Assembly: GCA_022925895.1 (NCBI GenBank)
Contig: JAKSYS010000224.1
Coordinates: 19,804-83,803 of the forward strand
Source of the DNA: Fragilaria crotonensis
Taxonomy: Eukaryota > Bacillariophyta > Fragilariophyceae > Fragilariales > Fragilariaceae
Direction of reading: 5' to 3'
Length of the DNA: 64,000 bases
Shown one piece after another: positions 1-64,000 of this stretch. Position numbers and translations under genes: made by a program. Under the pieces are notes generated by a model, which was given only the letters and a program-made list of their open reading frames with translations, was not told where the DNA came from and searched no databases. Each line of letters begins with the position of its first letter. Position 1 is the first letter of the stretch.

Positions 1-2
1 GC

Positions 3-203
3 GAGGAACTCTTTGGGTACACATTGGAGGAATTGCAAGAGCGCAAGCGGTTACGGCTGCAAGCTCAAGCGGAATCGGAAAGTAGCACTGAGTGGGAAAC
101 CTCCTGTGACGGAAGTCGTTTGAATGAGGCGGATGCTGACAAATGCCTTGAACTTAACGAGGAAACGCTGTGTATTCCAAGACCGATGAAAGGTGGTGGA
201 TAG
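3..203 (+). CDS. 3' end of an unrecognised protein-coding gene
   Basis: An open frame enters from the left edge and ends at TAG (201-203), giving the last 66 residues of a protein. The visible part is rich in Glu, Gln, Arg and Leu (EELQERKRLRLQAQAESES), which suggests a charged helix or coiled coil, followed by an acidic tail ending PRPMKGGG. No domain is recognisable, so no function is assigned. The frame is uninterrupted and its amino-acid composition is natural, unlike the repeat-rich DNA that follows. The start and any catalytic domain lie outside the window. Confidence 0.6.
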   Translation, partial: EELFGYTLEELQERKRLRLQAQAESESSTEWETSCDGSRLNEADADKCLELNEETLCIPRPMKGGG

Positions 204-524
204 GAAGCAATCACGGCGCTCTAGCTAGTAGCTAGTACACATGAATTACTCCAGAATTATGAACAAGTATTTGGTTAAATGATGTATTGTTCCAACTTCC
301 AGCTTCCAGCAGTATCCCTCCTTCATGTATCCCCATCAGCATTGTGGGCGTCATTGTACAGTACCTGCTACTTCAGTACTCCGAGGTACAAGTACTTTCA
401 GCATTTCGCGCTGAAGGAGTTCCTTCCCGTTTCCTTGTACAAGTAGTACTGTAGGGGGTAGTGGTCTTCTACTACCGGTAGTAGTAGTGTAGTAGTACCA
501 GTTACAGTTACAGTACTAGTATAT
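204..524. other. intergenic, GTAC-palindrome-rich
   Basis: No gene is seen. The segment holds many short GTAC-centred palindromes and a perfect 16-bp palindrome at 469-484 (CTACTACCGGTAGTAG). Element 1 is inserted at its right edge. Confidence 0.6.
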
Positions 525-529
525 CATCT

Positions 530-1122
530 TGTTAGGATTCTACCGTCACTCTGTCACACTGTCTCTCGTCTTACTGTAAGGTTAAATACCATACGGTAAT
601 ACAGTCGACAGTCCTTTATTTTTCTTAGTCTGTCCGTGACCCGTTCCCGTAGAATTCTACGGATCAGAACCTGGTACTACCGGTCTGCAACACAAAACTA
701 TTTGAATTTACTCCCTATGTAATTCAAATCATGAGTGTTGTTGATAACTTCAACAACACTCTTTTTACTATGGACAACACTTCCCAAACACCACTCAGGA
801 AGTGGGACTAAGACAACACTTCATTTGTGAGACTCCAACTAATGTTGCAAGTCTCACCTTCATTTTTCATCCCAATTCATCTTATAATTTCCACAAACCA
901 AAAACAGTAAAGGCCTTTACTACTTAGTTTCTACATTTCTACATCCTTGTATCAACAAATCTACCGCCATGGTGTATGTCTACAAAACACCATCGCCCAA
1001 AGCTGGACGATCCGTCAGGTTCGCTTCCTCACCCGTCAAGTCCAACGTTAGACTTCTAGGTCCTACTAACCTTAAGTCTACCGTCGGCCAGTACTCGTGT
1101 ACCGATCACACGAACACTGTCA
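530..1122 (+). repeat. Element 1 left (5') LTR
   Basis: This 593-bp direct repeat of 20856-21445 starts TGTTAG and ends TGTCA, giving canonical TG...CA termini. It differs from the right copy only by five one-base changes in homopolymer length and by no substitution. It contains an ATG at 969 that opens a frame running out of the LTR into the internal region. Confidence 0.95.
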
Positions 1123-2351
1123 TGGTTGCTCGCCTCGAACCACCGGTCCAAGGCTCTACCGTCGAGAGAAATTACTCGTCCGATCATTGGGCGAACCTTC
1201 GTACGGCCGTTAACAATTTGAGTTTAACTGCTATTAATTTCCCTCTCCTCACGGACTCGCCAGCAGCAAATTTAAACTCCCCATTGAAGAACAGAAGCTT
1301 CCCCAAGTCCACCATGAAGAACGCCATCCCGCCCACCCTTGCCCCTCGCATCTCTAGGTCCGCCCGTAAGGCCGAAGACCGCGATGCCTTCGACGATAAC
1401 GTCGACGTCCGCGCCCCCATCGGCGCGAATCCTGTCCCTCCCGATACGCCAACCTATCCTGGCCTCTATCATGGAGCCTTAGCTTTCGGATCTCCCAGAG
1501 GATCCAAGCATCAACGTGTCCACCGTTTTCCTTCTCCCAACACTACCCCTGATGACGATCAGGATCAACCAATTAAGAAGAAGAGGCGCACCTCCATCAA
1601 GAAAGGTCCCCAAGCCGCCTACCATGCCAACAATTCCGACGACAATTTCGACCAGATCATCCAGGAGGATCGCAACCTCCACTTCCATGAGCGCAACAAC
1701 AAGATTGCAGCTCCTTCTCCTCAGGGCACCAACATTAGCCACAGGGCTACTACTCCAACTAAGATGGCTGCAAAGATGCAAGCCACTTCTCCAACTACTC
1801 CAGCTTCTTTAACCACTACGGATGACAACAAAAAGGGCACAACTACTGAACCAGAACATGAAACTACAAAGCATTATGCATCTACCAATGTTGCCTACAA
1901 GGACATTGGACCTACAGATGATAATAAGGAGGACAACAACAGCAACAACAGGACTACAGTTACTACAACTACCAATTTGAGCAAATGCACTAATTTCAAC
2001 AACATGGCACCAAAATCCACAACCAACGTCGCACTCGATGCCACCCAAACACCAACACAGGAACTCGTTTCGCCCCCTACGGTTTCCTCGAAGCGCAGAA
2101 TCGCGCTCGCAGATTTTATCCCCGTCGTCACCCTCGCATCGCGACCCCAAATCGATCCATACGACGATCCGCGTCGCTGCAATACCTTTCCCAAACCATT
2201 TTGGAATCGATCGATGACACATTCCCCAATTCTTCCCCCTACCTTTCGCTCCATCACGTCGACGCAGACGATTCGCGCCCAGCTCGCTCGCACCTCCTCA
2301 GCTCGCCGATCAAATTCTGATCATCATTTGCAAATTTTCACAGCAACTTGA
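969..2351 (+). CDS. Element 1 pre-gag frame, first part (starts inside the LTR)
   Basis: A 460-codon frame begins at ATG 969, inside the left LTR and in a good context (CCGCCATGG). It crosses the LTR end and the primer-binding position and continues to 2351. The product is rich in Pro, Thr, Ser and Asn with basic patches (KKKRRTSIKK near residue 205), so it is probably disordered. It matches no family I recognise. A gag start codon inside the 5' LTR is known from yeast Ty1, which makes this start credible. Only one TGA separates it from the next open stretch in the same frame, so it is probably the N-terminal part of a longer protein. Confidence 0.5.
   Translation: MVYVYKTPSPKAGRSVRFASSPVKSNVRLLGPTNLKSTVGQYSCTDHTNTVMVARLEPPVQGSTVERNYSSDHWANLRTAVNNLSLTAINFPLLTDSPAANLNSPLKNRSFPKSTMKNAIPPTLAPRISRSARKAEDRDAFDDNVDVRAPIGANPVPPDTPTYPGLYHGALAFGSPRGSKHQRVHRFPSPNTTPDDDQDQPIKKKRRTSIKKGPQAAYHANNSDDNFDQIIQEDRNLHFHERNNKIAAPSPQGTNISHRATTPTKMAAKMQATSPTTPASLTTTDDNKKGTTTEPEHETTKHYASTNVAYKDIGPTDDNKEDNNSNNRTTVTTTTNLSKCTNFNNMAPKSTTNVALDATQTPTQELVSPPTVSSKRRIALADFIPVVTLASRPQIDPYDDPRRCNTFPKPFWNRSMTHSPILPPTFRSITSTQTIRAQLARTSSARRSNSDHHLQIFTAT
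1123..1137 (+). promoter_or_regulatory. Element 1 primer-binding position
   Basis: The bases immediately after the LTR read TGGTTGCTCGCC. TGG is the complement of the CCA end of a tRNA, and this is the expected place for minus-strand priming. The matching tRNA was not identified. The coding frame opened at 969 passes through this site. Confidence 0.5.
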
Positions 2352-4138
2352 AGTGGGACGTCATCGACTTGGCTCGCTACATTCGACAAATTAACGCATT
2401 CACCGAAGATGAGGTACCAATTAACACCTCCTATACCCTGGGCGATCCAAGATGACGTTGACAAAGTCATCAGAGCAACTGCCGACGAACATGTGAAGTC
2501 ACTTCAAAACACACTCACCATGATCGCACATGCACTGGTACGCCACACCACGCGTTGCCAGGCGCCACAGTACAACCTTCTCAGCCACCACTCCAAATTT
2601 GAGCGAATTCGAAGCGACAGATCTCGAGAAACGACTGTTCAAAGTTCTAAGAGTCATTTCGGCACTTTGGTGGGTACCGACAACTCTGCAGACTCGCGAC
2701 TCAAAACTATGACGTCTGATGAGAACCGTGATAACGGCTCTGCTACCCAGCAATTTTGTACTGATTTTTCCCCGATTGACCCAGAAATCCCGGATTCCCA
2801 AAACTCCCAGCTACCTCGCCTACGTTCTACGAACTATACCCGAGTACAGCCCTGCTCTTTTCCGGAATCCGATCCCGAACCAACTCGCAACGACAACTCA
2901 ACAACCCTCGATTCCGTTTCAAAATTTTCCACGTCAAGTCCGATTCCTGACGTCGTTTTGGAGATTTCCGATTCTGTGAAACGTTCCGTTAACGGTTCTA
3001 ACGCATCGCTCTCGTACTGTGCTGCCGTTGACACGGGAAACGCAGCTACTGTCGTTCGTACCGCGGTTTCCTCCCCCAACCCACAACAATGGGCCTGCAG
3101 AGCCCACAATCCGACCGTTTCCTCTGAGACTTTGACCTATTTGGATGTTCAGCACCCTGTCCCAATCAAATTGGAAGATTTGCCAAGCTCCCAAGCTGAT
3201 GATGCCGATGTTTTCCTTGCCGATCATTGTTACTCCTGCAGTAATAATGACTCAACTAGGGAAACTGTTAACTTTTATCCTGATGCCGACCCAGATCCGC
3301 TACCAGAAGTTGCAAACGACCTGATCCCGAACCAATGGACATTGTTGAAGATGATCTTGACAATAATGGCGACGCTAACCGAGATATTGGTGAACCTAAT
3401 GAGGTACCAAGTGCAGCTATACAACAACTTGTCAGACTACTGCCTCCTCTGCGCCCTGCCTCCCCGTTGCGATCCGCCAACCCCCTTGACGCCATTCATC
3501 ACCACCCTTTTCGGATGTTCCAACACTTCCATCACATTCCGTCACGCAACCTGTTTTTCACCGAGGCAATGCTAATGGACACAATCAACGGCACGATTCA
3601 CCTTCGCGACCTACCTCTTTGCGTTCGCACAAGTGCAACTATCTCTGCCTTTTGCATCAACACACTCGCCGACCCACCCGAACTCAACATCATCCGTGGC
3701 CTCGACAAGCACTTCATCCACCACATCCTACGTCACGTCATACGCGATCACATGTATATCGACGAACTAATCTCCGGCACCAACATCCCACTTCTGAACG
3801 TACAACCCGATAAACTCTTGCTCCTACGTAGCATGAAACACACCCTCAATCGCGCTACCAACATGGTCGTCCAGCACCTTAACGACCAACAACGCTCCCA
3901 GTTCCTGCCCCGCCGAACTCCGCGAGCATTCAGCGACATTGACGACGCGTTCCGACGACCCCCAGACTGTCCGATGGAAACACGATGCGCAGTCGCCATC
4001 ATCTACGCGCTCAGATTACTATACATCACGCATCACCGCAACTATTTCAACCGCGACCATGGACTAGCTGAGCACTACTTTTATCCGGACCATCTATTCG
4101 CAATCGCAAAGAAATCAAGTCAACTGCCACCGCTCTAA
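2352..4138 (+). pseudogene. Element 1 pre-gag region, second part (unrecognised, frame-broken)
   Basis: Open stretches at 2409-3575 and 3335-4138 continue the plus-strand coding-like sequence in different frames. The second has a protein-like mix of hydrophobic and charged residues over about 200 codons (for example LNIIRGLDKHFIHHILRHVI and PDKLLLLRSMKHTLNRATNM), which suggests a folded domain and not a low-complexity tract. I recognise no copia domain. Length and position are unlike an ordinary copia gag. Frame changes probably reflect single-base indels. Confidence 0.4.
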
Positions 4139-6420
4139 GTCTCCTTCCCGATACAACAACCTTCAACCTCCTGCCCCGTTTTGTTCACGATGCCTTTGAC
4201 GAAGTCGACGACCTATTCCCGGAACATCCCTCGGCCACCGTTCTGATCAATATTATCGCGACAAACTGCCCTATCTCCAAACGGAATTCGAACTCGTGCA
4301 ACCTTATGTAACGGACTACATCAATTCTTTCCAACGCCATCCACGAAGCCAAAGTTGCGTCTGACCGAGCCTGCGAATTGATTAACGTCGCCCTTTTTCA
4401 ACATGCTATCATCCATCGTATGTCAAAGAAGCGTTCCAAGCAACCTGAACTCAACAACAACCAAGTTTTCATTGGCAACCTCCCCCCTGCAGACATGTTC
4501 CTTTCCAGTTTTGCTACCTGCTACCCAATGATCACTACACCTTCTGATGTCCAACTGACCTTTGACAATGTTACTGAAGATACTTTGGCCATCAACCATG
4601 TGATTTGCAATCCCCTCATCCTTCAGGAGCTCATCTCCATGAACCGATTTGACAGCGACCCTCTCAAGTACATGGAGATTTACAACCGCCTCACTCCGAT
4701 AGCAACCGACACCGTCAACGATTCCATTGACTTCCTGCCCCATTTTGAATACGTGCTATTCCGAGTTGTGCAACTGCTTCATCCCAAAGATCCAACTGGC
4801 ATTATCAGAGAGAACTACCCACCCACCAATGTTGTTATTTTCCAGGGCTCCCCACTCCAAGCTCCCACCTACTGCTTTGGCTCCCCAACTGAAATTGCTA
4901 TCCCTACCCAACAACTGGTTTCTTTCCATCAACCTTGACCATTCTGGAGATCCATCATTGTCAACAATATTTCTGGTGAAGCCTACAATCGTTCCACAGT
5001 TCAACGCCTCTTTCGGACCCAGACTGCCAAACCAATTCATCCTGATCAAGTTAATGACCCGGATTGGATGCCACGCCACACTGCCGATTTACGTCGCCAC
5101 CCCGATGCCGACTTGTACCACATTGCCTGCGACCCCAAACGCATCCCGTTTTCCTTGGCTGTCCGCTTGATTCCAGTTTATACCACAGGCCCCAGTGGGC
5201 AGACTATTTATCAAGCATGGGCTCTTCCACACCTTAACAATGCCCTCCGCGACCCTGAACTGCAACTATTCAACAATTTCCTCTCTTACTATCACACTGC
5301 AAAAGAAAACCACCCTGAGTTCCCATTCATTGATCTCATGGGATCTGATTCACCTGTTCCAAACTATGGTGAGTCTAGTTCACAATGTTTACATTATCCT
5401 GGTTGTTATGCTGGTTACTTACCTCTTTCTATCTGTGACAGTCTAAGCTGTCCCAATCAGATAGAATCAGTTGCAAGTAACAATATAATTACCTTTCAAC
5501 AGGATAATAGTACATTTTCTGGACCACATTTTGCATGTCTTGCCGTTTCAACTCGCCGTTCATCTTTATTATCGGATCCGACTCGAACCCCGGACCCCCA
5601 GGACGAAATTCCTGCACAAAACGACCCGCAAACGCAAATTTTTGCACCAAACGAACCCCAAACTGCAATTTTTACACACGACGAACACGGCGACGAAATT
5701 CCTGCGCAAAATGACACTACCAGCGAAAATCCAACGCAAAACGACACCAACAGCCCGGAAATTCACTCCCAACAGCTAATTTCCGACGCAGAAACTACAT
5801 ACGACGAACACGCACAAAAACTCAACAACTGCGGAACTCAACCAAATCTCGCATTTTACCACCAAACTCGCCCGAAACAAGCAGTTCACACACCGAAACA
5901 CCCTCAACTCACCTCCAACTGCGAAATCAACAACTGGGCCTCTAAAACGCTTCTCCGATGCATTTTCAGGCATTCTCACGCCGAAAACGTAAAATTACCT
6001 CACAATCCGGACGCCACCGACTCGAACCCACAACCTCCGATTTCGACAACTTTTTCGACGACACCCAAAATTATACCTACCAAAAGTTCCCACCCCAAAA
6101 TTCGAACCCCAGCCACCAAATCCGTCGCAAAATCTTTCGCAACCCCAAATTCAACACAACAAATTATTCAACCTCCCAGCACGAAATCTGCCAAACCTAC
6201 GCAAAAATCACCTAATTTTGGAAACGACGACCAAAACCCCAAAATGCACCAAATCCGTTGCAACACGCCCAACTCCACGCCAGGCGACCCACGCAACCTT
6301 CACATACCCTCCACTGTTGAAACCTTCTTTGATGAGGACACAGACCATGATTCAGAAGAAGAACCCAAGCACATTCAACACACATCCCTGATGCGCTCAC
6401 ATCATCAACGAACCGATTTT
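4139..6420 (+). pseudogene. Element 1 pre-gag region, third part (unrecognised, frame-broken)
   Basis: Open stretches at 4378-4938 and 5068-6672 carry further protein-like sequence (for example ICNPLILQELISMNRFDSDP). From about 5580 to 5800 follows a repetitive Asn/Asp/Gln/Pro/Glu segment with recurring IPAQND and IFAPNEP-like units. From about 5800 to 6300 the sequence is basic, Thr- and Pro-rich and low in complexity. No known domain is evident. The recognisable gag begins just downstream, so this belongs to the same transcript as an N-terminal extension or as a separate product. Confidence 0.4.
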
Positions 6421-7633
6421 ACTTATCCGCCAATCGAGGACCTCACGAAAACACTTTTGAAATACGCCAAAAATGCTAACCTTCGCAAATTGGCCTACCC
6501 AACCGACCTTCAAACACGCCGACACTTTAACACCTTCATTGACAACCTTCGAATTGTTTGCAACATTTCCCGTGGACGCGCCAAGTCTTTGATCTTTGGC
6601 CAAAACAAGTGTCCTATTCACACCCTTTGTTGGCACTGCTATCTACAATTTGATCTTCACAAACGTTTGTGACCCTTGCCAGAAACACATCATTGATGGC
6701 CCACCAGATCTCGAACTGCAATTCTAACTCTTGACGCCACTGCGCTCCGCTAACTCCCGATCATGTTGAACGAACTCGTGAAGCTTTCTGCTCCATCAAA
6801 CAACCACATCACGAAGTCGCAACCTCCTACCTCAACCGCATTCGCCTTCTCACGCGCGACTGCTATCATGCTGGAATACCCAACACTGACGCCGAACTTA
6901 TCAAACGCACCGTTCGTGGTGGAAGCAATCACTCCTTCTACGCCGCATCCTATCAACGCTTCGACGCCGACATACGTCGAGCAGAACTGAATGACGACTC
7001 TGCCACCATTCGCCGAACTCGAAAGCCATCTCCTGAACATTGACGAATCCCGTGGCCTCACTCCCATCCCAAAACCACCGCAACTACAACCAACACGCCA
7101 ACGCTGCCCGTGGTCACCAATCCCACCATTTTCAACCGCGCCACAACCAAACTACCCAACGTGTTTTCACACAAAGACAACAACAAGCTTTCAGTTCCAT
7201 CCTTCGACCTTATTCCAATCCCAGCAGCAACAATCAAAACCGAAACCAACCACCGCGACCACCGCAAAACCATTCGCGCCCGTTCCGACCTCCTACAAAT
7301 CCTTCGCGACCACCATTCAACAACTCGAATCAACGTCGTCCACCACCACCCTCCCCGCGGCCATCCAACCAGCCTCAACGAAACAATCGACCACCTTTCC
7401 GACCGACATTGAGCCCCAATCAACGTCCATCTCTAACGGATCCATCAACAACCATCGCGCAACCTTCCAATGCCGCTACAATCGTCTGCAATAACTGCGG
7501 ACGCCTCGGCCACTATGCGCGCAACTGTACTAACCCCAGATCAACCAAAACAATCGCTCCACCAACCCTCAAAGACCATCCAACAATGAAAACGCTGCTC
7601 CCGCAACCAACAACGCGCCTACTTCATCACTGA
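6421..7633 (+). pseudogene. Element 1 gag (copia capsid/nucleocapsid), frame-broken
   Basis: The stretch near 6520-6980 resembles the diatom copia gag core (RRHFNTFIDNLRIVCNIS, then CYHAGIPNTDAELIKRTVRG after frame changes). It is followed by a Pro/Gln/Asn/Arg-rich linker and a single CCHC zinc knuckle, CNNCGRLGHYARNC, at 7487-7528. Gag packages element RNA in virus-like particles; the knuckle binds nucleic acid. At least three frame changes interrupt it. Between about 7110 and 7410 all three forward frames are open because the sense strand is poor in G. Confidence 0.7.
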
Positions 7634-7639
7634 CTCTGG

Positions 7640-8330
7640 CCAAAACTCACCAGACCAATCAAGATACCACCACCAAGCCTTTTCAGCCTCATCTTTTGAC
7701 AACACTGATGGTCACCCATCCAACATCCCTTGGCCCAACCTGACCTACCTCAGATGACCATCAACCAACCTCTCCTTGACAGAGATTATCTACCATCTGC
7801 CAATCATTCTCCTCCCACCTCTGGAGCCACAGCATACTTTCCAGATGATCCCCAATCACCATACCAAAGATTTGGTCCCCACATCTTGAAAACTGGCTAC
7901 CTGACAGTGGTGCTACCAGCCACTACTCCACTCTTCAGCGACCTCCACGATGTCGAACCCTGCAGTGTTCCAATCTCCTTAGCTGATGGCAGCACCAAGA
8001 TGTCCACCCACAAAGAACAACTGCATGCCACTTCACCACTGATGATGGCCTCAAGTCCATCCTAGGACTCACTGATGTCTACTATGTTGAAGGTCTCAGC
8101 CACAGACTCCTCTCCTTAACTGCTCTATCATGCACCCAAAACTTCAGTGTCCTGATCAAGAACAGAGCCACAACAATCCAACTCCCAAATGGTTCCACAT
8201 ACACTTGGCCAATACTGACCAGAGAACTCCTTCATCACAACAGCCTTCTCAACCATCTCCAACTCTAACCTACCTTCTGACCCTGACTCTGAACCTGATG
8301 AACAACATTTTGATGACACTACACCCCTGT
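7640..8330 (+). pseudogene. Element 1 protease (pepsin-type), frame-broken
   Basis: The stretch contains TSGATAYFPDD (about 7812-7848), later ISLADGST (7972-7996), and, after a frame change, LTDVYYVEGLSHRLLSLTAL (about 8065-8130). This is the usual layout of a copia protease, with a DSG(A) active site, a GS(T) flap region and the conserved YVxGLSxxLLS end. The catalytic Asp position reads Thr here (ACC TCT GGA). That would inactivate the enzyme unless it is a sequence error. The order after gag and before integrase fits. Confidence 0.6.
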
Positions 8331-8361
8331 TGACACCGATCAACGCCGTTCAGTCACCGCC

Positions 8362-9300
8362 CTACCTTTGGAACTCATCTACCGACGACTTGCTTTCCGA
8401 AATTTCCGCAATCTTATGGTCGGATCCCTTCACCAAACATGGAATGACCATGTCTTGACACCTACTGTTGATCACAACTCCTGGCCTCGCGTTTCAATCA
8501 GCCAAAACGTGCCAACAAAACTCCTCAACGCCAAGGCACTGAACCTTTCCACCGCCTTCATCTTGACCTAATGCGCAACCCTTTCCGCTATGGTCTCACA
8601 ACCAATACCAACTTTTCAGCCTACTTGTTCATTGTCACAACACCTGGCAAACTAACAGGTTGGATTGGTCTCCCAACTGAAAGCACAGCTTCCATTATTA
8701 CTGCTCTAAAGCAATGGCTAACTGACACAGAACTCCTTGGCCACCCAATCCGTCCGTTTTATCCGCACTGATGCTGGATCTGCTTTCACCTCAACCAAAT
8801 TCATTTCTGAATGCACTTCACTTGGTATCAAAGTTGAAGCTGCAGCACCTGAACATCAAGAAATGAACGGTATTTGCGAAGCCAAATGGCGTGAAGTCCA
8901 CAACACTGCCAACATCCTCTGAACAATGCAAGACTAGGAGTGCATTCTTCCATCATGCCCATGCCTATGCTGTTCAAATCCTCAATGTCTGCCCAGCAAG
9001 AATGTTATTGACCAAGATGGCAACCCAACAACTCCCTATCAATACAGCCAACGCAAGCCTTCCCAACTTCGCGTCTTCGGATGTCCAACATTCTTCAAGC
9101 GCTACGAACCAACTTTCCGCAACAAACTTATAACCTACAAGCAACAACTCCAACGTGCATCGCGGAATTTTCCTTGGATTTCCCGACAACTCTGCAGGCT
9201 GGTTAATCTACTCGCCAACCAACCCCAAAGCCTCATCATAACCCGCGACGCCTACTTCGATGAAGACTTCAACTCCGCTCTCTGTTTGATTCCAAACCTT
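8362..9300 (+). pseudogene. Element 1 integrase, frame-broken
   Basis: The zinc-binding N-terminus is degenerate (LIYRRLAFRNFRNLM near 8372-8418, where His residues are expected). The core follows: TPGKLTGWIGLPTES (about 8643-8688), RTDAGSAFTSTKF (about 8761-8800, second Asp) and APEHQEMNGICEAKW (about 8845-8890, Glu). These are the last two residues of the D,D,E catalytic triad. The frame changes at a CCC run near 8744. Integrase before RT marks the element as copia and not gypsy. Confidence 0.8.
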
Positions 9301-9604
9301 TGCTGGAGCCGTACCCATCCGCTCCCACTTCAATCCGCATGGACTTCGTGACTCAGAGAACTCTGAACCATCTACCTACCATCAAACTGGCTCTGCAGCC
9401 AACCTTGGTAACCCACCATCAACTTTCATTGATACTTCCAACCATCATTCTTCCCTCCCTGCCATCCCTGAAACTGATGACAATGCCCATGAAGATGATC
9501 CACCACCTTCTAAACTTGCTGCAATCAAACATACAACTCCTCAACATGGTCCAACACCACCCACACCACATCAAATCAACTTTGTCACCCATCAACAACA
9601 TCAT
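9301..9604 (+). other. Element 1 integrase-RT linker
   Basis: The expected low-complexity connection between integrase and RT, rich in Pro, Thr, His and Leu, with no recognisable domain. The LINE is inserted at its end. Confidence 0.5.
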
Positions 9605-9621
9605 TCCCAACTCCACAAGAT
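9605..9621. repeat. LINE target-site duplication, left copy
   Basis: TCCCAACTCCACAAGAT (17 bp) is repeated exactly at 18869-18885. Joining the two copies restores continuous copia coding sequence from the integrase-RT linker into RT. Confidence 0.95.
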
Positions 9622-9640
9622 AAATAAATAAATATAAACT
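9622..9640 (-). repeat. LINE 3' tail (TTTA repeats)
   Basis: On the minus strand the element ends in TTTATATTTATTTATTT directly against the target-site duplication. This is a short A/T tetranucleotide tail of the kind some LINE clades carry in place of poly(A). Confidence 0.8.
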
Positions 9641-9888
9641 AATTATTGGGTTAGCACCGTCTCCAACCTTTGTCAAGATTGAAGTGTGTACCCCGGAGTG
9701 GCGTCACTGTACTAGTACAGTGTCGCGGCCCCTTACTAAAATGTTCCACGATTATAGTCTCTTGAAGAATTCCGTAATCGCAGTTTGGGTTTTACCGTCG
9801 TGTTCGTACCGTGCTCGAGCGTTTCGCATGTACAGTAACCACCTCCTCCTTACTGAATGACTTGCACGATAAATCTCCCAGTGGACGT

Positions 9889-12480
9889 TCACAGAAATGT
9901 CGGTCGCCTTACGAGTTCAGGATGGTTGTGAAGATGAGTGATCTCAAATAATTCTGGACAACGCAATCCTCGCATACCCTGCGAGTCATGGCCATGTAGT
10001 TTTTGGTTCCGTGCTTTCCACATCGACATACTGAATTCGTGGGTTGCTCGAATGATTTTCCGCATAGTCTGGAGACCCTTTGCCTGGATTATTTCCTCCG
10101 TATCACCTGCTGGTAGGGATGCTAGGTATCGCCACTCGACTGTGAAGAACCCTCGCATGGCTGCAGACCATCCAATCCGTGACTGTTGTGCCACCGCCTT
10201 CACGATCGAAGATTGATGGAGACTCGGATACTCCGTCATATCCAAATGCTGGTCCTTGTTTTCCAGCCAGTTTAACAACATATGCTTGAGCGCCTTGACG
10301 GGTGGGAGCAGACTCGCAGTGTCTATCGCTCGTCTAAACAGACCAAGGGCTGTCTCTCGTCCTGGATTTTCAATACATTGGAGAACGTGGTCGTCATCTT
10401 CCTCCACCCGAAAACAGCATGGACACAATCTCATGGTTGGGTCTTTTATCTTCGCCACTTGGTACCTCCGTAGTCCAGTGTGTCTCTGGTTGTTCATGAA
10501 CTTGACTTGTGCAGTGTGCTTAGATGGGGTCAGCGACCGGCAGAACTGGCTCAGTAGTTGAATATCAATCGTATTCCACTCGTCGTCGGTCCACTTGTGA
10601 CGAGCTTGTAAATGTTGACGCAAATGATAGCCGTTGATGTGGAAGCGGATACACTCCTCCACCTGTCCTACTTGCTGAATGCCTTGAATCCAAATGGAGA
10701 CTCTCGACTCTGGAATATGGACCGTGATTTCTCTGGACTGTCGTCTTGTGGTACCATTGCGATATTCGGTAGCTAGTTCGTCCGCGCGGTTGTTTCGGAT
10801 GACATCCTTGCTTGGATTTTTTACTTTGATGACCTTTTACCCATGTTGGTAGAAGCTGAGAGCGTAGAGAAGTTCGATACGATCTTATCTGGGCAAGAGA
10901 TCTGAGTTTGTGGGTTGTTTCCACCTGGGCTTATGGGCTGAAGTATGCTTCTCGACGTTCGAAATTGCTGCTTTACTGTCACACACCCACCGTAGCTTCC
11001 CTGAATCTTTGTGCCCCACTGGTGAACGAGCAACGACAGTAACAGGAGTGGAGCAGCCAATCCAGCAATCTCGCATCGAGTCGAATTAGCAACATCTCTG
11101 GGCCCGTCGACTGGTCCCGATCCTTCGTACAGGATGATATTCTCTGAAGTGCTCAGTGTCCACCCGAATGTACCCTAGCATCTTTCAAACCGCCGTCGCT
11201 AGCAATCGTGAGATTCTTTTTCGAGCGGCTGGCTTCCCATACTTCTGCTTCAGATACACATAGTCGGACTGAACTGAGTAACCGTCGTTGATAAGGGGTA
11301 GCGTTTCCATTTGGATGCTGTCCGTACTATTAGTGAAAAGATCAGCGGGCTCTTCCCGCGGCCGGATATTCTGCTTGATTTCTTGCAGATTGTCTATCGG
11401 TCTCCTCTTCCATAAGTCTCCATATCGTAAATAATTTGACGAGATATAACGTCGCCATAGTCGTCGTTGGTGGGCGGACGGTCGCTCCTGGCGAGGCCAC
11501 CCAGGTATGGTTTCGAAATGTGGAGGCCTGTCACCCCTAGGAGATGTTGGGAGATCTTTCTGTGGTCGTAGCAACACAAGTCAGACAGCTTGAAACATTG
11601 CAGGTATAGGCGAACCAAATTTATATCCCTTTGTTGAACACGAGAGTATCGGGATAGCCGATCAGGATCCATGATTGCCGTATCCTGCTTCCCTTTTAGA
11701 TCAACTTGTAGTACATCCGTAACATGGATCGCCATGTTGTGATTCGACAGAAATTGGCGGAGAGATCCACGTTGGCGTCAGGTAATCCAAAACGATTGTT
11801 GGATGCTCCAGAAGATGGGACAAAATACCCGCTTCCAACTGAAGCGTCTTCAATTGTATGACCAAAAGTTCTCCCACTTCCGTACGACGGTAGATATGAT
11901 GGCGAAAGTACTTCACATCTCAATTCCACACTCGGTGCGAAGATCCATCAGTCCCAATCCTCCCATGGAAAGCGGCCCGTGGCGGACTGCTGTTGGTAGA
12001 TTCCTATTCATCCCTAGCTTTTGTACAATTGCCGGCAATATCCTTGTTTGTATCTGTTCCAACTCCTCCTCATCGATCGCTAACGCTGGAAGCGAGTATC
12101 GCATTGCTGGCTCATAGGTTGTTCGTACGAAAACTCTTATGTCGCTCGACGTCAACCGTGGTGTCTGTATCCGGGATGCGTACTCGTCGGCCTTTTTCTT
12201 CAGTATGGAAACGTGGTGGGAAAAATCGCCGATCGGGTTTTGGTAAACTCAAGTATTCGTGTTGCTTGATTGAGTGATTGTCGGCGAATTACAACTCGGT
12301 GCGGATCTTGTCCTTGGCTCAATCTGACTGTTGCGGGGATCTATCGTTTGCTCTCGAAGAATGGGACGTCCTGACCTCAATCCCAATACATGACAAACCA
12401 CGAGCATTTTGAAAGATTTAGAGAACCTCCGGAGTAGTGCAATAGTTTCTCCCATGTTTGTGCTAGATCTTCAAGGCTTG
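9889..12480 (-). pseudogene. LINE ORF2 C-terminal part: RT thumb, RNase H, zinc motif
   Basis: On the minus strand, open stretches include 11913-12155 (HGPLSMGGLGLMDLRTECG, the conserved region after the RT core), 10565-11060 (CDSKAAISNVEKHT and RNNRADELA-like residues in different frames, suggesting RNase H) and 9889-10662. The last has the motif CPCCFRVEEDDDHVLQC, a Cys/His cluster typical of LINE C-termini. The RNase H call is the least certain part. The frame is broken several times, probably at homopolymers. Confidence 0.65.
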
Positions 12481-13676
12481 TTACGAGATCTTCAAAGGAC
12501 ATACTTCCGTTGTCCGTGAATCCGAGGCAGTGTCGTCCACAAATGCATCCACCAATCTCGAATGCGTATTGACGCCGTCCGATGATCGGAAGCTCATTCG
12601 GAGGGGACTGACTCGCTCCAGCGTATTCAGAAGAATGACTACCAACGTGAGCCAAACAGCAGGGATGCTCCGCTGCCTTGCCCCGTACCAAAGAGGAGCA
12701 AATGGAGTACCTGTATAGGAATTCTCCGACACTCCATACACAGTTTTAACCATATAGCGCATAAGTTCCAACGATTGGGCGTGAGACCTTACAGCATTGA
12801 TCGGCATGCCGCATCGTCGGGCGGCCAACATTCCCAGGGCTACTATGATACGATCGAAACACGCAGACGCGTCATTATCGAATCGAGCGTAGTTGGTCTT
12901 CAAAATCTACTCATGTCGGCCGTTAGTTGGGTCAACATGATAGGTTCCATTGTCGTTTTCCCTGGAGTTGAACCGTGTTGGCCCGAGTTGAGTAGATTCA
13001 TCTGCACTGCTCTCCGTACCAGTCGCGATCCCCAAGTGAGTTTCAGGAACAAGTTATAGTCTGCCTCGAACAGATGAATGATACGTAGACGATTGATTTT
13101 GGGATCTCCTTATCTTTTCGATCATGACGTTCACTGCTTTTGCCATCTGGGAATAGATATCCCGCGTGTCACAACAATGTTCAAGAATTTGGCCATACTG
13201 TCGAGCAGGATCGGATCCTGTACCAACGCTTTATAGTGACCGAGGTGTCGTCCAGATGGGGACGTAGTGGTAGATTCCTTCCAACTTAGGATTCCTTTCT
13301 TGAAATCCTCACTGGAGATGGTAATGGGGATTGGATCAGCGTCTTGTACCGAGTTGGGAATGGTGAACGACGCGAGAAACTCTTTCAATAGCATGTCGTC
13401 TCCATGCCATGAAGATGGTACTATCCCCCGTAGGAGATCCTCGGCTGCAGGAGACAAACTGGTGAATGTTAACGCGTCATGGATCGTGCCATTGCCGCAA
13501 GGTGAAGAAGCTGCAGCTCTGAATGCGTCTCTATTGAACTTGACAAGGTGGGCTTCGATTTCCTCGCGAGAGATGATGGTGTCCACATTATGTCCGCAGG
13601 GAGTCTCCTCCAATACCGTGTGCACATCGCCGGGCTGAGTTACCTTGCTGGCTTCTTTCTCGCGAGGAATTTTCAA
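12481..13676 (-). pseudogene. LINE ORF2 reverse transcriptase core, frame-broken
   Basis: The stretch 13131-13676 (minus) holds the finger motif STTTSPSGRHLGHYKAL. The stretch 12481-12903 holds motif A, FDNDASACFDRI, and motif C, FVDDT (about 12529-12543), the catalytic aspartates of the polymerase palm. RT copies the element RNA at the nicked target. The two parts are in different frames, with about 230 bp of matching but frame-shifted sequence between them. Confidence 0.85.
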
Positions 13677-14201
13677 CTTTGTGAGTGGAGAGTATTCCCC
13701 GGTTTAATCAAGTTTTTGATATGTGAAAACATATTTCGATTTGATTCACTCGAGTGTTCGTCGTACGATTTTGGCCTTTCGCATGGATTCATGTTTCGTG
13801 TGGTGATTAGTGTCAGCGTCGTATGTGTCTAACAGATCTTGAAAACTCTGTTGGCGGTGAGACAATGAATGTTTCTGAACGATGCGCAGTTGTTTAGATG
13901 CCTCGTTGAGACGCTTTCTGACCGTGTTCACATCAATGCCTGACCAAACTCAGGAAGTCGAAAGGACGAGTCAAATTCTTGAATCTTCGTTTCCCATCTT
14001 TGAAAGGTTTCTTGGTAATCTGCCCCATGTAGGAGTTCGCGCAGTCGGAGTTTCCAGTATCGCATTATCACCCCGTATTGCGTAGTTTCGGCGACCATTT
14101 ATATGTTTTCGGTTGGATGTGGAGAACCTTTTCGGCATGCATCATCGCGCGGCCTTGGTCGTTGTCCCACGCACATAAGAGTTTGCGGAGTTGTGGCGTT
14201 G
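13677..14201 (-). pseudogene. LINE ORF2 segment between endonuclease and RT
   Basis: No long frame persists. A stretch at 13746-13931 (minus; LNEASKQLRIVQKHSLSHRQ) is basic and helical. It is expected to be linker between the endonuclease and RT domains, in broken frame. Confidence 0.5.
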
Positions 14202-15502
14202 TCATTTCCTGATGACGTGCATGTAACTCTTGGATCCGAGATTCCATATTGTGAGTCTCGTAGTATTTCGGACTCCCGATAGATACGTAGCAACCATTTC
14301 TGGATTTCCACTGTACAACGATCTCATATTCGGTGTATCCATTGGACTATCAACCGTATCCCCTAGGATTTCTTCCAGTCTTAGATCGACATAGAGACCT
14401 CGGTGATCTGATTGTGGGCCCTCTATATAAGCAAGACTGCCTTGGCGCATTACAGAGGATACAACTTTTGGACACCCGAGTATATAATCGATCCGTCGAT
14501 TCGCTGAACCAATAAATGTGGATGGGGCAGGGTGAGTGCTGTGTAAGTCAGACAAATCGCAGGATCCAATAAATTCCTGCAAGTGCTTATCCTGATAGAT
14601 GGTTCCGTTTGCGTCCATCATTACCAAAATCGAGTGCCCTGCATTCTGGAGCTTCATGATTGTCTGTCGGAGATCTGATAGTATCCTCTGTCGGGGCTGG
14701 GGAAACTTCACCTTGTCTCCGTAGTACTCATGTTCCCTTACCAATGCACTCCCTAGTGGCGCCTGCCTTACTGATCCCTCGCATACTCTGTAGACAGTGA
14801 GTAACGAAAGTGGATCCGCCTTTACCTTCGATGGTGATTCCACTCCATCTGCCCAGTCCTGTAGGGTCGCAGATTCCTGGACCTTGAACTGTCGTTGTGT
14901 GTTTTCCTCGGATAGTGGTGAGACATCCCCTGCCTGAAAAGATTCGCTACTCGAACATCGATCCACCTCCGTTATTGGGTACCCAAAGACTGTTTTCCCC
15001 AATCTAAACTGTCTCTTAACACTCGCTGTGTATTCCATTTGGAGATGGTATTGTTGCCACGCGGTGTTTGTCTCAGCCAATCAAAACAGTCGACTCGAAT
15101 GCCGCCATCTGGGACATGTAGTATTTGTAGTCCTCCAATCCGGAGAATACGTCAATCCCTTACATTCTGAAAGAATATCCTTAACGAACGTGGGTCTTTA
15201 TACACAACCGCATCACCGAATGATTGTGTAGCCTGTGGGTCTGTTTGCTTTCTTGCTTTGATTCGTCCAGGGCGATGTCTCGGGAGCATTAAAACTGATG
15301 ACAGATGTGGCAGTGGTGGATGCCTGTCTTGTCCTTGTGACATATAGCGGCCTCTTGTTCTGTTGGACATTCCGCCATTGCATGATTGACCAAATGGAAT
15401 CGTGGTAGTATCTAGGCTGTTCATTTCCTCGTTCGCGGTAGTCTCTCCTCGTGTCCGCATCACCTCCTCTGTACGCTGCTGATTATGATGCTGTGTCGCC
15501 AT
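14202..15502 (-). pseudogene. LINE ORF2 N-terminus: APE-type endonuclease, frame-broken
   Basis: ORF2 appears to start at ATG 15502 and includes RSLRIFFQNVRD, the usual entry to an endonuclease/exonuclease/phosphatase fold. The larger stretch 14202-15080 has AETNTAW (catalytic Glu), MMDANGT (about 14606-14623, Asp and Asn), RRIDYIL and SDHRGL (about 14397-14413, final His). These are the metal-binding and catalytic residues of AP-endonuclease-type LINE nickases. The two parts are separated by a frame break near 15080-15150. Confidence 0.87.
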
Positions 15503-18186
15503 TAATCAGGTTTGCCACCGTCTGGATCGAGGGGTCTTGTGTATTGATCGTCCAGATCGGTTGGGGCTTCGCGGGATGCAAGGTTCCCAATATGATGTTG
15601 TCCGCTAGCCTGGTGTAGGGTATTAGCGTGTTGTAGTTCCTCGAAAGCATCTTCAAGGTTTAAGCAGACGTCCGACGACTCAGACATATCCTCAAGAAGG
15701 TCTTCACCACCGATTCCATGAATTGCGAATCCTTCACCCTTCTCTTCTTGGTATGCAAGGCCCTCTATTGGTTTAATCTTGTCCTTATCTATCTTATCCG
15801 CAATTATGCAGTTGTTGTGTTCGTCATCGCCGATTCGGTGTTTGGATCTTGTATGCTGTTTCTTTTTCTCAGGAGATCTGTAAACGCTCGTGTCTTGGGA
15901 TGAGTCCTGAGATGTCTTCGATTTCGTCGATCCAGAATGCACGCTCGACCCGCCACTATGTTGGCTTCTTTTGTTTGCCCTAGGATTTTCCAAATTTCCA
16001 GGGTTTGAATACTTCGTGCCGTCGATGTGTTGTCGTGTCATTGCTATTTCCATTTTGTCCGCCATGGCTGTCATAAACTGAGATAATTGTTCGAATTGTT
16101 TCCTCATGTCCAACATCGTGTATGACATGTCTTGTTGGCTTTCCATTGTGAGAAGTATCTTGTCGTTCATGTCTGAAAATTGGTGGGATGTTTCCTTGGA
16201 AAGTACCTCCAAATTATCTGATAAGATCTTTTGCTCTTTTGCCGATTGTTCCAGCTTCACATTTGAATGTTCTAGTTGCGTCTGGACTGCCGACATTTTG
16301 GTATCCAACTCCTCTATTCTTGTGAATTGCCGTTCAAGATTGTTCAAGCGGTCCGATGATATCTTCCCTGATGTTTTCGACTCCTGTTGTTGTCGTTTGA
16401 TTAACTGTTCGAGTTCATGGAATCTAGAGTCCGTGCTATTCATTCGAGAGACAACTGTCATTGATCGTGTTGAGGTTGTGCTTCTTTCCTCTTCCATACT
16501 TGTGGCAGAACTTGCCTCCGACCCGAGGTACGGATTGTTTTGCTCATGGTTGTTGCGTTGGTTAGTTGTTCCAGTGGACTGATCGCTACGGTTGTTGGAC
16601 GCCTCAGATGGAGTTGGCCATGCTTGTTTTGTGCGTTGGAGATGTGAGTTCAGACTGGTGTTCTGTGAGACTGTTTGGGGCTTGTTGTGATTGGAATTGT
16701 TGCTTGGCGACGTTGAATCTGACCTTGGTTGTCCTTCTGGTTCTCGGTGCCATGTTGTCGCCATCGACATTTGTTCCAGGAATTGCACATTTGCTTGGAT
16801 CTCCGTCTGAATGACTATTACGTCGGGAAGACCTGGTAAATTGTCTCTGAACCTTGCTTCTCGATGACTCGGAGGAAAAGCCTTGATTTGTATTGCTGCC
16901 ATTGATATTGTGCGCGTTTAAAATAATGACTCGGAGTCACCAAATATGCCTTGTTGTCATTTGTCCCGTTAACTGCATCGCATAAAGCTGAAGTGGTTCC
17001 GTCCTTTTCTTTAAGAGATGCTATCCATTCTCGTGTAGATCGTTTTGTTGTTGATCCGTCTTCATGGTATTCAGTGCGAACTTGATCAAGATGAGTGACT
17101 TGTGGAGAAAGTGTGATCGCTTGCAATGACTTTGCCCACCTGTCATGGAACTGAAAATGTTTCCGAACCTGTTCGTTGCTCATTGTGCCTAGTGCGTATC
17201 TTGGTAAGAACAGAGCGATACCTCGTCCCGTCATGATCGGAAGAAGTGCTTGGCACAACGGTGTGACATGTTTCTCCCCGCATTGGATCGTGAGATGTGG
17301 AATTAGCTGATCCATAGGGCACTTTTTCTGTCGAATGACGTCAAAAATGGAGCATGATCCGGCAGTAAACTCCTTAAATACTTGTTGTACCAGAGTTTAT
17401 GAGTGGTGTTCGGAGCTTTGAGCAGGATATATCCCGCTGTAACCATTTTACCACTTGAGCTCGCAGAGTTTGAAATTGTGACATCAAGTTGTTTTGTTGT
17501 AAACTTTTCCTTCATCATTTCAGAATTCTTCCACATGGACGGATTGTTCTTAAAGCCAAAGCGGACTCCAAATATCATCTGAGATCGCTCTGGTATCATT
17601 GTAACTTTCGGAGATATATAGTCTCGTAACCCGATAGCTGTTAGATTTTGCACCGAATTTGACATCATCAAATCTTCGCTTTCCCACCGGTACAGCATTC
17701 CGTATTGTTCGGGAGAATATCACTCACTAAGTTGTAGATTGCTTCATTCATTTTATTTTTGTCGCTTTCGTATACTGCCAAATCCTCCGGTGGGAACCAT
17801 TTGATCGTGACTCGATGGGTACCATCGTTTGTCGGAATGTTTGGATGTGGTGCTGTTTGGGTGGTTGTATTGTTCCATGGCGTCGTACTCTCCTTTTCAT
17901 TTAGATCATGTCGGTTGTTACCAAATACGTGTTGGGTTTCCTGTTCAACTTCGTTATCCGTCACATTTCGACCAAGTGGAAGTTGCTGAGAATCCTGCTT
18001 CTTATTCTCTCTCATCGTTTTGTTGAGCTGGTCAGCTTTTTCCCTTTCCTTTCGATCACGTCTTTGTTCTTTTGGATCAATGGGAGTTGTCCTCGTTGTT
18101 CCGGCAGTTTGTTTTCCATGGGTCGATAGTTCCTTGGTAATTCTTCTGGGGAAGATTAAAACCAGGAGCAAAGGCACCGACAACAT
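15502..18186 (-). pseudogene. LINE ORF1 region, frame-broken
   Basis: Minus-strand open stretches 17668-18186, 17303-17698, 16818-17315 and 15502-16902 overlap by a few bases in successive frames and read as one protein. It contains THRVTIKWFPPEDL, MLYRWESEDLM, GYILLKAPNTTHKLW and ARFRDNLPGLPDVIVIQTEI. The last part has a long helical or coiled-coil stretch (about 16100-16400) and an acidic/basic C-terminus. It resembles proteins repeatedly found in diatom LINEs. An RNA-binding ORF1 role is inferred from position. Confidence 0.65.
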
Positions 18187-18258
18187 TGCTCGTATTCACG
18201 TTAATAATGGACTGCTGATTTGGTGGGCTCTTTGATCGACGGCGTCCTGAAACTGGGA

Positions 18259-18774
18259 TCAAGCTTGGGCATCGTCAATCTCCATTTCCTCTTGCTGTTT
18301 GAAAAATCGCATCTCTTTCCAAGAGTAAGCAGTGGTATCGGTTTCGTGCAATGTCGTTGGGTCATGGACCGCTAGATACGGTTGAGAGATGTTGGTTGCC
18401 CAATCGTTTAACTTGACTGGAACCTGGAGATCACGATCAACGTGACTCATGAAGTTATACCAGATTGCTCTATGGACCATGAGAGGATCCGTGTTAACAG
18501 CTGCCCAAACTTTGTCGCATTCGAAACAATCTTCGAACACAAACAATCCAAGATGAATGTATCGATTCCAGTTGGTTGGGTGTCCGTACTGCCGATAGGC
18601 CTGCGCGTTGGCGTTCCTACGATAACGTTCTTGGCGGGAAAACCAGTCGGGAGCTTCGGGAATGGGTTGATCTACCCAGGTGTCAGTCTCGAATCCATAC
18701 ATCGTGTGCGATGGAGTCAAATCGACGGGGAGAGCCGAAGGAGGCGTGGGAGCCGTTCCTTCGGTCATGGTCAT
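18259..18774 (-). CDS. LINE 5' small ORF, unrecognised
   Basis: A minus-strand frame of about 171 codons starting at ATG 18774 lies between the LINE 5' end and ORF1. The product has an N-terminal Pro/Thr-rich segment and aromatic-rich central sequence (WFSRQERYRRNANAQAY, NRYIHLGLFVFEDCFECDKV). No family is recognised. It may be a separate small protein or the N-terminus of ORF1 before a frame break at about 18190-18260. Confidence 0.45.
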   Translation of the reverse strand: MTMTEGTAPTPPSALPVDLTPSHTMYGFETDTWVDQPIPEAPDWFSRQERYRRNANAQAYRQYGHPTNWNRYIHLGLFVFEDCFECDKVWAAVNTDPLMVHRAIWYNFMSHVDRDLQVPVKLNDWATNISQPYLAVHDPTTLHETDTTAYSWKEMRFFKQQEEMEIDDAQA

Positions 18775-18868
18775 GATGCTTGGGGTACGCGACAACTTCC
18801 TATTTACTGTACGCAATTACGGACTGCGGACAGACTGTACTTGCGAAACTCTAAACTAGAAAATTGTG

Positions 18869-18885
18869 TCCCAACTCCACAAGAT
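18869..18885. repeat. LINE target-site duplication, right copy
   Basis: Exact copy of 9605-9621. The LINE 5' end (minus strand) lies directly to its left. Confidence 0.95.
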
Positions 18886-20100
18886 GATGACCATCTACTT
18901 CCAAGAATGCAATGAAGATCTACCAACTATTGATCCCATTCACTCTGCCATGATGACAATTGACAACTCTCACAGCAACAATTCACAAGCCAACCCCCAG
19001 GAACCTGTGGACAAATACCTTCCAGAACCTCAGTCTCTCAAAGCTGTCCTCAAACTTGATGATAATGTCCGCAATGCTTGGCTACATGCAATCAAAATGG
19101 AGATCAAGAACCTCATTGACCATGATACTTTCATCCTTGGACAAACTCCACACAAAGATGAACTCATTATCCCAGTCAAACTTGTACTCAAAGCAAAACA
19201 AACTGCAACTGGAAAACTTGACAAACTAAAAGCTCGCCTTGTCGCCCGTGGCGATCTGGAGAAACGTCTCCTGAAAAGAGTCAAAGCCATCAACCAACAA
19301 CGACTCCTTGAACAACGTCAAGAAATTGCTGAATCTACCAATTCACCTGGCACTCCAAAACCTATACCTGTTGAACCACTCATGTATGAAGACACCTGGT
19401 CACCCTGTGCATCTGCAAGAGGGGTCAAACTATTCATTGCAACCATCTGTGCATCCAGAAGAAGTGTCAAGAGTGCTGACTTCATTGGTGCCTACCTCCA
19501 AGCCAAAGTTATTGGCGCCACTTTGTGAAACTGCCATTGGAATACGCCTACCACTTCCCTGAATACGCAAAATTCTTTGGCTCCCAATGTTACTGAACAA
19601 AGGAATCTACGGTCTCGTCTACTCCGGCAAATATTGGAACATTGAATTTTCGGAATGGCTCTACTCCCAAGGCTTTATCCAATCTCCTTCCGAACCATCT
19701 TATTTTGTCCGATACGACAAACACAATCAATGGCTCCGTCTCCTATTTTTCGTCGATGATATGCTCTACGCTGGAAGCAACGATTCCATCGAAAAACAAT
19801 TTGAAGATTCCGTCCGCAATCGCTTCGATGTCAAATTCCTCGGACCTGCGCAATGGTTCCTCCAAATGCGTATCCACAAACACTCCGACTCAAGCTATAC
19901 TCTGGATCAACACCGCTACGTTTTGAATACTCTCCAACGTTATAACCCGAATTCCAAATTCCCCGAACGCGATACCCCCTTTCCTCCCGACTACACCTTC
20001 AGCAAGGATAACCACCCCGTAACCGCCTCTGACGTTACCCTCGTCGAACAAAAGCAACAATGCCTTCCCTTCCGCTCTGCTGTCTGCACTCTCCTCTACC
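18886..20100 (+). pseudogene. Element 1 reverse transcriptase, frame-broken
   Basis: The stretch 18886-19528 carries the copia RT N-terminal region (AWLHAIKMEIKNLIDHDTF, KLKARLVARGDLEKR) and motif A in KSADFIGAYLQAK. After a frame change at 19529-19586 the frame 19587-20723 continues with GIYGLVYSGKYWN and the catalytic FFVDDMLYAG (VDD at 19752-19760). The enzyme copies element RNA into cDNA. Motif C is FVDD, a mild variant of YVDD. The motif order is complete. Confidence 0.88.
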
Positions 20101-20844
20101 TTGCATACAATACAAGAGCTGACATCCTATTTGCTGTCTGCAAACTTGCTAAAGCATGCATCTCCCCTGGCATACCTGATTTTCGAGCCCTATCTTGGCT
20201 CATCGGCTATCTTCGCCGCCGCCCCTACTACGCTCTCAAATTCTACCCCGATGGCACTTCAAATCCCATCTATGACATCTGCCTTCACCATCGTATCCCA
20301 TACTCCGATCTCACCGTTTTCTCCGACGCCAGCTGGCAAGACTGCCCTGACACTGGCCGTTCCACTGTTGGATACATGATCTTCTACAATGGTGCCCTCA
20401 TTGAAGCCAATTCTACAATGCCTACACCTGTTGCAATGTCTACTTCTGAAGCTGAATACATGGCCGCATGTTCTGCCACAATGGCCACAGCTCACATCCA
20501 AATGCTCCTCTACGATATGCTCTATCTTGGCACCAAACAATGGCGTGAATCAACCCAACGTCTTCCTTCCATACCTGCCATCCTCATGATTGACAATGAA
20601 GCCACCGTCCAAATCGCAAAGAATGGAAAACTCACTCGCAAGACGACACATCGAACGCCGCTTCCACTTCGTCCGTCAAGGCCAGCAAGACGGCATTCAC
20701 CAACTTCATTGGATTCCCTGTGACTCCCAACTTGCCGACATCCTCACCAAGACTCAACACTCCGGCAAAATTGATCCTCACCTCACCAAGATCTTCTGTG
20801 TTCTCCCCGACCACATGCTTTCATCACCGGGACCAGAGATCTGA
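20101..20844 (+). pseudogene. Element 1 RNase H and pol C-terminus, frame-broken
   Basis: TRADILFAVCKLAKACISPG opens the copia connection region. RNase H follows with VFSDASWQDC (about 20318), SEAEYMAAC (about 20448) and MIDNEATVQIAKNG (about 20587). After a frame change near 20640 the last part reads RHIERRFHFVRQG and QLADILTKT, the typical copia pol end, with a stop at 20842-20844, just before the polypurine tract. Confidence 0.88.
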
Positions 20845-20847
20845 TCC

Positions 20848-20855
20848 AAGAGGGG
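20848..20855 (+). other. Element 1 polypurine tract
   Basis: AAGAGGGG directly abuts the right LTR, the expected plus-strand primer site. Confidence 0.8.
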
Positions 20856-21445
20856 TGTTAGGATTCTACCGTCACTCTGTCACACTGTCTCTCGTCTTAC
20901 TGTAAGGTTAAATACCATACGGTAATACAGTCGACAGTCCTTTATTTTCTTAGTCTGTCCGTGACCCGTTCCCGTAGAATTCTACGGATCAGAACCTGGT
21001 ACTACCGGTCTGCAACACAAAACTATTTGAATTTACTCCTATGTAATTCAAATCATGAGTGTTGTTGATAACTCAACAACACTCTTTTACTATGGACAAC
21101 ACTTCCCAAACACCACTCAGGAAGTGGGACTAAGACAACACTTCATTTGTGAGACTCCAACTAATGTTGCAAGTCTCACCTTCATTTTTCATCCCAATTC
21201 ATCTTATAATTTCCACAAACCAAAAACAGTAAAGGCCTTTACTACTTAGTTTCCTACATTTCTACATCCTTGTATCAACAAATCTACCGCCATGGTGTAT
21301 GTCTACAAAACACCATCGCCCAAAGCTGGACGATCCGTCAGGTTCGCTTCCTCACCCGTCAAGTCCAACGTTAGACTTCTAGGTCCTACTAACCTTAAGT
21401 CTACCGTCGGCCAGTACTCGTGTACCGATCACACGAACACTGTCA
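20856..21445 (+). repeat. Element 1 right (3') LTR
   Basis: This 590-bp copy of 530-1122 is followed by the CATCT duplication. Its internal ATG frame runs out into flanking host DNA and stops within about 25 bp. The LTR ends 318 bp upstream of the GPAT start codon in the same orientation, so it could supply promoter activity. Confidence 0.95.
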
Positions 21446-21763
21446 CATCTCTATGCGTACAACCATGATGCATACGAATTACGACTACATAGTAGAACAC
21501 TAACTGTAATCAGAGTGCACGGTCTACTGGAGCAGAGAGAATTACTGTGATATCTGGTCCGTGGACGGTGGGCAGTTGTGGATTGTGGATCCATCACAGT
21601 CGAGTTCTCACATACATATGCACCCTACGCACATCTGTTCTCCACGTAACACGTGAAGAAATCATGATATGCAAAACATACTACCTGGTACAAGCAGTCG
21701 CAGATGAGAATCTAATTGAGAACACCGAATATTTCTTTGTCATTTTCCATCATTCCTTTCACC

Positions 21764-23808
21764 ATGTCGACAAGTAGGCGCTATTCTATGCTTACGGATT
21801 TGGACCTCACCAGAACGCAACTGGCTGTCTATGCTGGTATTCTAGTCCTTGCTCTGGATAGCATCAAGTAAGTTGCCGCAAAACTGATCCAAAGTTCACA
21901 TCGCACGCGTTGACTACTTGATCTGTTTCTCATCATTGCGCACGAAGCCCGGTAAAGATTTTCCTACATGTCTTTCCCAGCATCGCGCCATGGCACATTG
22001 CTTCTGTTGCGATTGCTCTCATGATTTACGTCTTTATATCGGAAATGAAGAATTTGCTCTACTATGCAGTCAAGGTCTTCTTTCATTCGATCATTTCCAT
22101 CTTTTTCCGTTCGGTCGAAGTTGTTGGCCGTGATCATATACCACGCTTTGGTCCTGTCATTTTTGTCGGAAATCATGCCAATCAGTTTGTCGATGGTATT
22201 ATGATGCTGAGCACGTGCGAACATAAAATTTCCTACCTCATGGCCGAAGCAAGTTGGAAACGCCGCATCATCGGAGACATTGCTTGGGCTCTGGATGTTG
22301 TGCCCGTCAAACGCGCACAAGATTACTGTCATAAGGGAACTGGTAAGATCGCCATTGCGCCGATTGAGAATAAAGCAGACCTCAAGGTGGGTGACATCGT
22401 TACCGTGACCGGGACAGGCACTTTGTTTTCGAACGAGATCAAGGTTGGAGATAAGATTCGTCCTCCCGGGACCATGAGAACAATGAAGGTCGTAGATGTC
22501 AACAGTGATACTTTGCTGCATGTGGATGCATCCGATGCCGCATTAATCGACAGTATTCTGCAGGAATCGGTGTCATTTGACGTACTACCGCACATGGACC
22601 ATAAAGTGGTTTTCGGAAAGGTCTTGGAGAAACTTGCGAGCGGCTGCGCCATTGGCATTTTTCCAGAAGGAGGATCCCACGATCGCACCGACCTGCTGCC
22701 TCTTAAAATTGGAGTCGCCCTCATTGCCTATTTGGCTTTAGAGAACGATGGTCTTAACATTCCAATCGTTCCTGTCGGCTTGAACTACTTCCAAAGGCAG
22801 AAATTTCGAGGGCGTGTTGTGGTGGAATATGGGCGTCCTATTTTCATTGAACCTGCCACTCTCAGTTCGTTTCAAGCAGGTGGCGCGGAGAAAAGACGTG
22901 TTTGCAGCGAATTGCTTGAAAGAATCGAAGATGGTATGAAGTCTGTTATTGTCACTACACCTGACTACGAGACAAACCAACTGGTTCATACCGCTCGACG
23001 TTTATGGCAACAAAAGGAACTGCAGGCGTCAGAAAAGCAGGATCTTACTCGTCGGTTTGCGCAGGGTTACAAACAGCTCTTGCTACACTGCAAGGGAGAA
23101 CCACCTCCGGAATGGAAGGATCTTCACAATCGCGTTATCATGTACCAGAAGGAGCTGAACGAACTCGGTATTAGGGATTACCAAGTGCCAGGTCTTGAGG
23201 GCGAAATAAAGTCGGTTGATGATCTTAATGGAGATACTGTGTTGCGAGAGCTAAGGTTACCGTACCAGATTGGTCACATTGTGATCCTCATGTTGCTAGC
23301 CGGTATTCCCGCGATCTTCTTAAATCTCCCTGTTGGATTGATCGCTAGATTGTACGCTGAGAGACGTCGAAAGAAGGCACTCGCGAATTCCAAGGTCAAG
23401 ATCAAGGCTGAGGACGTCCTCATGACTGAAAAGATTCTGATTTGCATTATTCTGGTTCCAGCTTTGTGGATCATGTACGCAGTCTTGCTGAGAGTTTTCA
23501 CTGACATGGATGGTCAAGCGATTGCCCTGGCCATCTTTTGTATGCCACTCTTTTCTTACATGAGCATCATGTGGGCCGAAGCGGGAATGGTGGAAACAAA
23601 GGACTTGAAGCCGTACGTCAAACGACTGTTCCCATCGTCGCGACGTCGCATAGCTGCTCTTCCTGGCACTCGAATGAAACTTCAGAAGGATTTGCGTTCG
23701 TTTATCCGCACGCACAAAGCGATTCTTGGAGAGATCTACTATAGTGAAGACTTGGATTGGAGTGATATCCAATCCAAGAGTCGCATGAACAAGCCGAAAG
23801 ATCTGTAA
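21764..23808 (+). CDS. Glycerol-3-phosphate/DHAP acyltransferase (GPT2/SCT1-like, PlsC fold)
   Basis: The gene has an 80-bp intron (21868-21947, GTAAGT...AAG) and a 654-residue product. It should acylate glycerol-3-phosphate at sn-1, the first step of glycerolipid synthesis, in the ER membrane. The acyltransferase motif NHANQFVDG lies near residue 111. The second block, FPEGGSHDRTDLLPLK, is near residue 272, followed by IPIVPVGLNYF. These match the yeast GPT2/SCT1 type, including a long insert between the first two motifs. Hydrophobic segments lie near residues 17-60, 475-500, 531-552 and 559-580. The first ATG is chosen because the spliced frame adds the N-terminal membrane segment. It converges on the PIPK gene, whose stop is 67 bp away, and the element 1 LTR lies just upstream. 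Confidence 0.88.
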
Positions 23809-23875
23809 GAGATGCGAAGGGGTGGCATTTGCTCGGTGTCGAATAAACAACGCTCAATCTGTAACGGTATGTTAT

Positions 23876-25795
23876 TTAGCTTATGTGAGAGTCAATGAAC
23901 TCGAGGAAGCGGGAGGCGTATTCCTCGGGTGCTACGCAGCTTATTGCGTGTGTGTCGTATCCCATCAATCCTTTCATTTGTCGCTCCAACACTTTGCGCG
24001 CCGTCCAGGGTTGTAGGAAATCGATCAAGCCAATGTAGTAGATGGCCCGCTTGCCGGATCTTGAACCTTCAACCCTGGCGAGTGCCCCGCCGTCAACACC
24101 ACACATACCAGCACCATAGTAAGGTAGTGGCAGGGTTAAAATCGAAGACAATGTGCTCTCAGCAAGAGAGACGGCACGCCTTCCAAAGTAGAGAGCTGGT
24201 GCACTCATGATGTGGATGGGTGCAAGGAGCTTCAGGCCGGCAGCTTTGAGTTTGTTCACCCGGCGTTTGGATTGTCGTCGAAACATGGACTCGAAAGCGA
24301 CGCTGCGGTCAAAGGCCTCCATGGAGGAAACGTCAAAGCGCATGGTATCCATGTCAACCACGCCAACAAGCAAGCTGTAGTCCATAACTTGGCATTCAAC
24401 AAGCAACTTAACGTCACGACGAAGCTGTGATAGCAAAGCTGCTTTACATGATGGTCCAAGGTGAAATCCAACACCGGTAGCTCGTCGAGATGGTCGATCC
24501 AATGATCTCACCAGTTCCACTTCTCTAGCAAGATCCAGGTCCTTGAGAACTGCACTACTACCTTTTTCCGCCTTTTCCTCTTCCGAGCATTCTCTGCCGA
24601 CGGTAGATCCTTTGAGGTCATACCGCTCGGAGATAAACTGAGATCCTTCTGCAGGAAACACCGAATTCATGATAACGAAGGTATGTTCCTTTTCTGCCGT
24701 TATTCCCAGAATAGAACTACTTGAAGGGAACGTAAGCTTGATGGTGTACATCCCGCAAAAGCGAGTCAAAAGTGATTTTCTGCCGTTGTGTCGCATGTAC
24801 TTGTGATACTTAGGCAGCATCTCCAACAAGGTTTTGGCTTCCGACTTTTTGATTGTTTTGATCATGTACGCGCCATCTCGAGTAAAGAAGAAAACACCAC
24901 CAGCGCGGGCAGCGCCTTTTGAGTTGCTCTGAAATGAAATGTATGGTCCGCTCTCCAACATGGACGTTCGAAAGGCAGATTCGGAGATACCGAACCAAGA
25001 TCGGAGATCAGCAAATGCATCGGGAGCATGAGCCGAAACACGTGCTGTAATATTCTCGCCCGATGTGCCATTGAATTCCAAAAAAGCCATTCGCTTCGAG
25101 AAGTAGTCCCAATCGTCGTCTTCGTCGTCCAATAGGGTAGCGTCGTCGTTCAAATTTGCTGTTTTAGATGACGACACTCTCTGCCAAAAGGCGAGCGTCT
25201 TCGGAATTTCCCACTTTTTAAAGAAAATCCATTCATTAGGTATAACCCGCTGACGTTGCGATGACATCCACGCTCGTGCAGTCTGAATTCTGGGCATTAC
25301 AGTTTGCTGGATAGTCGTAGTCACCAAGGAACTTGGATAGCTGACGAAGCGAGTGTAGTACGAACGCAGTCGTCCATTCATACGCTTGGCGATCACCTGG
25401 TTTGTTAGTGATAGCTCACCAAGTTCCAGTTCCTTTGCTTCTATTGATACATCTTCTAGCATTAGTCGTTCGTCGGTCTTGTCGCCGTCGCTAGTCTTGG
25501 CCAGATGCGGATGAGGAGTCATGTCGTATGACTCAATCGTCACATCGTCAGTTTGATATTGAAATAGTTCCGGAAATAAGGCTAGCCGTACTCCCTCTTG
25601 AAAAGGATAGGACAGGTCCCAAACTGGCGACGCCACGGATCGGTTTTCCACATCATGGGGACCCAGAATCAGAGGTCCCTGCATCACGCCAATCGTGTTG
25701 TGCTCGACCAGGTACATGGCGCGAGAACCAGCTCGCAAGGTTGCCACAATCACTGATGCGTAAGCTAGCGTTACTAATATGCCTTCGAAGAGCAT
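23876..25795 (-). CDS. Phosphatidylinositol phosphate kinase (PIPK)
   Basis: The 639-residue product phosphorylates phosphoinositides. The kinase core spans about residues 245-639: nucleotide-loop region GGVFFFTRDGAYMIKTIKK with the ATP-binding Lys, ERYDLKGSTVGR near residue 394, catalytic MDYSLLVGV near 470, and IGLIDFLQPW near 588 with the metal-binding Asp. The end, CVAPEEYASRFLEFI, is the usual PIPK C-terminus. Which ring position is phosphorylated cannot be decided. The N-terminus begins with a hydrophobic stretch (MLFEGILVTLAYASVIVATL), which suggests a membrane anchor or a missing upstream exon. Diatoms and oomycetes have GPCR-PIPK fusions, but no seven-helix part is visible upstream. 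Confidence 0.9.
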   Translation of the reverse strand: MLFEGILVTLAYASVIVATLRAGSRAMYLVEHNTIGVMQGPLILGPHDVENRSVASPVWDLSYPFQEGVRLALFPELFQYQTDDVTIESYDMTPHPHLAKTSDGDKTDERLMLEDVSIEAKELELGELSLTNQVIAKRMNGRLRSYYTRFVSYPSSLVTTTIQQTVMPRIQTARAWMSSQRQRVIPNEWIFFKKWEIPKTLAFWQRVSSSKTANLNDDATLLDDEDDDWDYFSKRMAFLEFNGTSGENITARVSAHAPDAFADLRSWFGISESAFRTSMLESGPYISFQSNSKGAARAGGVFFFTRDGAYMIKTIKKSEAKTLLEMLPKYHKYMRHNGRKSLLTRFCGMYTIKLTFPSSSSILGITAEKEHTFVIMNSVFPAEGSQFISERYDLKGSTVGRECSEEEKAEKGSSAVLKDLDLAREVELVRSLDRPSRRATGVGFHLGPSCKAALLSQLRRDVKLLVECQVMDYSLLVGVVDMDTMRFDVSSMEAFDRSVAFESMFRRQSKRRVNKLKAAGLKLLAPIHIMSAPALYFGRRAVSLAESTLSSILTLPLPYYGAGMCGVDGGALARVEGSRSGKRAIYYIGLIDFLQPWTARKVLERQMKGLMGYDTHAISCVAPEEYASRFLEFIDSHIS

Positions 25796-26521
25796 CTTGC
25801 TTTATTCTGATGGGGTCGCCTTCACACTTCGAGATTAGTTATCGGATCGTCACTGCTGTGATCGATGACATCGGATCCAAAATCCAAGCTGACATAATCG
25901 ATTCAAGCGTTTCGTTTGTGAGCCTCCCGTAATGCGTCTATAGTATGTATGCATATATGTACTGTCTCCTGTCCCGTGAACCCCCGTACTTGTACTCGAG
26001 TACTGGTACTGAATTTGATCCTGGTAGACTACTACCGTAGGAAGTACTCCCGTTCCCGTGCCGAAGTCAAGTTGTGTAATGTACAATGTACATACAGTAC
26101 CTACCGGCTACCGGTAGTGCTACCGTTGTATTTGTACCAGTACGGGAATCGGAAGTGCGATGTATGCTAGTACAAGTAGTAGTATGTTCATACTTGTACT
26201 GTAGTACCCTACTCTCACCCCTCTCTAGCTACAATACCGGTAGTGCTTGTTTTCCTCTGTGTATTACTGGGAGTACTGGAGTTTTCCAGTATTCATACAC
26301 GGTTCGCTGTATCATACAGCAGGTACAGTACCTGGTACCTTTGTTCGGCGTGCATGTCGGCGAAGTTCCTGTTCTATTCTGTTCGAAGTTGATCTTCGAT
26401 CATCACAAATTTATGGAATTTGGACCCTCGAACTCCTCCCCTTATTGATCGCTGATCGAGATCTTTGTCAACTTCGACAACAGCTCACAAAATCTGCAAA
26501 CAAACTTTTGACACCCCTCAT
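25796..26521. other. divergent intergenic region, GTAC-rich
   Basis: This region separates the PIPK (minus) and globin (plus) starts and must hold both promoters. Between about 25940 and 26350 it is packed with GTAC, TACCGGTA and AGTACT palindromes. No further gene is supported. Confidence 0.6.
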
Positions 26522-27394
26522 ATGAAAACAATGCCCTCCCAATTGGAACAAGAAACCCTCAACCTTCGCCTTGGCGATCCCGATTTGACTGCGGAAGAAT
26601 CGTTAGCGACCTCTGACGAAGCTACTGTGGACAGTAACTCCAAGGCCCCCGCTCCGTCTACTTACAATGCGAAAAAATCCTCTGCAGTGAAAGCATGTCC
26701 GTATCGATTTGTACCCCTCCGCATGGGTGGGGGTGGCCGTACCCATACGGTTTCCAGCGGCTCTGTTTCGCTCATAAAAGTCTCTCTTGAAGACTTGCAG
26801 AATATGACAGAGCGTTTCTACGAAAAGGCCTTCCAAGATCCAACCATCGATCGCTTCATTCGCTCTCACGACGATCCACACGGCGAACGTTTTGCCAAGT
26901 GGATCCATCAGAAGTTATCAGGTTCCACCATATGGGACGAGGACCGCGCCCAGCGTGATACCACTCCAGTCGTTGTCGCTGGTGGTCGCACTCACGTTGT
27001 GCATGATCGATCGTCGGCTCATGTCGGAGCATGGTACAGTCCTAAACGTCCAGCCGAGGAAGTTGGACGTCATTTTCAATTGGATGATTGCCGGATCTGG
27101 ATGCGCCTCCATTTCTGGGCTCTGAGGGAATCCGGTATTCTGGAGAAGAGCCCAAGCTTCGCCGACTACTACGTACGATTCATTGGTCACTTTGTGCGAG
27201 TGTACGAATCCACAGCTCCCGCATTTGCCCGCGAATCATTCCGGTGGTCGGAGGATCCCTCGAACATTGAAAAGTACCGTCGTGATGGCATCATGCATGA
27301 CGTGATTGGATTGTCGTTGGAGGACGCCGAAGCTCAGATTCCAGAAACAGAAGCCAATGATTTCCAGTGGCCGTACATTAAGACTCCACAGTAA
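26522..27394 (+). CDS. Truncated-hemoglobin-like protein with N-terminal extension
   Basis: The 290-residue product starts at ATG 26522; upstream in-frame sequence lacks another ATG. The first 80 or so residues are polar and low in complexity (EETLNLRLGDPDL, then GGGGRTHTVSSG). From about residue 90 to 225 the sequence resembles a 2-on-2 globin: FYEKAFQDPTIDRFI as helix A-B, ERFAKWIHQKLSG, then SAHVGAWYSPKR (candidate proximal His) and RIWMRLHFWALRESG as the H helix. Such globins bind heme and handle O2 or NO. The heme ligand is inferred, not proven. About 65 further residues follow the fold. No signal peptide is seen. It converges on the next gene with a 123-bp gap. Confidence 0.68.
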   Translation: MKTMPSQLEQETLNLRLGDPDLTAEESLATSDEATVDSNSKAPAPSTYNAKKSSAVKACPYRFVPLRMGGGGRTHTVSSGSVSLIKVSLEDLQNMTERFYEKAFQDPTIDRFIRSHDDPHGERFAKWIHQKLSGSTIWDEDRAQRDTTPVVVAGGRTHVVHDRSSAHVGAWYSPKRPAEEVGRHFQLDDCRIWMRLHFWALRESGILEKSPSFADYYVRFIGHFVRVYESTAPAFARESFRWSEDPSNIEKYRRDGIMHDVIGLSLEDAEAQIPETEANDFQWPYIKTPQ

Positions 27395-27517
27395 GTGGAT
27401 GCATGAAGACTGCGACGAACCGACGCAGAGAGTACATTAAGAATTTATAAGAAACCGTTACCATCTTTTACACTTTTCTCGCAAACTAGGGCACGCATTT
27501 CGCATTGAGTATGATCC

Positions 27518-28207
27518 TCATCGAAAGAGCCCAGCCATTGGTATCAGTTCCGGTCGAGGAAATCCTCCATCGGCACTATCTAGATCAGTGGTATCTGGAT
27601 GATCCTGGCGTGGGAAGCACCACACAACCAGCCTCTTGGAAAGCTTCGGGTACTGCCGAAATGTCAAATTGCCGTGAAGGCAGTCAGGCGACGATAACAC
27701 TGAAATTGTAACCCCCGAACTCGAATCTAGGTCCTGAAGCCGATATGTTAAGTGAAGATTGTCGTTAAAGACGTGGCGAACGTCTCGTCGTGGTTTTTCG
27801 GGAAGTGGCACAACGACAGGGGCAACCTTGGGCTTTCGCTTTCTCTTGCCGGCAACCTTTCCAGTCATCTTTCCGTTCAATGGCTTCTCATTCCTCTCGC
27901 CTGTTTTTGTCCCAGCTTCCAAAACTATTCCATTCACTTTTTCATGATAACGCTCAATTTCCGTGTGAAACTCCCGCGGTACAATTCGTGTTGACAGGAG
28001 ATGAAGCAGTTGGTCTCTCACAGAATTCTGCGAAAACAATTCTCTATCCTTGTGTCTCACATGCAGCAAAACTTCAATGGTGTGCGTGTTGCCAACTCGA
28101 AGCGCAAGGAAAGTACGCGTTGAAGGGCGAGTGCTGGTCGTCGCCATTAATGGAGGTTTGTTGTTGCCTATTGAAAAAACAACAACAGCAAGATCTTCTT
28201 TGGTCAT
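27518..28207 (-). CDS. Unrecognised basic protein
   Basis: This intact 229-codon minus-strand frame starts at ATG 28207 and ends at TGA (27518-27520). The N-terminal half is mixed alpha/beta (LAVVVFSIG, RTFLALRVGNTHTIEVLLHV). The middle is strongly basic (GKVAGKRKRKPKV), a possible nuclear localisation signal, and a charged C-terminal half follows. I recognise no domain. Credibility rests on its uninterrupted length, balanced composition and fit between a convergent neighbour and a divergent one (CCB-like gene) sharing a promoter region. Confidence 0.6.
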   Translation of the reverse strand: MTKEDLAVVVFSIGNNKPPLMATTSTRPSTRTFLALRVGNTHTIEVLLHVRHKDRELFSQNSVRDQLLHLLSTRIVPREFHTEIERYHEKVNGIVLEAGTKTGERNEKPLNGKMTGKVAGKRKRKPKVAPVVVPLPEKPRRDVRHVFNDNLHLTYRLQDLDSSSGVTISVLSSPDCLHGNLTFRQYPKLSKRLVVWCFPRQDHPDTTDLDSADGGFPRPELIPMAGLFR

Positions 28208-28570
28208 ATAAGTGGCAGGTTGGAATTGCTACTCGTTACATGATTTAGTACTCGTGTACTTGCAGTTGTTGTATTCCAGTATACAGTACCATCAAGAATA
28301 CTCCATACAATCTGTTCGGATAGAATTGTATGAGGTACACAAAATCTGAAATATTTTACTGCGAGTGTATGCATACTGCATACGTAATAGGGAGTACAAG
28401 TACCAGGGTCAGTCGGCGAATGGGTTATTCCTTCAGATCTACCATGTGACTAACACTACCACCGACACCCAACACCCAACATTTTCCATTCGTTTGTTGA
28501 ATCGGCTTCGTTTCCTTTGCTTGCTTACATCAATCACTCCCGCATCCCTTCCCTACATTTGAAACGCATC
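28208..28570. other. divergent intergenic region
   Basis: This region holds the promoters of the unknown basic protein (minus) and the CCB-like gene (plus), with GTAC/TACAGTAC palindromes at about 28245-28300. No gene is seen. Confidence 0.55.
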
Positions 28571-29506
28571 ATGAAAATTCTGCCAATAACGATCTTGCTG
28601 TTGTTGAAGCCAACCACAACGTACGGCTTTTCAAAACTTCCTTCGAAGGCTTCATCTCGAAAGCTATTCGATGTGATTCGTCCTACTGCAACTACGACTT
28701 CTTCTACAGTTACTCATGCTCCGAATTCCTCCACTTGCCTCTTTCAAGAAAAACCAGGCGGTTCTGCTCGCTTCACTGGTATACAATCCCAAGATGCAAC
28801 CTCTGCATTGGATCTCGTGCTACGTGCCATTGTGTCGGACATTGGATCCATTGTCATCGGCCTTGTAGGTTTGGGCGTGGCTGTGGTGAATCGGCTCGCA
28901 AATGACGAATTGCAGACTGTCGACGCCTTGGGCCAAGAGACACGCACGGATCTTTTAGCAGTCTTTGCGTGTGGTGCTGTCCTCTTGAATGGATTGAGCA
29001 AATTGGACGTCACGTCGGCACTCGCCCAGTCGGTGGTGTTGGATGGCGTTTCTTTGGAAGATACGATTGTGTTTTATACAAATTCTTATCCCAAGGATTT
29101 ACCATGGGCCCTCAAGTCGCTGCTGGCGGCAACTCCGGCCAAGACGGCTCTGTTGTTGGAGTACACGTTGCCATCATGCTGGAAGACTGTCGCGGTTGCG
29201 GGGATTGTGCCGAGGGAGGAACGATTGCGTCTTGGAACTTCACTCGCTGTAAATCCTATTGTGGATAGCTTTCTCCAGAGTGGTTCCACCAAAGAAAAGT
29301 ACCTTCCCACTCTGCAAGCGCTTCCTGGTCGTGTCGAGTTTACGTATTTACCATCCAATACGCAAGAAGCATTGCTTTTACCGGTTTCGTCGACACAAGT
29401 GTTAGTCTTGGGATCCAATACAGCAAAAAGTTTCTCGCCTCGTGATATTGCATGGAGTCAAGTGATCGCGTCAAGACTTGGGGCAACTTCTACTAGTGAT
29501 GACTAG
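28571..29506 (+). CDS. CCB2/CCB4-like cytochrome b6f cofactor assembly protein, plastid-targeted
   Basis: The 311-residue product begins with a signal peptide (MKILPITILLLLKPTTTYGF). A Phe follows the probable cleavage site, as in the diatom bipartite plastid-targeting presequence, and the next stretch is Ser/Thr/Lys-rich. A membrane region follows (SDIGSIVIGLVGLGVAVVNR near residues 95-115), then FACGAVLLNGLSKLDVTSAL near residue 138, which resembles the CCB2/CCB4 family acting in heme ci attachment to cytochrome b6 on the thylakoid. Family assignment is from pattern only; CCB2 and CCB4 are not distinguished here. The start is set by the leader. It converges on the GT8 gene with 47 bp between stops. 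Confidence 0.65.
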   Translation: MKILPITILLLLKPTTTYGFSKLPSKASSRKLFDVIRPTATTTSSTVTHAPNSSTCLFQEKPGGSARFTGIQSQDATSALDLVLRAIVSDIGSIVIGLVGLGVAVVNRLANDELQTVDALGQETRTDLLAVFACGAVLLNGLSKLDVTSALAQSVVLDGVSLEDTIVFYTNSYPKDLPWALKSLLAATPAKTALLLEYTLPSCWKTVAVAGIVPREERLRLGTSLAVNPIVDSFLQSGSTKEKYLPTLQALPGRVEFTYLPSNTQEALLLPVSSTQVLVLGSNTAKSFSPRDIAWSQVIASRLGATSTSDD

Positions 29507-29553
29507 TTTAATATGTCTACGTTGTAGGCAAGAGCGCGGCACTCTGTCGACAC

Positions 29554-30829
29554 TCAGACAATTCCAAACATTGCAGCAACTGCCGAGCTAGCATCAACAG
29601 GATTGTCGTCGAGACCATATTCTTGCCTTGCCAGCGACATGGCCTCCTTCGTGGTTTTGCCCATGCGTCGCAGGGCCTTATAACGCGCTGTAACTTGCTT
29701 GTGAATGACCATGGGGTTTGAGGTTGATTTCTTTGGAACATGTTCCGTGGAGGAATTGTTCTTGTTGCGAGCTCGGTCGCGCACCACCTTGTGGTAATTT
29801 TGGCTCTTGCCGTACCACTTCCACCATAACGATTCTAATTCTGTGGACTTGGAGACTCGTTGAAGGGTCTGAACGTCCTCGTCGGGCAAATGGTCGCGTG
29901 CTGGTGCTGCTGACGGTGTCGTAGGCTTGGACTCCCACGGCTTGGGCGAGGAGGAATAGTGAATGATGTGCAAATTTGGAGCCACACTTAAATCCCAATA
30001 GTTGGGTTGCTTTGCGTATGTGCAATGATAGAGGAAGCGCTGAGCGTTGTATCCAAAAGGAAGACGGGCGAAGGGTGGCATTTCAGTGTACCAGGTAGAA
30101 AAATAGGAGTTTAGAAATCCAGTATCACCACCGTCATAGGAGGTCAGCAATGAGCGTTGGTCCATCATGTTTTTAAAGACCGCTTCAGATGGTCTGATCA
30201 CCAAAACGCCAGCATTAAACTTATCTGGGGGCAGGATATCAGCAGCAGCCGCAATGAGTGCCTCAGATTCGTGATAAATTTTCCCAAGTTCCAGCAAGGA
30301 TGTCAAGTCCTTAACTACCAGACAGTCGGCGTCAATGTACAGTATTGTGTCGTAGTTCTCAAATCGAAAGATATGAAGTTTGGTCAGCGCTCCTTGTTCC
30401 GACCACGACTGGACATGAGAGGTTACCTGATTGTTTTCAAGGGCTTCCGAAGGAAAGGAGATAGGTTCGACTACCAAAATGCGAGTGCAATAAACCGGGC
30501 ATAACAATTCTCGAGTACTTTGCGATACATTGGGAGTGACGATTACCACAACTTCAGGAGGATACAATGTGGCAGACGTCTTCGGCAGTGACTTCTACTG
30601 ATGGGATCGAACGGAGTGGAGTGTGAATGCCGTGTGCAATCTACAGCGAATCAGGAGATCAGTGACCACGAAAACCATTTACCTTAACTGAGTAGAGAAG
30701 AGTTTGCGCCCCAGGAAGAAATCCATCCGATGTGAGCATCGTCACAATCGCATCTGGGCGAGGGGGGAACAAAGGCGTTGCCTCTGCAAGCGGAATGCCA
30801 TCGTAAGTGTCCTCCATTCCACTCATCAT
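29554..30829 (-). CDS. GT8-family (glycogenin-like) glycosyltransferase
   Basis: Two exons, 30683-30829 and 29554-30594, join across an 88-bp intron (30595-30682, GTAAAT...GTAG) to give 395 residues. The first exon supplies the strand AIVTMLTSDGFLPGAQTLLY, the nucleotide-sugar-binding start of GT8 enzymes. The metal-binding DxD is YIDADCLVVKD (Asp137, Asp139). FNAGVLVIRPS, DTGFLNSYF and HIIHYSSSPKPWE follow in the standard order. The enzyme transfers a sugar from a nucleotide-sugar; the acceptor is unknown. The C-terminal 120 residues are basic and Ser-rich, outside the fold. No signal peptide or membrane segment is seen, so it may be cytosolic. Confidence 0.85.
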
Positions 30830-32184
30830 CGTACCATCCTAAGTTTTAACAGGGATTGAAAGCTCGGCGTCAGTTCGCGGGATCGCTACCTGGTGCCTCG
30901 TACAAGTACTGATTTCGCCTGCAATGTCATGTGGTCATCGCTTGTACACATGTACGGCTAGCACTACAGGGTACATGGTACTAGTAGTACCAGATCTCCA
31001 CATCAAATTACTGCATGCTGCATGCATCGCGAATAGGAGTATTTTCCCCCTCCATCGCAAACTGCAAAGCGTGTATTGGTCGCACCTTTGTGTATGGTAC
31101 TGGTACTCAGAGTACAACAGTGTACACTACTAATAGAGCAAGTACGCTACTCCGAGTAGTACTGTGCCAGTATCTCTCTTTTGTGCTCATATTTTTGCCA
31201 CCGAGTAGGCGTAGTAACTGGTTCTCCAAGTATTTTGCACGTGCATGGAGAATGTAAATACCTGGTATTCAGAGCGCTCAGTTCAGTACTCCGTACTACA
31301 GTACCGTAGTCTAATTCGAACTCGAAACGCGAAAGGAAAAAGAGAGGAATTTCTTTTGGCTCTTCCACCAACCACATACACACAGCCTGCACGGGAGCGC
31401 TCGATGTACTGTCTTTACAGTACAAAGTAATGTAGAAAAGGAGACTGATGTCCACAGAAGGAGAAAGGGTTCGGACGGAGTAGAACGTATGCTACACGAA
31501 ATTGTGTCCCTTCTGAAAGTTTAAACGAATCAAATTGATTCCTTCGAGGGCTTAATGCCAAAAGCCATGACACCCATGAGAACAGATGGAAACCTAAAAA
31601 GGTTATGTCCTCTAATGGGAGAAAAAATTCTTGTTTGAACGCGTCTCATATTAATCAGTACTGTGAAACAAGGTTTTCAAAAAAATGGTTTGTCTTCTTG
31701 GGACAATGCCGCAGTTGAACTTGCAGGAACATTAATACTAATTCCTATGTATGTACTCCACAGTATGTATTCTACTTGTTGTTGTCTCTCGACTCCTCTA
31801 CCACGTTGCACACAGTTTCAGTGTTCCAGTTTCAGACCTCTGGGGAAAGGGGTCGATCGTCGCGATCAAACTATAAGGCATTACACACAAAGCAATTCAA
31901 GGGAAGCCGCTTCACTTCATTTGCTGTTTGCAAAAAGAATGGAATAAGAGTTTTATCGATTTAAACGAAAGAGAAGTTACAAGTTCAGCTGTTGGGTTTT
32001 CCCATTCAGCCAGTGCTTGCCACTTTTTTGCGTGAGTGATCGACCGCTTTCTATTTTTTTCTACTAGTTCTCCGTGACGTGTCAAGCCATCCCACACGAA
32101 CCAACAGACGGGACCTGCTAGGCGACGATTTTACACACGAGACACTATTCCCATCAAATCTACTACAACTATCCTACAATAGCC
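30830..32184. other. intergenic region with GTAC-rich DNA
   Basis: About 1.35 kb lies between the GT8 and FHA gene starts (divergent), so both promoters lie here. The stretch 30895-31300 is dense in GTAC and AGTACT palindromes; 31300-32184 is A/T-rich and less repetitive. No gene is supported. Confidence 0.55.
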
Positions 32185-33261
32185 ATGCCTCTTTCCATTG
32201 GAAAAGTTCGCGTGGACGTGAGCCTCTGCGGTTCCATTCCTCGGTCATGGCCGTCGCAGTTTGAAAGCGCACCTCGACTGCCAAATGCGTCTAAGGAGCA
32301 AGCTTTATTCGAGCTGACGTCATCTGACCTTAACAAGATCCGTGAAAGTGTCCCCGATATTTCATGTATGGCGATTAACGGCAAGAAACTTTCAACGCAA
32401 GTCAACCGTTCCAAGAGTCCTTCAACCGCCACCTTTTCTGGCGATACTTTGTTTTCGACCACAAATTCGTTTGACACACTTCCTTCAGGTGACATCGATC
32501 CGTCTAGACGTGACTCCATGCATCTCGCGACGATCGAGCCACCTCATTGGGCGGTTCCAGCTAAAGGTAACGCGACCCTGAAGCCTGTGTGCGAGGCACT
32601 CGGATCACACTCTGTCATCGACTTGACTTCCAAATCTTGCTTCAGAGTGGGTCGATCGCCAGGGTCTGACATCCAACTAGTCCACAACACCTCATCACGA
32701 CGACACGCCCTCGTCTTCCATCATCCCAACGGTGGCTGTTATGTTGTCGACTGTGGCTCTTCCCATGGAACATACATCAACGGTGTTCGAGTGCGATCCA
32801 CCCCCTCAGGGAGCATGGTCATTCCGCAACGAGTCCGACGAGGTTCCCTAGTGCGCTTCGGCGGTCCTGGAGCTCCGTCTTTCGTTCTGAAAAGTTTCGC
32901 ACTTGGTTTTAGCTCCATGGTTAAGGAAATGAATTCTGTGGATTCGCAGTCCCCTGTGGTTGATGCCAAACCCGACTCTGAGGCGCTTGCACTCCACTCA
33001 AGATTGACGACCATGCTGCCGCCTCTTGAAGGTGGTATTCTGAAGAAAAGGTCCTTCGAAGAATGTTCTGCTCCAGAACCTAAACGGCAACGATGCGTCT
33101 CCCCTAATATGACTATGCTGGACAGTGGACCAATGCGTTTAGTATCCCCCGAGTCACCTCGAAAGAGCAAGAAAGTTTCTTTTCATGAGCAACCTGACTC
33201 AGTCTTCCCCGTTTTAGTAGCGCCGGATGTCTTGATTTCAGATGATGAAGATACCAAATGA
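32185..33261 (+). CDS. FHA-domain protein, NIPP1-like candidate PP1 regulator
   Basis: The 358-residue product has an FHA phosphothreonine-binding domain at about residues 150-240: FRVGRSPGSDIQL, SSRRHALVF (Arg and His of the phosphate pocket) and DCGSSHGTYINGVRV, the hallmark SHGT-x-N block. The C-terminus has a Lys/Arg-rich patch (EPKRQRC), SPxSPRKSKK and KKVSF near residue 329, which fits the RVxF docking motif for protein phosphatase 1. FHA plus a downstream RVxF motif is the layout of NIPP1 (PPP1R8), a nuclear splicing-linked PP1 inhibitor. That equivalence is inference. The start ATG lies in a clear context (AGCCATGCC). Confidence 0.78.
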   Translation: MPLSIGKVRVDVSLCGSIPRSWPSQFESAPRLPNASKEQALFELTSSDLNKIRESVPDISCMAINGKKLSTQVNRSKSPSTATFSGDTLFSTTNSFDTLPSGDIDPSRRDSMHLATIEPPHWAVPAKGNATLKPVCEALGSHSVIDLTSKSCFRVGRSPGSDIQLVHNTSSRRHALVFHHPNGGCYVVDCGSSHGTYINGVRVRSTPSGSMVIPQRVRRGSLVRFGGPGAPSFVLKSFALGFSSMVKEMNSVDSQSPVVDAKPDSEALALHSRLTTMLPPLEGGILKKRSFEECSAPEPKRQRCVSPNMTMLDSGPMRLVSPESPRKSKKVSFHEQPDSVFPVLVAPDVLISDDEDTK

Positions 33262-33461
33262 AAACACGGAAAATATGCACTTCCTCTCGACTATGTACTC
33301 TTTCTTCTCTCGGTTTATGCCGCAGCCTTTCACTTCAAACAACACATTCTGTTGATTAAAAAATAATCGGGTAGAACACTCTATTCCCTCTTCATCTTGG
33401 AGTCCGAAACTCCTTTGCACGTTGATAGTTGACTCAGGTAGGTACACGGTCCTGAGGAAGG

Positions 33462-33637
33462 CGTTTGAATACGGACGATACAGTACGGAAACCGCTAGTA
33501 CAGTAGTAATCAGAGACAAGAGCAGACGTAGACACAAGTTTATCGTTTACTACTTTTGTACGCTTCTTGTGTTACTACTTTATCGTTTATCTCGTCTTCT
33601 CTAAGGTAAGAGTCGGCCGTTACGTACACATTTGAAC
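33462..33637 (+). repeat. Element 2 left LTR
   Basis: This 176-bp repeat is identical to 39940-40115. The following sequence, GGTTTATCAGACCC, is the likely primer-binding region and resembles the initiator-Met-type TATCAGA primer site common in copia elements. Confidence 0.92.
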
Positions 33638-34127
33638 GGTTTATCAGACCCAACTGGAGGGTGAAAGAAAGGATTTGAACGAACGGGTGAGACGGAAGCG
33701 GCGGGTACAATTCTCATGGGCATTGCCAATTTCGTACCTTGACATTCTTGCGAATTCGTTGCACTTTCGAGGATTACCGAAAATATTTATACCACGGCCT
33801 ACAGCGGAATTCGTAGAAGCGTATCTTTTACTCCGTTACGTACCTTATGGTACTCGATATACTTTGCTCCTCGACATGTACTTGAGGTACTCGATATACG
33901 CTGTTCGTAACTTGTTTGGCCACATGGCGGGCGTCAGCGATCGGTACCGTTTGCCCACGTTCTATAATTGGCCGTTGGCCCCGTGAGGCACCGCACGATG
34001 AGGTCAGGACTGATCACCCTGTACCGACCGGAATGTGACCCGCCTCACAACCTACCCATAGTGGTACGGCCCGGAAGACAAACGCAATGTACACCTAGGT
34101 GCTAACTCGAATGATATTCATACGCAG
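33638..34127 (+). other. Element 2 leader
   Basis: Untranslated leader between LTR and gag. It contains the primer-binding region and, as expected, no convincing coding sequence. Confidence 0.6.
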
Positions 34128-35673
34128 ATGGATGCTGAACCCGTTGTCGCCGCAGCTGTTGCTGAACCCGAACCACCAAACCCTGTTCATGAAGTACTTA
34201 CCATTTGTGGTATTGCAAATGCTGCTAATCGCGAAACTTTCATTAATATTGAGGACTCGACTCCATGGAAGCGTTTGCCTCCATGAACGGCGACTCCGAT
34301 GTTTCGGAGATGGCTAAACGAATGGCCTCAAGGCCAACTGCTACCGGGAGAGTAATCCTTGGAACGATGCAAATCAAAAGGCTTCAGGCCTTAGTCTATT
34401 GGGTGAAAGACCACGACAACGTGGCCTACAGGCACAGCCTGAGATGTGGACTCGAGAAGTCATGTTGGCAGCAATGGCGAGAAAGGAATCTGACCACAAC
34501 CTTGATAAGGTTGACATCGACATAATTGACCCCGGCAAGTGCCAGACCGATGCTGGTTGGGATAACTGGCAGATCGGCTTTGTGAACAAGCTAAGCGCAA
34601 TCATGGGGGCCGCGAAGGTCCCAATCGACTATGTCGTACGCCCTGAATGGGATTACACCGACGAGTTGTTTCTCGACGATGATGAGATGAGGCGCTTCCA
34701 GATGCCACTAGAAGGCGAAAACTTCAAGCGTGACAACAAACTGGTATTCCAGATACTGAAATCGGCTTGTATTAAGTCCGATGCTTGGACATGGATCCAA
34801 AGTTACGATCGCACTGCGAATGGCAGAAGAGCATGGTTGGCGCTTGTTGCGCATTACGATGGCACGGGAGAGTTAAACAAACGTGTTGAAAAAGCTAAAG
34901 AGGAAATCTCTCGCTTGCATTATAAGGACGAGAAGGTGTTCCCGTTTGAGAAATTCGTCACGAAGCTCAAGGAGAACTTCCATGTATTGTCAAAAGATAA
35001 GAGCGAGGAATTAACTGAGAAGCAGATGGTCGACAAGATGCTTCTTGGTATCCGTTCTACGGACGCAAGTATCACGTCTGCAAAGGTCAACGTCTATCAG
35101 AACTATCGCGCCAACTTCGATAAGGCCGTTGAGTTCTTGTCTGGACTAATTTCGAGCATTCATGCCGCAGCCCAGTTGGATTATGCCAACCGCCACTCGG
35201 GCAACAAACGCCGATATGTCAGCGCAATGGGATCCAATGATCAGCGTGGCGGCCGTGGCAGGGCCCGTCAAGGCGGCGGTCGTAGTGGCCAACGCGGTGG
35301 TCGCAGCAACGGACGGGGACGAGACGGTCGCGGACGCGGGCGTGGCAACGAACGCAGAACATATGCGAATAACGTCGATATCACTGACCCTCACCGGAAT
35401 TTCACTTCCGATGAATGGGAGCGTCTTGGCTCTATGCGCTCCTACGTCATACAGTTGCGAGAAGGCGGCCGTGGTGGCCGCGGAAGAGGCGACCAGAGTT
35501 ACCAAGGGAGCAATACAAATCGAACGACTAGCAGTGTATCTGCAGCGAACCCGAACTCCAACGAGACGACGAATACATCTAGTGCGCCGGCTGACCAGTC
35601 GGTTGTGTCCGACATAACGGAGCGTGGCTCCCAAAACGGTCGTAGCTTCGGTCGCGGCGCGTACAACACCTGA
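34128..35673 (+). CDS. Element 2 gag
   Basis: The likely start is ATG 34128 (MDAEPVVAAAVAEPEPP). Two one-base indels, near a GG run at about 34258 and an AA run at about 34410, place the first 90 or so codons in other frames. From 34399 the frame is open to TGA 35671-35673. The core reads AWLALVAHYDGTGELNKRVE and FEKFVTKLKENFHVL, the UBN2-type copia capsid fold. The C-terminal third is Arg/Gly-rich (GGRGRARQGGGRSGQRGGR), taking the place of a zinc knuckle in RNA binding. It resembles the gag of a copia family common in diatoms. Confidence 0.85.
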
Positions 35674-36564
35674 CTCGCAGAGGCCAGTGGTGCACGTCAG
35701 GCGCAGGCACACGCGTTAATTTCAAGTGCAAGGCGCACGGGCCCCACACACCATAAGCCCAATGAACCAACCCCTGGCAACATTGCCATCAATGAGATCG
35801 ATAACCACGCTGACACCACGTGTGCTGGACCGAATTGGCGTTTGCTCGAACTTTCGGGCGAGTACTGCAATGTTTCTCCCTTTTCTGCGGAGTATCAACC
35901 GAAGCCAGATGTCCCGATTGCGAAGTGTGCTACGACGTACACGTGTCCCACAACCGGCGACTCTGTCGTCCTGGTCGCTGACCAAGTGCTGTGGTTTGGC
36001 AGTGATTTACACTGCTCCTTAATCAACCCCATCAGATCCGAGCCCATGGCTACGGCGTTTGTGATGATCCATGGGATCCGCACCGACCGATTGGCCTTGA
36101 TTTGGATTCCATTTTTATTCCCCTTACCGTTTCGGGACCGAATCTTTCATTCGAGTCACGCGTCCCCACTGATTGGGAAATGTCGAATCTACCGATTGTC
36201 GAAATTACTTCGCCGACTTGGAATCCCGCGGACATGCACATGTCTGCACCGCGTCGGAATCCAGCGCGTGCCGTCGACTGTATATCGACCGCTGGACGGG
36301 ATATATGGTCCCATTCGACTGCACCCCGACGGCGATCTTCCCCACTTCTGACCCGCGTTGCGTGTCTTCTTTGTATGCGAATGCTATTCTCGTGTCCTCT
36401 GCGCTTACGGGGACGCACGGTGGGATAAGCGCAACGATCACGAGCGAACGACACTCGACTGTAACCTTTGAGAATCTAAGTCGCAATGGAATATTGGCCT
36501 CGAGACGGCCAAGCGAACCCTTCAGGTAACTACCCAGCGCGGGGTAAGAACGGCGGTTCACCCG
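35674..36564 (+). pseudogene. Element 2 protease and integrase N-terminus, frame-broken
   Basis: Directly after the gag TGA, and in the same frame, the sequence continues to INEIDNHADTTCAGPNWRLL (about 35788-35848). This holds DTTCAG, the active site of the HADT-type copia proteases. The frame then shifts near 36040 and again before 36500. The region 36490-36600 (ETAKRTLQVTTQRGVRTAVH) leads into the integrase zinc-binding segment. Confidence 0.75.
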
Positions 36565-38112
36565 TTGCATCGAAGATATCGTGTTGATCACTTACACCTG
36601 AACCGGCGACGCCTAAACGGGGACTGGTTCACTGATACCTTATTCTCGAAGGTCATATCAATCCAGGGTAACACGTGCGCGCAAGTATTCACTAACGGAT
36701 CGTTCACCACGGTCCATCCTCTCGATTCGAAATCGAAAGTCGCTCGGGCGTTGACCGAATTTGCCGACGATGTTGGCATTCCCGACTCCTTATTGTCTGA
36801 TGGAGCTCCCGAAATTGTTGGTCCTAAGACTGACTTTATGAAGGAGGTAAATCGTTTGAAGATCAGGTTAAAGCGATCTGAGGTTGGACGATCGAATCAG
36901 AATTACGCGGCCGAGAGAGAAATCGGCGAGCTCAAGAAGCGATGGAGGAATCGCATGCTCAAGCGGAAAGTCCCACCTCGTCTGTGGGATTATGGTCTGG
37001 TCTATGAGACTAACATTCTAAACAGAATTCCTCGTGGCCAACAACTGCGCACCGGGATTGAGATTGTCACCGGTGAGACACCAGACATATCCGAGTGGAT
37101 CGACTTTGAGTTTTACGATCGCGTATGGTACTATGACCAGAAGAAAATCGAAATCGACGGCAGCGGGCGACGTCTCGCGCGATGGCTTGGTGTTGCCCAC
37201 CGGGTCGGGAGCGATCTATGCTATTGGCTACTACTTGAATCCGGCAATGTAATTGCCCGAACTACGGTACAACATGTCGTACGTGACGACTACCTGAACA
37301 ATGACGTCAAAACCGAAATCGAGAGTTTCGACCGCGCAGTTGACGAGCGTCTGTCAGATCAGAACTTTATGGTTAATGCAGCTGACGGATTTTATATCCA
37401 AGACGAGTTTGATGAGGTGCCGAGTGGCACCGTACGCACCGATGAAGATTATGGTGATATGGATACCCCTGACACGTTGGATGCCGACGACATCAACGAC
37501 GACGTAATTGACAAGTATTTGAATGCAGAACTAATATTCGATGTCGGTACCGGCAGCGAACGCAAAGGCCGTGTGGTCAAACGTGCAAAGGGTACCTCTG
37601 GCGAACCGATTGGTCGTGCACATTCCAACCCCCTGTTCGATACCCGAGAATACGTTGTGGAGTTCACCGATGGATCCACTGAGAACTACTTCGCAAATGT
37701 GATTGCAGAGTGCATGTATGCACAGGTTGACTCTGAAGGAAATCAGTATCAATTATTGAGCGAGATCACTGACCACAGGTCTGACAACTCGGCGATTCAA
37801 ATCGCAGATGGTTTCACCACAAGTCGTAATGGGAATCGTATCCCGAAACCGACAACCCGAGGCTGGTCCCTTTTGGTCTCGTGGAAGGACGGGTCTTCGG
37901 ACTGGCTACCATTGAAGGATTTAAAGACGCCTATCCTGTTCAAGTTGCAGAATATGCAGTGGCAAACAAAATTGCCAATGAGCCAGCGTTTAACTGGTGG
38001 GTACATACGGTTCTGCGGAAGCGAAATCGCATTGTTGCGAAGGTCAAACGCTATTGGCGTACGACCCACAAATTCGGCATACGTGTGCCAAAGACAGTCG
38101 AAGAAGCCCTGA
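36565..38112 (+). CDS. Element 2 integrase and C-terminal extension
   Basis: The open frame of 515 codons includes VHPLHRRYRVDHLHLNRRRL (zinc-binding region) and the catalytic triad in GDWFTDTLFSK (first Asp, about 36619), SDGAPEIVG (second Asp) and NYAAEREIGELKKRW (Glu). It inserts element cDNA into the genome. The part after residue 190 is the acidic linker to RT. The frame leaves the true pol frame near an AAA run at about 37910, where RT sequence starts in another frame. Confidence 0.85.
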   Translation: MHRRYRVDHLHLNRRRLNGDWFTDTLFSKVISIQGNTCAQVFTNGSFTTVHPLDSKSKVARALTEFADDVGIPDSLLSDGAPEIVGPKTDFMKEVNRLKIRLKRSEVGRSNQNYAAEREIGELKKRWRNRMLKRKVPPRLWDYGLVYETNILNRIPRGQQLRTGIEIVTGETPDISEWIDFEFYDRVWYYDQKKIEIDGSGRRLARWLGVAHRVGSDLCYWLLLESGNVIARTTVQHVVRDDYLNNDVKTEIESFDRAVDERLSDQNFMVNAADGFYIQDEFDEVPSGTVRTDEDYGDMDTPDTLDADDINDDVIDKYLNAELIFDVGTGSERKGRVVKRAKGTSGEPIGRAHSNPLFDTREYVVEFTDGSTENYFANVIAECMYAQVDSEGNQYQLLSEITDHRSDNSAIQIADGFTTSRNGNRIPKPTTRGWSLLVSWKDGSSDWLPLKDLKTPILFKLQNMQWQTKLPMSQRLTGGYIRFCGSEIALLRRSNAIGVRPTNSAYVCQRQSKKP

Positions 38113-39586
38113 CGATTGACGAAGAGACTGGAACCGACTTCTGGCGCAAGGCACTAGGAAAGGAGATGACAAAGGTGAAAGTCGCGTGGAAAAGCGCTGA
38201 CGGGATATCACCCGCGCAAGCACGAAGCGGAAAGGAGCCATCGATGATTGGTTTTCAAGAAATTCGATGTCATGTGATATTCGACGTCAAAATGGATTTC
38301 ACCCGAAAGGCAAGATTTGTTGCCGGAGGGCACACGACCGACACGCCAGGATCAATAACTTACTCGAGCGTGGTATCGCGCGACAGTGTACGCCTGGCGT
38401 TTCTGATTGCTGGTCTGAACGACCTCGACGTGCTGGCGGGGGATGTAACTAATGCATACTTAAACGCATCGTGCCGTGAGAAGATTTGGTTTGAAGGCGG
38501 CATTGAAACTGGCGAAGACCGCGGTAAAGTCTTGATTGTAACGCGTGCCCTATATGGACTCAAATCATCAGGCGCTGCCTGGCGTGCGGACTTGGCGGCA
38601 ACGCTGTGTCATATGAACTTTACATCAACACAGGCAGATCCAGATGTATGGATTCGAGTGCCGGAACGCACTATGATATGGTGCTGGTATACGTTGATGA
38701 CATCCTGATATTCGCGAAGGAACCAAAACAAACTATGGACGAATTGGGCAAATTGTACGAGCTCAAACCGGAAAGTGTCCATGAGCCCGATATATATCTT
38801 GGAGCCAATATGGAGAAGGTCCAATTGCCGAATGGTAAAGTGGAATGGGCCATGGGCAGTAAGACTTATGTCAAGAACGCCATCAAAGTTGTCGAAGCAT
38901 TAATTGCAGAAGACGATCCGGAAGCGAAGTTGAAGTCAACGGCGAGGAATCCATTCCCCAGCGGCTATAAACCCGAGCTGGATGTAACTCCTGAACTTAG
39001 TGACGAAATGGGGTCGCGTTTCCTTCAATTAATTGGAATACTGCGATGGGCAATTGAACTCGGACGCCTCGACATATTTGTCGAAGTATCGCAATTGTCC
39101 CAACATCAGGCACTGCCACGGCGCGGTCACCTTGAGGCATTATACCACATCTTCGCATACTTGAAGAAGCATGAGAATGGAGCTCGAATTGTTTTCGATC
39201 CGAAAACCCCTGATATCGATGAACGTGTGTTCAACTCTGATGCCGATTGGCGAGATTTTTACGGGGACGTATGTGAGGAACTACCCCCGAACATGCCAGA
39301 ACCAAAAGGTAAATGTGTGAATATATCATGTTTTGTTGATGCGAATCACGCAGGAAATGTTATTACTCGAAGATCGCATACTGGGATTATCATTTACGTT
39401 CAGAATGCGCCGATCATTTGGTTTTCGAAACGGCAAAATACCGTTGAATCCTCCAGTTTTGGGAGTGAATTTGTCGCGCTTCGAGCTGCGAAGGACATGC
39501 TTGTCGCGTTGCGATATAAGCTCGAATGTTTGGCGTGCCAATTGATGGTCCGGCCAATATATTCTGCGACAATAACGGTGTCGTGA
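37881..39586 (+). pseudogene. Element 2 reverse transcriptase, frame-broken once
   Basis: The stretch 37881-38708 contains MDFTRKARFVAGGHTTDTPG and motif A in LAGDVTNAYLNAS, then ALYGLKSSGAAW. The frame changes near 38650, after which YVDDILIF (YVDD at 38690-38701) gives motif C. The polymerase is complete in motif order. One base change separates its two parts. Confidence 0.87.
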
Positions 39587-39780
39587 AAAACACAACTATT
39601 CCCGAATCAATGCTTGCAAAGAAGCACAATGCAATCAATTATCATGCAGTACGCGAGGCTGTTGCCGCGAAGATCATACGTGTGGGAAAAGAGGACGGCA
39701 TGACTAACTTGGCCGACCTATTTACGAAGGTACTCACTGCAGACCGTCGTCGAGCACTATGTCGCCACATTATGTATTAA
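39220..39780 (+). pseudogene. Element 2 RNase H and pol end, frame-broken once
   Basis: SDADWRDFYGDVCEELPP and CVNISCFVDANHAGN (RNase H Asp) are followed by VESSSFGSEFVALRAAKD (Glu). After a frame change near 39550 come FCDNNGVVKN (Asp) and LADLFTKVLTADRRRALC, ending at TAA 39780. This is the usual copia pol terminus. Confidence 0.87.
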
Positions 39781-39939
39781 GAATGGCATGCCCTGGGTTA
39801 TCGACCGTTGCGTGGGCGAGGTCGTTTACCCCTGGAGCGGATGGAGTCCGCGGGCTTTAATACCAGGTCGTTTTTGCGGACAAGGTGGAATGAGGGATAA
39901 ATCATTCTGTCACGAGGCGAATTCATGATTTACGGGGAC

Positions 39940-40115
39940 CGTTTGAATACGGACGATACAGTACGGAAACCGCTAGTACAGTAGTAATCAGAGACAAGAG
40001 CAGACGTAGACACAAGTTTATCGTTTACTACTTTTGTACGCTTCTTGTGTTACTACTTTATCGTTTATCTCGTCTTCTCTAAGGTAAGAGTCGGCCGTTA
40101 CGTACACATTTGAAC
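39940..40115 (+). repeat. Element 2 right LTR
   Basis: Identical to 33462-33637. Preceded by the purine-rich ACGGGGA (about 39932-39938) and followed by GAAGG. Confidence 0.92.
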
Positions 40116-40120
40116 GAAGG

Positions 40121-40520
40121 ACAAGGGTTGATGGGTGTCACCTTCGCAGTCGTGGATCAAGAGTCCCGTGCACCTGCATTTTTTGGCCTCAGTGGAAACG
40201 TAAAAAGCGAGATTTCAGCGAGATGGAGCCGCCACCACATAAATTTGCGCCTACAGTAGCACCGTGGAACAATCCTCCGCATTTTTTTTAATCCTAGAAA
40301 AATAGTGAAACTGATGCCAGAACAATTACAACTGTAGACCAATTCTTGGTTTGACAGCACAGGCGTTGGCGCTGGATTATTCGACGCCAAACATAATTAT
40401 TGAAATCACGCATCTACCGCAGTCAACTCAAGTACTCTTATCGAAAAGGCCTGATCCATTACTTAATGTTTGTACTGGTAGTGCTTAATGGATTAATAAA
40501 CATAGTTAAGTGTCCTATTC
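40121..40520. other. intergenic, no gene seen
   Basis: Sequence between element 2 and the 3' end of the XPG-like gene. No coding frame is supported. Confidence 0.5.
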
Positions 40521-42418
40521 TCACGTGTGTAGGAGTTGAATCAGATTTGCCTGCCAAGTATCCCGCGATTCACTGTCAAATAACATGTTAGTCGTGTCGA
40601 AGAACATTTCTGGGAGACCAGACGCGTCCATATCACAGATGATGCTCCAGATCCATCTCGCTAACTCCTCGTCGAGCAGTTCCAGGCAAGTTCCGTCTGT
40701 TTGGGGGGATTGTGTCCCACATGCATCAGCATCAGGCAACTCTGTTGCCAGATGAGCATGAAAACAAGCCAGCGACAGCAGATTCATGATATTCGGGTCG
40801 AACGAGCATATGATTTTGTCAGATTTGTATCGCAGCGACGTTGGAGCCGAAACGAGAAGCAACCAAAGCCATTTGATCTCCACTGGCAAAAGCGACGCCG
40901 CTAGAGCGACAGTGGAAGTTGAGCGACCACTTCCCGCGACCGACTTCCATGCCATGTCATCCAAGGTAGCAACACCGGCGGGAGGAATCGCCACATCGAA
41001 CTGCTTGTAGTCGATTCCATCGCCGCTGCCAATTCGTCGCCATTCCACAACGCTTTGAAAGGTCGTCGACTTCATGGTACAATACAAGTACAAGCGGAAA
41101 TGCTGGAAACTCGGCAATGTCCAAGCGCTTTGTTTTTGCAGTAGCTCAGAAACGGCTTGGTAGTCTAATGGGTGACTTTCATGAAAACCCAAAGACTCAG
41201 TCAACGGGAAAGTTTTCTGCAACGGCTCGTTCTCGCTCTGTGTTTCCGTCGCATCTTTCCTCTTTTTGCCGCTTTCGTGATCTAACCGATCGATGAATCC
41301 CTCGACTCGCCTTTTTAGGCGTGTGAGCTGGGTGGTTGGAGGATGCTCGTTTTTCAATCAAGGGTCTACAATAGAATACCCCTTGCAACAATCGCATCAT
41401 CTCCACTGACGACTGTGCTTGATCAACCTGTGGATTCCCTGGATAGTACGTTTTGTGAACTAGATGCAATGACTCAAGCAAAAACGGATCCCCAAAACTC
41501 TGCACAAGCGCATCCAGCCATTGTGCACCTTGCTGAAGATAGTGGGCAACGTAGCGAAGTACTGCCGTCAGGCTCATTTGACTTGTTGGCTTGTTTTGGT
41601 GCTTCACACGGAGACCGCTAATCTTGCTTTTCAGTATGGTACTTCGAGCCGACGCGAGTCTCTCGTCGTCATAGTCGCACCCCGCCAATCCAGCCACTGT
41701 CGAAAGTAGCAATTTATCTTTGCGCTTCTGAAAGAAGGCTCGACTAAAATTGCTGGACAGGTAATGAAAACCTGACAGTGTTAGTTGGCCGTCCCCGGTT
41801 GGGGTGAATTGGAGGGGAGCTGAACGGAACAAAGCCGGGGCAGTTTGCATAGACAAAAAAATCAGTGTCATTTGAAAAGATGGCGACACCATGTGTATCG
41901 TCGAGGCGACTGAGTTTCTCATCAATGTAAGCCTCTGCTTCTCCGGTTGCTGGACGATGCAGATACAAATTATCATTCGTAGTGGCCATTTTGAGAATTG
42001 TGTTCACCATCGTCCACTCAGCCAAAATAGAGATAACTTTACAATTTCGAGTTGTCGATGTTGATCTTGCCGCATCGTCTGCTTGGTGAGCAGCAACTTT
42101 CATTCTGGCGATCTGGGTTGGTATTTTGCGCGGTGCGCAAAGGCCATCCATTACCACATGAACCTCCTTCGCTAAACGTGACATGACAGTGATAAAATTG
42201 TTGGTCCTCCTGTGTATTGAAGCGGGAGAGGCTTGCCCACGCTGATTGTAATGACCATGGAATGTTGCTATTTCGTCGAACTTTGGTTGTAAAGCGAGGA
42301 AGTAGATCAGAGAAGGTCCATCGATCCATACAGACGATTCGACTGCCCTGCATTCCCATGGTTCCCCAAAACGTCTGGGATCGTTCGATACTAACGACCA
42401 TGCACCTCGGATGCCCAT
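40521..42418 (-). CDS. XPG/Asteroid-like nuclease-fold protein, two frame breaks
   Basis: Starting at ATG 42418 (MGIRGAWSLVSND) the protein has the XPG N-terminal block, GEAEAYIDEKL and SNDTDFFVYANCPG (acidic metal-binding residues). After a frame change come LLLSTVAGLAGCDYDDE (the GCDY loop of the FEN1/XPG I-region) and, after a second change, KRRVEGFIDRLDH and a helical C-terminus. The breaks lie at a four-C run near 41815 and a five-A run near 41353, reading on the minus strand. Deleting one base at each leaves 1896 nt, a whole number of codons (631 residues). Asteroid-type proteins keep this layout but often lose nuclease activity. Whether this is a live gene with sequence errors or a fresh pseudogene is undecided. 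Confidence 0.75.
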
Positions 42419-43089
42419 TTTAAACAAGATAGAGTCAGCTCATGTGATGCCTTGTATACTCAGGACAAACGACTTCTGGTCCTCATCAATCATCGAGTCA
42501 AATGGTATTGGAGGGAGTTTGAGTTCGAGCATCGTCTTCCATCATGAACTCCGAGTACGCAATACGGTGCACCTGGTCGCGCTGACCGTCCATAAATGAT
42601 CTGAGACATCAAGGTTGTCAAGTAAAGGGTGGGATTTGTCACGTATGTACAAGTATTCCTACTTCAGTACAGTAATCCAGTACGACCTACAAGAGTACTC
42701 TTGCACACATTCGGAGGAGCACAAGTAGAAGTACCTAATATAAATGGTGACTCCTACAGTCATCGTGTTTAATGGAAGTACAATAATACCGTGATCCTTC
42801 TTGTCAGCCCTCAAATACCAACATTCGAAACAAGCGACAGCACCTATGGATAAGTGCTCCGCCTGGGAGTCATGACTTAAGTTCCAGTTTTGTTGATGTC
42901 TGTCAACACGATTCCAGACCATGTTTCCGAAGGTCAACAGGGGAGGTCAAATATGACGAATAGGTTTCCCACATCACTGAGCGTTGCAATCCAGGTACAA
43001 ACTGAGACCCAACTACACGCAGCCACGAAAAAAACATAATCAGCGCCCATCGAGGATGTCCGTATTTTCAATAGGACGTACGCCTGGTT
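42419..43089. other. intergenic, GTAC-rich in part
   Basis: Upstream region of the XPG-like gene and downstream of the M48 gene. GTAC palindromes cluster at about 42640-42690. No gene is supported. Confidence 0.5.
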
Positions 43090-44126
43090 TTAAATTCGGG
43101 GCACCGGTCGCCCTTCACGTCTTGCGGCCTCCGCGGCCGCGATTGCTCTAGCGTGCGCCATGTTTGCCCTGACTTCTTCGCAACCATGTCCAAAATCATC
43201 ACCTTCAAACGCTTTCATAGCAGAGGGTAGCCACTCGTCAAATTGAGAAATCCGACGCTCATGAGAAGGATGAGTTGAAATGAACTCAGGAGGGATGTAT
43301 TCCCCGCTTGTCGTCGTACCAGACTTCATGGAGCTAAAGCAAAAGATGAGATCGTGATCTGTTCACCTTTGTCAATGCGGAATCATTAAACTTACGAAAA
43401 AACACGTTTCGCGGCCTTTGGATCATAGCATGCTCTGGCGGCCAGCTCGATCCCAATCCGATCGGCCTCGCTCTCATTTTCACGCGAATGAGGCAACTCA
43501 TGAAGCAGATTGGCAGCTGGAGCGAAGATGGCCGACAGAAAACCAGATGGATCCACAAAAAACAAGAGATTGGCAATCAAGTTGACAATTATACTTCCAG
43601 AAAGTCGTTCTCCAACATGGCGAGCGACATTGTGTGCCATTTCGTGACCCAGGACAGCGGCAAGGTCATCCTCGTCGCGAATGTAACGAAAGAGACCAGA
43701 AAGAACGAAAATATGATTTCCAGGTAACACGAAAGCATTGGCTTGTTCCGAGCGAACCACAGTGTAGGTGAATGGTGTGTTTGCCATATGATTGAGGTTG
43801 TGTTGTTTGCAGAAATCCTGCGTCACTGTGGCAATGCGAGATCCAACCCGATGGACAGTCACAGATGCTCGGTGACTCTCTGGAAGGACCTGACCTCGGT
43901 ATTGCTGCAAGAGGGCTTTGTACTGCTGATCACCGAGGCTTCGCTCAAATTCGGCTGATGTGGCAAGAAATCGTTTTCTCTTGGTGAGCGGTACTTCGTC
44001 CAGGCAAGCGTAGTAACCCATCACAACACCGCCGGTGACAACTATTGTCGGGGCCCAAATATACGCAGGAATACCACCTCGTGGAGGATGATAGGGTTTT
44101 CCTCGAAATTGTTGTTGCCGAGTCAT
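43090..44126 (-). CDS. M48-family metalloprotease, OMA1-like
   Basis: Exons 43396-44126 and 43090-43333 join across a 62-bp intron (43334-43395, GTAAGT...TTTAG) to give 324 residues. A membrane segment lies near residues 24-40 (APTIVVTGGVVMGYYA). The zinc site is GHEMAHNVARH (His161, His165) with ESEADRIG (about 218-225) giving the third ligand. The second exon completes the fold with FISTHPSHERRI, the M48 C-terminal signature. OMA1 relatives act in inner-membrane quality control of mitochondria. The frame stays open upstream to 44567 with basic sequence (TRVIRRPDPFIVPPVRGLSN), so a longer N-terminal targeting presequence or an upstream exon is possible; ATG 44126 is the only upstream ATG with a good context. 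Confidence 0.85.
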
Positions 44127-44783
44127 GGTGGCGGTGAGGAGGTTCGGTGTGAAAAGCGGTTGTTGGATATGTTCTGGTTTGTCACTTCCATTTTTACAGA
44201 TGTTCGACAGCCCACGAACGGGTGGCACGATGAAAGGATCTGGTCGTCTTATTACTCTTGTACTAAAAGATTTCGTACATGTATGACCATAGATGGAATC
44301 CTGGTACCGGTACTGAGTACTTGTATGCGTAGCACAGTATTTACAACTTGCAACGTGGTACTGGTAGAGCCTGTACGCGAGGGTCCAGTTTCCAGTCTGA
44401 AGATCTGAAGATATTACTGTACTACTGTACCAGGTACATTCGGAGTTTCGCGGCGAATGTACTCGGCGGGTTCTATCGTAGCGTTCTCGCACACCGAGTA
44501 CTAGTACGAGTACCGAGTATGGAATACAGTAACAGCGAACGACACGAGATTGCAGTATAAGGAGCAAGTCAAAATCCCTTTGTTACAGGTAGGGGTCTCC
44601 TTAGGTTTATGCAGTTGATCTGAGCCGTACCATAGTACCTCAACACCGTGCCCTGCCTGGTTGTTCACGCAGTCTTCCCGAGTTCAGAGTGTTCTACTGG
44701 ATCAGACATCAAGACGCTACATGCAAGGTTGACAAAACAGAGCGAAGACTCAGAAAAGTTGTCATGGTGTATGCACCTTGGTT
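44127..44783. other. intergenic, GTAC-rich
   Basis: GTAC and AGTACT palindromes are dense between 44270 and 44520. The region separates the M48 start from the 3' end of the J-domain gene. Part of the M48 leader may lie here. Confidence 0.5.
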
Positions 44784-46430
44784 TCATCGCATCTCTGTCT
44801 TGATTTTTCGATAGGCCTCTGTGATGTATTTGGAACGCTCTTGTGCTCGCGCCTTTGCCGTCTCAGTTGCATTTACCTGTGTATCCGGGTGGTGTTTCAG
44901 CATTTCGCTTCGAAAGGCCGCCGACACTTCTGCCTTGGTAGCACCTCGGCGGATCCCCAAAACTGAATACGGGTCGTTGGGGTCAAAATCCCATTTATAT
45001 TCAGCTTTCTGCACAGGTCGCTGTTTCCGCTGCTGCTGGCTGTTGGTCTGCTGCTGTTGGCTGTAGGTCTGCTGCTGTCGCTGATACCCGCCCTGCTGCT
45101 GAGACTGCTGCTCATACTGTCTCCGGGCCCATTCCTCCCATTCCTTGTACCAATCAAAGTCGCCTCGATGATGATCATTGTCGCCTCCCAAGGTACGCAA
45201 GATTCGGGCCTTGTTCGCTTCGAAATATCGCCTTGCAGTTCCACGAACATCATCGAAATCGTCTGTATGCAGTGTTGGCTCGCGTCCGGCAGCCTCGCGC
45301 TCTCGTTGACGCTCCCACTCGGCCGAAGCGTAACGGTGATCCAACCATGGATATAATGCCTTGCGAAATCCAACTACAATGCTTCCAAGGAAGGCGACGG
45401 CAGGAAGTCGCAGGAGGACCCGTGCAACGATATTGGCGACGAATTGCAGAGCCACAGCAAGCACGGTGGCTATGCCTCGAGGGCCGAGAATTCGCGAACC
45501 CATTTGAGCGGCAGATGATGTCCCTTGAAAAATAGACTCAAGGGATGGCATATTCATGGAACTGCTGTTCCCCCAAAGCTGGTGGTTGACTCCAGATACC
45601 GGAGCACCCTCGTCGCAACCGGAAAGGAATGCTTGATACTCCATACCTAGAATCTTGTATTCCACAATGTACGCCGGAATGTACACACGCTTGGCGGAGA
45701 CAACCTGCATCTGCAATTCAGCCTTCTGGTTTTCATTCTTTGCAATAGCTGTTAGATCTTGACGCAGAACCTCTTGCGCTTGTCCTTTCGTCGCATTCCA
45801 GGGGTCTGGAAAGACTTGGAGTACGGAACCGTTCGATAGCTTCATCTCACGGAGCATCCAGTTCCCAAAGGGTTGAAGTTGATCGCCAAGAAAGACTAAT
45901 GTTGTATTGTGAATGGGATTGATGAGTGTCCTCCGATATGAATGACCCGAATAGACTGACAATCCTGAAATGTAAATTGTTGTTTCGTTTGGATAGGCTT
46001 GAGCGAACATGCTAGGTGTCCATAGAGAGCTACCATCCACTTTATAGCGTAGGTTTACATCAAAGGACCATACGGGAACATATGCAGCGGCGATTCTAGT
46101 CGACGACCAACTTAACAGGTATTTCAGACCTTGTTCGTCCTGTGCCCATTTTTCAAATTTGGCCAAGGCCTGTTCCGGTGCTACGGAAAAGGCGAGTGCC
46201 TCGAGCTTGAAGTTTGAACCTTGTCCACGAGAGGAAAAATTTCGCTTGTGAAGATAACTTCCATATGGATAGAATTCTTGTCGTTCGCTGCGAGGCCAGA
46301 AAGGTGGATGTGAAGCGGTGCAGGACACAATGGTTCGTCGAAGTGAAATTTGTAGCGGACCGTATTTCAAGCGGTCAACGTTACGATAATTAACTATCCC
46401 GAGGGGACTCAAGCGTATTGTGAGTGCCAT
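44784..46430 (-). CDS. C-terminal J-domain protein, probably mitochondrial
   Basis: The 548-residue product starts at ATG 46430. The N-terminus is basic and lacks acid (MALTIRLSPLGIVNYRNVDRLKYG, then KRNFSSRGQG), a likely mitochondrial targeting sequence. The middle (about residues 80-330) has no domain I recognise. A hydrophobic stretch lies near residues 325-360 (IATVLAVALQFVANIVARVLL). A Gln-rich low-complexity segment (about 430-470, QQQ repeats) precedes the J domain at about 485-548: DPYSVLGIRRGATKAEVSAAF and HHPDTQ with the HPD tripeptide that stimulates Hsp70 ATPase. The J domain is at the extreme C-terminus, so this is a type III (DNAJC) co-chaperone. Confidence 0.82.
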   Translation of the reverse strand: MALTIRLSPLGIVNYRNVDRLKYGPLQISLRRTIVSCTASHPPFWPRSERQEFYPYGSYLHKRNFSSRGQGSNFKLEALAFSVAPEQALAKFEKWAQDEQGLKYLLSWSSTRIAAAYVPVWSFDVNLRYKVDGSSLWTPSMFAQAYPNETTIYISGLSVYSGHSYRRTLINPIHNTTLVFLGDQLQPFGNWMLREMKLSNGSVLQVFPDPWNATKGQAQEVLRQDLTAIAKNENQKAELQMQVVSAKRVYIPAYIVEYKILGMEYQAFLSGCDEGAPVSGVNHQLWGNSSSMNMPSLESIFQGTSSAAQMGSRILGPRGIATVLAVALQFVANIVARVLLRLPAVAFLGSIVVGFRKALYPWLDHRYASAEWERQREREAAGREPTLHTDDFDDVRGTARRYFEANKARILRTLGGDNDHHRGDFDWYKEWEEWARRQYEQQSQQQGGYQRQQQTYSQQQQTNSQQQRKQRPVQKAEYKWDFDPNDPYSVLGIRRGATKAEVSAAFRSEMLKHHPDTQVNATETAKARAQERSKYITEAYRKIKTEMR

Positions 46431-46809
46431 AGTTGCTCGTCGCTAACGATAACAACGAAGCTTTTCATGGGTTTAAGCCATGTATGTCATCAAAAGCACA
46501 GGAAGCACAACGGAGGAAGTACTTCAAGTACAAGGTCTCGCCTTCAAGATCCCGTGGATTCGTAGAACCCGCTTCTCGCCCGTAGTAAGAAACAGGTTGA
46601 TTGCCGATCTACCGTGGTACTACAGTAGACCTGGTACTCCTGTACTCGTAGACTCGTAGTACTCCGGACTCAGGAGTACAGGACGCACGGAATCATTTCA
46701 CGCGATCTGTCACCCGTCAACATCCGTACTAGCCAAACTGCTCAGAAGTGTGCAGTGTGTGATCAGAAACGACCATCGAGAGCTCTGGTAGAATCATAAG
46801 ACGACTTTG
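46431..46809. other. divergent intergenic region
   Basis: Promoter region shared by the J-domain gene (minus) and the membrane-protein gene (plus). AGTACT/GTAC palindromes occur at about 46510-46690. Confidence 0.5.
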
Positions 46810-47711
46810 ATGACGATGAGAATCTGGCTTTCCTTCTTGACAGGTACCTTCCTCGTTGTAGAGAGTCATGTTACGTTTCACGAGGTTGCAAGTCATCTCG
46901 AAGAAACGTTCGACCAAGTGGACAGCGGAGGTGCGTGTGCCGCCGGTACGATCCTACGAATTTTGGAGGGAGAACAAGACGCGCATTGCGAAGCGTTCAC
47001 AAACATAAGAAGTGCTATCGGGGAAGCTGACGGAGATGTTCTGAAGGCATCCAAGAGTTTAATCCTTCAATCGGTCGAAATAGAAGGCCGTTATTCTGAG
47101 TTGCTACCCATCAAGCATGAACTAATCGACGAAACGCATGCTAAATACGAGTTCATAAACTCTGAGAAACGCGATCAGTATTGGTGCATGAAACAAAACA
47201 TTGTTCAAGATAAAGACAAAGGAGGATCTTCAGGTTTGCTCTCTGTCAATGAGACCTCCGGTGTCATCATAGGCACAAGATCGGAACCTACATGTATTGA
47301 AGAAAGGGTTGCAGATGTGATCGAAACCGTTGACAAGTTCCACTTGATGGACGAGAAAGAATTGCATTTGGCGGTGAATTGGGATGAGGTGACAAGAGTT
47401 GTCGAAGGCTCAGCAATGTCACCGCCAACACCGTCGATTTCCGGAAATGAAGCTACAAAAACACCATCCTTATTGCTGTCTCGAGTCTGATTTTGGCTGT
47501 GGTGATACCGATTTCGGTGTTTCTACTCCGTTTCTCAAGCGACATCGGAATGCTGCATCTCCCACGCAAATCTCGGAATGGTTGGTTTCATCCATCAACA
47601 ACGACGACGCAGATAACATCGCCCACACCCTGGAGTTGTCGTAACAGGAAATTCAGTATCGATTTCTTGCTGAATTCGATTGGATGGATTTGTTTGTTCT
47701 CCATGACATGA
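46810..47711 (+). CDS. Unknown protein with C-terminal membrane segment, one frame break
   Basis: The frame starts at ATG 46810 with a hydrophobic leader (MRIWLSFLTGTFLVVESHV) and runs open to 47490. It is acidic, with about 8 Cys in the first 200 residues. Close to its end, at a five-A run (about 47457-47462), another frame takes over and encodes NTILIAVSSLILAVVIPISV, a clear membrane helix, then a short basic tail ending at TGA 47711. Adding one A gives 903 nt (300 residues). The picture is a single-pass membrane protein with an outside or lumenal domain. No family is recognised. Confidence 0.55.
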
Positions 47712-48767
47712 TAATGTGGCAGTTCATGTATCGGGGGCAAAATGTAGGTTAAGGAACGATAAAGCTGATGGGAATCGCAGTTAGGGCTGCAAGAACGAAC
47801 TCTGAAGTTGTGTAAATGAAACACTTCCCTCACCTCGGGTGCGCTCGGAGTCGTTCTTCACTCCTCCACTCCCAGCTGCCACAGCACAATTGTAGTTGCA
47901 GCTTCTTTAGTGCGTAGTAATCACATCCATTAACCGGGAGACGTGTCTGCCATGCCAGAGAGTCAGAGTAACTTGGAGCCAAATTTGTCGTGCGAGCCGG
48001 CCTTCGCGGAATTTCCAAGTCAGTCTTGGAGTATAGTGAAGCGGACTCGCTACTCACCGCTCTAGCCAAAACAACATGATGGACATGCGAAAGGCGTGGG
48101 TGGTATACACGGATCGAACTTGGGAAATTAAAATGCATACCTAGTTAGAGTATATTGTTGCAATGGGATCGGCCGGTGTAGGGACTTGGTACTTGGCATC
48201 TTCAGCTCCTTAAGCCTCAGCTACAAACGCACAAAAACGTGTTCCAATTTCAAACTTCTAATCACAGTTCATTCTGTCGGGGTACAAGTATACAGTCAAT
48301 AGTACATTACTGGAGTACCAGGTACTTGTACCAGACTCAGAACTCCGAAATCTGGATTGCATGTCTTGCCTGAATGCACACTGAGATACCAGGTACTTGT
48401 ACAGTACTATGGTCCTCTGTACTCGTACATGCTGGTTGTACCACAGAACCGTTCAAGGGATTCTATTCACACATTGTTCTACGTTGAGGGTGTGCCTTGA
48501 ATGTGCCTTCATGGTGGTACGAGTACCAGGTAGACCTACTTGTACTACAAGTAAAAAATACTCCGTAGTATGATACTGGGAATGAGTATCATGACTTTAC
48601 CAGTACTGTAGTTCATTATGTTGTCATCTACGTCAATGTATTGTTCCGGAATCCTGTAGAATCCACAAAGACTTGAGTCAAAGTTCCGGAACACCAATAG
48701 AATTACAGTATGTAGGAGCTGGCTCGTCACAGTATCATAAATCCGGCGACGGCGGCATGAGAGCACA
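47712..48767. other. intergenic, no gene supported
   Basis: A weak 102-codon minus-strand frame (47830-48138) is not convincing. GTAC palindromes are frequent from 48280 to 48560. Confidence 0.45.
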
Positions 48768-49291
48768 CCAGAGTCCTGCACTGGGTATGACGCCTGTGTC
48801 CATGGGTACCCAAGGCAGCCGGTAGGCAGGCTTGGACCACCCATTACCCACCCATGCTTCGTATGGTTGAGCTCGGACCACCCGTTACCCACCCACGCCA
48901 ACTAAGTCGTACCCATACCCACCCATTACAGTACCCGTTGCCCACGCTAATAATTTCCTGGTCTACCACACAACACGCTACTTGTAGCGCAGTACGCACT
49001 CTGCGTACTATAGCACGCTTCTACTAGATAAGTCACTACAGTACAAGTACAAGGTACTGGAGCACTCTATAGCTACTAGCTACAGTATACTCGGAGTACT
49101 GGAGTGCAAGGGTCGATTCGTGTGGGAAGGTTGGACCACCCATTAGACCCACCCACGCTTTGTGCAGTCGACCTCAGACCACCCATAACCCACCCACCAC
49201 TGGTTGGGCGTGCCCATACCCACCCATTATCCATGGGTATGGGTGGGTACTGGGTGGGTACTGGGTATGGGTACCCAGTGCAGGACTCTGG
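48768..49291. mobile_element. MITE-like element with 20-bp terminal inverted repeats
   Basis: The left end CCAGAGTCCTGCACTGGGTA is matched by its exact reverse complement at the right end (49272-49291). The 6-bp duplication AGCACA flanks it at 48762-48767 and 49292-49297. The 524-bp interior is non-coding, with repeated ACCCACCCA/CCACCCATT units (about 48835-48935 and 49130-49260) and a GTAC-rich centre. Small size, perfect inverted ends and a target-site duplication fit a non-autonomous DNA transposon. The superfamily is not identified. Confidence 0.75.
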
Positions 49292-49297
49292 AGCACA

Positions 49298-50475
49298 CAT
49301 CTGAATGACACTCCGATTACAGTATTTGCACTTTCGTTCTTGTTTCCATAGTCGTGAGAGTTCAGAATTCAGGGCGATGCTGTCGCACGGATGGGAGCCC
49401 GTGCATGTCCCCTAATCGAGCTGGCCATGACCTGCAGAAGTGTACGGGAGTACTGAGTTTTACTTATTACTGGTATAGTGTACAGTATTTCTATCCTCAA
49501 AAGAAAGAGCAGTCTGAGATTCGTAGGTAGAGTTGATGTGTAACTTAATTTGCAATATAATTTATAAAGTCGATTTTTTTAGGAAAGCTCGATCGGCTCG
49601 AATAGGGGACATACAAGGCCTCCCTATCATGGCCTACAGCAGATAACTGACGGTTTTGTCAATGCGAATCATTCGTGAATCTTCCAGTGGTCCACACCCG
49701 AAGAAAATGCTCGTCAACGAGAAAATCAACGGCGATTTCATACCAACGAATCTGCGCACGAAGAATTTAGAACACCGAGATTCGCAAATCAGCGGGAACA
49801 GTTCAGGCGGTGCTCTGTATGGTACATAGCGGTACCATGCACTCCAGTACTAAAGCGGCGGATGGTCGTATCCTTCGTCGATTCATTGCCAAAAATATCC
49901 GACCATCAATTGGTGAGTTCATTGGTTCCAACCTTCATTCGTGGTGCTCATCCTTAACGGCACAATTGCTTAACGATAACCAATTGACGCGTTGACAAAG
50001 CTGCTTCATCTCGCTGTGGGCACCAGAAGTGACGAATCGGAAGGTTATAGCAAGTTGGTACGTTGAATTCGTATAGCTTCGTAATCTCTTTTGACGGGCT
50101 TGATTCCAAATCGATTCGGCAGAAGTCTCGATATGTCATGTTGATCAAGGTTCTGTTCTTGCTGTAATTCGCGTACTCTGGCTTATGCGCTGCAGACTGG
50201 CGACTGATTTGGAAAGCTGATGTTTGTCATGAACTTTTGTGAAATGGTGTCATCTGTCCTGTCGTCGTACGTGTAGGAGGTCGATTGACCACTTCGACTC
50301 AGTTTGCGATCTCCGCACTGCCGGTGCGTAGTTTGAGTGACGGCATGGATGCGCGTCTCGGCTGATGAGACGTGTGCCTACCCGGTAGTGACGAGACGTA
50401 TTCTCACAACTCGCACTCCCGGTGCTCTTTCATTCGATCCTTGTTTGCACGAACAGTATACTGTAGCTAATTTGA
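49298..50475. other. intergenic and probable leader of the Myb-like gene
   Basis: About 1.2 kb with no supported gene. Two short frames (such as 49810-49995) look accidental. The last 300 bp probably hold the promoter and 5' UTR of the Myb-like gene. Confidence 0.45.
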
Positions 50476-52409
50476 ATGCATCCTAAATCTATCAGCGACT
50501 CGGAGCAGTCAACGATTGAATCGTCAGATCAACTTGCATCGACGAAGCGCGAACAAGCCAGTGTCAGCTCGCTTACTAGTGAGGACGGTGATTTCCAACA
50601 TACGGTGAGTACCTGTGGTAGGTACGGAAGGGCTGCGATTTTTGCCGGATCCGGCGACTCTGGCGAAGCCATCATGAATAGCACCGGCGAAAGCCATCTA
50701 GTATCAAACGATGGGCAATCGCACTCGGAAACACACCCTGCTCCCCAACCACCACCATTCAATCCCATGGTACCCCACAGCGGGCAGCCAGGTAGCGTCA
50801 CTGCGCTGGGGACTAGCGTGGTTCCAGATCTCATGAAGGTTTATGAGAGCATGACGCAAGGCAGCTCTCCTCAGGATCCAAATGGCATAGATACCACAGC
50901 TGACTCTCAGCATCAGAGGCAAAACGAGTCATACGAAGCATTCCAACATCCCTCCTCAAACCAGTCACAACAGGAACAGCAGCAGCAGCAGCAGGGCTAC
51001 TATGTTAGCGTTCCACAACCACAAAGCTACTTTGCTGCTCCTCCAGGATCTTACGAAGGACCGGAACCTCCAGTGGTCCCGCCAGTACCTGATTACCCAC
51101 CAGCTGCACAATCAGTTCCTGACTATCCGACACGGACGGACGGAGCACCACTAACCTCTACCTCAGCTCATGGTATTCCAGACGTAGCTCAATCTATTGG
51201 GTCCAGCAGTAGCAGTCGGTCATTGAGGAAAAGGGCGCTCGAAAAAGACAGCCCTTCTACGGAGAAGAACACTTCCAAGGTTAGAAAGAAGGGCCAAAAT
51301 TCCGATGGGAGATGGTCTAAGCGATTCACATGGCCTGACGACCTACACCGTGACTTTGTTTCTGCTATCTTTGATGTCGGCTTGAAGCATTCCTCTCCTT
51401 CTTCTATCCTGGAACACATGCCCAAGAACGAACAGATCACGAGTGAGCGGATCAAGAGTCATCTCCAAAAGTACCGAGTGCACAGAAACAAGTCAAAAAA
51501 AGAATTCATGACTTCTTACGATGCATCATTAAGTAAGTTTCACGAAGGCGGTGGCGCCGACAGGAGCAAGCCATTGGCTGATGGAGAAGTTGCAGCTCAC
51601 CTGAGCCACTCTACCATAACTGATGCAGATTCGGAAATAGACGAGAGAAAGGATGAAAGACCCGACGTTGCGAAAGAACCACCCAAACCCAAGGACACTA
51701 GTAGCAAGCTTATTCTTCCGCAGTTGTCAGAAGATGAAAAAAAATCTCCACTTGGCACCTCTCTCGGGTACCTCATGGGACTCTTTTTCTCGCTCCGGCA
51801 GCAATTGATGGCTCAGAGAGCGTTAAAATCTGATGCAGGGAATGGAGGAAATGCTGAGGCCCAGCCTGTGGAAGACGAAAGTCAAGTAGGTGACATCTAC
51901 TCGCACTTTGCTGCTGGCAACGGAGTGCAGGAGTCGTATGCTCAACATGCTCCTGCCGAGTGGCATCCACCGGTTGCTCGTGATGGTCAAATGTATCATC
52001 ACGATCCCACGTCTGACTCGAAGGCCAATCCCTCGACGAGAACAAACTTCGAACAGAGCATCTTGATGAAACAAGAAATGCAAAACCAAAGAGCATTCCA
52101 GAGCAAGATCCGTGGCTTGAAGCAACGCGAGGTGAACAAGTTCGTGAATCACGAGTCGCCGACTGATGGCGAACACGATGGCAAGGTACTTGACGATGAT
52201 TTAACTCCGAATCCAGTCGGCAGGATAATGGGCGACAAGGACAGTATCTAGAAGACGCGAGCCGGATGCAAGGGGCTGGGGAAACGGCCGAGGCCGGCGA
52301 CTTGGGAGAGAAGGGGCGTTTCCGGGGTCTGTCTCTGGGTGCTTCAGACGATTTCTGGAATACTGACGTTGTTGACGAAAATCTCTTCGAGTTTTTGATG
52401 AATCCATAG
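50476..52409 (+). CDS. Myb/SHLQKYR-type (GARP-like) transcription factor, one frame break
   Basis: From ATG 50476 the frame is open to 52251. A single Myb-like repeat at about residues 277-337 reads RFTWPDDLHRDFVSAIFDVG and ends IKSHLQKYRVHRNK, the SHLQKYR signature of GARP-type DNA-binding proteins. Flanks are disordered: a Gln run near residue 170 and Pro/Ser-rich sequence before the repeat. Next to a TTT run (about 52199-52202) the frame shifts; inserting one T gives 1935 nt and a tail ending DDFWNTDVVDENLFEFLMNP, an acidic-aromatic end typical of an activation motif. The alternative is that the earlier stop at 52251 is real. Role: nuclear sequence-specific regulator; targets unknown. Confidence 0.75.
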
Positions 52410-52577
52410 TTTCTTTACAAACTTTATCTGTTCTCATAACGGGAACTTTGCGTAGTGTTGAATATCAACGTTTTATTTGAACGCACGCACACGTGCAAGA
52501 AGAACATAGTGTTTCAAAGCGTGCAGACTTAGTGCCATCCTTCAAAACGCGTGAGAAACTAACGCGACTATTAAGCA

Positions 52578-54044
52578 CTACATTCCTTCGCTATTGTCGT
52601 GAAAGATGTAGGTCTTGTCGAAATTTCCTCGTCCGTTGCAGTGGTGCTCCTTGTAGAATGTTGCAGCTTGATTGAGCCTGGGAATGAGTGCACAAATCAT
52701 GTACGCGTTGCGTTCACCGATTTGGGCGCTGCGTAGGGCCACTTGCGACCCATCAGGTGCCACTTGATATTGGTACTTGACAATATCATTGGGTGGTTCT
52801 TTCAAAAGCGGCGCGTCACAGCTGATGAAATCCTTTCGCAGCCGATACTTCCCAATAAACCACTTCCCAAGCATATACCGCTGACAGTAATGAATGACAT
52901 GCGGATTCATAGCAGGGATTGGATCGCACAAGCGGTCCCTGCCCATTTTTTGCACCAATTTCCACCCCTCTCCACCTGTAAACACATCGGATACCATGAA
53001 GGAATGTGAAATTCGGTGTGGTAGATTCAAATGAGCTGCCGCAAAGCAGTAGGCAAACATTTCTGCCAACAAGTGCGGGTACAGATCGTGCACGCGAGGA
53101 ACAAACTCGGTCCATTTCCGAGCAATGCTATACATGTCCTTGGCAGTCGCAATGTACGGAGGGCCAAGAACATAATGACTCTTAGCTTCATCCAAATTCA
53201 TGGTTTCGACACGAGTTGGTCCGTTTGCCACATACGTGGCATTCAATTTCCTTTTCCACTGAATCCCGAATCCATATTGTTGAGCAAATGGAGCTCCGTG
53301 CTCCACTTTCGTTTGGAGTGCCATTTTGCTCCTCGTCGGCTTCCATACTTCAAATGATTGAGAGAAATCGTTCGTAAAGGGGCGAATGATCATTTGATCA
53401 GGATCCAATAACAGTATAATCGTATCATCATTTGGGTTTGAATCCTCCGTAGGACTGTACTGGAGCACATTCTCTAAAAAGTCCAACATACCAAACGGTT
53501 TGTTGAAGAATTTATAAGTCATGCCAGGTTTCACACGTGTCGAATACTCGACAGTAATGTGCAGATGAAATCGATCGGACATTATTGCAATAGTTTCTTT
53601 GTGTAAATTGGCGAGTGTATTAGCATCATGAGCATTCCCACAGGAGGCGACACGAGTGACATTTCCCTGCTGTCCTGATTGCCACGCGTGAAAGAAGAAG
53701 ACGTAGGATTGCCAATCTTGAAAGGGTGAACAACCAGTCGAGAAAACAACGTGATACTTCGTGCCGTCATCATTTTTGATATCTTGCATGGAAATTGCAT
53801 TTGATCTTATCGGCATACTTCTGTCCGGAATGGAAAGCACACCTTGCTCCAAGGGAGGCTTTTGATAAGAATAGAATGGAAATACGACGATGGCAATGGT
53901 ACCTAGCATCATCAGGACCTTCTTGACGTCTGAAACAAACGTTTCAGGTTCGACATTTGAGTTTGTTCGGCCAGGTCGCCTCATCCTGCTCGACGATGAT
54001 GTCGTTGTCGACCGTCGCCGTGCCGTCTCCTTCGGTCTTGGCAT
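52578..54044 (-). CDS. Golgi-type glycosyltransferase, HPAT/SERGT-like
   Basis: The 488-residue type II membrane protein has a short basic cytosolic tail, a membrane anchor near residues 42-62 (MMLGTIAIVVFPFYSY) and a lumenal catalytic domain. YHVVFSTGCSPFQDWQSYVF, LLDPDQMIIRPF (Asp214-Pro-Asp216 as the metal-binding DxD), QYGFGIQWKR and PHVIHYCQRY occur in the order seen in hydroxyproline arabinosyltransferases and the peptidyl-serine galactosyltransferase family. These modify extracellular and cell-wall glycoproteins. Donor and acceptor here are unknown. Element 3 is inserted 136 bp upstream of the start, with its 3' LTR in the same orientation. Confidence 0.8.
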   Translation of the reverse strand: MPRPKETARRRSTTTSSSSRMRRPGRTNSNVEPETFVSDVKKVLMMLGTIAIVVFPFYSYQKPPLEQGVLSIPDRSMPIRSNAISMQDIKNDDGTKYHVVFSTGCSPFQDWQSYVFFFHAWQSGQQGNVTRVASCGNAHDANTLANLHKETIAIMSDRFHLHITVEYSTRVKPGMTYKFFNKPFGMLDFLENVLQYSPTEDSNPNDDTIILLLDPDQMIIRPFTNDFSQSFEVWKPTRSKMALQTKVEHGAPFAQQYGFGIQWKRKLNATYVANGPTRVETMNLDEAKSHYVLGPPYIATAKDMYSIARKWTEFVPRVHDLYPHLLAEMFAYCFAAAHLNLPHRISHSFMVSDVFTGGEGWKLVQKMGRDRLCDPIPAMNPHVIHYCQRYMLGKWFIGKYRLRKDFISCDAPLLKEPPNDIVKYQYQVAPDGSQVALRSAQIGERNAYMICALIPRLNQAATFYKEHHCNGRGNFDKTYIFHDNSEGM

Positions 54045-54180
54045 TCTTGGGTTACAGGGTCGTGCGGTGTGTCGCGGGGTACTCGTACTCGTACTCCAGG
54101 ATAGGACGTCGGGCCCATCGTCTCAACTTTCTGCTTCCAAAAATTCCAGGGGCAATTCACAACGTGTATGCTGTACTCAG

Positions 54181-54766
54181 AGTCGAAGTACACGGCGTGA
54201 TCAAGGCTGCGTACTAGTTCGTAGAAATCCGGGTTCGGTCAAACTTAGAGTTTTAATTCCAGTGTTGTTTAACTTATGAGCTTATTTCTAGGTTTCACTT
54301 TGAAGGAACCAATTCAATCCAGGTCCGATTGAATCTTGCCGATCTACTTTCGCGAAGTTAGAGGGTTGTGGGAGTGAACATTCAAAGCCTTCATCCCACT
54401 GATAAGGGCATTGAAATGTCAGGACCAACTCCGCTTTCACGAGCGAATTGATGGTCGCAACAACTGTTGCAACATGGCCAGACTTAGCCAACATGATGAG
54501 GGACACATGTTGGAAATTAGTTGGCACATGAAGGGAAATTGCAGTTGAATTGCACTGGGTTAATGTGGACAAATTGTTGTTGTAGAAAGGAGGTTATGAG
54601 GGCGGAAAGCAGTCCGGGACAACTGTAGTTTTCGTACTGGCGATTCGCCGTATACAGTTGGCGTGAGAATCTTCGTATCCAAAGCCGGATGGGACTCAGC
54701 TGGCGGGGACGAAATTTCAACGTCAATAACGGCACAATAACAGCTGTCAGCTGCTGTACCTTGACT
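54181..54766 (-). repeat. Element 3 3' LTR (left)
   Basis: 586 bp, matching 61626-62208. Next to it on the minus strand is the polypurine tract TGAGAGGGAG (plus 54767-54776). The LTR lies 136 bp upstream of the glycosyltransferase ATG, in the sense direction for that gene. Confidence 0.92.
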
Positions 54767-54899
54767 CTCCCTCTCATTCAATGAAACAAGAAATAGATTA
54801 GTGATGGTGTGGTGAAAATGTAGGACATGAACAATAAACATATGGGCTTGCAGGATAAGAGGAACACTCTTAAATCCACCCAACACAAGTGCGGCGGTG

Positions 54900-55625
54900 C
54901 CGCGTGTCATAACCTTGAGCAAGCTTTGAATGCGTTCGAAAACTTCTCGATTGAGGCCCTTGGTAAGGTAGTCAGCCAACTGGTCAGTGGTTGCAATCTT
55001 GAGCACTTCGACATCTCCGTTGCGGACGTGGTGCCAAAGAAGTGCCACTAACCAGGAAGTACTTGGTGCGATTAGTAATGCGTTGCTTGGTAGCGAGCAG
55101 CAGAGCACCGTTGTTGTCTTCAAAGACGCGGCAGCGAATGGTAGACTTGAAGTCAGGTGGCAGAGTCAATTCCTTGCAGATTTCTCCAAGAAGATCACGA
55201 AGTGGCAACAGAGTCCTCATGCTTGCACTGAGAGCAGAGTACTCAGATTCCAATGTGGACAGGGAGATCTCTGTTTGCAGTTGAGACTTCCAGAGAATTG
55301 GACAACCTCCAAGGGTGATGATGTAGCCGGTGCGGGACTTGGCGCTGGTGTCAGAATGATCAGGGTCACGACCATGGAGGCCAGCAAAGTCAGCATCAAC
55401 ATAACAATCAAGAGAGAGGTCTCCAGTGGGAGTCACAATAGTTCCTTTGTCAGCAGTGCGGTGCAAGTAGCGGACAATTGTTTTGATTGCCATGGCATGG
55501 CTCTTCTTGGGAGAATGATTGAACCTGGCAACTTGACTTACTGCAAATGTGATGTCTGGCCTTGTGTTTGTTGACAAGTACAAGAGCATTCCAACAATAG
55601 AGCGGTAGTTCCAGAACTCATCCAT
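54900..55625 (-). pseudogene. Element 3 RNase H and pol C-terminus, frame-broken
   Basis: On the minus strand STNTRPDITFAVSQVARF leads to RNase H: LDCYVDADFAGLHG (Asp), LSTLESEYSALSASM (Glu) and CRVFEDNNGALLLA (Asp). After a frame change near 55050 comes ATTDQLADYLTKGLNREVF, the pol end. The stop lies close to 54910. Confidence 0.87.
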
Positions 55626-56732
55626 GGGTTCTCCATCAGGTCAATCCCAAGGCATGCTTGCATAGCAGGAGTGTGGTTGGGGTTGCAGTCTTGAAGTCCT
55701 GTTGCCTTTATGATCTTCTGAATCAAACCCTTTTGTGTTAGGGTGACAGTGTTGGCAACTTCATCCTTGACAAACTTGATTCCAAGAAAGTCAGTGAAGG
55801 TGCCTTCACGAGTGAACTCAAACCCAAATCAGTAAGATCCTGGAACAGTTTGTCAAGATCCTTCTTGTTGGAGTAGGCAATCCCAAGATCATCAACATAG
55901 AGAACAATCATGATGGTCTTGCTGTACAAGAGGCATGAGTCTGTGGCACTCTGCTTCAATCCTTGGAGGAGGAGTGCTTCACGAATGTGTTGATACCAAA
56001 GGCGGGAGCAACCGAGAGACCGTAGAGGCTCTTAACAAGTCGTAGGCAAGTCCTTTGGTCGCTTGGCTGATCAGACTTGAAGCCTCTTGGCATGTGGATC
56101 CAGACTGGGTCAGTTAGGTTGGCTTGAACAAAGGCACTGCTGAAGTCAATGGAGCAAGTTTGCCATCCCAATGTTAGGGACAAGACAAGGAACAATCGAA
56201 CTGAACTCCAAGCAACAACTGGGGCATAGGTTTCAGGTTCTCCTTCTTCAAGGTCGCCTCGAACACAGTAGCGCGCTTTGTACTTGGTGACTTCTCCATC
56301 TGGGGATCGCTTGCGAAATACCCAAGTCCCTGGGAGAATCTTGGTCTTGGCTTCAAGGATACTGACTTCCTTCCAAGTCCCATTCTTCTCAAGGCTTGCC
56401 ACTTCCTTAGCAGCTGCCTCCATCCACTTGGTCACATGCTCAATGTCAGCCATAGCTTGGTCAAAGCTCAGAGTGTCAGGATCAGATGCAGCTGCCTTGA
56501 AGGCAGTTGGGGAAAGGATGATTCCATTTTCCTCAAAGATCCAAGCACTTGGAGAAGCAAAGTATCCATGGCCTTGAGTGTTATCGTATCCAAGGCGTTG
56601 TGGTGCTGCGCGAATGCGGTTGGACCGGCGCGGAGACGTTGGTGGCGGAGGCGACTTGACTGGTTGCTCGTCACGTGGTGAGTCAAGGGCGAATGCATTG
56701 TCTGGAACAGGACTCTCCCTCGTTTCAGACAT
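55626..56732 (-). pseudogene. Element 3 reverse transcriptase, frame-broken
   Basis: The frame 55956-56732 (minus) holds WMEAAAKEVASLEKNGTW, TWVFRKRSPDGEVTKYKARY and motif A in QTCSIDFSSAFVQANL. The frame 55738-55959 holds motif C, VLYVDDLGIAY. The motif order is complete with at least two frame changes. Confidence 0.87.
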
Positions 56733-57300
56733 TGGGGTCTGCTCCCGAACTGGGGAGAAGATTGGCTGATGAACTGGGGAGATCGGGTAGCTGGGACCTT
56801 GCGTGGCGTCTCTTCCTTGGCTTGTGAGCTGGAGTGTGGACGGCGTTGCAGAGGTGAAGTTCTGATGTCTGGCGTTGGAGGAGACTGGAGAGACCGAGGA
56901 TCGATAGACTGCTCCTCGTTTGAGACATCATGGGAGTTGGAGGCCTTGGAGTGAGCAATGGAGAGCTTGGCAATGGCTGTGGAACAGTTGGTGTCCTGGG
57001 TGGAGCCTCAGCCAAGGGAGGAACTGGGAGTTGTTCAATTGCAACAGCTTCATCCATGGAGGCAGCAACTCTTGTTTGGTTCTCATTGATGGCTTCTGTA
57101 GCTTGGGAGTCCATTCGCGCTTCCTCTGTAGCATCATTGTCGTCGTCGTCATCGAATGGGAACTGATATCTTGAGTCGCCAAACAAACGGGCCCAACGCG
57201 TTGTATTAAAATCCGGGAGGGCATCCACATTAGTAGCCACCGTTGCAAACCAATCATCAAACACAATGTGATATTGGGGTGATGTACCCTGTCTCTGGAT
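56725..57300 (-). pseudogene. Element 3 integrase-RT linker
   Basis: Low-complexity, Pro/Ser/Thr- and Glu-rich sequence (56725-57264) between integrase and RT. No fold is expected here. Confidence 0.6.
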
Positions 57301-58569
57301 TCAAAACCAAGGGGACTGTGCTTGCATGTTTCTTGAGAGCCCCATGTTGACACGGATGGACCGAGGCTTCCAGCGAGGCAGCTTCTTTCCATCTGCAATG
57401 GTCTTCTCAAGAGCATACACAGGACATCCCCACACATGCAGATCATGATACTTCCTTTGCTCCCATCTGGACTTGGTGAAGACATCACTTGGACAGAGAC
57501 CTGTTGCCAAATCAGGAACATGGTTGTGAAGGAAGATAGCATGGGAGACTGCCATTGGCCAAAGTGTTGCATCAGCCACATCTGGCCAATGTACCGCTGA
57601 ATGGAGCATCATTGTCCGAGCAATCGACATGATCGTTTGGATTGCCCTCTCAGCATGGCCATTGTGATGGTGAGCTCCAACTCCAGCAAACTTGACAACT
57701 TGCTTCAGAGTTCCAAGGTGCTCAGTGAACTTAGCTGAGGTGAAGCTTCCACCATTGTCAGAGAGATAGGATTGTGGAATGACTCCACTGTCCCTTGCCA
57801 TCAACTCAAAGTTCTGCTTGGCCTTCAGAGTCTCATGAGTGTTCAGATGCTTCTGAAACTCAACATGCACAAAGTTGGAAGCATGATCAATGAAGAGGCA
57901 GCCACCAGCAAACATGTCTGAGTTCAAGCTCCTTCCAGCTGAAGAGAAGAGCCTTCCCTTTGTTCCACAAATGAAGTGATCAATGGAGACTTGTTGTCCA
58001 GGGAGCAAGTTGTCTGCCTTGAGAACTCCAGCTCGATCCTTGATAACAGTTGTGATCTTGGCAGGAGCTGGTCGCTGATGTTGCTTCCCATATTGGCATG
58101 CGGCACACTTGGGAGGGTTGACAATTCGGCAAGCAGCAGTATGGAGTGATCGATGCGACTCACTCCGACTCAGGACTCCAGTTCGCATGATGAATTGGAT
58201 CTTGCGAAAGGAAAGGTGTCCAAGGCGGTGGTGCCACCTTAATAACTCCTTCTCAGCTTCAGTCAAGTTGAGGTTGCTCTCATGAACAGTGTTGAGAGTA
58301 ATGTTGAGAGCTGCAACTGCCTTGGGAGTATCTGAGCTGCGGTGTGCATCAGAGGTAGGCAAGTTGTTGTCAGGGTTGACTCTTGCAATGAGTTGCCCTC
58401 TGGCTTCATCAGAGGTGCCACTCAAGGTCAGTTGATGAGCTTCAATGGTGATGGTCTCTCCAGGGTAAGCTTGGAGCAAGCTTGTGGTGGATAGGAGCCT
58501 GACCTTGATGCAAGACACCAAGTATGCTGGGACCTTGAGCATCCTTAGGTTGCCCAGAGTATCTTGCAT
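57301..58569 (-). CDS. Element 3 integrase
   Basis: The 422-codon frame carries the zinc-binding HHCC region (LLRWHHRLGHLSFRKIQFI, then CAACQYGKQHQRPAPAK) and the catalytic core: VSIDHFICGTKGRL (first Asp), YLSDNGGSFTSAKF (second Asp) and HHHNGHAERAIQTI (Glu). The sequence is nearly intact through this domain. Confidence 0.9.
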   Translation of the reverse strand: MQDTLGNLRMLKVPAYLVSCIKVRLLSTTSLLQAYPGETITIEAHQLTLSGTSDEARGQLIARVNPDNNLPTSDAHRSSDTPKAVAALNITLNTVHESNLNLTEAEKELLRWHHRLGHLSFRKIQFIMRTGVLSRSESHRSLHTAACRIVNPPKCAACQYGKQHQRPAPAKITTVIKDRAGVLKADNLLPGQQVSIDHFICGTKGRLFSSAGRSLNSDMFAGGCLFIDHASNFVHVEFQKHLNTHETLKAKQNFELMARDSGVIPQSYLSDNGGSFTSAKFTEHLGTLKQVVKFAGVGAHHHNGHAERAIQTIMSIARTMMLHSAVHWPDVADATLWPMAVSHAIFLHNHVPDLATGLCPSDVFTKSRWEQRKYHDLHVWGCPVYALEKTIADGKKLPRWKPRSIRVNMGLSRNMQAQSPWF

Positions 58570-59276
58570 TGCCCACAGAACATGACCTTGGCCTTCAATC
58601 CTGAGTCCCTTTGCAATGCCCTGCAGTTGAGTGATAGGGCCAGGGTGTTGATGGGTCCAACAAAGTCCTTGCGGTCAGGAGTGATCGAGATGCTTGCACC
58701 AGAGTCCCAAATGACAGGAAACGTTGAAGCCTTGGGAAGGGATTCGCGGAAGCGGTCGGTTGACTGGAGAGCCATGCGAAGGATTGTGGAGTAGTTGCCG
58801 TTTGGAAACTTAGCCATGTTCACTTGCATTGCCATCTTGCGAGCAGCTTGAAGTTGCTTGGAGGTCCACTGATGGTTCCCTAGGCCTTGGAAGCCAATGG
58901 GAGAGACGGGGCGATAGACGCCGTTGGACTTGGGAAGCCTGCGAGCGCGGCGTCGCTGCTGGCGAAGCGGAGCGTCGAGGTAGGCGTCGTTGACATCGCA
59001 GTGGTTGATCCTTGGCCCTTCCTCTTGCGTCGACAAATCCGATGGCGAGCGGGATGTGTTACGGAGCTTGGGGCAAGGTTCAGTTGGCCCATGGACGATT
59101 GTATCGTTGCAGTGGCGGCAGGTCCAGTGAGTTGATCGCGGAATGGAGCGCTTGAGCGAGTCGACACGCTGAAGGAGAGTTGCAACCTTGGAGTGAAGGT
59201 CGTTCAACTGCACTTGCTGCTGTTGTTCAACCAACGTTGGTGCATTCCTCCGAATGTAGCGTCCCATGGATCGCAA
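58545..59276 (-). pseudogene. Element 3 protease region
   Basis: TFPVIWDSGASISITPDRKD near the C-terminal end of this minus-strand frame has DSGAS, the aspartic protease active site. The part before it is basic and Cys-containing. A frame change joins it to the integrase frame near 58560. Confidence 0.85.
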
Positions 59277-59398
59277 GTTAATGGGGTACCTGCGATGCAG
59301 TCCATGGGAGCGAATACTTCCGGCTTGGGAACATTCGCGCGTCGTGTGACCTTGCGATTGTGTTGCAGAGCACGACGGGCGGCGAGGAAGGTAGCTCC

Positions 59399-59635
59399 TT
59401 AGTCAGGCTCAGGCGATGTTGAGCTGGGCTTAGGAAGCCAGAACAGTACGACCATGGCCAGTAAGGCCCAAAGCAATGGAGCAATGAGCGCCTCCTGGTG
59501 AGCCTCCAAAAATTGCGAGACGTGCGGGCGAACGACCATGACATGCGCTCGAAGGATTGCCATGACTTGGCTCCAATCGACGGCGTTAAAATGCGCCATG
59601 GCGAGTTGAATAATTTCCAGCGTGGAGGTCCACAT
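59399..59635 (-). CDS. Element 3 small frame with membrane segment between gag and protease
   Basis: A 78-codon minus-strand frame starts with amphipathic helical sequence (TLEIIQLAMAHFNAVDW) and then has a strongly hydrophobic stretch, LIAPLLWALLAMVVLFWLPK, followed by a short polar end and a stop. It lies between the nucleocapsid zinc motifs and the protease. Copia elements normally have no membrane protein here. It could be a real product, a fused segment, or an accident of frame. Confidence 0.4.
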   Translation of the reverse strand: MWTSTLEIIQLAMAHFNAVDWSQVMAILRAHVMVVRPHVSQFLEAHQEALIAPLLWALLAMVVLFWLPKPSSTSPEPD

Positions 59636-59699
59636 AGTTTTGCAAACGGGACTGAAAATATTGCCATCACGTAGGTGAGCAGTAGAACGAGTACGGGAG

Positions 59700-60075
59700 G
59701 ATCCGGGTCACCATGGTGCGCAGGATAAAGAGCGCGTCAGTCACACTTGGGACGACCTCAATTTCCGTGGTCCACACCGATGGATCGAAGGCAAGGAGAC
59801 ATTGTTGATTGCAGAACCAACACCTTGAGGGCCCTCAGAGCTCTTCTTGACACCAGTGTGCGTTGCCGTTGCGTGCGTAGTGGTCCAACGCTTGCAGCTT
59901 GCGCAGTTGAAAGCCTTTCCGTTGGCTTGCTTGACTTGAGGGTCCTCCAGATGGAGGAGGAGTAGACTTCAGGACTTGACATCCTTTGGTCTTTCATTGC
60001 CATTCCCATTCCTGCCCTTGCCCTTGTTCTCTGGGCATTCAGCGACCAGTGTCAGGCTTGTTGCACTTGTGAGAC
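59700..60075 (-). pseudogene. Element 3 gag zinc motifs, frame-broken
   Basis: Read across frame changes on the minus strand there is HKCNKPG followed by a Trp/Cys context of a CCHC knuckle (about 60020-60070). A second Cys pair lies in AFNCASCKRWTTTHATATHTG (about 59850-59910), an extra Cys/His motif seen in related elements. These are nucleic-acid-binding parts of gag. Confidence 0.6.
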
Positions 60076-61386
60076 TCCTTTCTTGGCAAGTCCAGCACCA
60101 TTGTTGGAGGTCTTGGACTGGATGAGGTTGAGTACCTCAGCTCTGGTGATTGGAGTTGCCATGTTTCCAAATGCAGCTGGTGGAGCCTTGGAGTCGCGAG
60201 TGTGACGTGCAGGTGGCCACTCCTTCCTGTCAAAGAGCGTCCTGTAGGCATCCTCTGCGTGAGCGCAGATGTCCTTGTAGGTCAGCTTGTTGACTTGCAT
60301 GTGAAGGTTGGCAGCTTCCTTGTCCTTGAATCCAATGTCCAACAAGGCTTGCTCCAAGTTCTGCTTGACAGATCTCAGGGGAAAGCGGAAGTCCTCATTG
60401 CCAGAACCACCAGCCAAAGAAAGATCTTGAGCATGGCCAGAGTGAGGTTGTGGTCATACTGGCCAGCAGTTGTCAACTCATTTGCATCCTTGCGAAAGTG
60501 AGCTGCCAATTGTTCAAGGTTCTCCCAGAGTACTGACTTGGGAGCCTGGCCTTGATGATGGCCTTGAGATCTTCAAACCTCTCAATGGAGGTGGACTGGA
60601 TGGACTTGAGGAACTGGAGCCAAACAACTGGGAAGGAGTCAGAATCATCCAACTTCTCAGTCACCTTGTTGCTTAGCTCAGTTGAGAGTGAAGCAAGCAA
60701 ATAGGTCCTGGCTGCCATGTCGTTGGTCCTGTCATACTTGTCGTAGCGTTGAACTTGAGCTTCCGCCAACAACTTTGCCGACTGGACCGTGTACCTGGCG
60801 TGAGCCTTGATAACGTTAGTCATCTTGGCGTCGTCAGTTGGGTCCCTGAGGTAAGCAATGGAGTCCATGCCAGTGTCCTTGAGATGATCCCAGACAACAT
60901 TCTGGAAGCTGATCAAATCATCACTTGGCAGAAGGATCTTGTGCCCAGTTCTCCTGAAGTTGTAGCCCTTCTGGGCTGCAGAAACATAGACAGGGCGGAG
61001 CTGGTTGGGAGAGGTGTGCTCTAGGAGAGCAATGGAGCCATCAAACCTGTCCAGGTGTGGTTGGGCTTTCCACCTGTCCAAGCAGACCATTCATCCTTGG
61101 TCACCAAAGTGATTCCCCCAATGAGGGAACAAGAGGCTTGGAGCTTGAAGGAGCTGGGAGCTCCACTGGGGCAGTCATTGGAGTTGGGAACTCCAAGACA
61201 GACTCTTCATCAGTAGCAAGAGTCCTGGCGAGCGATTGCCTCGGTGAGGCGAACGTCGACAGGATCGGAGATCTCGAATCCTTCTGGATTGCCGCGGCCT
61301 TCGACAGCAGTCCCGAGGATTCCAACAACAGGTTCGTCTGGAAGATTCGTCGGGGACGTAGAGCCTTCAGATGGTGGAACCGACAT
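60052..61386 (-). pseudogene. Element 3 gag capsid, frame-broken
   Basis: The likely start is ATG 61386 (MSVPPSEGSTSP). The main stretch 60473-61090 holds DDLISFQNVVWDHLKDTGMD, AHARYTVQSAKLLAEAQ and FPVVWLQFLKSIQSTSIERF, helical capsid-like sequence. 60052-60417 continues with NKLTYKDICAHAEDAYRTLF. At least three frame changes are present. Confidence 0.75.
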
Positions 61387-61625
61387 GATGATTGGAGTCT
61401 TGGCTTGAAAGCAGATCTTCAACCACTCAACAGATTGCTGACTGCGTACTCGAGTTGGCAGAGAGCAATGAATCAGCCTAGTCTTGGGAAGACGTGGGGC
61501 TGTCGCAGGATCGCCGGAGGAGACCTGCCTTGACGCGAGCAACTTCCTGGAAAGGAACTTGAAACGAGCTTGCCGGAGAGGAAAGTGCGTTAGAGGGTAA
61601 GTCTTATTATTGGGCGAAAATAACC

Positions 61626-62208
61626 AGTCGAAGTACACGGCGTGATCAAGGCTGCGTACTAGTTCGTAGAAATCCGGGTTCGGTCAAACGTAGAGTTTTA
61701 ATTCTAGTGTTGTTTAACTTATGAGCTTATTTCTAGGTTTCACTTTGAAGGAACCAATTCAATCCAGGTCCGATTGAATCTTGCCGATCTACTTTCGCGA
61801 AGTTAGAGGGTTGTGGGAGTGAACATTCAAAGCCTTCATCCCACTGATAAGGGCATTGAAATGTCAGCTCCAACTCCGCCTTCACGGCGAATTGATCGCA
61901 ACAACTGTTGCAACATGGCCAGACTTAGCCAACATGATGAGGGACACATGTTGGAAATTAGTTGGCACATGAAGTGAAATTGCAGTTGAATTGCACTGGG
62001 TTAATGTGGACAAATTGTTGTTGTAGAAAAGGAGGTTATGAGGGCGGAAAGCAGTCCGGGACAACTGTAGTTTTCGTACTGGCGATTCGCCGTATACAGT
62101 TGGCGTGAGAATCTTCGTATCCAAAGCCGGATGGGACTCAGCTGGCGGGGACGAAAGTTCAACGTCAATAACGGCACAGTAACAGCTGTCAGCTGCTGTA
62201 CCTTGACT
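61626..62208 (-). repeat. Element 3 5' LTR (right)
   Basis: 583 bp, matching 54181-54766. On the minus strand it is followed by GGTTATTTTCGCCC, the likely primer-binding region, and bounded outside by CTCAG (62209-62213). Confidence 0.92.
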
Positions 62209-62213
62209 CTCAG

Positions 62214-63120
62214 TACATATTTACGTCGTGTTGTACTGTAGTACTAATACCTGGTAGCAACTGAAACTGCACTACAACAGTACAAGTAGTTGCACTCCAG
62301 TACTGTTCTCTGTTCTGTACTCCGAGTAGACCCTATCCCATACGACGTAGGGACGTTCGATGTCGTCTTACATGTCGTATGGTGGTATGTCACATATGAA
62401 ATACGACTACCTGTACCTCGTACAGTACCGGTGTACAGTTCACATGAGTCGATGACGCCATGCCCACAAACGTAACCGTGGACAGTACTACTAGTAGTAG
62501 TATGCTGTATGCTTAGAGCAAGTACTCCGAGTACATAACTCAGGAAAAGCAACCGAAGTGGATTTTCCTGGTATCTCTGTACTGCAGGCCTGTAGGACAT
62601 TCTCGGTCCACTTCCGCGAAATAGCGGATTTTTCGGCAAAAAGCACAGAACAAAGGCAACCAGGGTTGCCTCCAGGGTTGCTTTTTCTGAAATTTTTTCT
62701 ACGTTACCTTCATGTACAAAAGAAACCCAGATCGTCAAAAAGCAACTCGAATGAATCGGAAGTTGCGGGATTTGGGGGTGTTGCAGTGTCGAACTCCGAA
62801 GTACAGTACTACAGTACATGTACTGTGATACTACAGTACCAGGTAGTTCGAGGCAGCATGCTTGTTCTTGTACTAGTGCAAATTCATTGACCCCACAGTA
62901 GATACCATGGAAGATCAGAGTTGTCTGAGCACAGTTTTCTTGGAAGCAAGTGTTGTTGGCGATGAAGGACAACCTTGCACATTTCAAGTAGTAGTCTCAC
63001 ACTAATAGACATGGAATCAGGGATGTGCATGATAGTATTGTTATTGCTGTGGTGGTTCCAGATTTAACAACAATGCAATAATCATCAATGGCAGCTGCCA
63101 ATACAACATACTGCATTATC
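62214..63120. other. intergenic, GTAC-rich with inverted repeats
   Basis: GTAC and AGTACT palindromes are dense at 62280-62440 and 62790-62870. Around 62546-62690 are inverted repeats (AAAAGCAACC versus GGTTGCTTTT, GAAGTGGA versus TCCACTTC) and a short hairpin AGGCAACC-AG-GGTTGCCT (62654-62671). A long minus-strand frame (62244-62987) runs through the repeats and is not believed. Confidence 0.5.
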
Positions 63121-63285
63121 TGCAATCACCAATACAATATCTTGGTATGATTGATAGACAAACCAATGCAATACAACAAAACAATATATTGGTATGATTG
63201 TCAGACAAACCAACAATGCAATACACCAATACAATATATTGGTATGATTGTTAGACAAACCAATGCAATATAATGTCAACAACCA
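63121..63285. repeat. Tandem repeat, about 47-50 bp unit, three copies
   Basis: The core TTGGTATGATTG followed by AGACAAACCAA recurs with the segment GGTATGATTG starting at 63144, 63191 and 63241, giving spacings of 47 and 50 bp. Units differ by a few bases and a short insertion. Confidence 0.8.
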
Positions 63286-64000
63286 ATTTACCTGAATGGT
63301 TAGGCCCCACTATTGGATGTGCACATTTCTTACAGAATGACGCTACTATTGTACAAAATGTGTTGCTGTTCATTAGCTACAACATTAGAATTGTCAGACC
63401 TAGTTCTTGAAATTTGCAATACTAGCTATATATTTCTACTGTCAGACTAACTATTGTTGAGCATCCCTGCTTGGAATTCTCCATACCCACATGCCTCTGA
63501 GTTCTTCGCATTGCTCATGTGATCCTGTGATCCAAAATGGTGCTGCAATTATCCTTGATCAGCCAGATAGTCTATCCAAGCTTCAAACATGGTGTGAAGA
63601 ATGGCAATGAAGAGACAACAATAGTCTGTGTGACAAACAAACTGAACTCCTGCTATGCTAGAAGTGATTCAGGTTGTTAAATAGGACAATTAGTTTGCTG
63701 TAGTTCCGCACGAAGTTAATAATGAGTGTACTCCGTACTCCGTATTGGTACTACTACTAGACTACTGTAAACTGTAAATCGCTACGACATTACCTATAGT
63801 AAGCACAAACCACAGCACACAATAAAAAGCGCATACCCCCAACGTACTGGCAAACGTGATAGTGCACAACTACTGGTAGGAGCTGGTACAACAACTACAT
63901 CGCCGTGTATTCGATACTAGCGCTACACGGTTTCCTTCAGGGTTGCCTAAAAACCGGATACGTGCACAGTAACCGTGGACAGTACTACTAGTAGTAGTAT
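63286..64000. other. intergenic, no gene seen
   Basis: A/T-rich with no supported coding sequence. The last 32 bp repeat the sequence at about 62472-62503. Confidence 0.5.

Follow-up and report, generated by a model that had tools for sequence, protein, structure and literature searches.

The Ty1/copia element at positions 530 to 21445 of the window (the whole stretch of 64,000 nucleotides of Fragilaria crotonensis DNA analyzed here) is split by a LINE and carries a surplus of about 5.4 kb upstream of gag. This surplus is coding and is a feature of the family; it extends Gag at the N-terminus and does not represent a nested element. Free of the LINE, the element is 11,652 bp long (20,916 - 9,264), in agreement with the approximately 11.65 kb given in an initial annotation of this DNA. 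Its 5' LTR (530-1122, plus strand), with TG...CA ends, and its 3' LTR (20856-21445, plus strand) pair over 594 alignment columns with no mismatches and five gaps, and the flanking sequence holds a 5-bp target site duplication, CATCT (left copy 525-529, right copy 21446-21450). A primer binding site (1123-1135, plus strand) lies inside the reading frame and, by a count made by eye, matches in 13 of 13 bases the complement of the 3' end, with its added CCA, of this genome's tRNA-Met(CAT). TG/CA LTRs, a short target duplication, and a tRNA primer site, all found in this element, are features of Ty1/copia elements.

The gag core with its CCHC zinc knuckle (6412-7600, start approximate; CCHC within 7040-7630) is followed on the plus strand by the protease side and integrase part of pol (7730-9621, family copies aligning to 9621), then by the LINE (9622-18885, minus strand; these limits include a single copy of the LINE's 17-bp duplication, TCCCAACTCCACAAGAT), and finally by the remainder of pol with the reverse transcriptase (18886-20723, plus strand). 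The window element shows the CCHC domain upstream and a reverse transcriptase of RVT_2 type at its 3' end (19563-20720, E=4.7e-17); Pol_BBD was matched in family copy L020, and the short window piece 7730-8062 gave no such match. Domains follow one another as CCHC, Pol_BBD, rve (below the cut-off) with SH3_retrovirus, and RVT_2 in copy L031, and as CCHC, Pol_BBD, SH3_retrovirus, and RVT_2 in copy L030; the Ty1/copia pol order of protease, integrase, and reverse transcriptase is thus seen in these two copies and at the ends of the window element.

In copia elements gag usually comes directly after the 5' LTR, an arrangement that is not a strict definition; here gag does not adjoin the LTR, and an extension of 5.3-5.4 kb lies in between. 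The initial annotation had described a plus-strand, protein-like surplus upstream of gag with a disordered start, a folded-looking center, and a repetitive acidic tail, and most of this description holds: the region is covered by the ORF pieces 969-2351, 2409-3575, 3335-4138, 4378-4938, and 5068-6672, the last of which crosses position 6420 into gag. The N-terminal part (969-3478, plus strand; pieces 969-2351 and 2409-3575) has a disorder-type composition and evolves fast, and the acidic linker (5560-6411, plus strand) bears 30-base repeat units at 5606-5754. The folded-looking center exists too, but it is longer than the earlier limits of 3335-4940 and extends over approximately 3479-5550 (plus strand; window pieces 3335-4117, 4378-4917, and 5068-5560), a module of about 680 amino acids that we call ABC. 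That ABC is folded is suggested by its composition, conservation, and selection; structure predictions from two single window pieces gave pLDDT values of 37.9 and 41.3 and unusable models.

Family copies lacking the region had been named as a potential refutation, and none was found: all 18 fetched copies have the extension up to window position 5891, and 17 of the 18 continue into gag beyond 6420, the exception, L023, ending at 5891. Uninterrupted ORFs of 1,173 to 2,472 amino acids span much or all of the extension in other copies and families, and three of these natural, divergent ORFs bear out the earlier suggestion of an unusually long gag N-terminus, running without a stop codon from extension to gag: L029 has a single ORF of 2,472 amino acids comprising extension, gag, CCHC knuckle, and Pol_BBD, L030 one of 2,205 amino acids comprising extension, gag, and CCHC knuckle, and L032 one of 1,751 amino acids from the middle of the extension through the CCHC knuckle to Pol_BBD. 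The first in-frame ATG (969-971, plus strand) is kept in all 18 family copies and was not mapped in L028, a member of another family; position 969, which the initial annotation took as the start of the region, is this ATG and lies inside the 5' LTR. A second ATG (1122-1124, plus strand), formed by the CA that ends the LTR and the TGG of the primer site, is kept in all 18 copies and in L028 and is in frame with the first in 16 of the 18. Neither the window copy nor the fetched family copies have the frame intact. The breakage is most simply read as an indel-type effect of sequencing or assembly (the LTR pair differs by five gaps and no substitutions), and part of it may be real decay. With few stop codons in this sequence, some places have several open frames, and there ORF length by itself is ambiguous support for a frame.

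Recent copies show purifying selection on ABC at about the level seen on protease and integrase. Within the family, variable columns fall at codon positions 1, 2, and 3 in numbers of 54, 28, and 109 (L010, positions 1822-5340), and omega-like ratios are 0.18 for A, 0.12 for A/B, and 0.21 for C, beside 0.00 for the gag core, 0.22 for NC-PR-IN, and approximately 0.10 for a second PR-IN stretch (34 synonymous and 9 non-synonymous changes); constraint is weak in the N-terminal stretches (0.52 and 0.78). Across families, protein similarity is colinear along the extension, and identity to L030 is mostly 28-57% in ABC vs 77-97% in the gag core (96.7% for family copy L009). Between L029 and L030, the extension has a pN of 0.40-0.61 and a pS of 0.66-0.81, and the start of gag a pN of 0.06 and a pS of 0.72; synonymous sites are therefore near saturation in both, indicating an old extension that changes faster than the start of gag. 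Four-fold degenerate sites of two families differ at 102 of 174 positions in the center vs 56 of 227 at the ends (p=6e-12), a test that used 9 of the 14 computed segments, by a selection scripted beforehand, with the others (6/22, 16/33, 27/50, 32/58, and 4/28) lying at or beside the transitions. Silent divergence so much higher in the center than at the ends points to block exchange between families.

Among the matches listed, an A or B match lies upstream in 106 of 138 gag loci (32 have no match), and a gag match lies downstream in 107 of 120 module loci (the other 13 have none listed); these counts come from 108, 112, and 138 listed rows, with repeat matches per locus removed by hand, in searches that scored best candidates only, so that 106, 32, 107, and 13 are all provisional. 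In L040, a more distantly related member, the central module is absent, the frame is open, and about 1,000 amino acids still precede gag. Since L040, and perhaps more of the 32 unmatched loci, are without ABC, the module is dispensable or supplied in trans; the unrooted gag matrix of six sequences gives no polarity as to gain vs loss.

We think it probable that the region forms the N-terminus of an unusually large Gag in which ABC acts as an accessory or specificity module, a role with which the absence of ABC from one member fits, since an accessory module need not be indispensable. Translation can start at the ATG in the 5' LTR or at the one on the junction of LTR and primer site, and in natural ORFs of related families the frame runs through disorder-type stretches, ABC, and the acidic repeat linker, some 1,800 amino acids in all, before it enters gag with its zinc knuckle and then the protease side of pol. 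Fusion to Gag would have ABC made in Gag amounts; the module might then travel inside or on the surface of the virus-like particle, or be freed from Gag by the element's protease. It might meet a host factor or tell the Gag of its own element from the Gag of related ones, and the disordered parts would serve as spacers. More tentatively, ABC could be a new domain family, so far seen only in the Copia elements of this diatom, and an exchangeable specificity cassette of Gag that is swapped or lost by recombination to change the host factor, target, or rival recognized, much as phage host-range modules are swapped.

Several other explanations can be weighed against the same data. The extension might encode a separate accessory protein similar to an ORF0, made from the same RNA, freed by protease or splicing, and acting alone in the manner of Retrosat2 or Ogre, with the fusion to gag incidental. 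The very different rates of module and gag between families, the open frame through gag in L040 where the module is absent, and the long acidic linker between module and gag would suit such a protein, which we nevertheless regard as rather doubtful given the stop-free passage from extension to gag in L029, L030, and L032 and the window ORF 5068-6672 that spans the boundary. Alternatively, Gag may have been enlarged structurally, ABC being a second capsid-like or scaffold domain that helps to assemble a larger particle to hold a genome of 11.6 kb. Its location before gag and the purifying selection on it are consistent with this, but comparison of ABC with the gag core profile gave a probability of likeness of 0.1%, L040 does without ABC, and ABC evolves far faster than gag between families, which together make a structural domain unlikely. 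A duplicated gag as the source of ABC was rejected on the same profile comparison.

That the region is host coding sequence, captured and merely carried along, was proposed in the initial annotation and seems very unlikely. It is large, modular, and missing in one relative, as a captured piece could be, but it is old, as the near-saturated synonymous sites between families indicate, gag lies downstream in 107 of 120 module loci among the matches listed, and no credible match to a cellular family, or to any other entry, was found for ABC in Pfam, PHROGs, or PDB sequences: the best values, which we take to be chance, were 0.16 in Pfam (17 members of A2), 0.06 in PHROGs, and E 2.4 among PDB sequences. 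Pfam searches of seven pieces of the window, with E values up to 1 admitted, gave CCHC-type knuckles only, the L030 protein had no match in IMG/VR, and the gag profile found no relatives in IMG/VR or GTDB genomes, neither of which holds diatom genomes as such. An old capture, its source no longer traceable, might still account for the region. An envelope-like protein for cell exit is highly improbable: the extra protein is large and fast-evolving, and hydropathy over 19 amino acids reaches 1.76 in one stretch of module A in L030, but the peak anywhere in L029 is 1.42 and the region stands before gag in the same frame. An artefact, either open frames of compositional origin, to which the few stops and the several frames open in places might point, or an unrelated nested element, of which the initial annotation too saw no sign, can be practically dismissed: third-position bias and the excess of synonymous changes rule out chance frames, protein similarity is colinear across families, and the presence of the region in all fetched copies up to 5891 rules out the nested element.

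Copia elements are usually compact, and a search of the open-access PMC literature (subscription papers being outside its scope) found no report of a comparable Gag extension. More than 100 loci, among the matches listed, in one diatom genome keep a Gag extension that reaches about 1,800 amino acids; with its selected domain of 680 amino acids of no known relation and the signs of block exchange, this lineage suggests that sizeable accessory functions can be housed in Gag. The extension may be a new tool for elements inside the cell, and if ABC is indeed an exchangeable cassette, the capsid protein of an LTR retrotransposon would have a modular, fast-changing recognition layer. ABC provides a defined target for expression and structure determination, and L040 offers a natural contrast, with and without, for the role of the module.

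The closest analogues appear to be the extra ORFs of Retrosat2, which we take to be a Ty3/gypsy-type element, and of Ogre, where the extra ORF lies before gag. According to its published description, Retrosat2 of rice has an additional coding region, ORF0, upstream of gag-pol, with a Ka of 0.2574 vs 0.0783 for gag-pol at similar Ks, and ORF0 is absent in some relatives (PMC3485330). Compared by description, the diatom extension is likewise an extra upstream coding region that is missing in a relative and whose protein changes more quickly than that of gag although silent divergence is alike (pN of 0.40-0.61 vs 0.06 between L029 and L030, at pS of 0.66-0.81 and 0.72); whereas ORF0 is a separate ORF, the extension of about 1,800 amino acids is fused to Gag and is read in the gag frame in L029, L030, and L032. 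Ogre elements also have extra ORFs (PMC6431247), and the likeness is again one of description, Ogre being a Ty3/gypsy element of plants. Burro elements of planarians, described in the same source, resemble the diatom element in that their giant polyprotein links additional domains to Gag but differ in being gypsy-like, in having Gag N-terminal, and in that several of the extra domains are known cellular ones (PMC6431247). Diatom Ty1/copia (CoDi) elements share the host group (19 silicon-transporter matches mark the host here as a diatom), TG...CA LTRs, a Copia-type pol, and a CCHC finger; the CoDi study, which did check whether an ORF1 precedes the polyprotein ORF, gives full lengths of 5,182-8,062 bp (PMC2806351), whereas the window element measures 11,652 bp once the LINE is removed, and the Gag extension accounts for the surplus.

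The Copia element at 530-21445 is bounded by plus-strand LTRs (5' LTR, 530-1122; 3' LTR, 20856-21445) that pair with no mismatches and five gaps, has TG...CA termini, and is flanked by the target duplication CATCT. Its pol holds a minus-strand LINE (9622-18885) with a 17-bp target duplication (9605-9621/18869-18885). Without the LINE it measures 11,652 bp, in agreement with the roughly 11.65 kb of the initial annotation, whose coding-like surplus upstream of gag is also borne out: plus-strand ORF pieces fill 969-6672, and the region is kept in place in family copies. A search of the genome (62.1 Mb, 881 contigs) with window 3335-4940 as DNA query gave 42 matches, and 26 of these, the window counted, span the full query length at 94-100% identity. 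Among the 18 of 25 other full-length loci that we fetched with their flanks, every copy holds the extension to window 5891, and so the idea that family copies might lack it found no example; 16 of the 18 are colinear with the window up to the LINE site at 9621 (L023 ends at 5891, L013 at 7579). Because L015 (C647) aligns with window 400-9863, sharing the upstream flank and the first LINE bases, it probably represents the window insertion, LINE included, on the other haplotype rather than an independent copy.

Other features were noted along the way. At 54181-62211 lies a second Copia element, on the minus strand and 8.0 kb overall, whose LTRs (about 590 bp) are 97.8% identical and which has RVT_2 and gag_pre-integrase domains. 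At 33462-40116, terminal repeats of 177 bp, identical to each other, bound an element with a weak, below-cut-off rve_3 integrase match, and a tandem array at 63121-63263 holds 2.9 copies of a 50-base unit. The genome is that of a diatom by content, since the silicon transporter family PF03842 is matched 19 times (18 above cut-off); ORFs of 1,456 aa (G000:C97:29749-33762) and 1,008 aa (C771) carry three and two silicon transporter domains, and several such domains per ORF are a feature of freshwater araphid diatoms; they may be a clue to the host.

In the window copy, the frame of the extension is broken into pieces. These breaks are probably best explained by indel-type sequencing errors: the two LTRs, which started out identical when the element inserted, are now set apart by gaps alone, and each fetched copy shows gaps (69-220) relative to the window. 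Family copies are open over different parts, within the extension for 788 aa (L018), 1,173 aa (L010), and 740 aa (L013), and further on for 751 aa (L020) and 818 aa (L021). In divergent families, ORFs taken as found, with no frame mended, join the extension to the CCHC knuckle: 2,472 aa in L029 (knuckle at aa 2157, Pol_BBD at 2298), 2,205 aa in L030 from the first ATG of the fetched stretch to the CCHC, and 1,751 aa in L032 from mid-extension through CCHC and Pol_BBD; that of L031 (1,881 aa) stops short of the knuckle. Of the options raised initially, it is the unusually long gag N-terminus that these ORFs support.

Two ATGs are candidate starts: 969, inside the LTR, and 1122, whose A closes the LTR and whose TG opens the primer site. 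All 18 family copies keep both, in a common frame in 16; in L028, from another family, only ATG 1122 could be mapped. The 13 bases of the primer site (1123-1135) can pair with the 3' end, CCA included, of a tRNA-Met (anticodon CAT) from this genome, and the site thus lies within the coding frame. At 1122-1135, the CA end of the LTR and the TGG of the primer site create an ATG in the long frame that is followed by G at +4; further elements whose LTRs end in CA and whose primer sites start with TGG may do likewise.

The core of the extension is a module of about 680 aa with parts A, B, and C (ABC; window 3479-5550), colinear wherever it could be read whole (L029, L030, L031, L036, and L010). Window pieces 3335-4138 and 4378-4938 gave 149 and at least 151 genome matches, respectively, down to about 30% identity. 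ABC found only chance-level matches in Pfam, PHROGs, and PDB sequences, with no known family among them, and no likeness to the element's own gag; its conserved motifs, among them GxLPPAD, SIDFLPxxEY, and WALPHL, suggest no recognisable catalytic site, and single-sequence structure prediction of window pieces gave no usable model. Among the matches listed, an A or B match lies no more than 12 kb upstream, on the same strand, for 106 of 138 gag loci and is missing for 32, and a gag lies downstream of the module at 107 of 120 loci (not at the other 13). One of the 32, L040 (G000:C354:6400-11200), has a gag core 77.6% identical to that of L030 and a frame that stays open for 1,351 aa up to where the fetched stretch ends (the genome list gives 1,496), about 1,000 aa of it upstream of gag. 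Right of ABC it aligns clearly with L029 (36.6% over 123 aa, E 3e-11); left of ABC the alignment is a lead only (33% over 57 aa, E 1.2). Of the ABC profile, just the last 87 positions match (E 0.005). From these alignments, L040 reads as a related copy that has extension and gag in an open frame and lacks the module. Another eight full-length gag matches at 78-79% identity, with no A or B match among those listed, may belong to the same subfamily.

The extension evolves as protein. Over L010 1822-5340, variable columns among family copies fall 54/28/109 at codon positions 1/2/3, with 106 synonymous changes (expected share 0.26), 88 non-synonymous changes, and one stop. Omega-like ratios, obtained by plain counting with double weight for transitions rather than by model fits, are 0.32 for the start of the extension, 0.78 and 0.52 for its disorder-type stretches, and 0.18, 0.12, and 0.21 for ABC. 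The stretch that runs from C over the tail to where gag begins has 0.52, the gag core, with 18 synonymous and no non-synonymous changes, has 0, and the nucleocapsid-protease-integrase part has 0.22; a protease-integrase stretch of L021 gives about 0.10 on the same scale (34 synonymous, 9 non-synonymous). Silent divergence between L029 and L030 approaches saturation all along (pS 0.66-0.81), and pN is 0.40-0.61 in the extension versus 0.06 at the gag start.

The middle of the extension appears to have a history of its own. The window family, represented by L010, and the L028/L030 family, whose members are 96-100% alike, share 73-88% identity over the LTR and 5' end; the figure falls to 47-68% in the middle and is back at 77-98% from around window 5180 onward. 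Differences at 4-fold degenerate sites (codons with the first two bases in common; 9 of 14 segments) number 102/174 in the centre and 56/227 at the ends (Fisher p=6e-12). Silent divergence should not vary in this way with protein function, which argues that the middle, roughly window 1840-5260, was exchanged as a block between lineages, presumably by template switching. The contrast could owe something to silent-site constraint close to the ends, from the primer site and packaging signals, but such constraint hardly accounts for the 3' side.

The anatomy of the Gag extension described here is nearly certain, and its single polyprotein frame, its selection, and its modular history are supported by the results above. 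ABC would be an accessory domain fused to Gag that either rides on the particle or is freed by the protease. Because it changes rapidly between families and is absent from one relative, a role in interaction or specificity suits it better than catalysis or a place in the shell that the element could not do without; set against every rival combined, we would put such an accessory or specificity role at somewhat better than even odds.

The element belongs to Copia by the type and order of its pol domains and by its LTRs, primer site, and target duplication. Retrosat2 is of Ty3/gypsy type. The published passages describe an upstream extra ORF in Retrosat2 that evolves faster than gag-pol (PMC3485330) and extra ORFs whose function is unknown in Ogre, also of Ty3/gypsy type (PMC6431247); the lengths quoted for CoDi elements are 5,182-8,062 bp (PMC2806351), against 11,652 bp here. 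Upstream extra ORFs are thus of a known kind, but both examples are in Ty3/gypsy elements and ORF0, as described there, is a separate ORF, whereas the family studied here carries its extension in one frame with gag; it is therefore a variant with features of its own, whose core is a domain family that is as yet uncharacterised.
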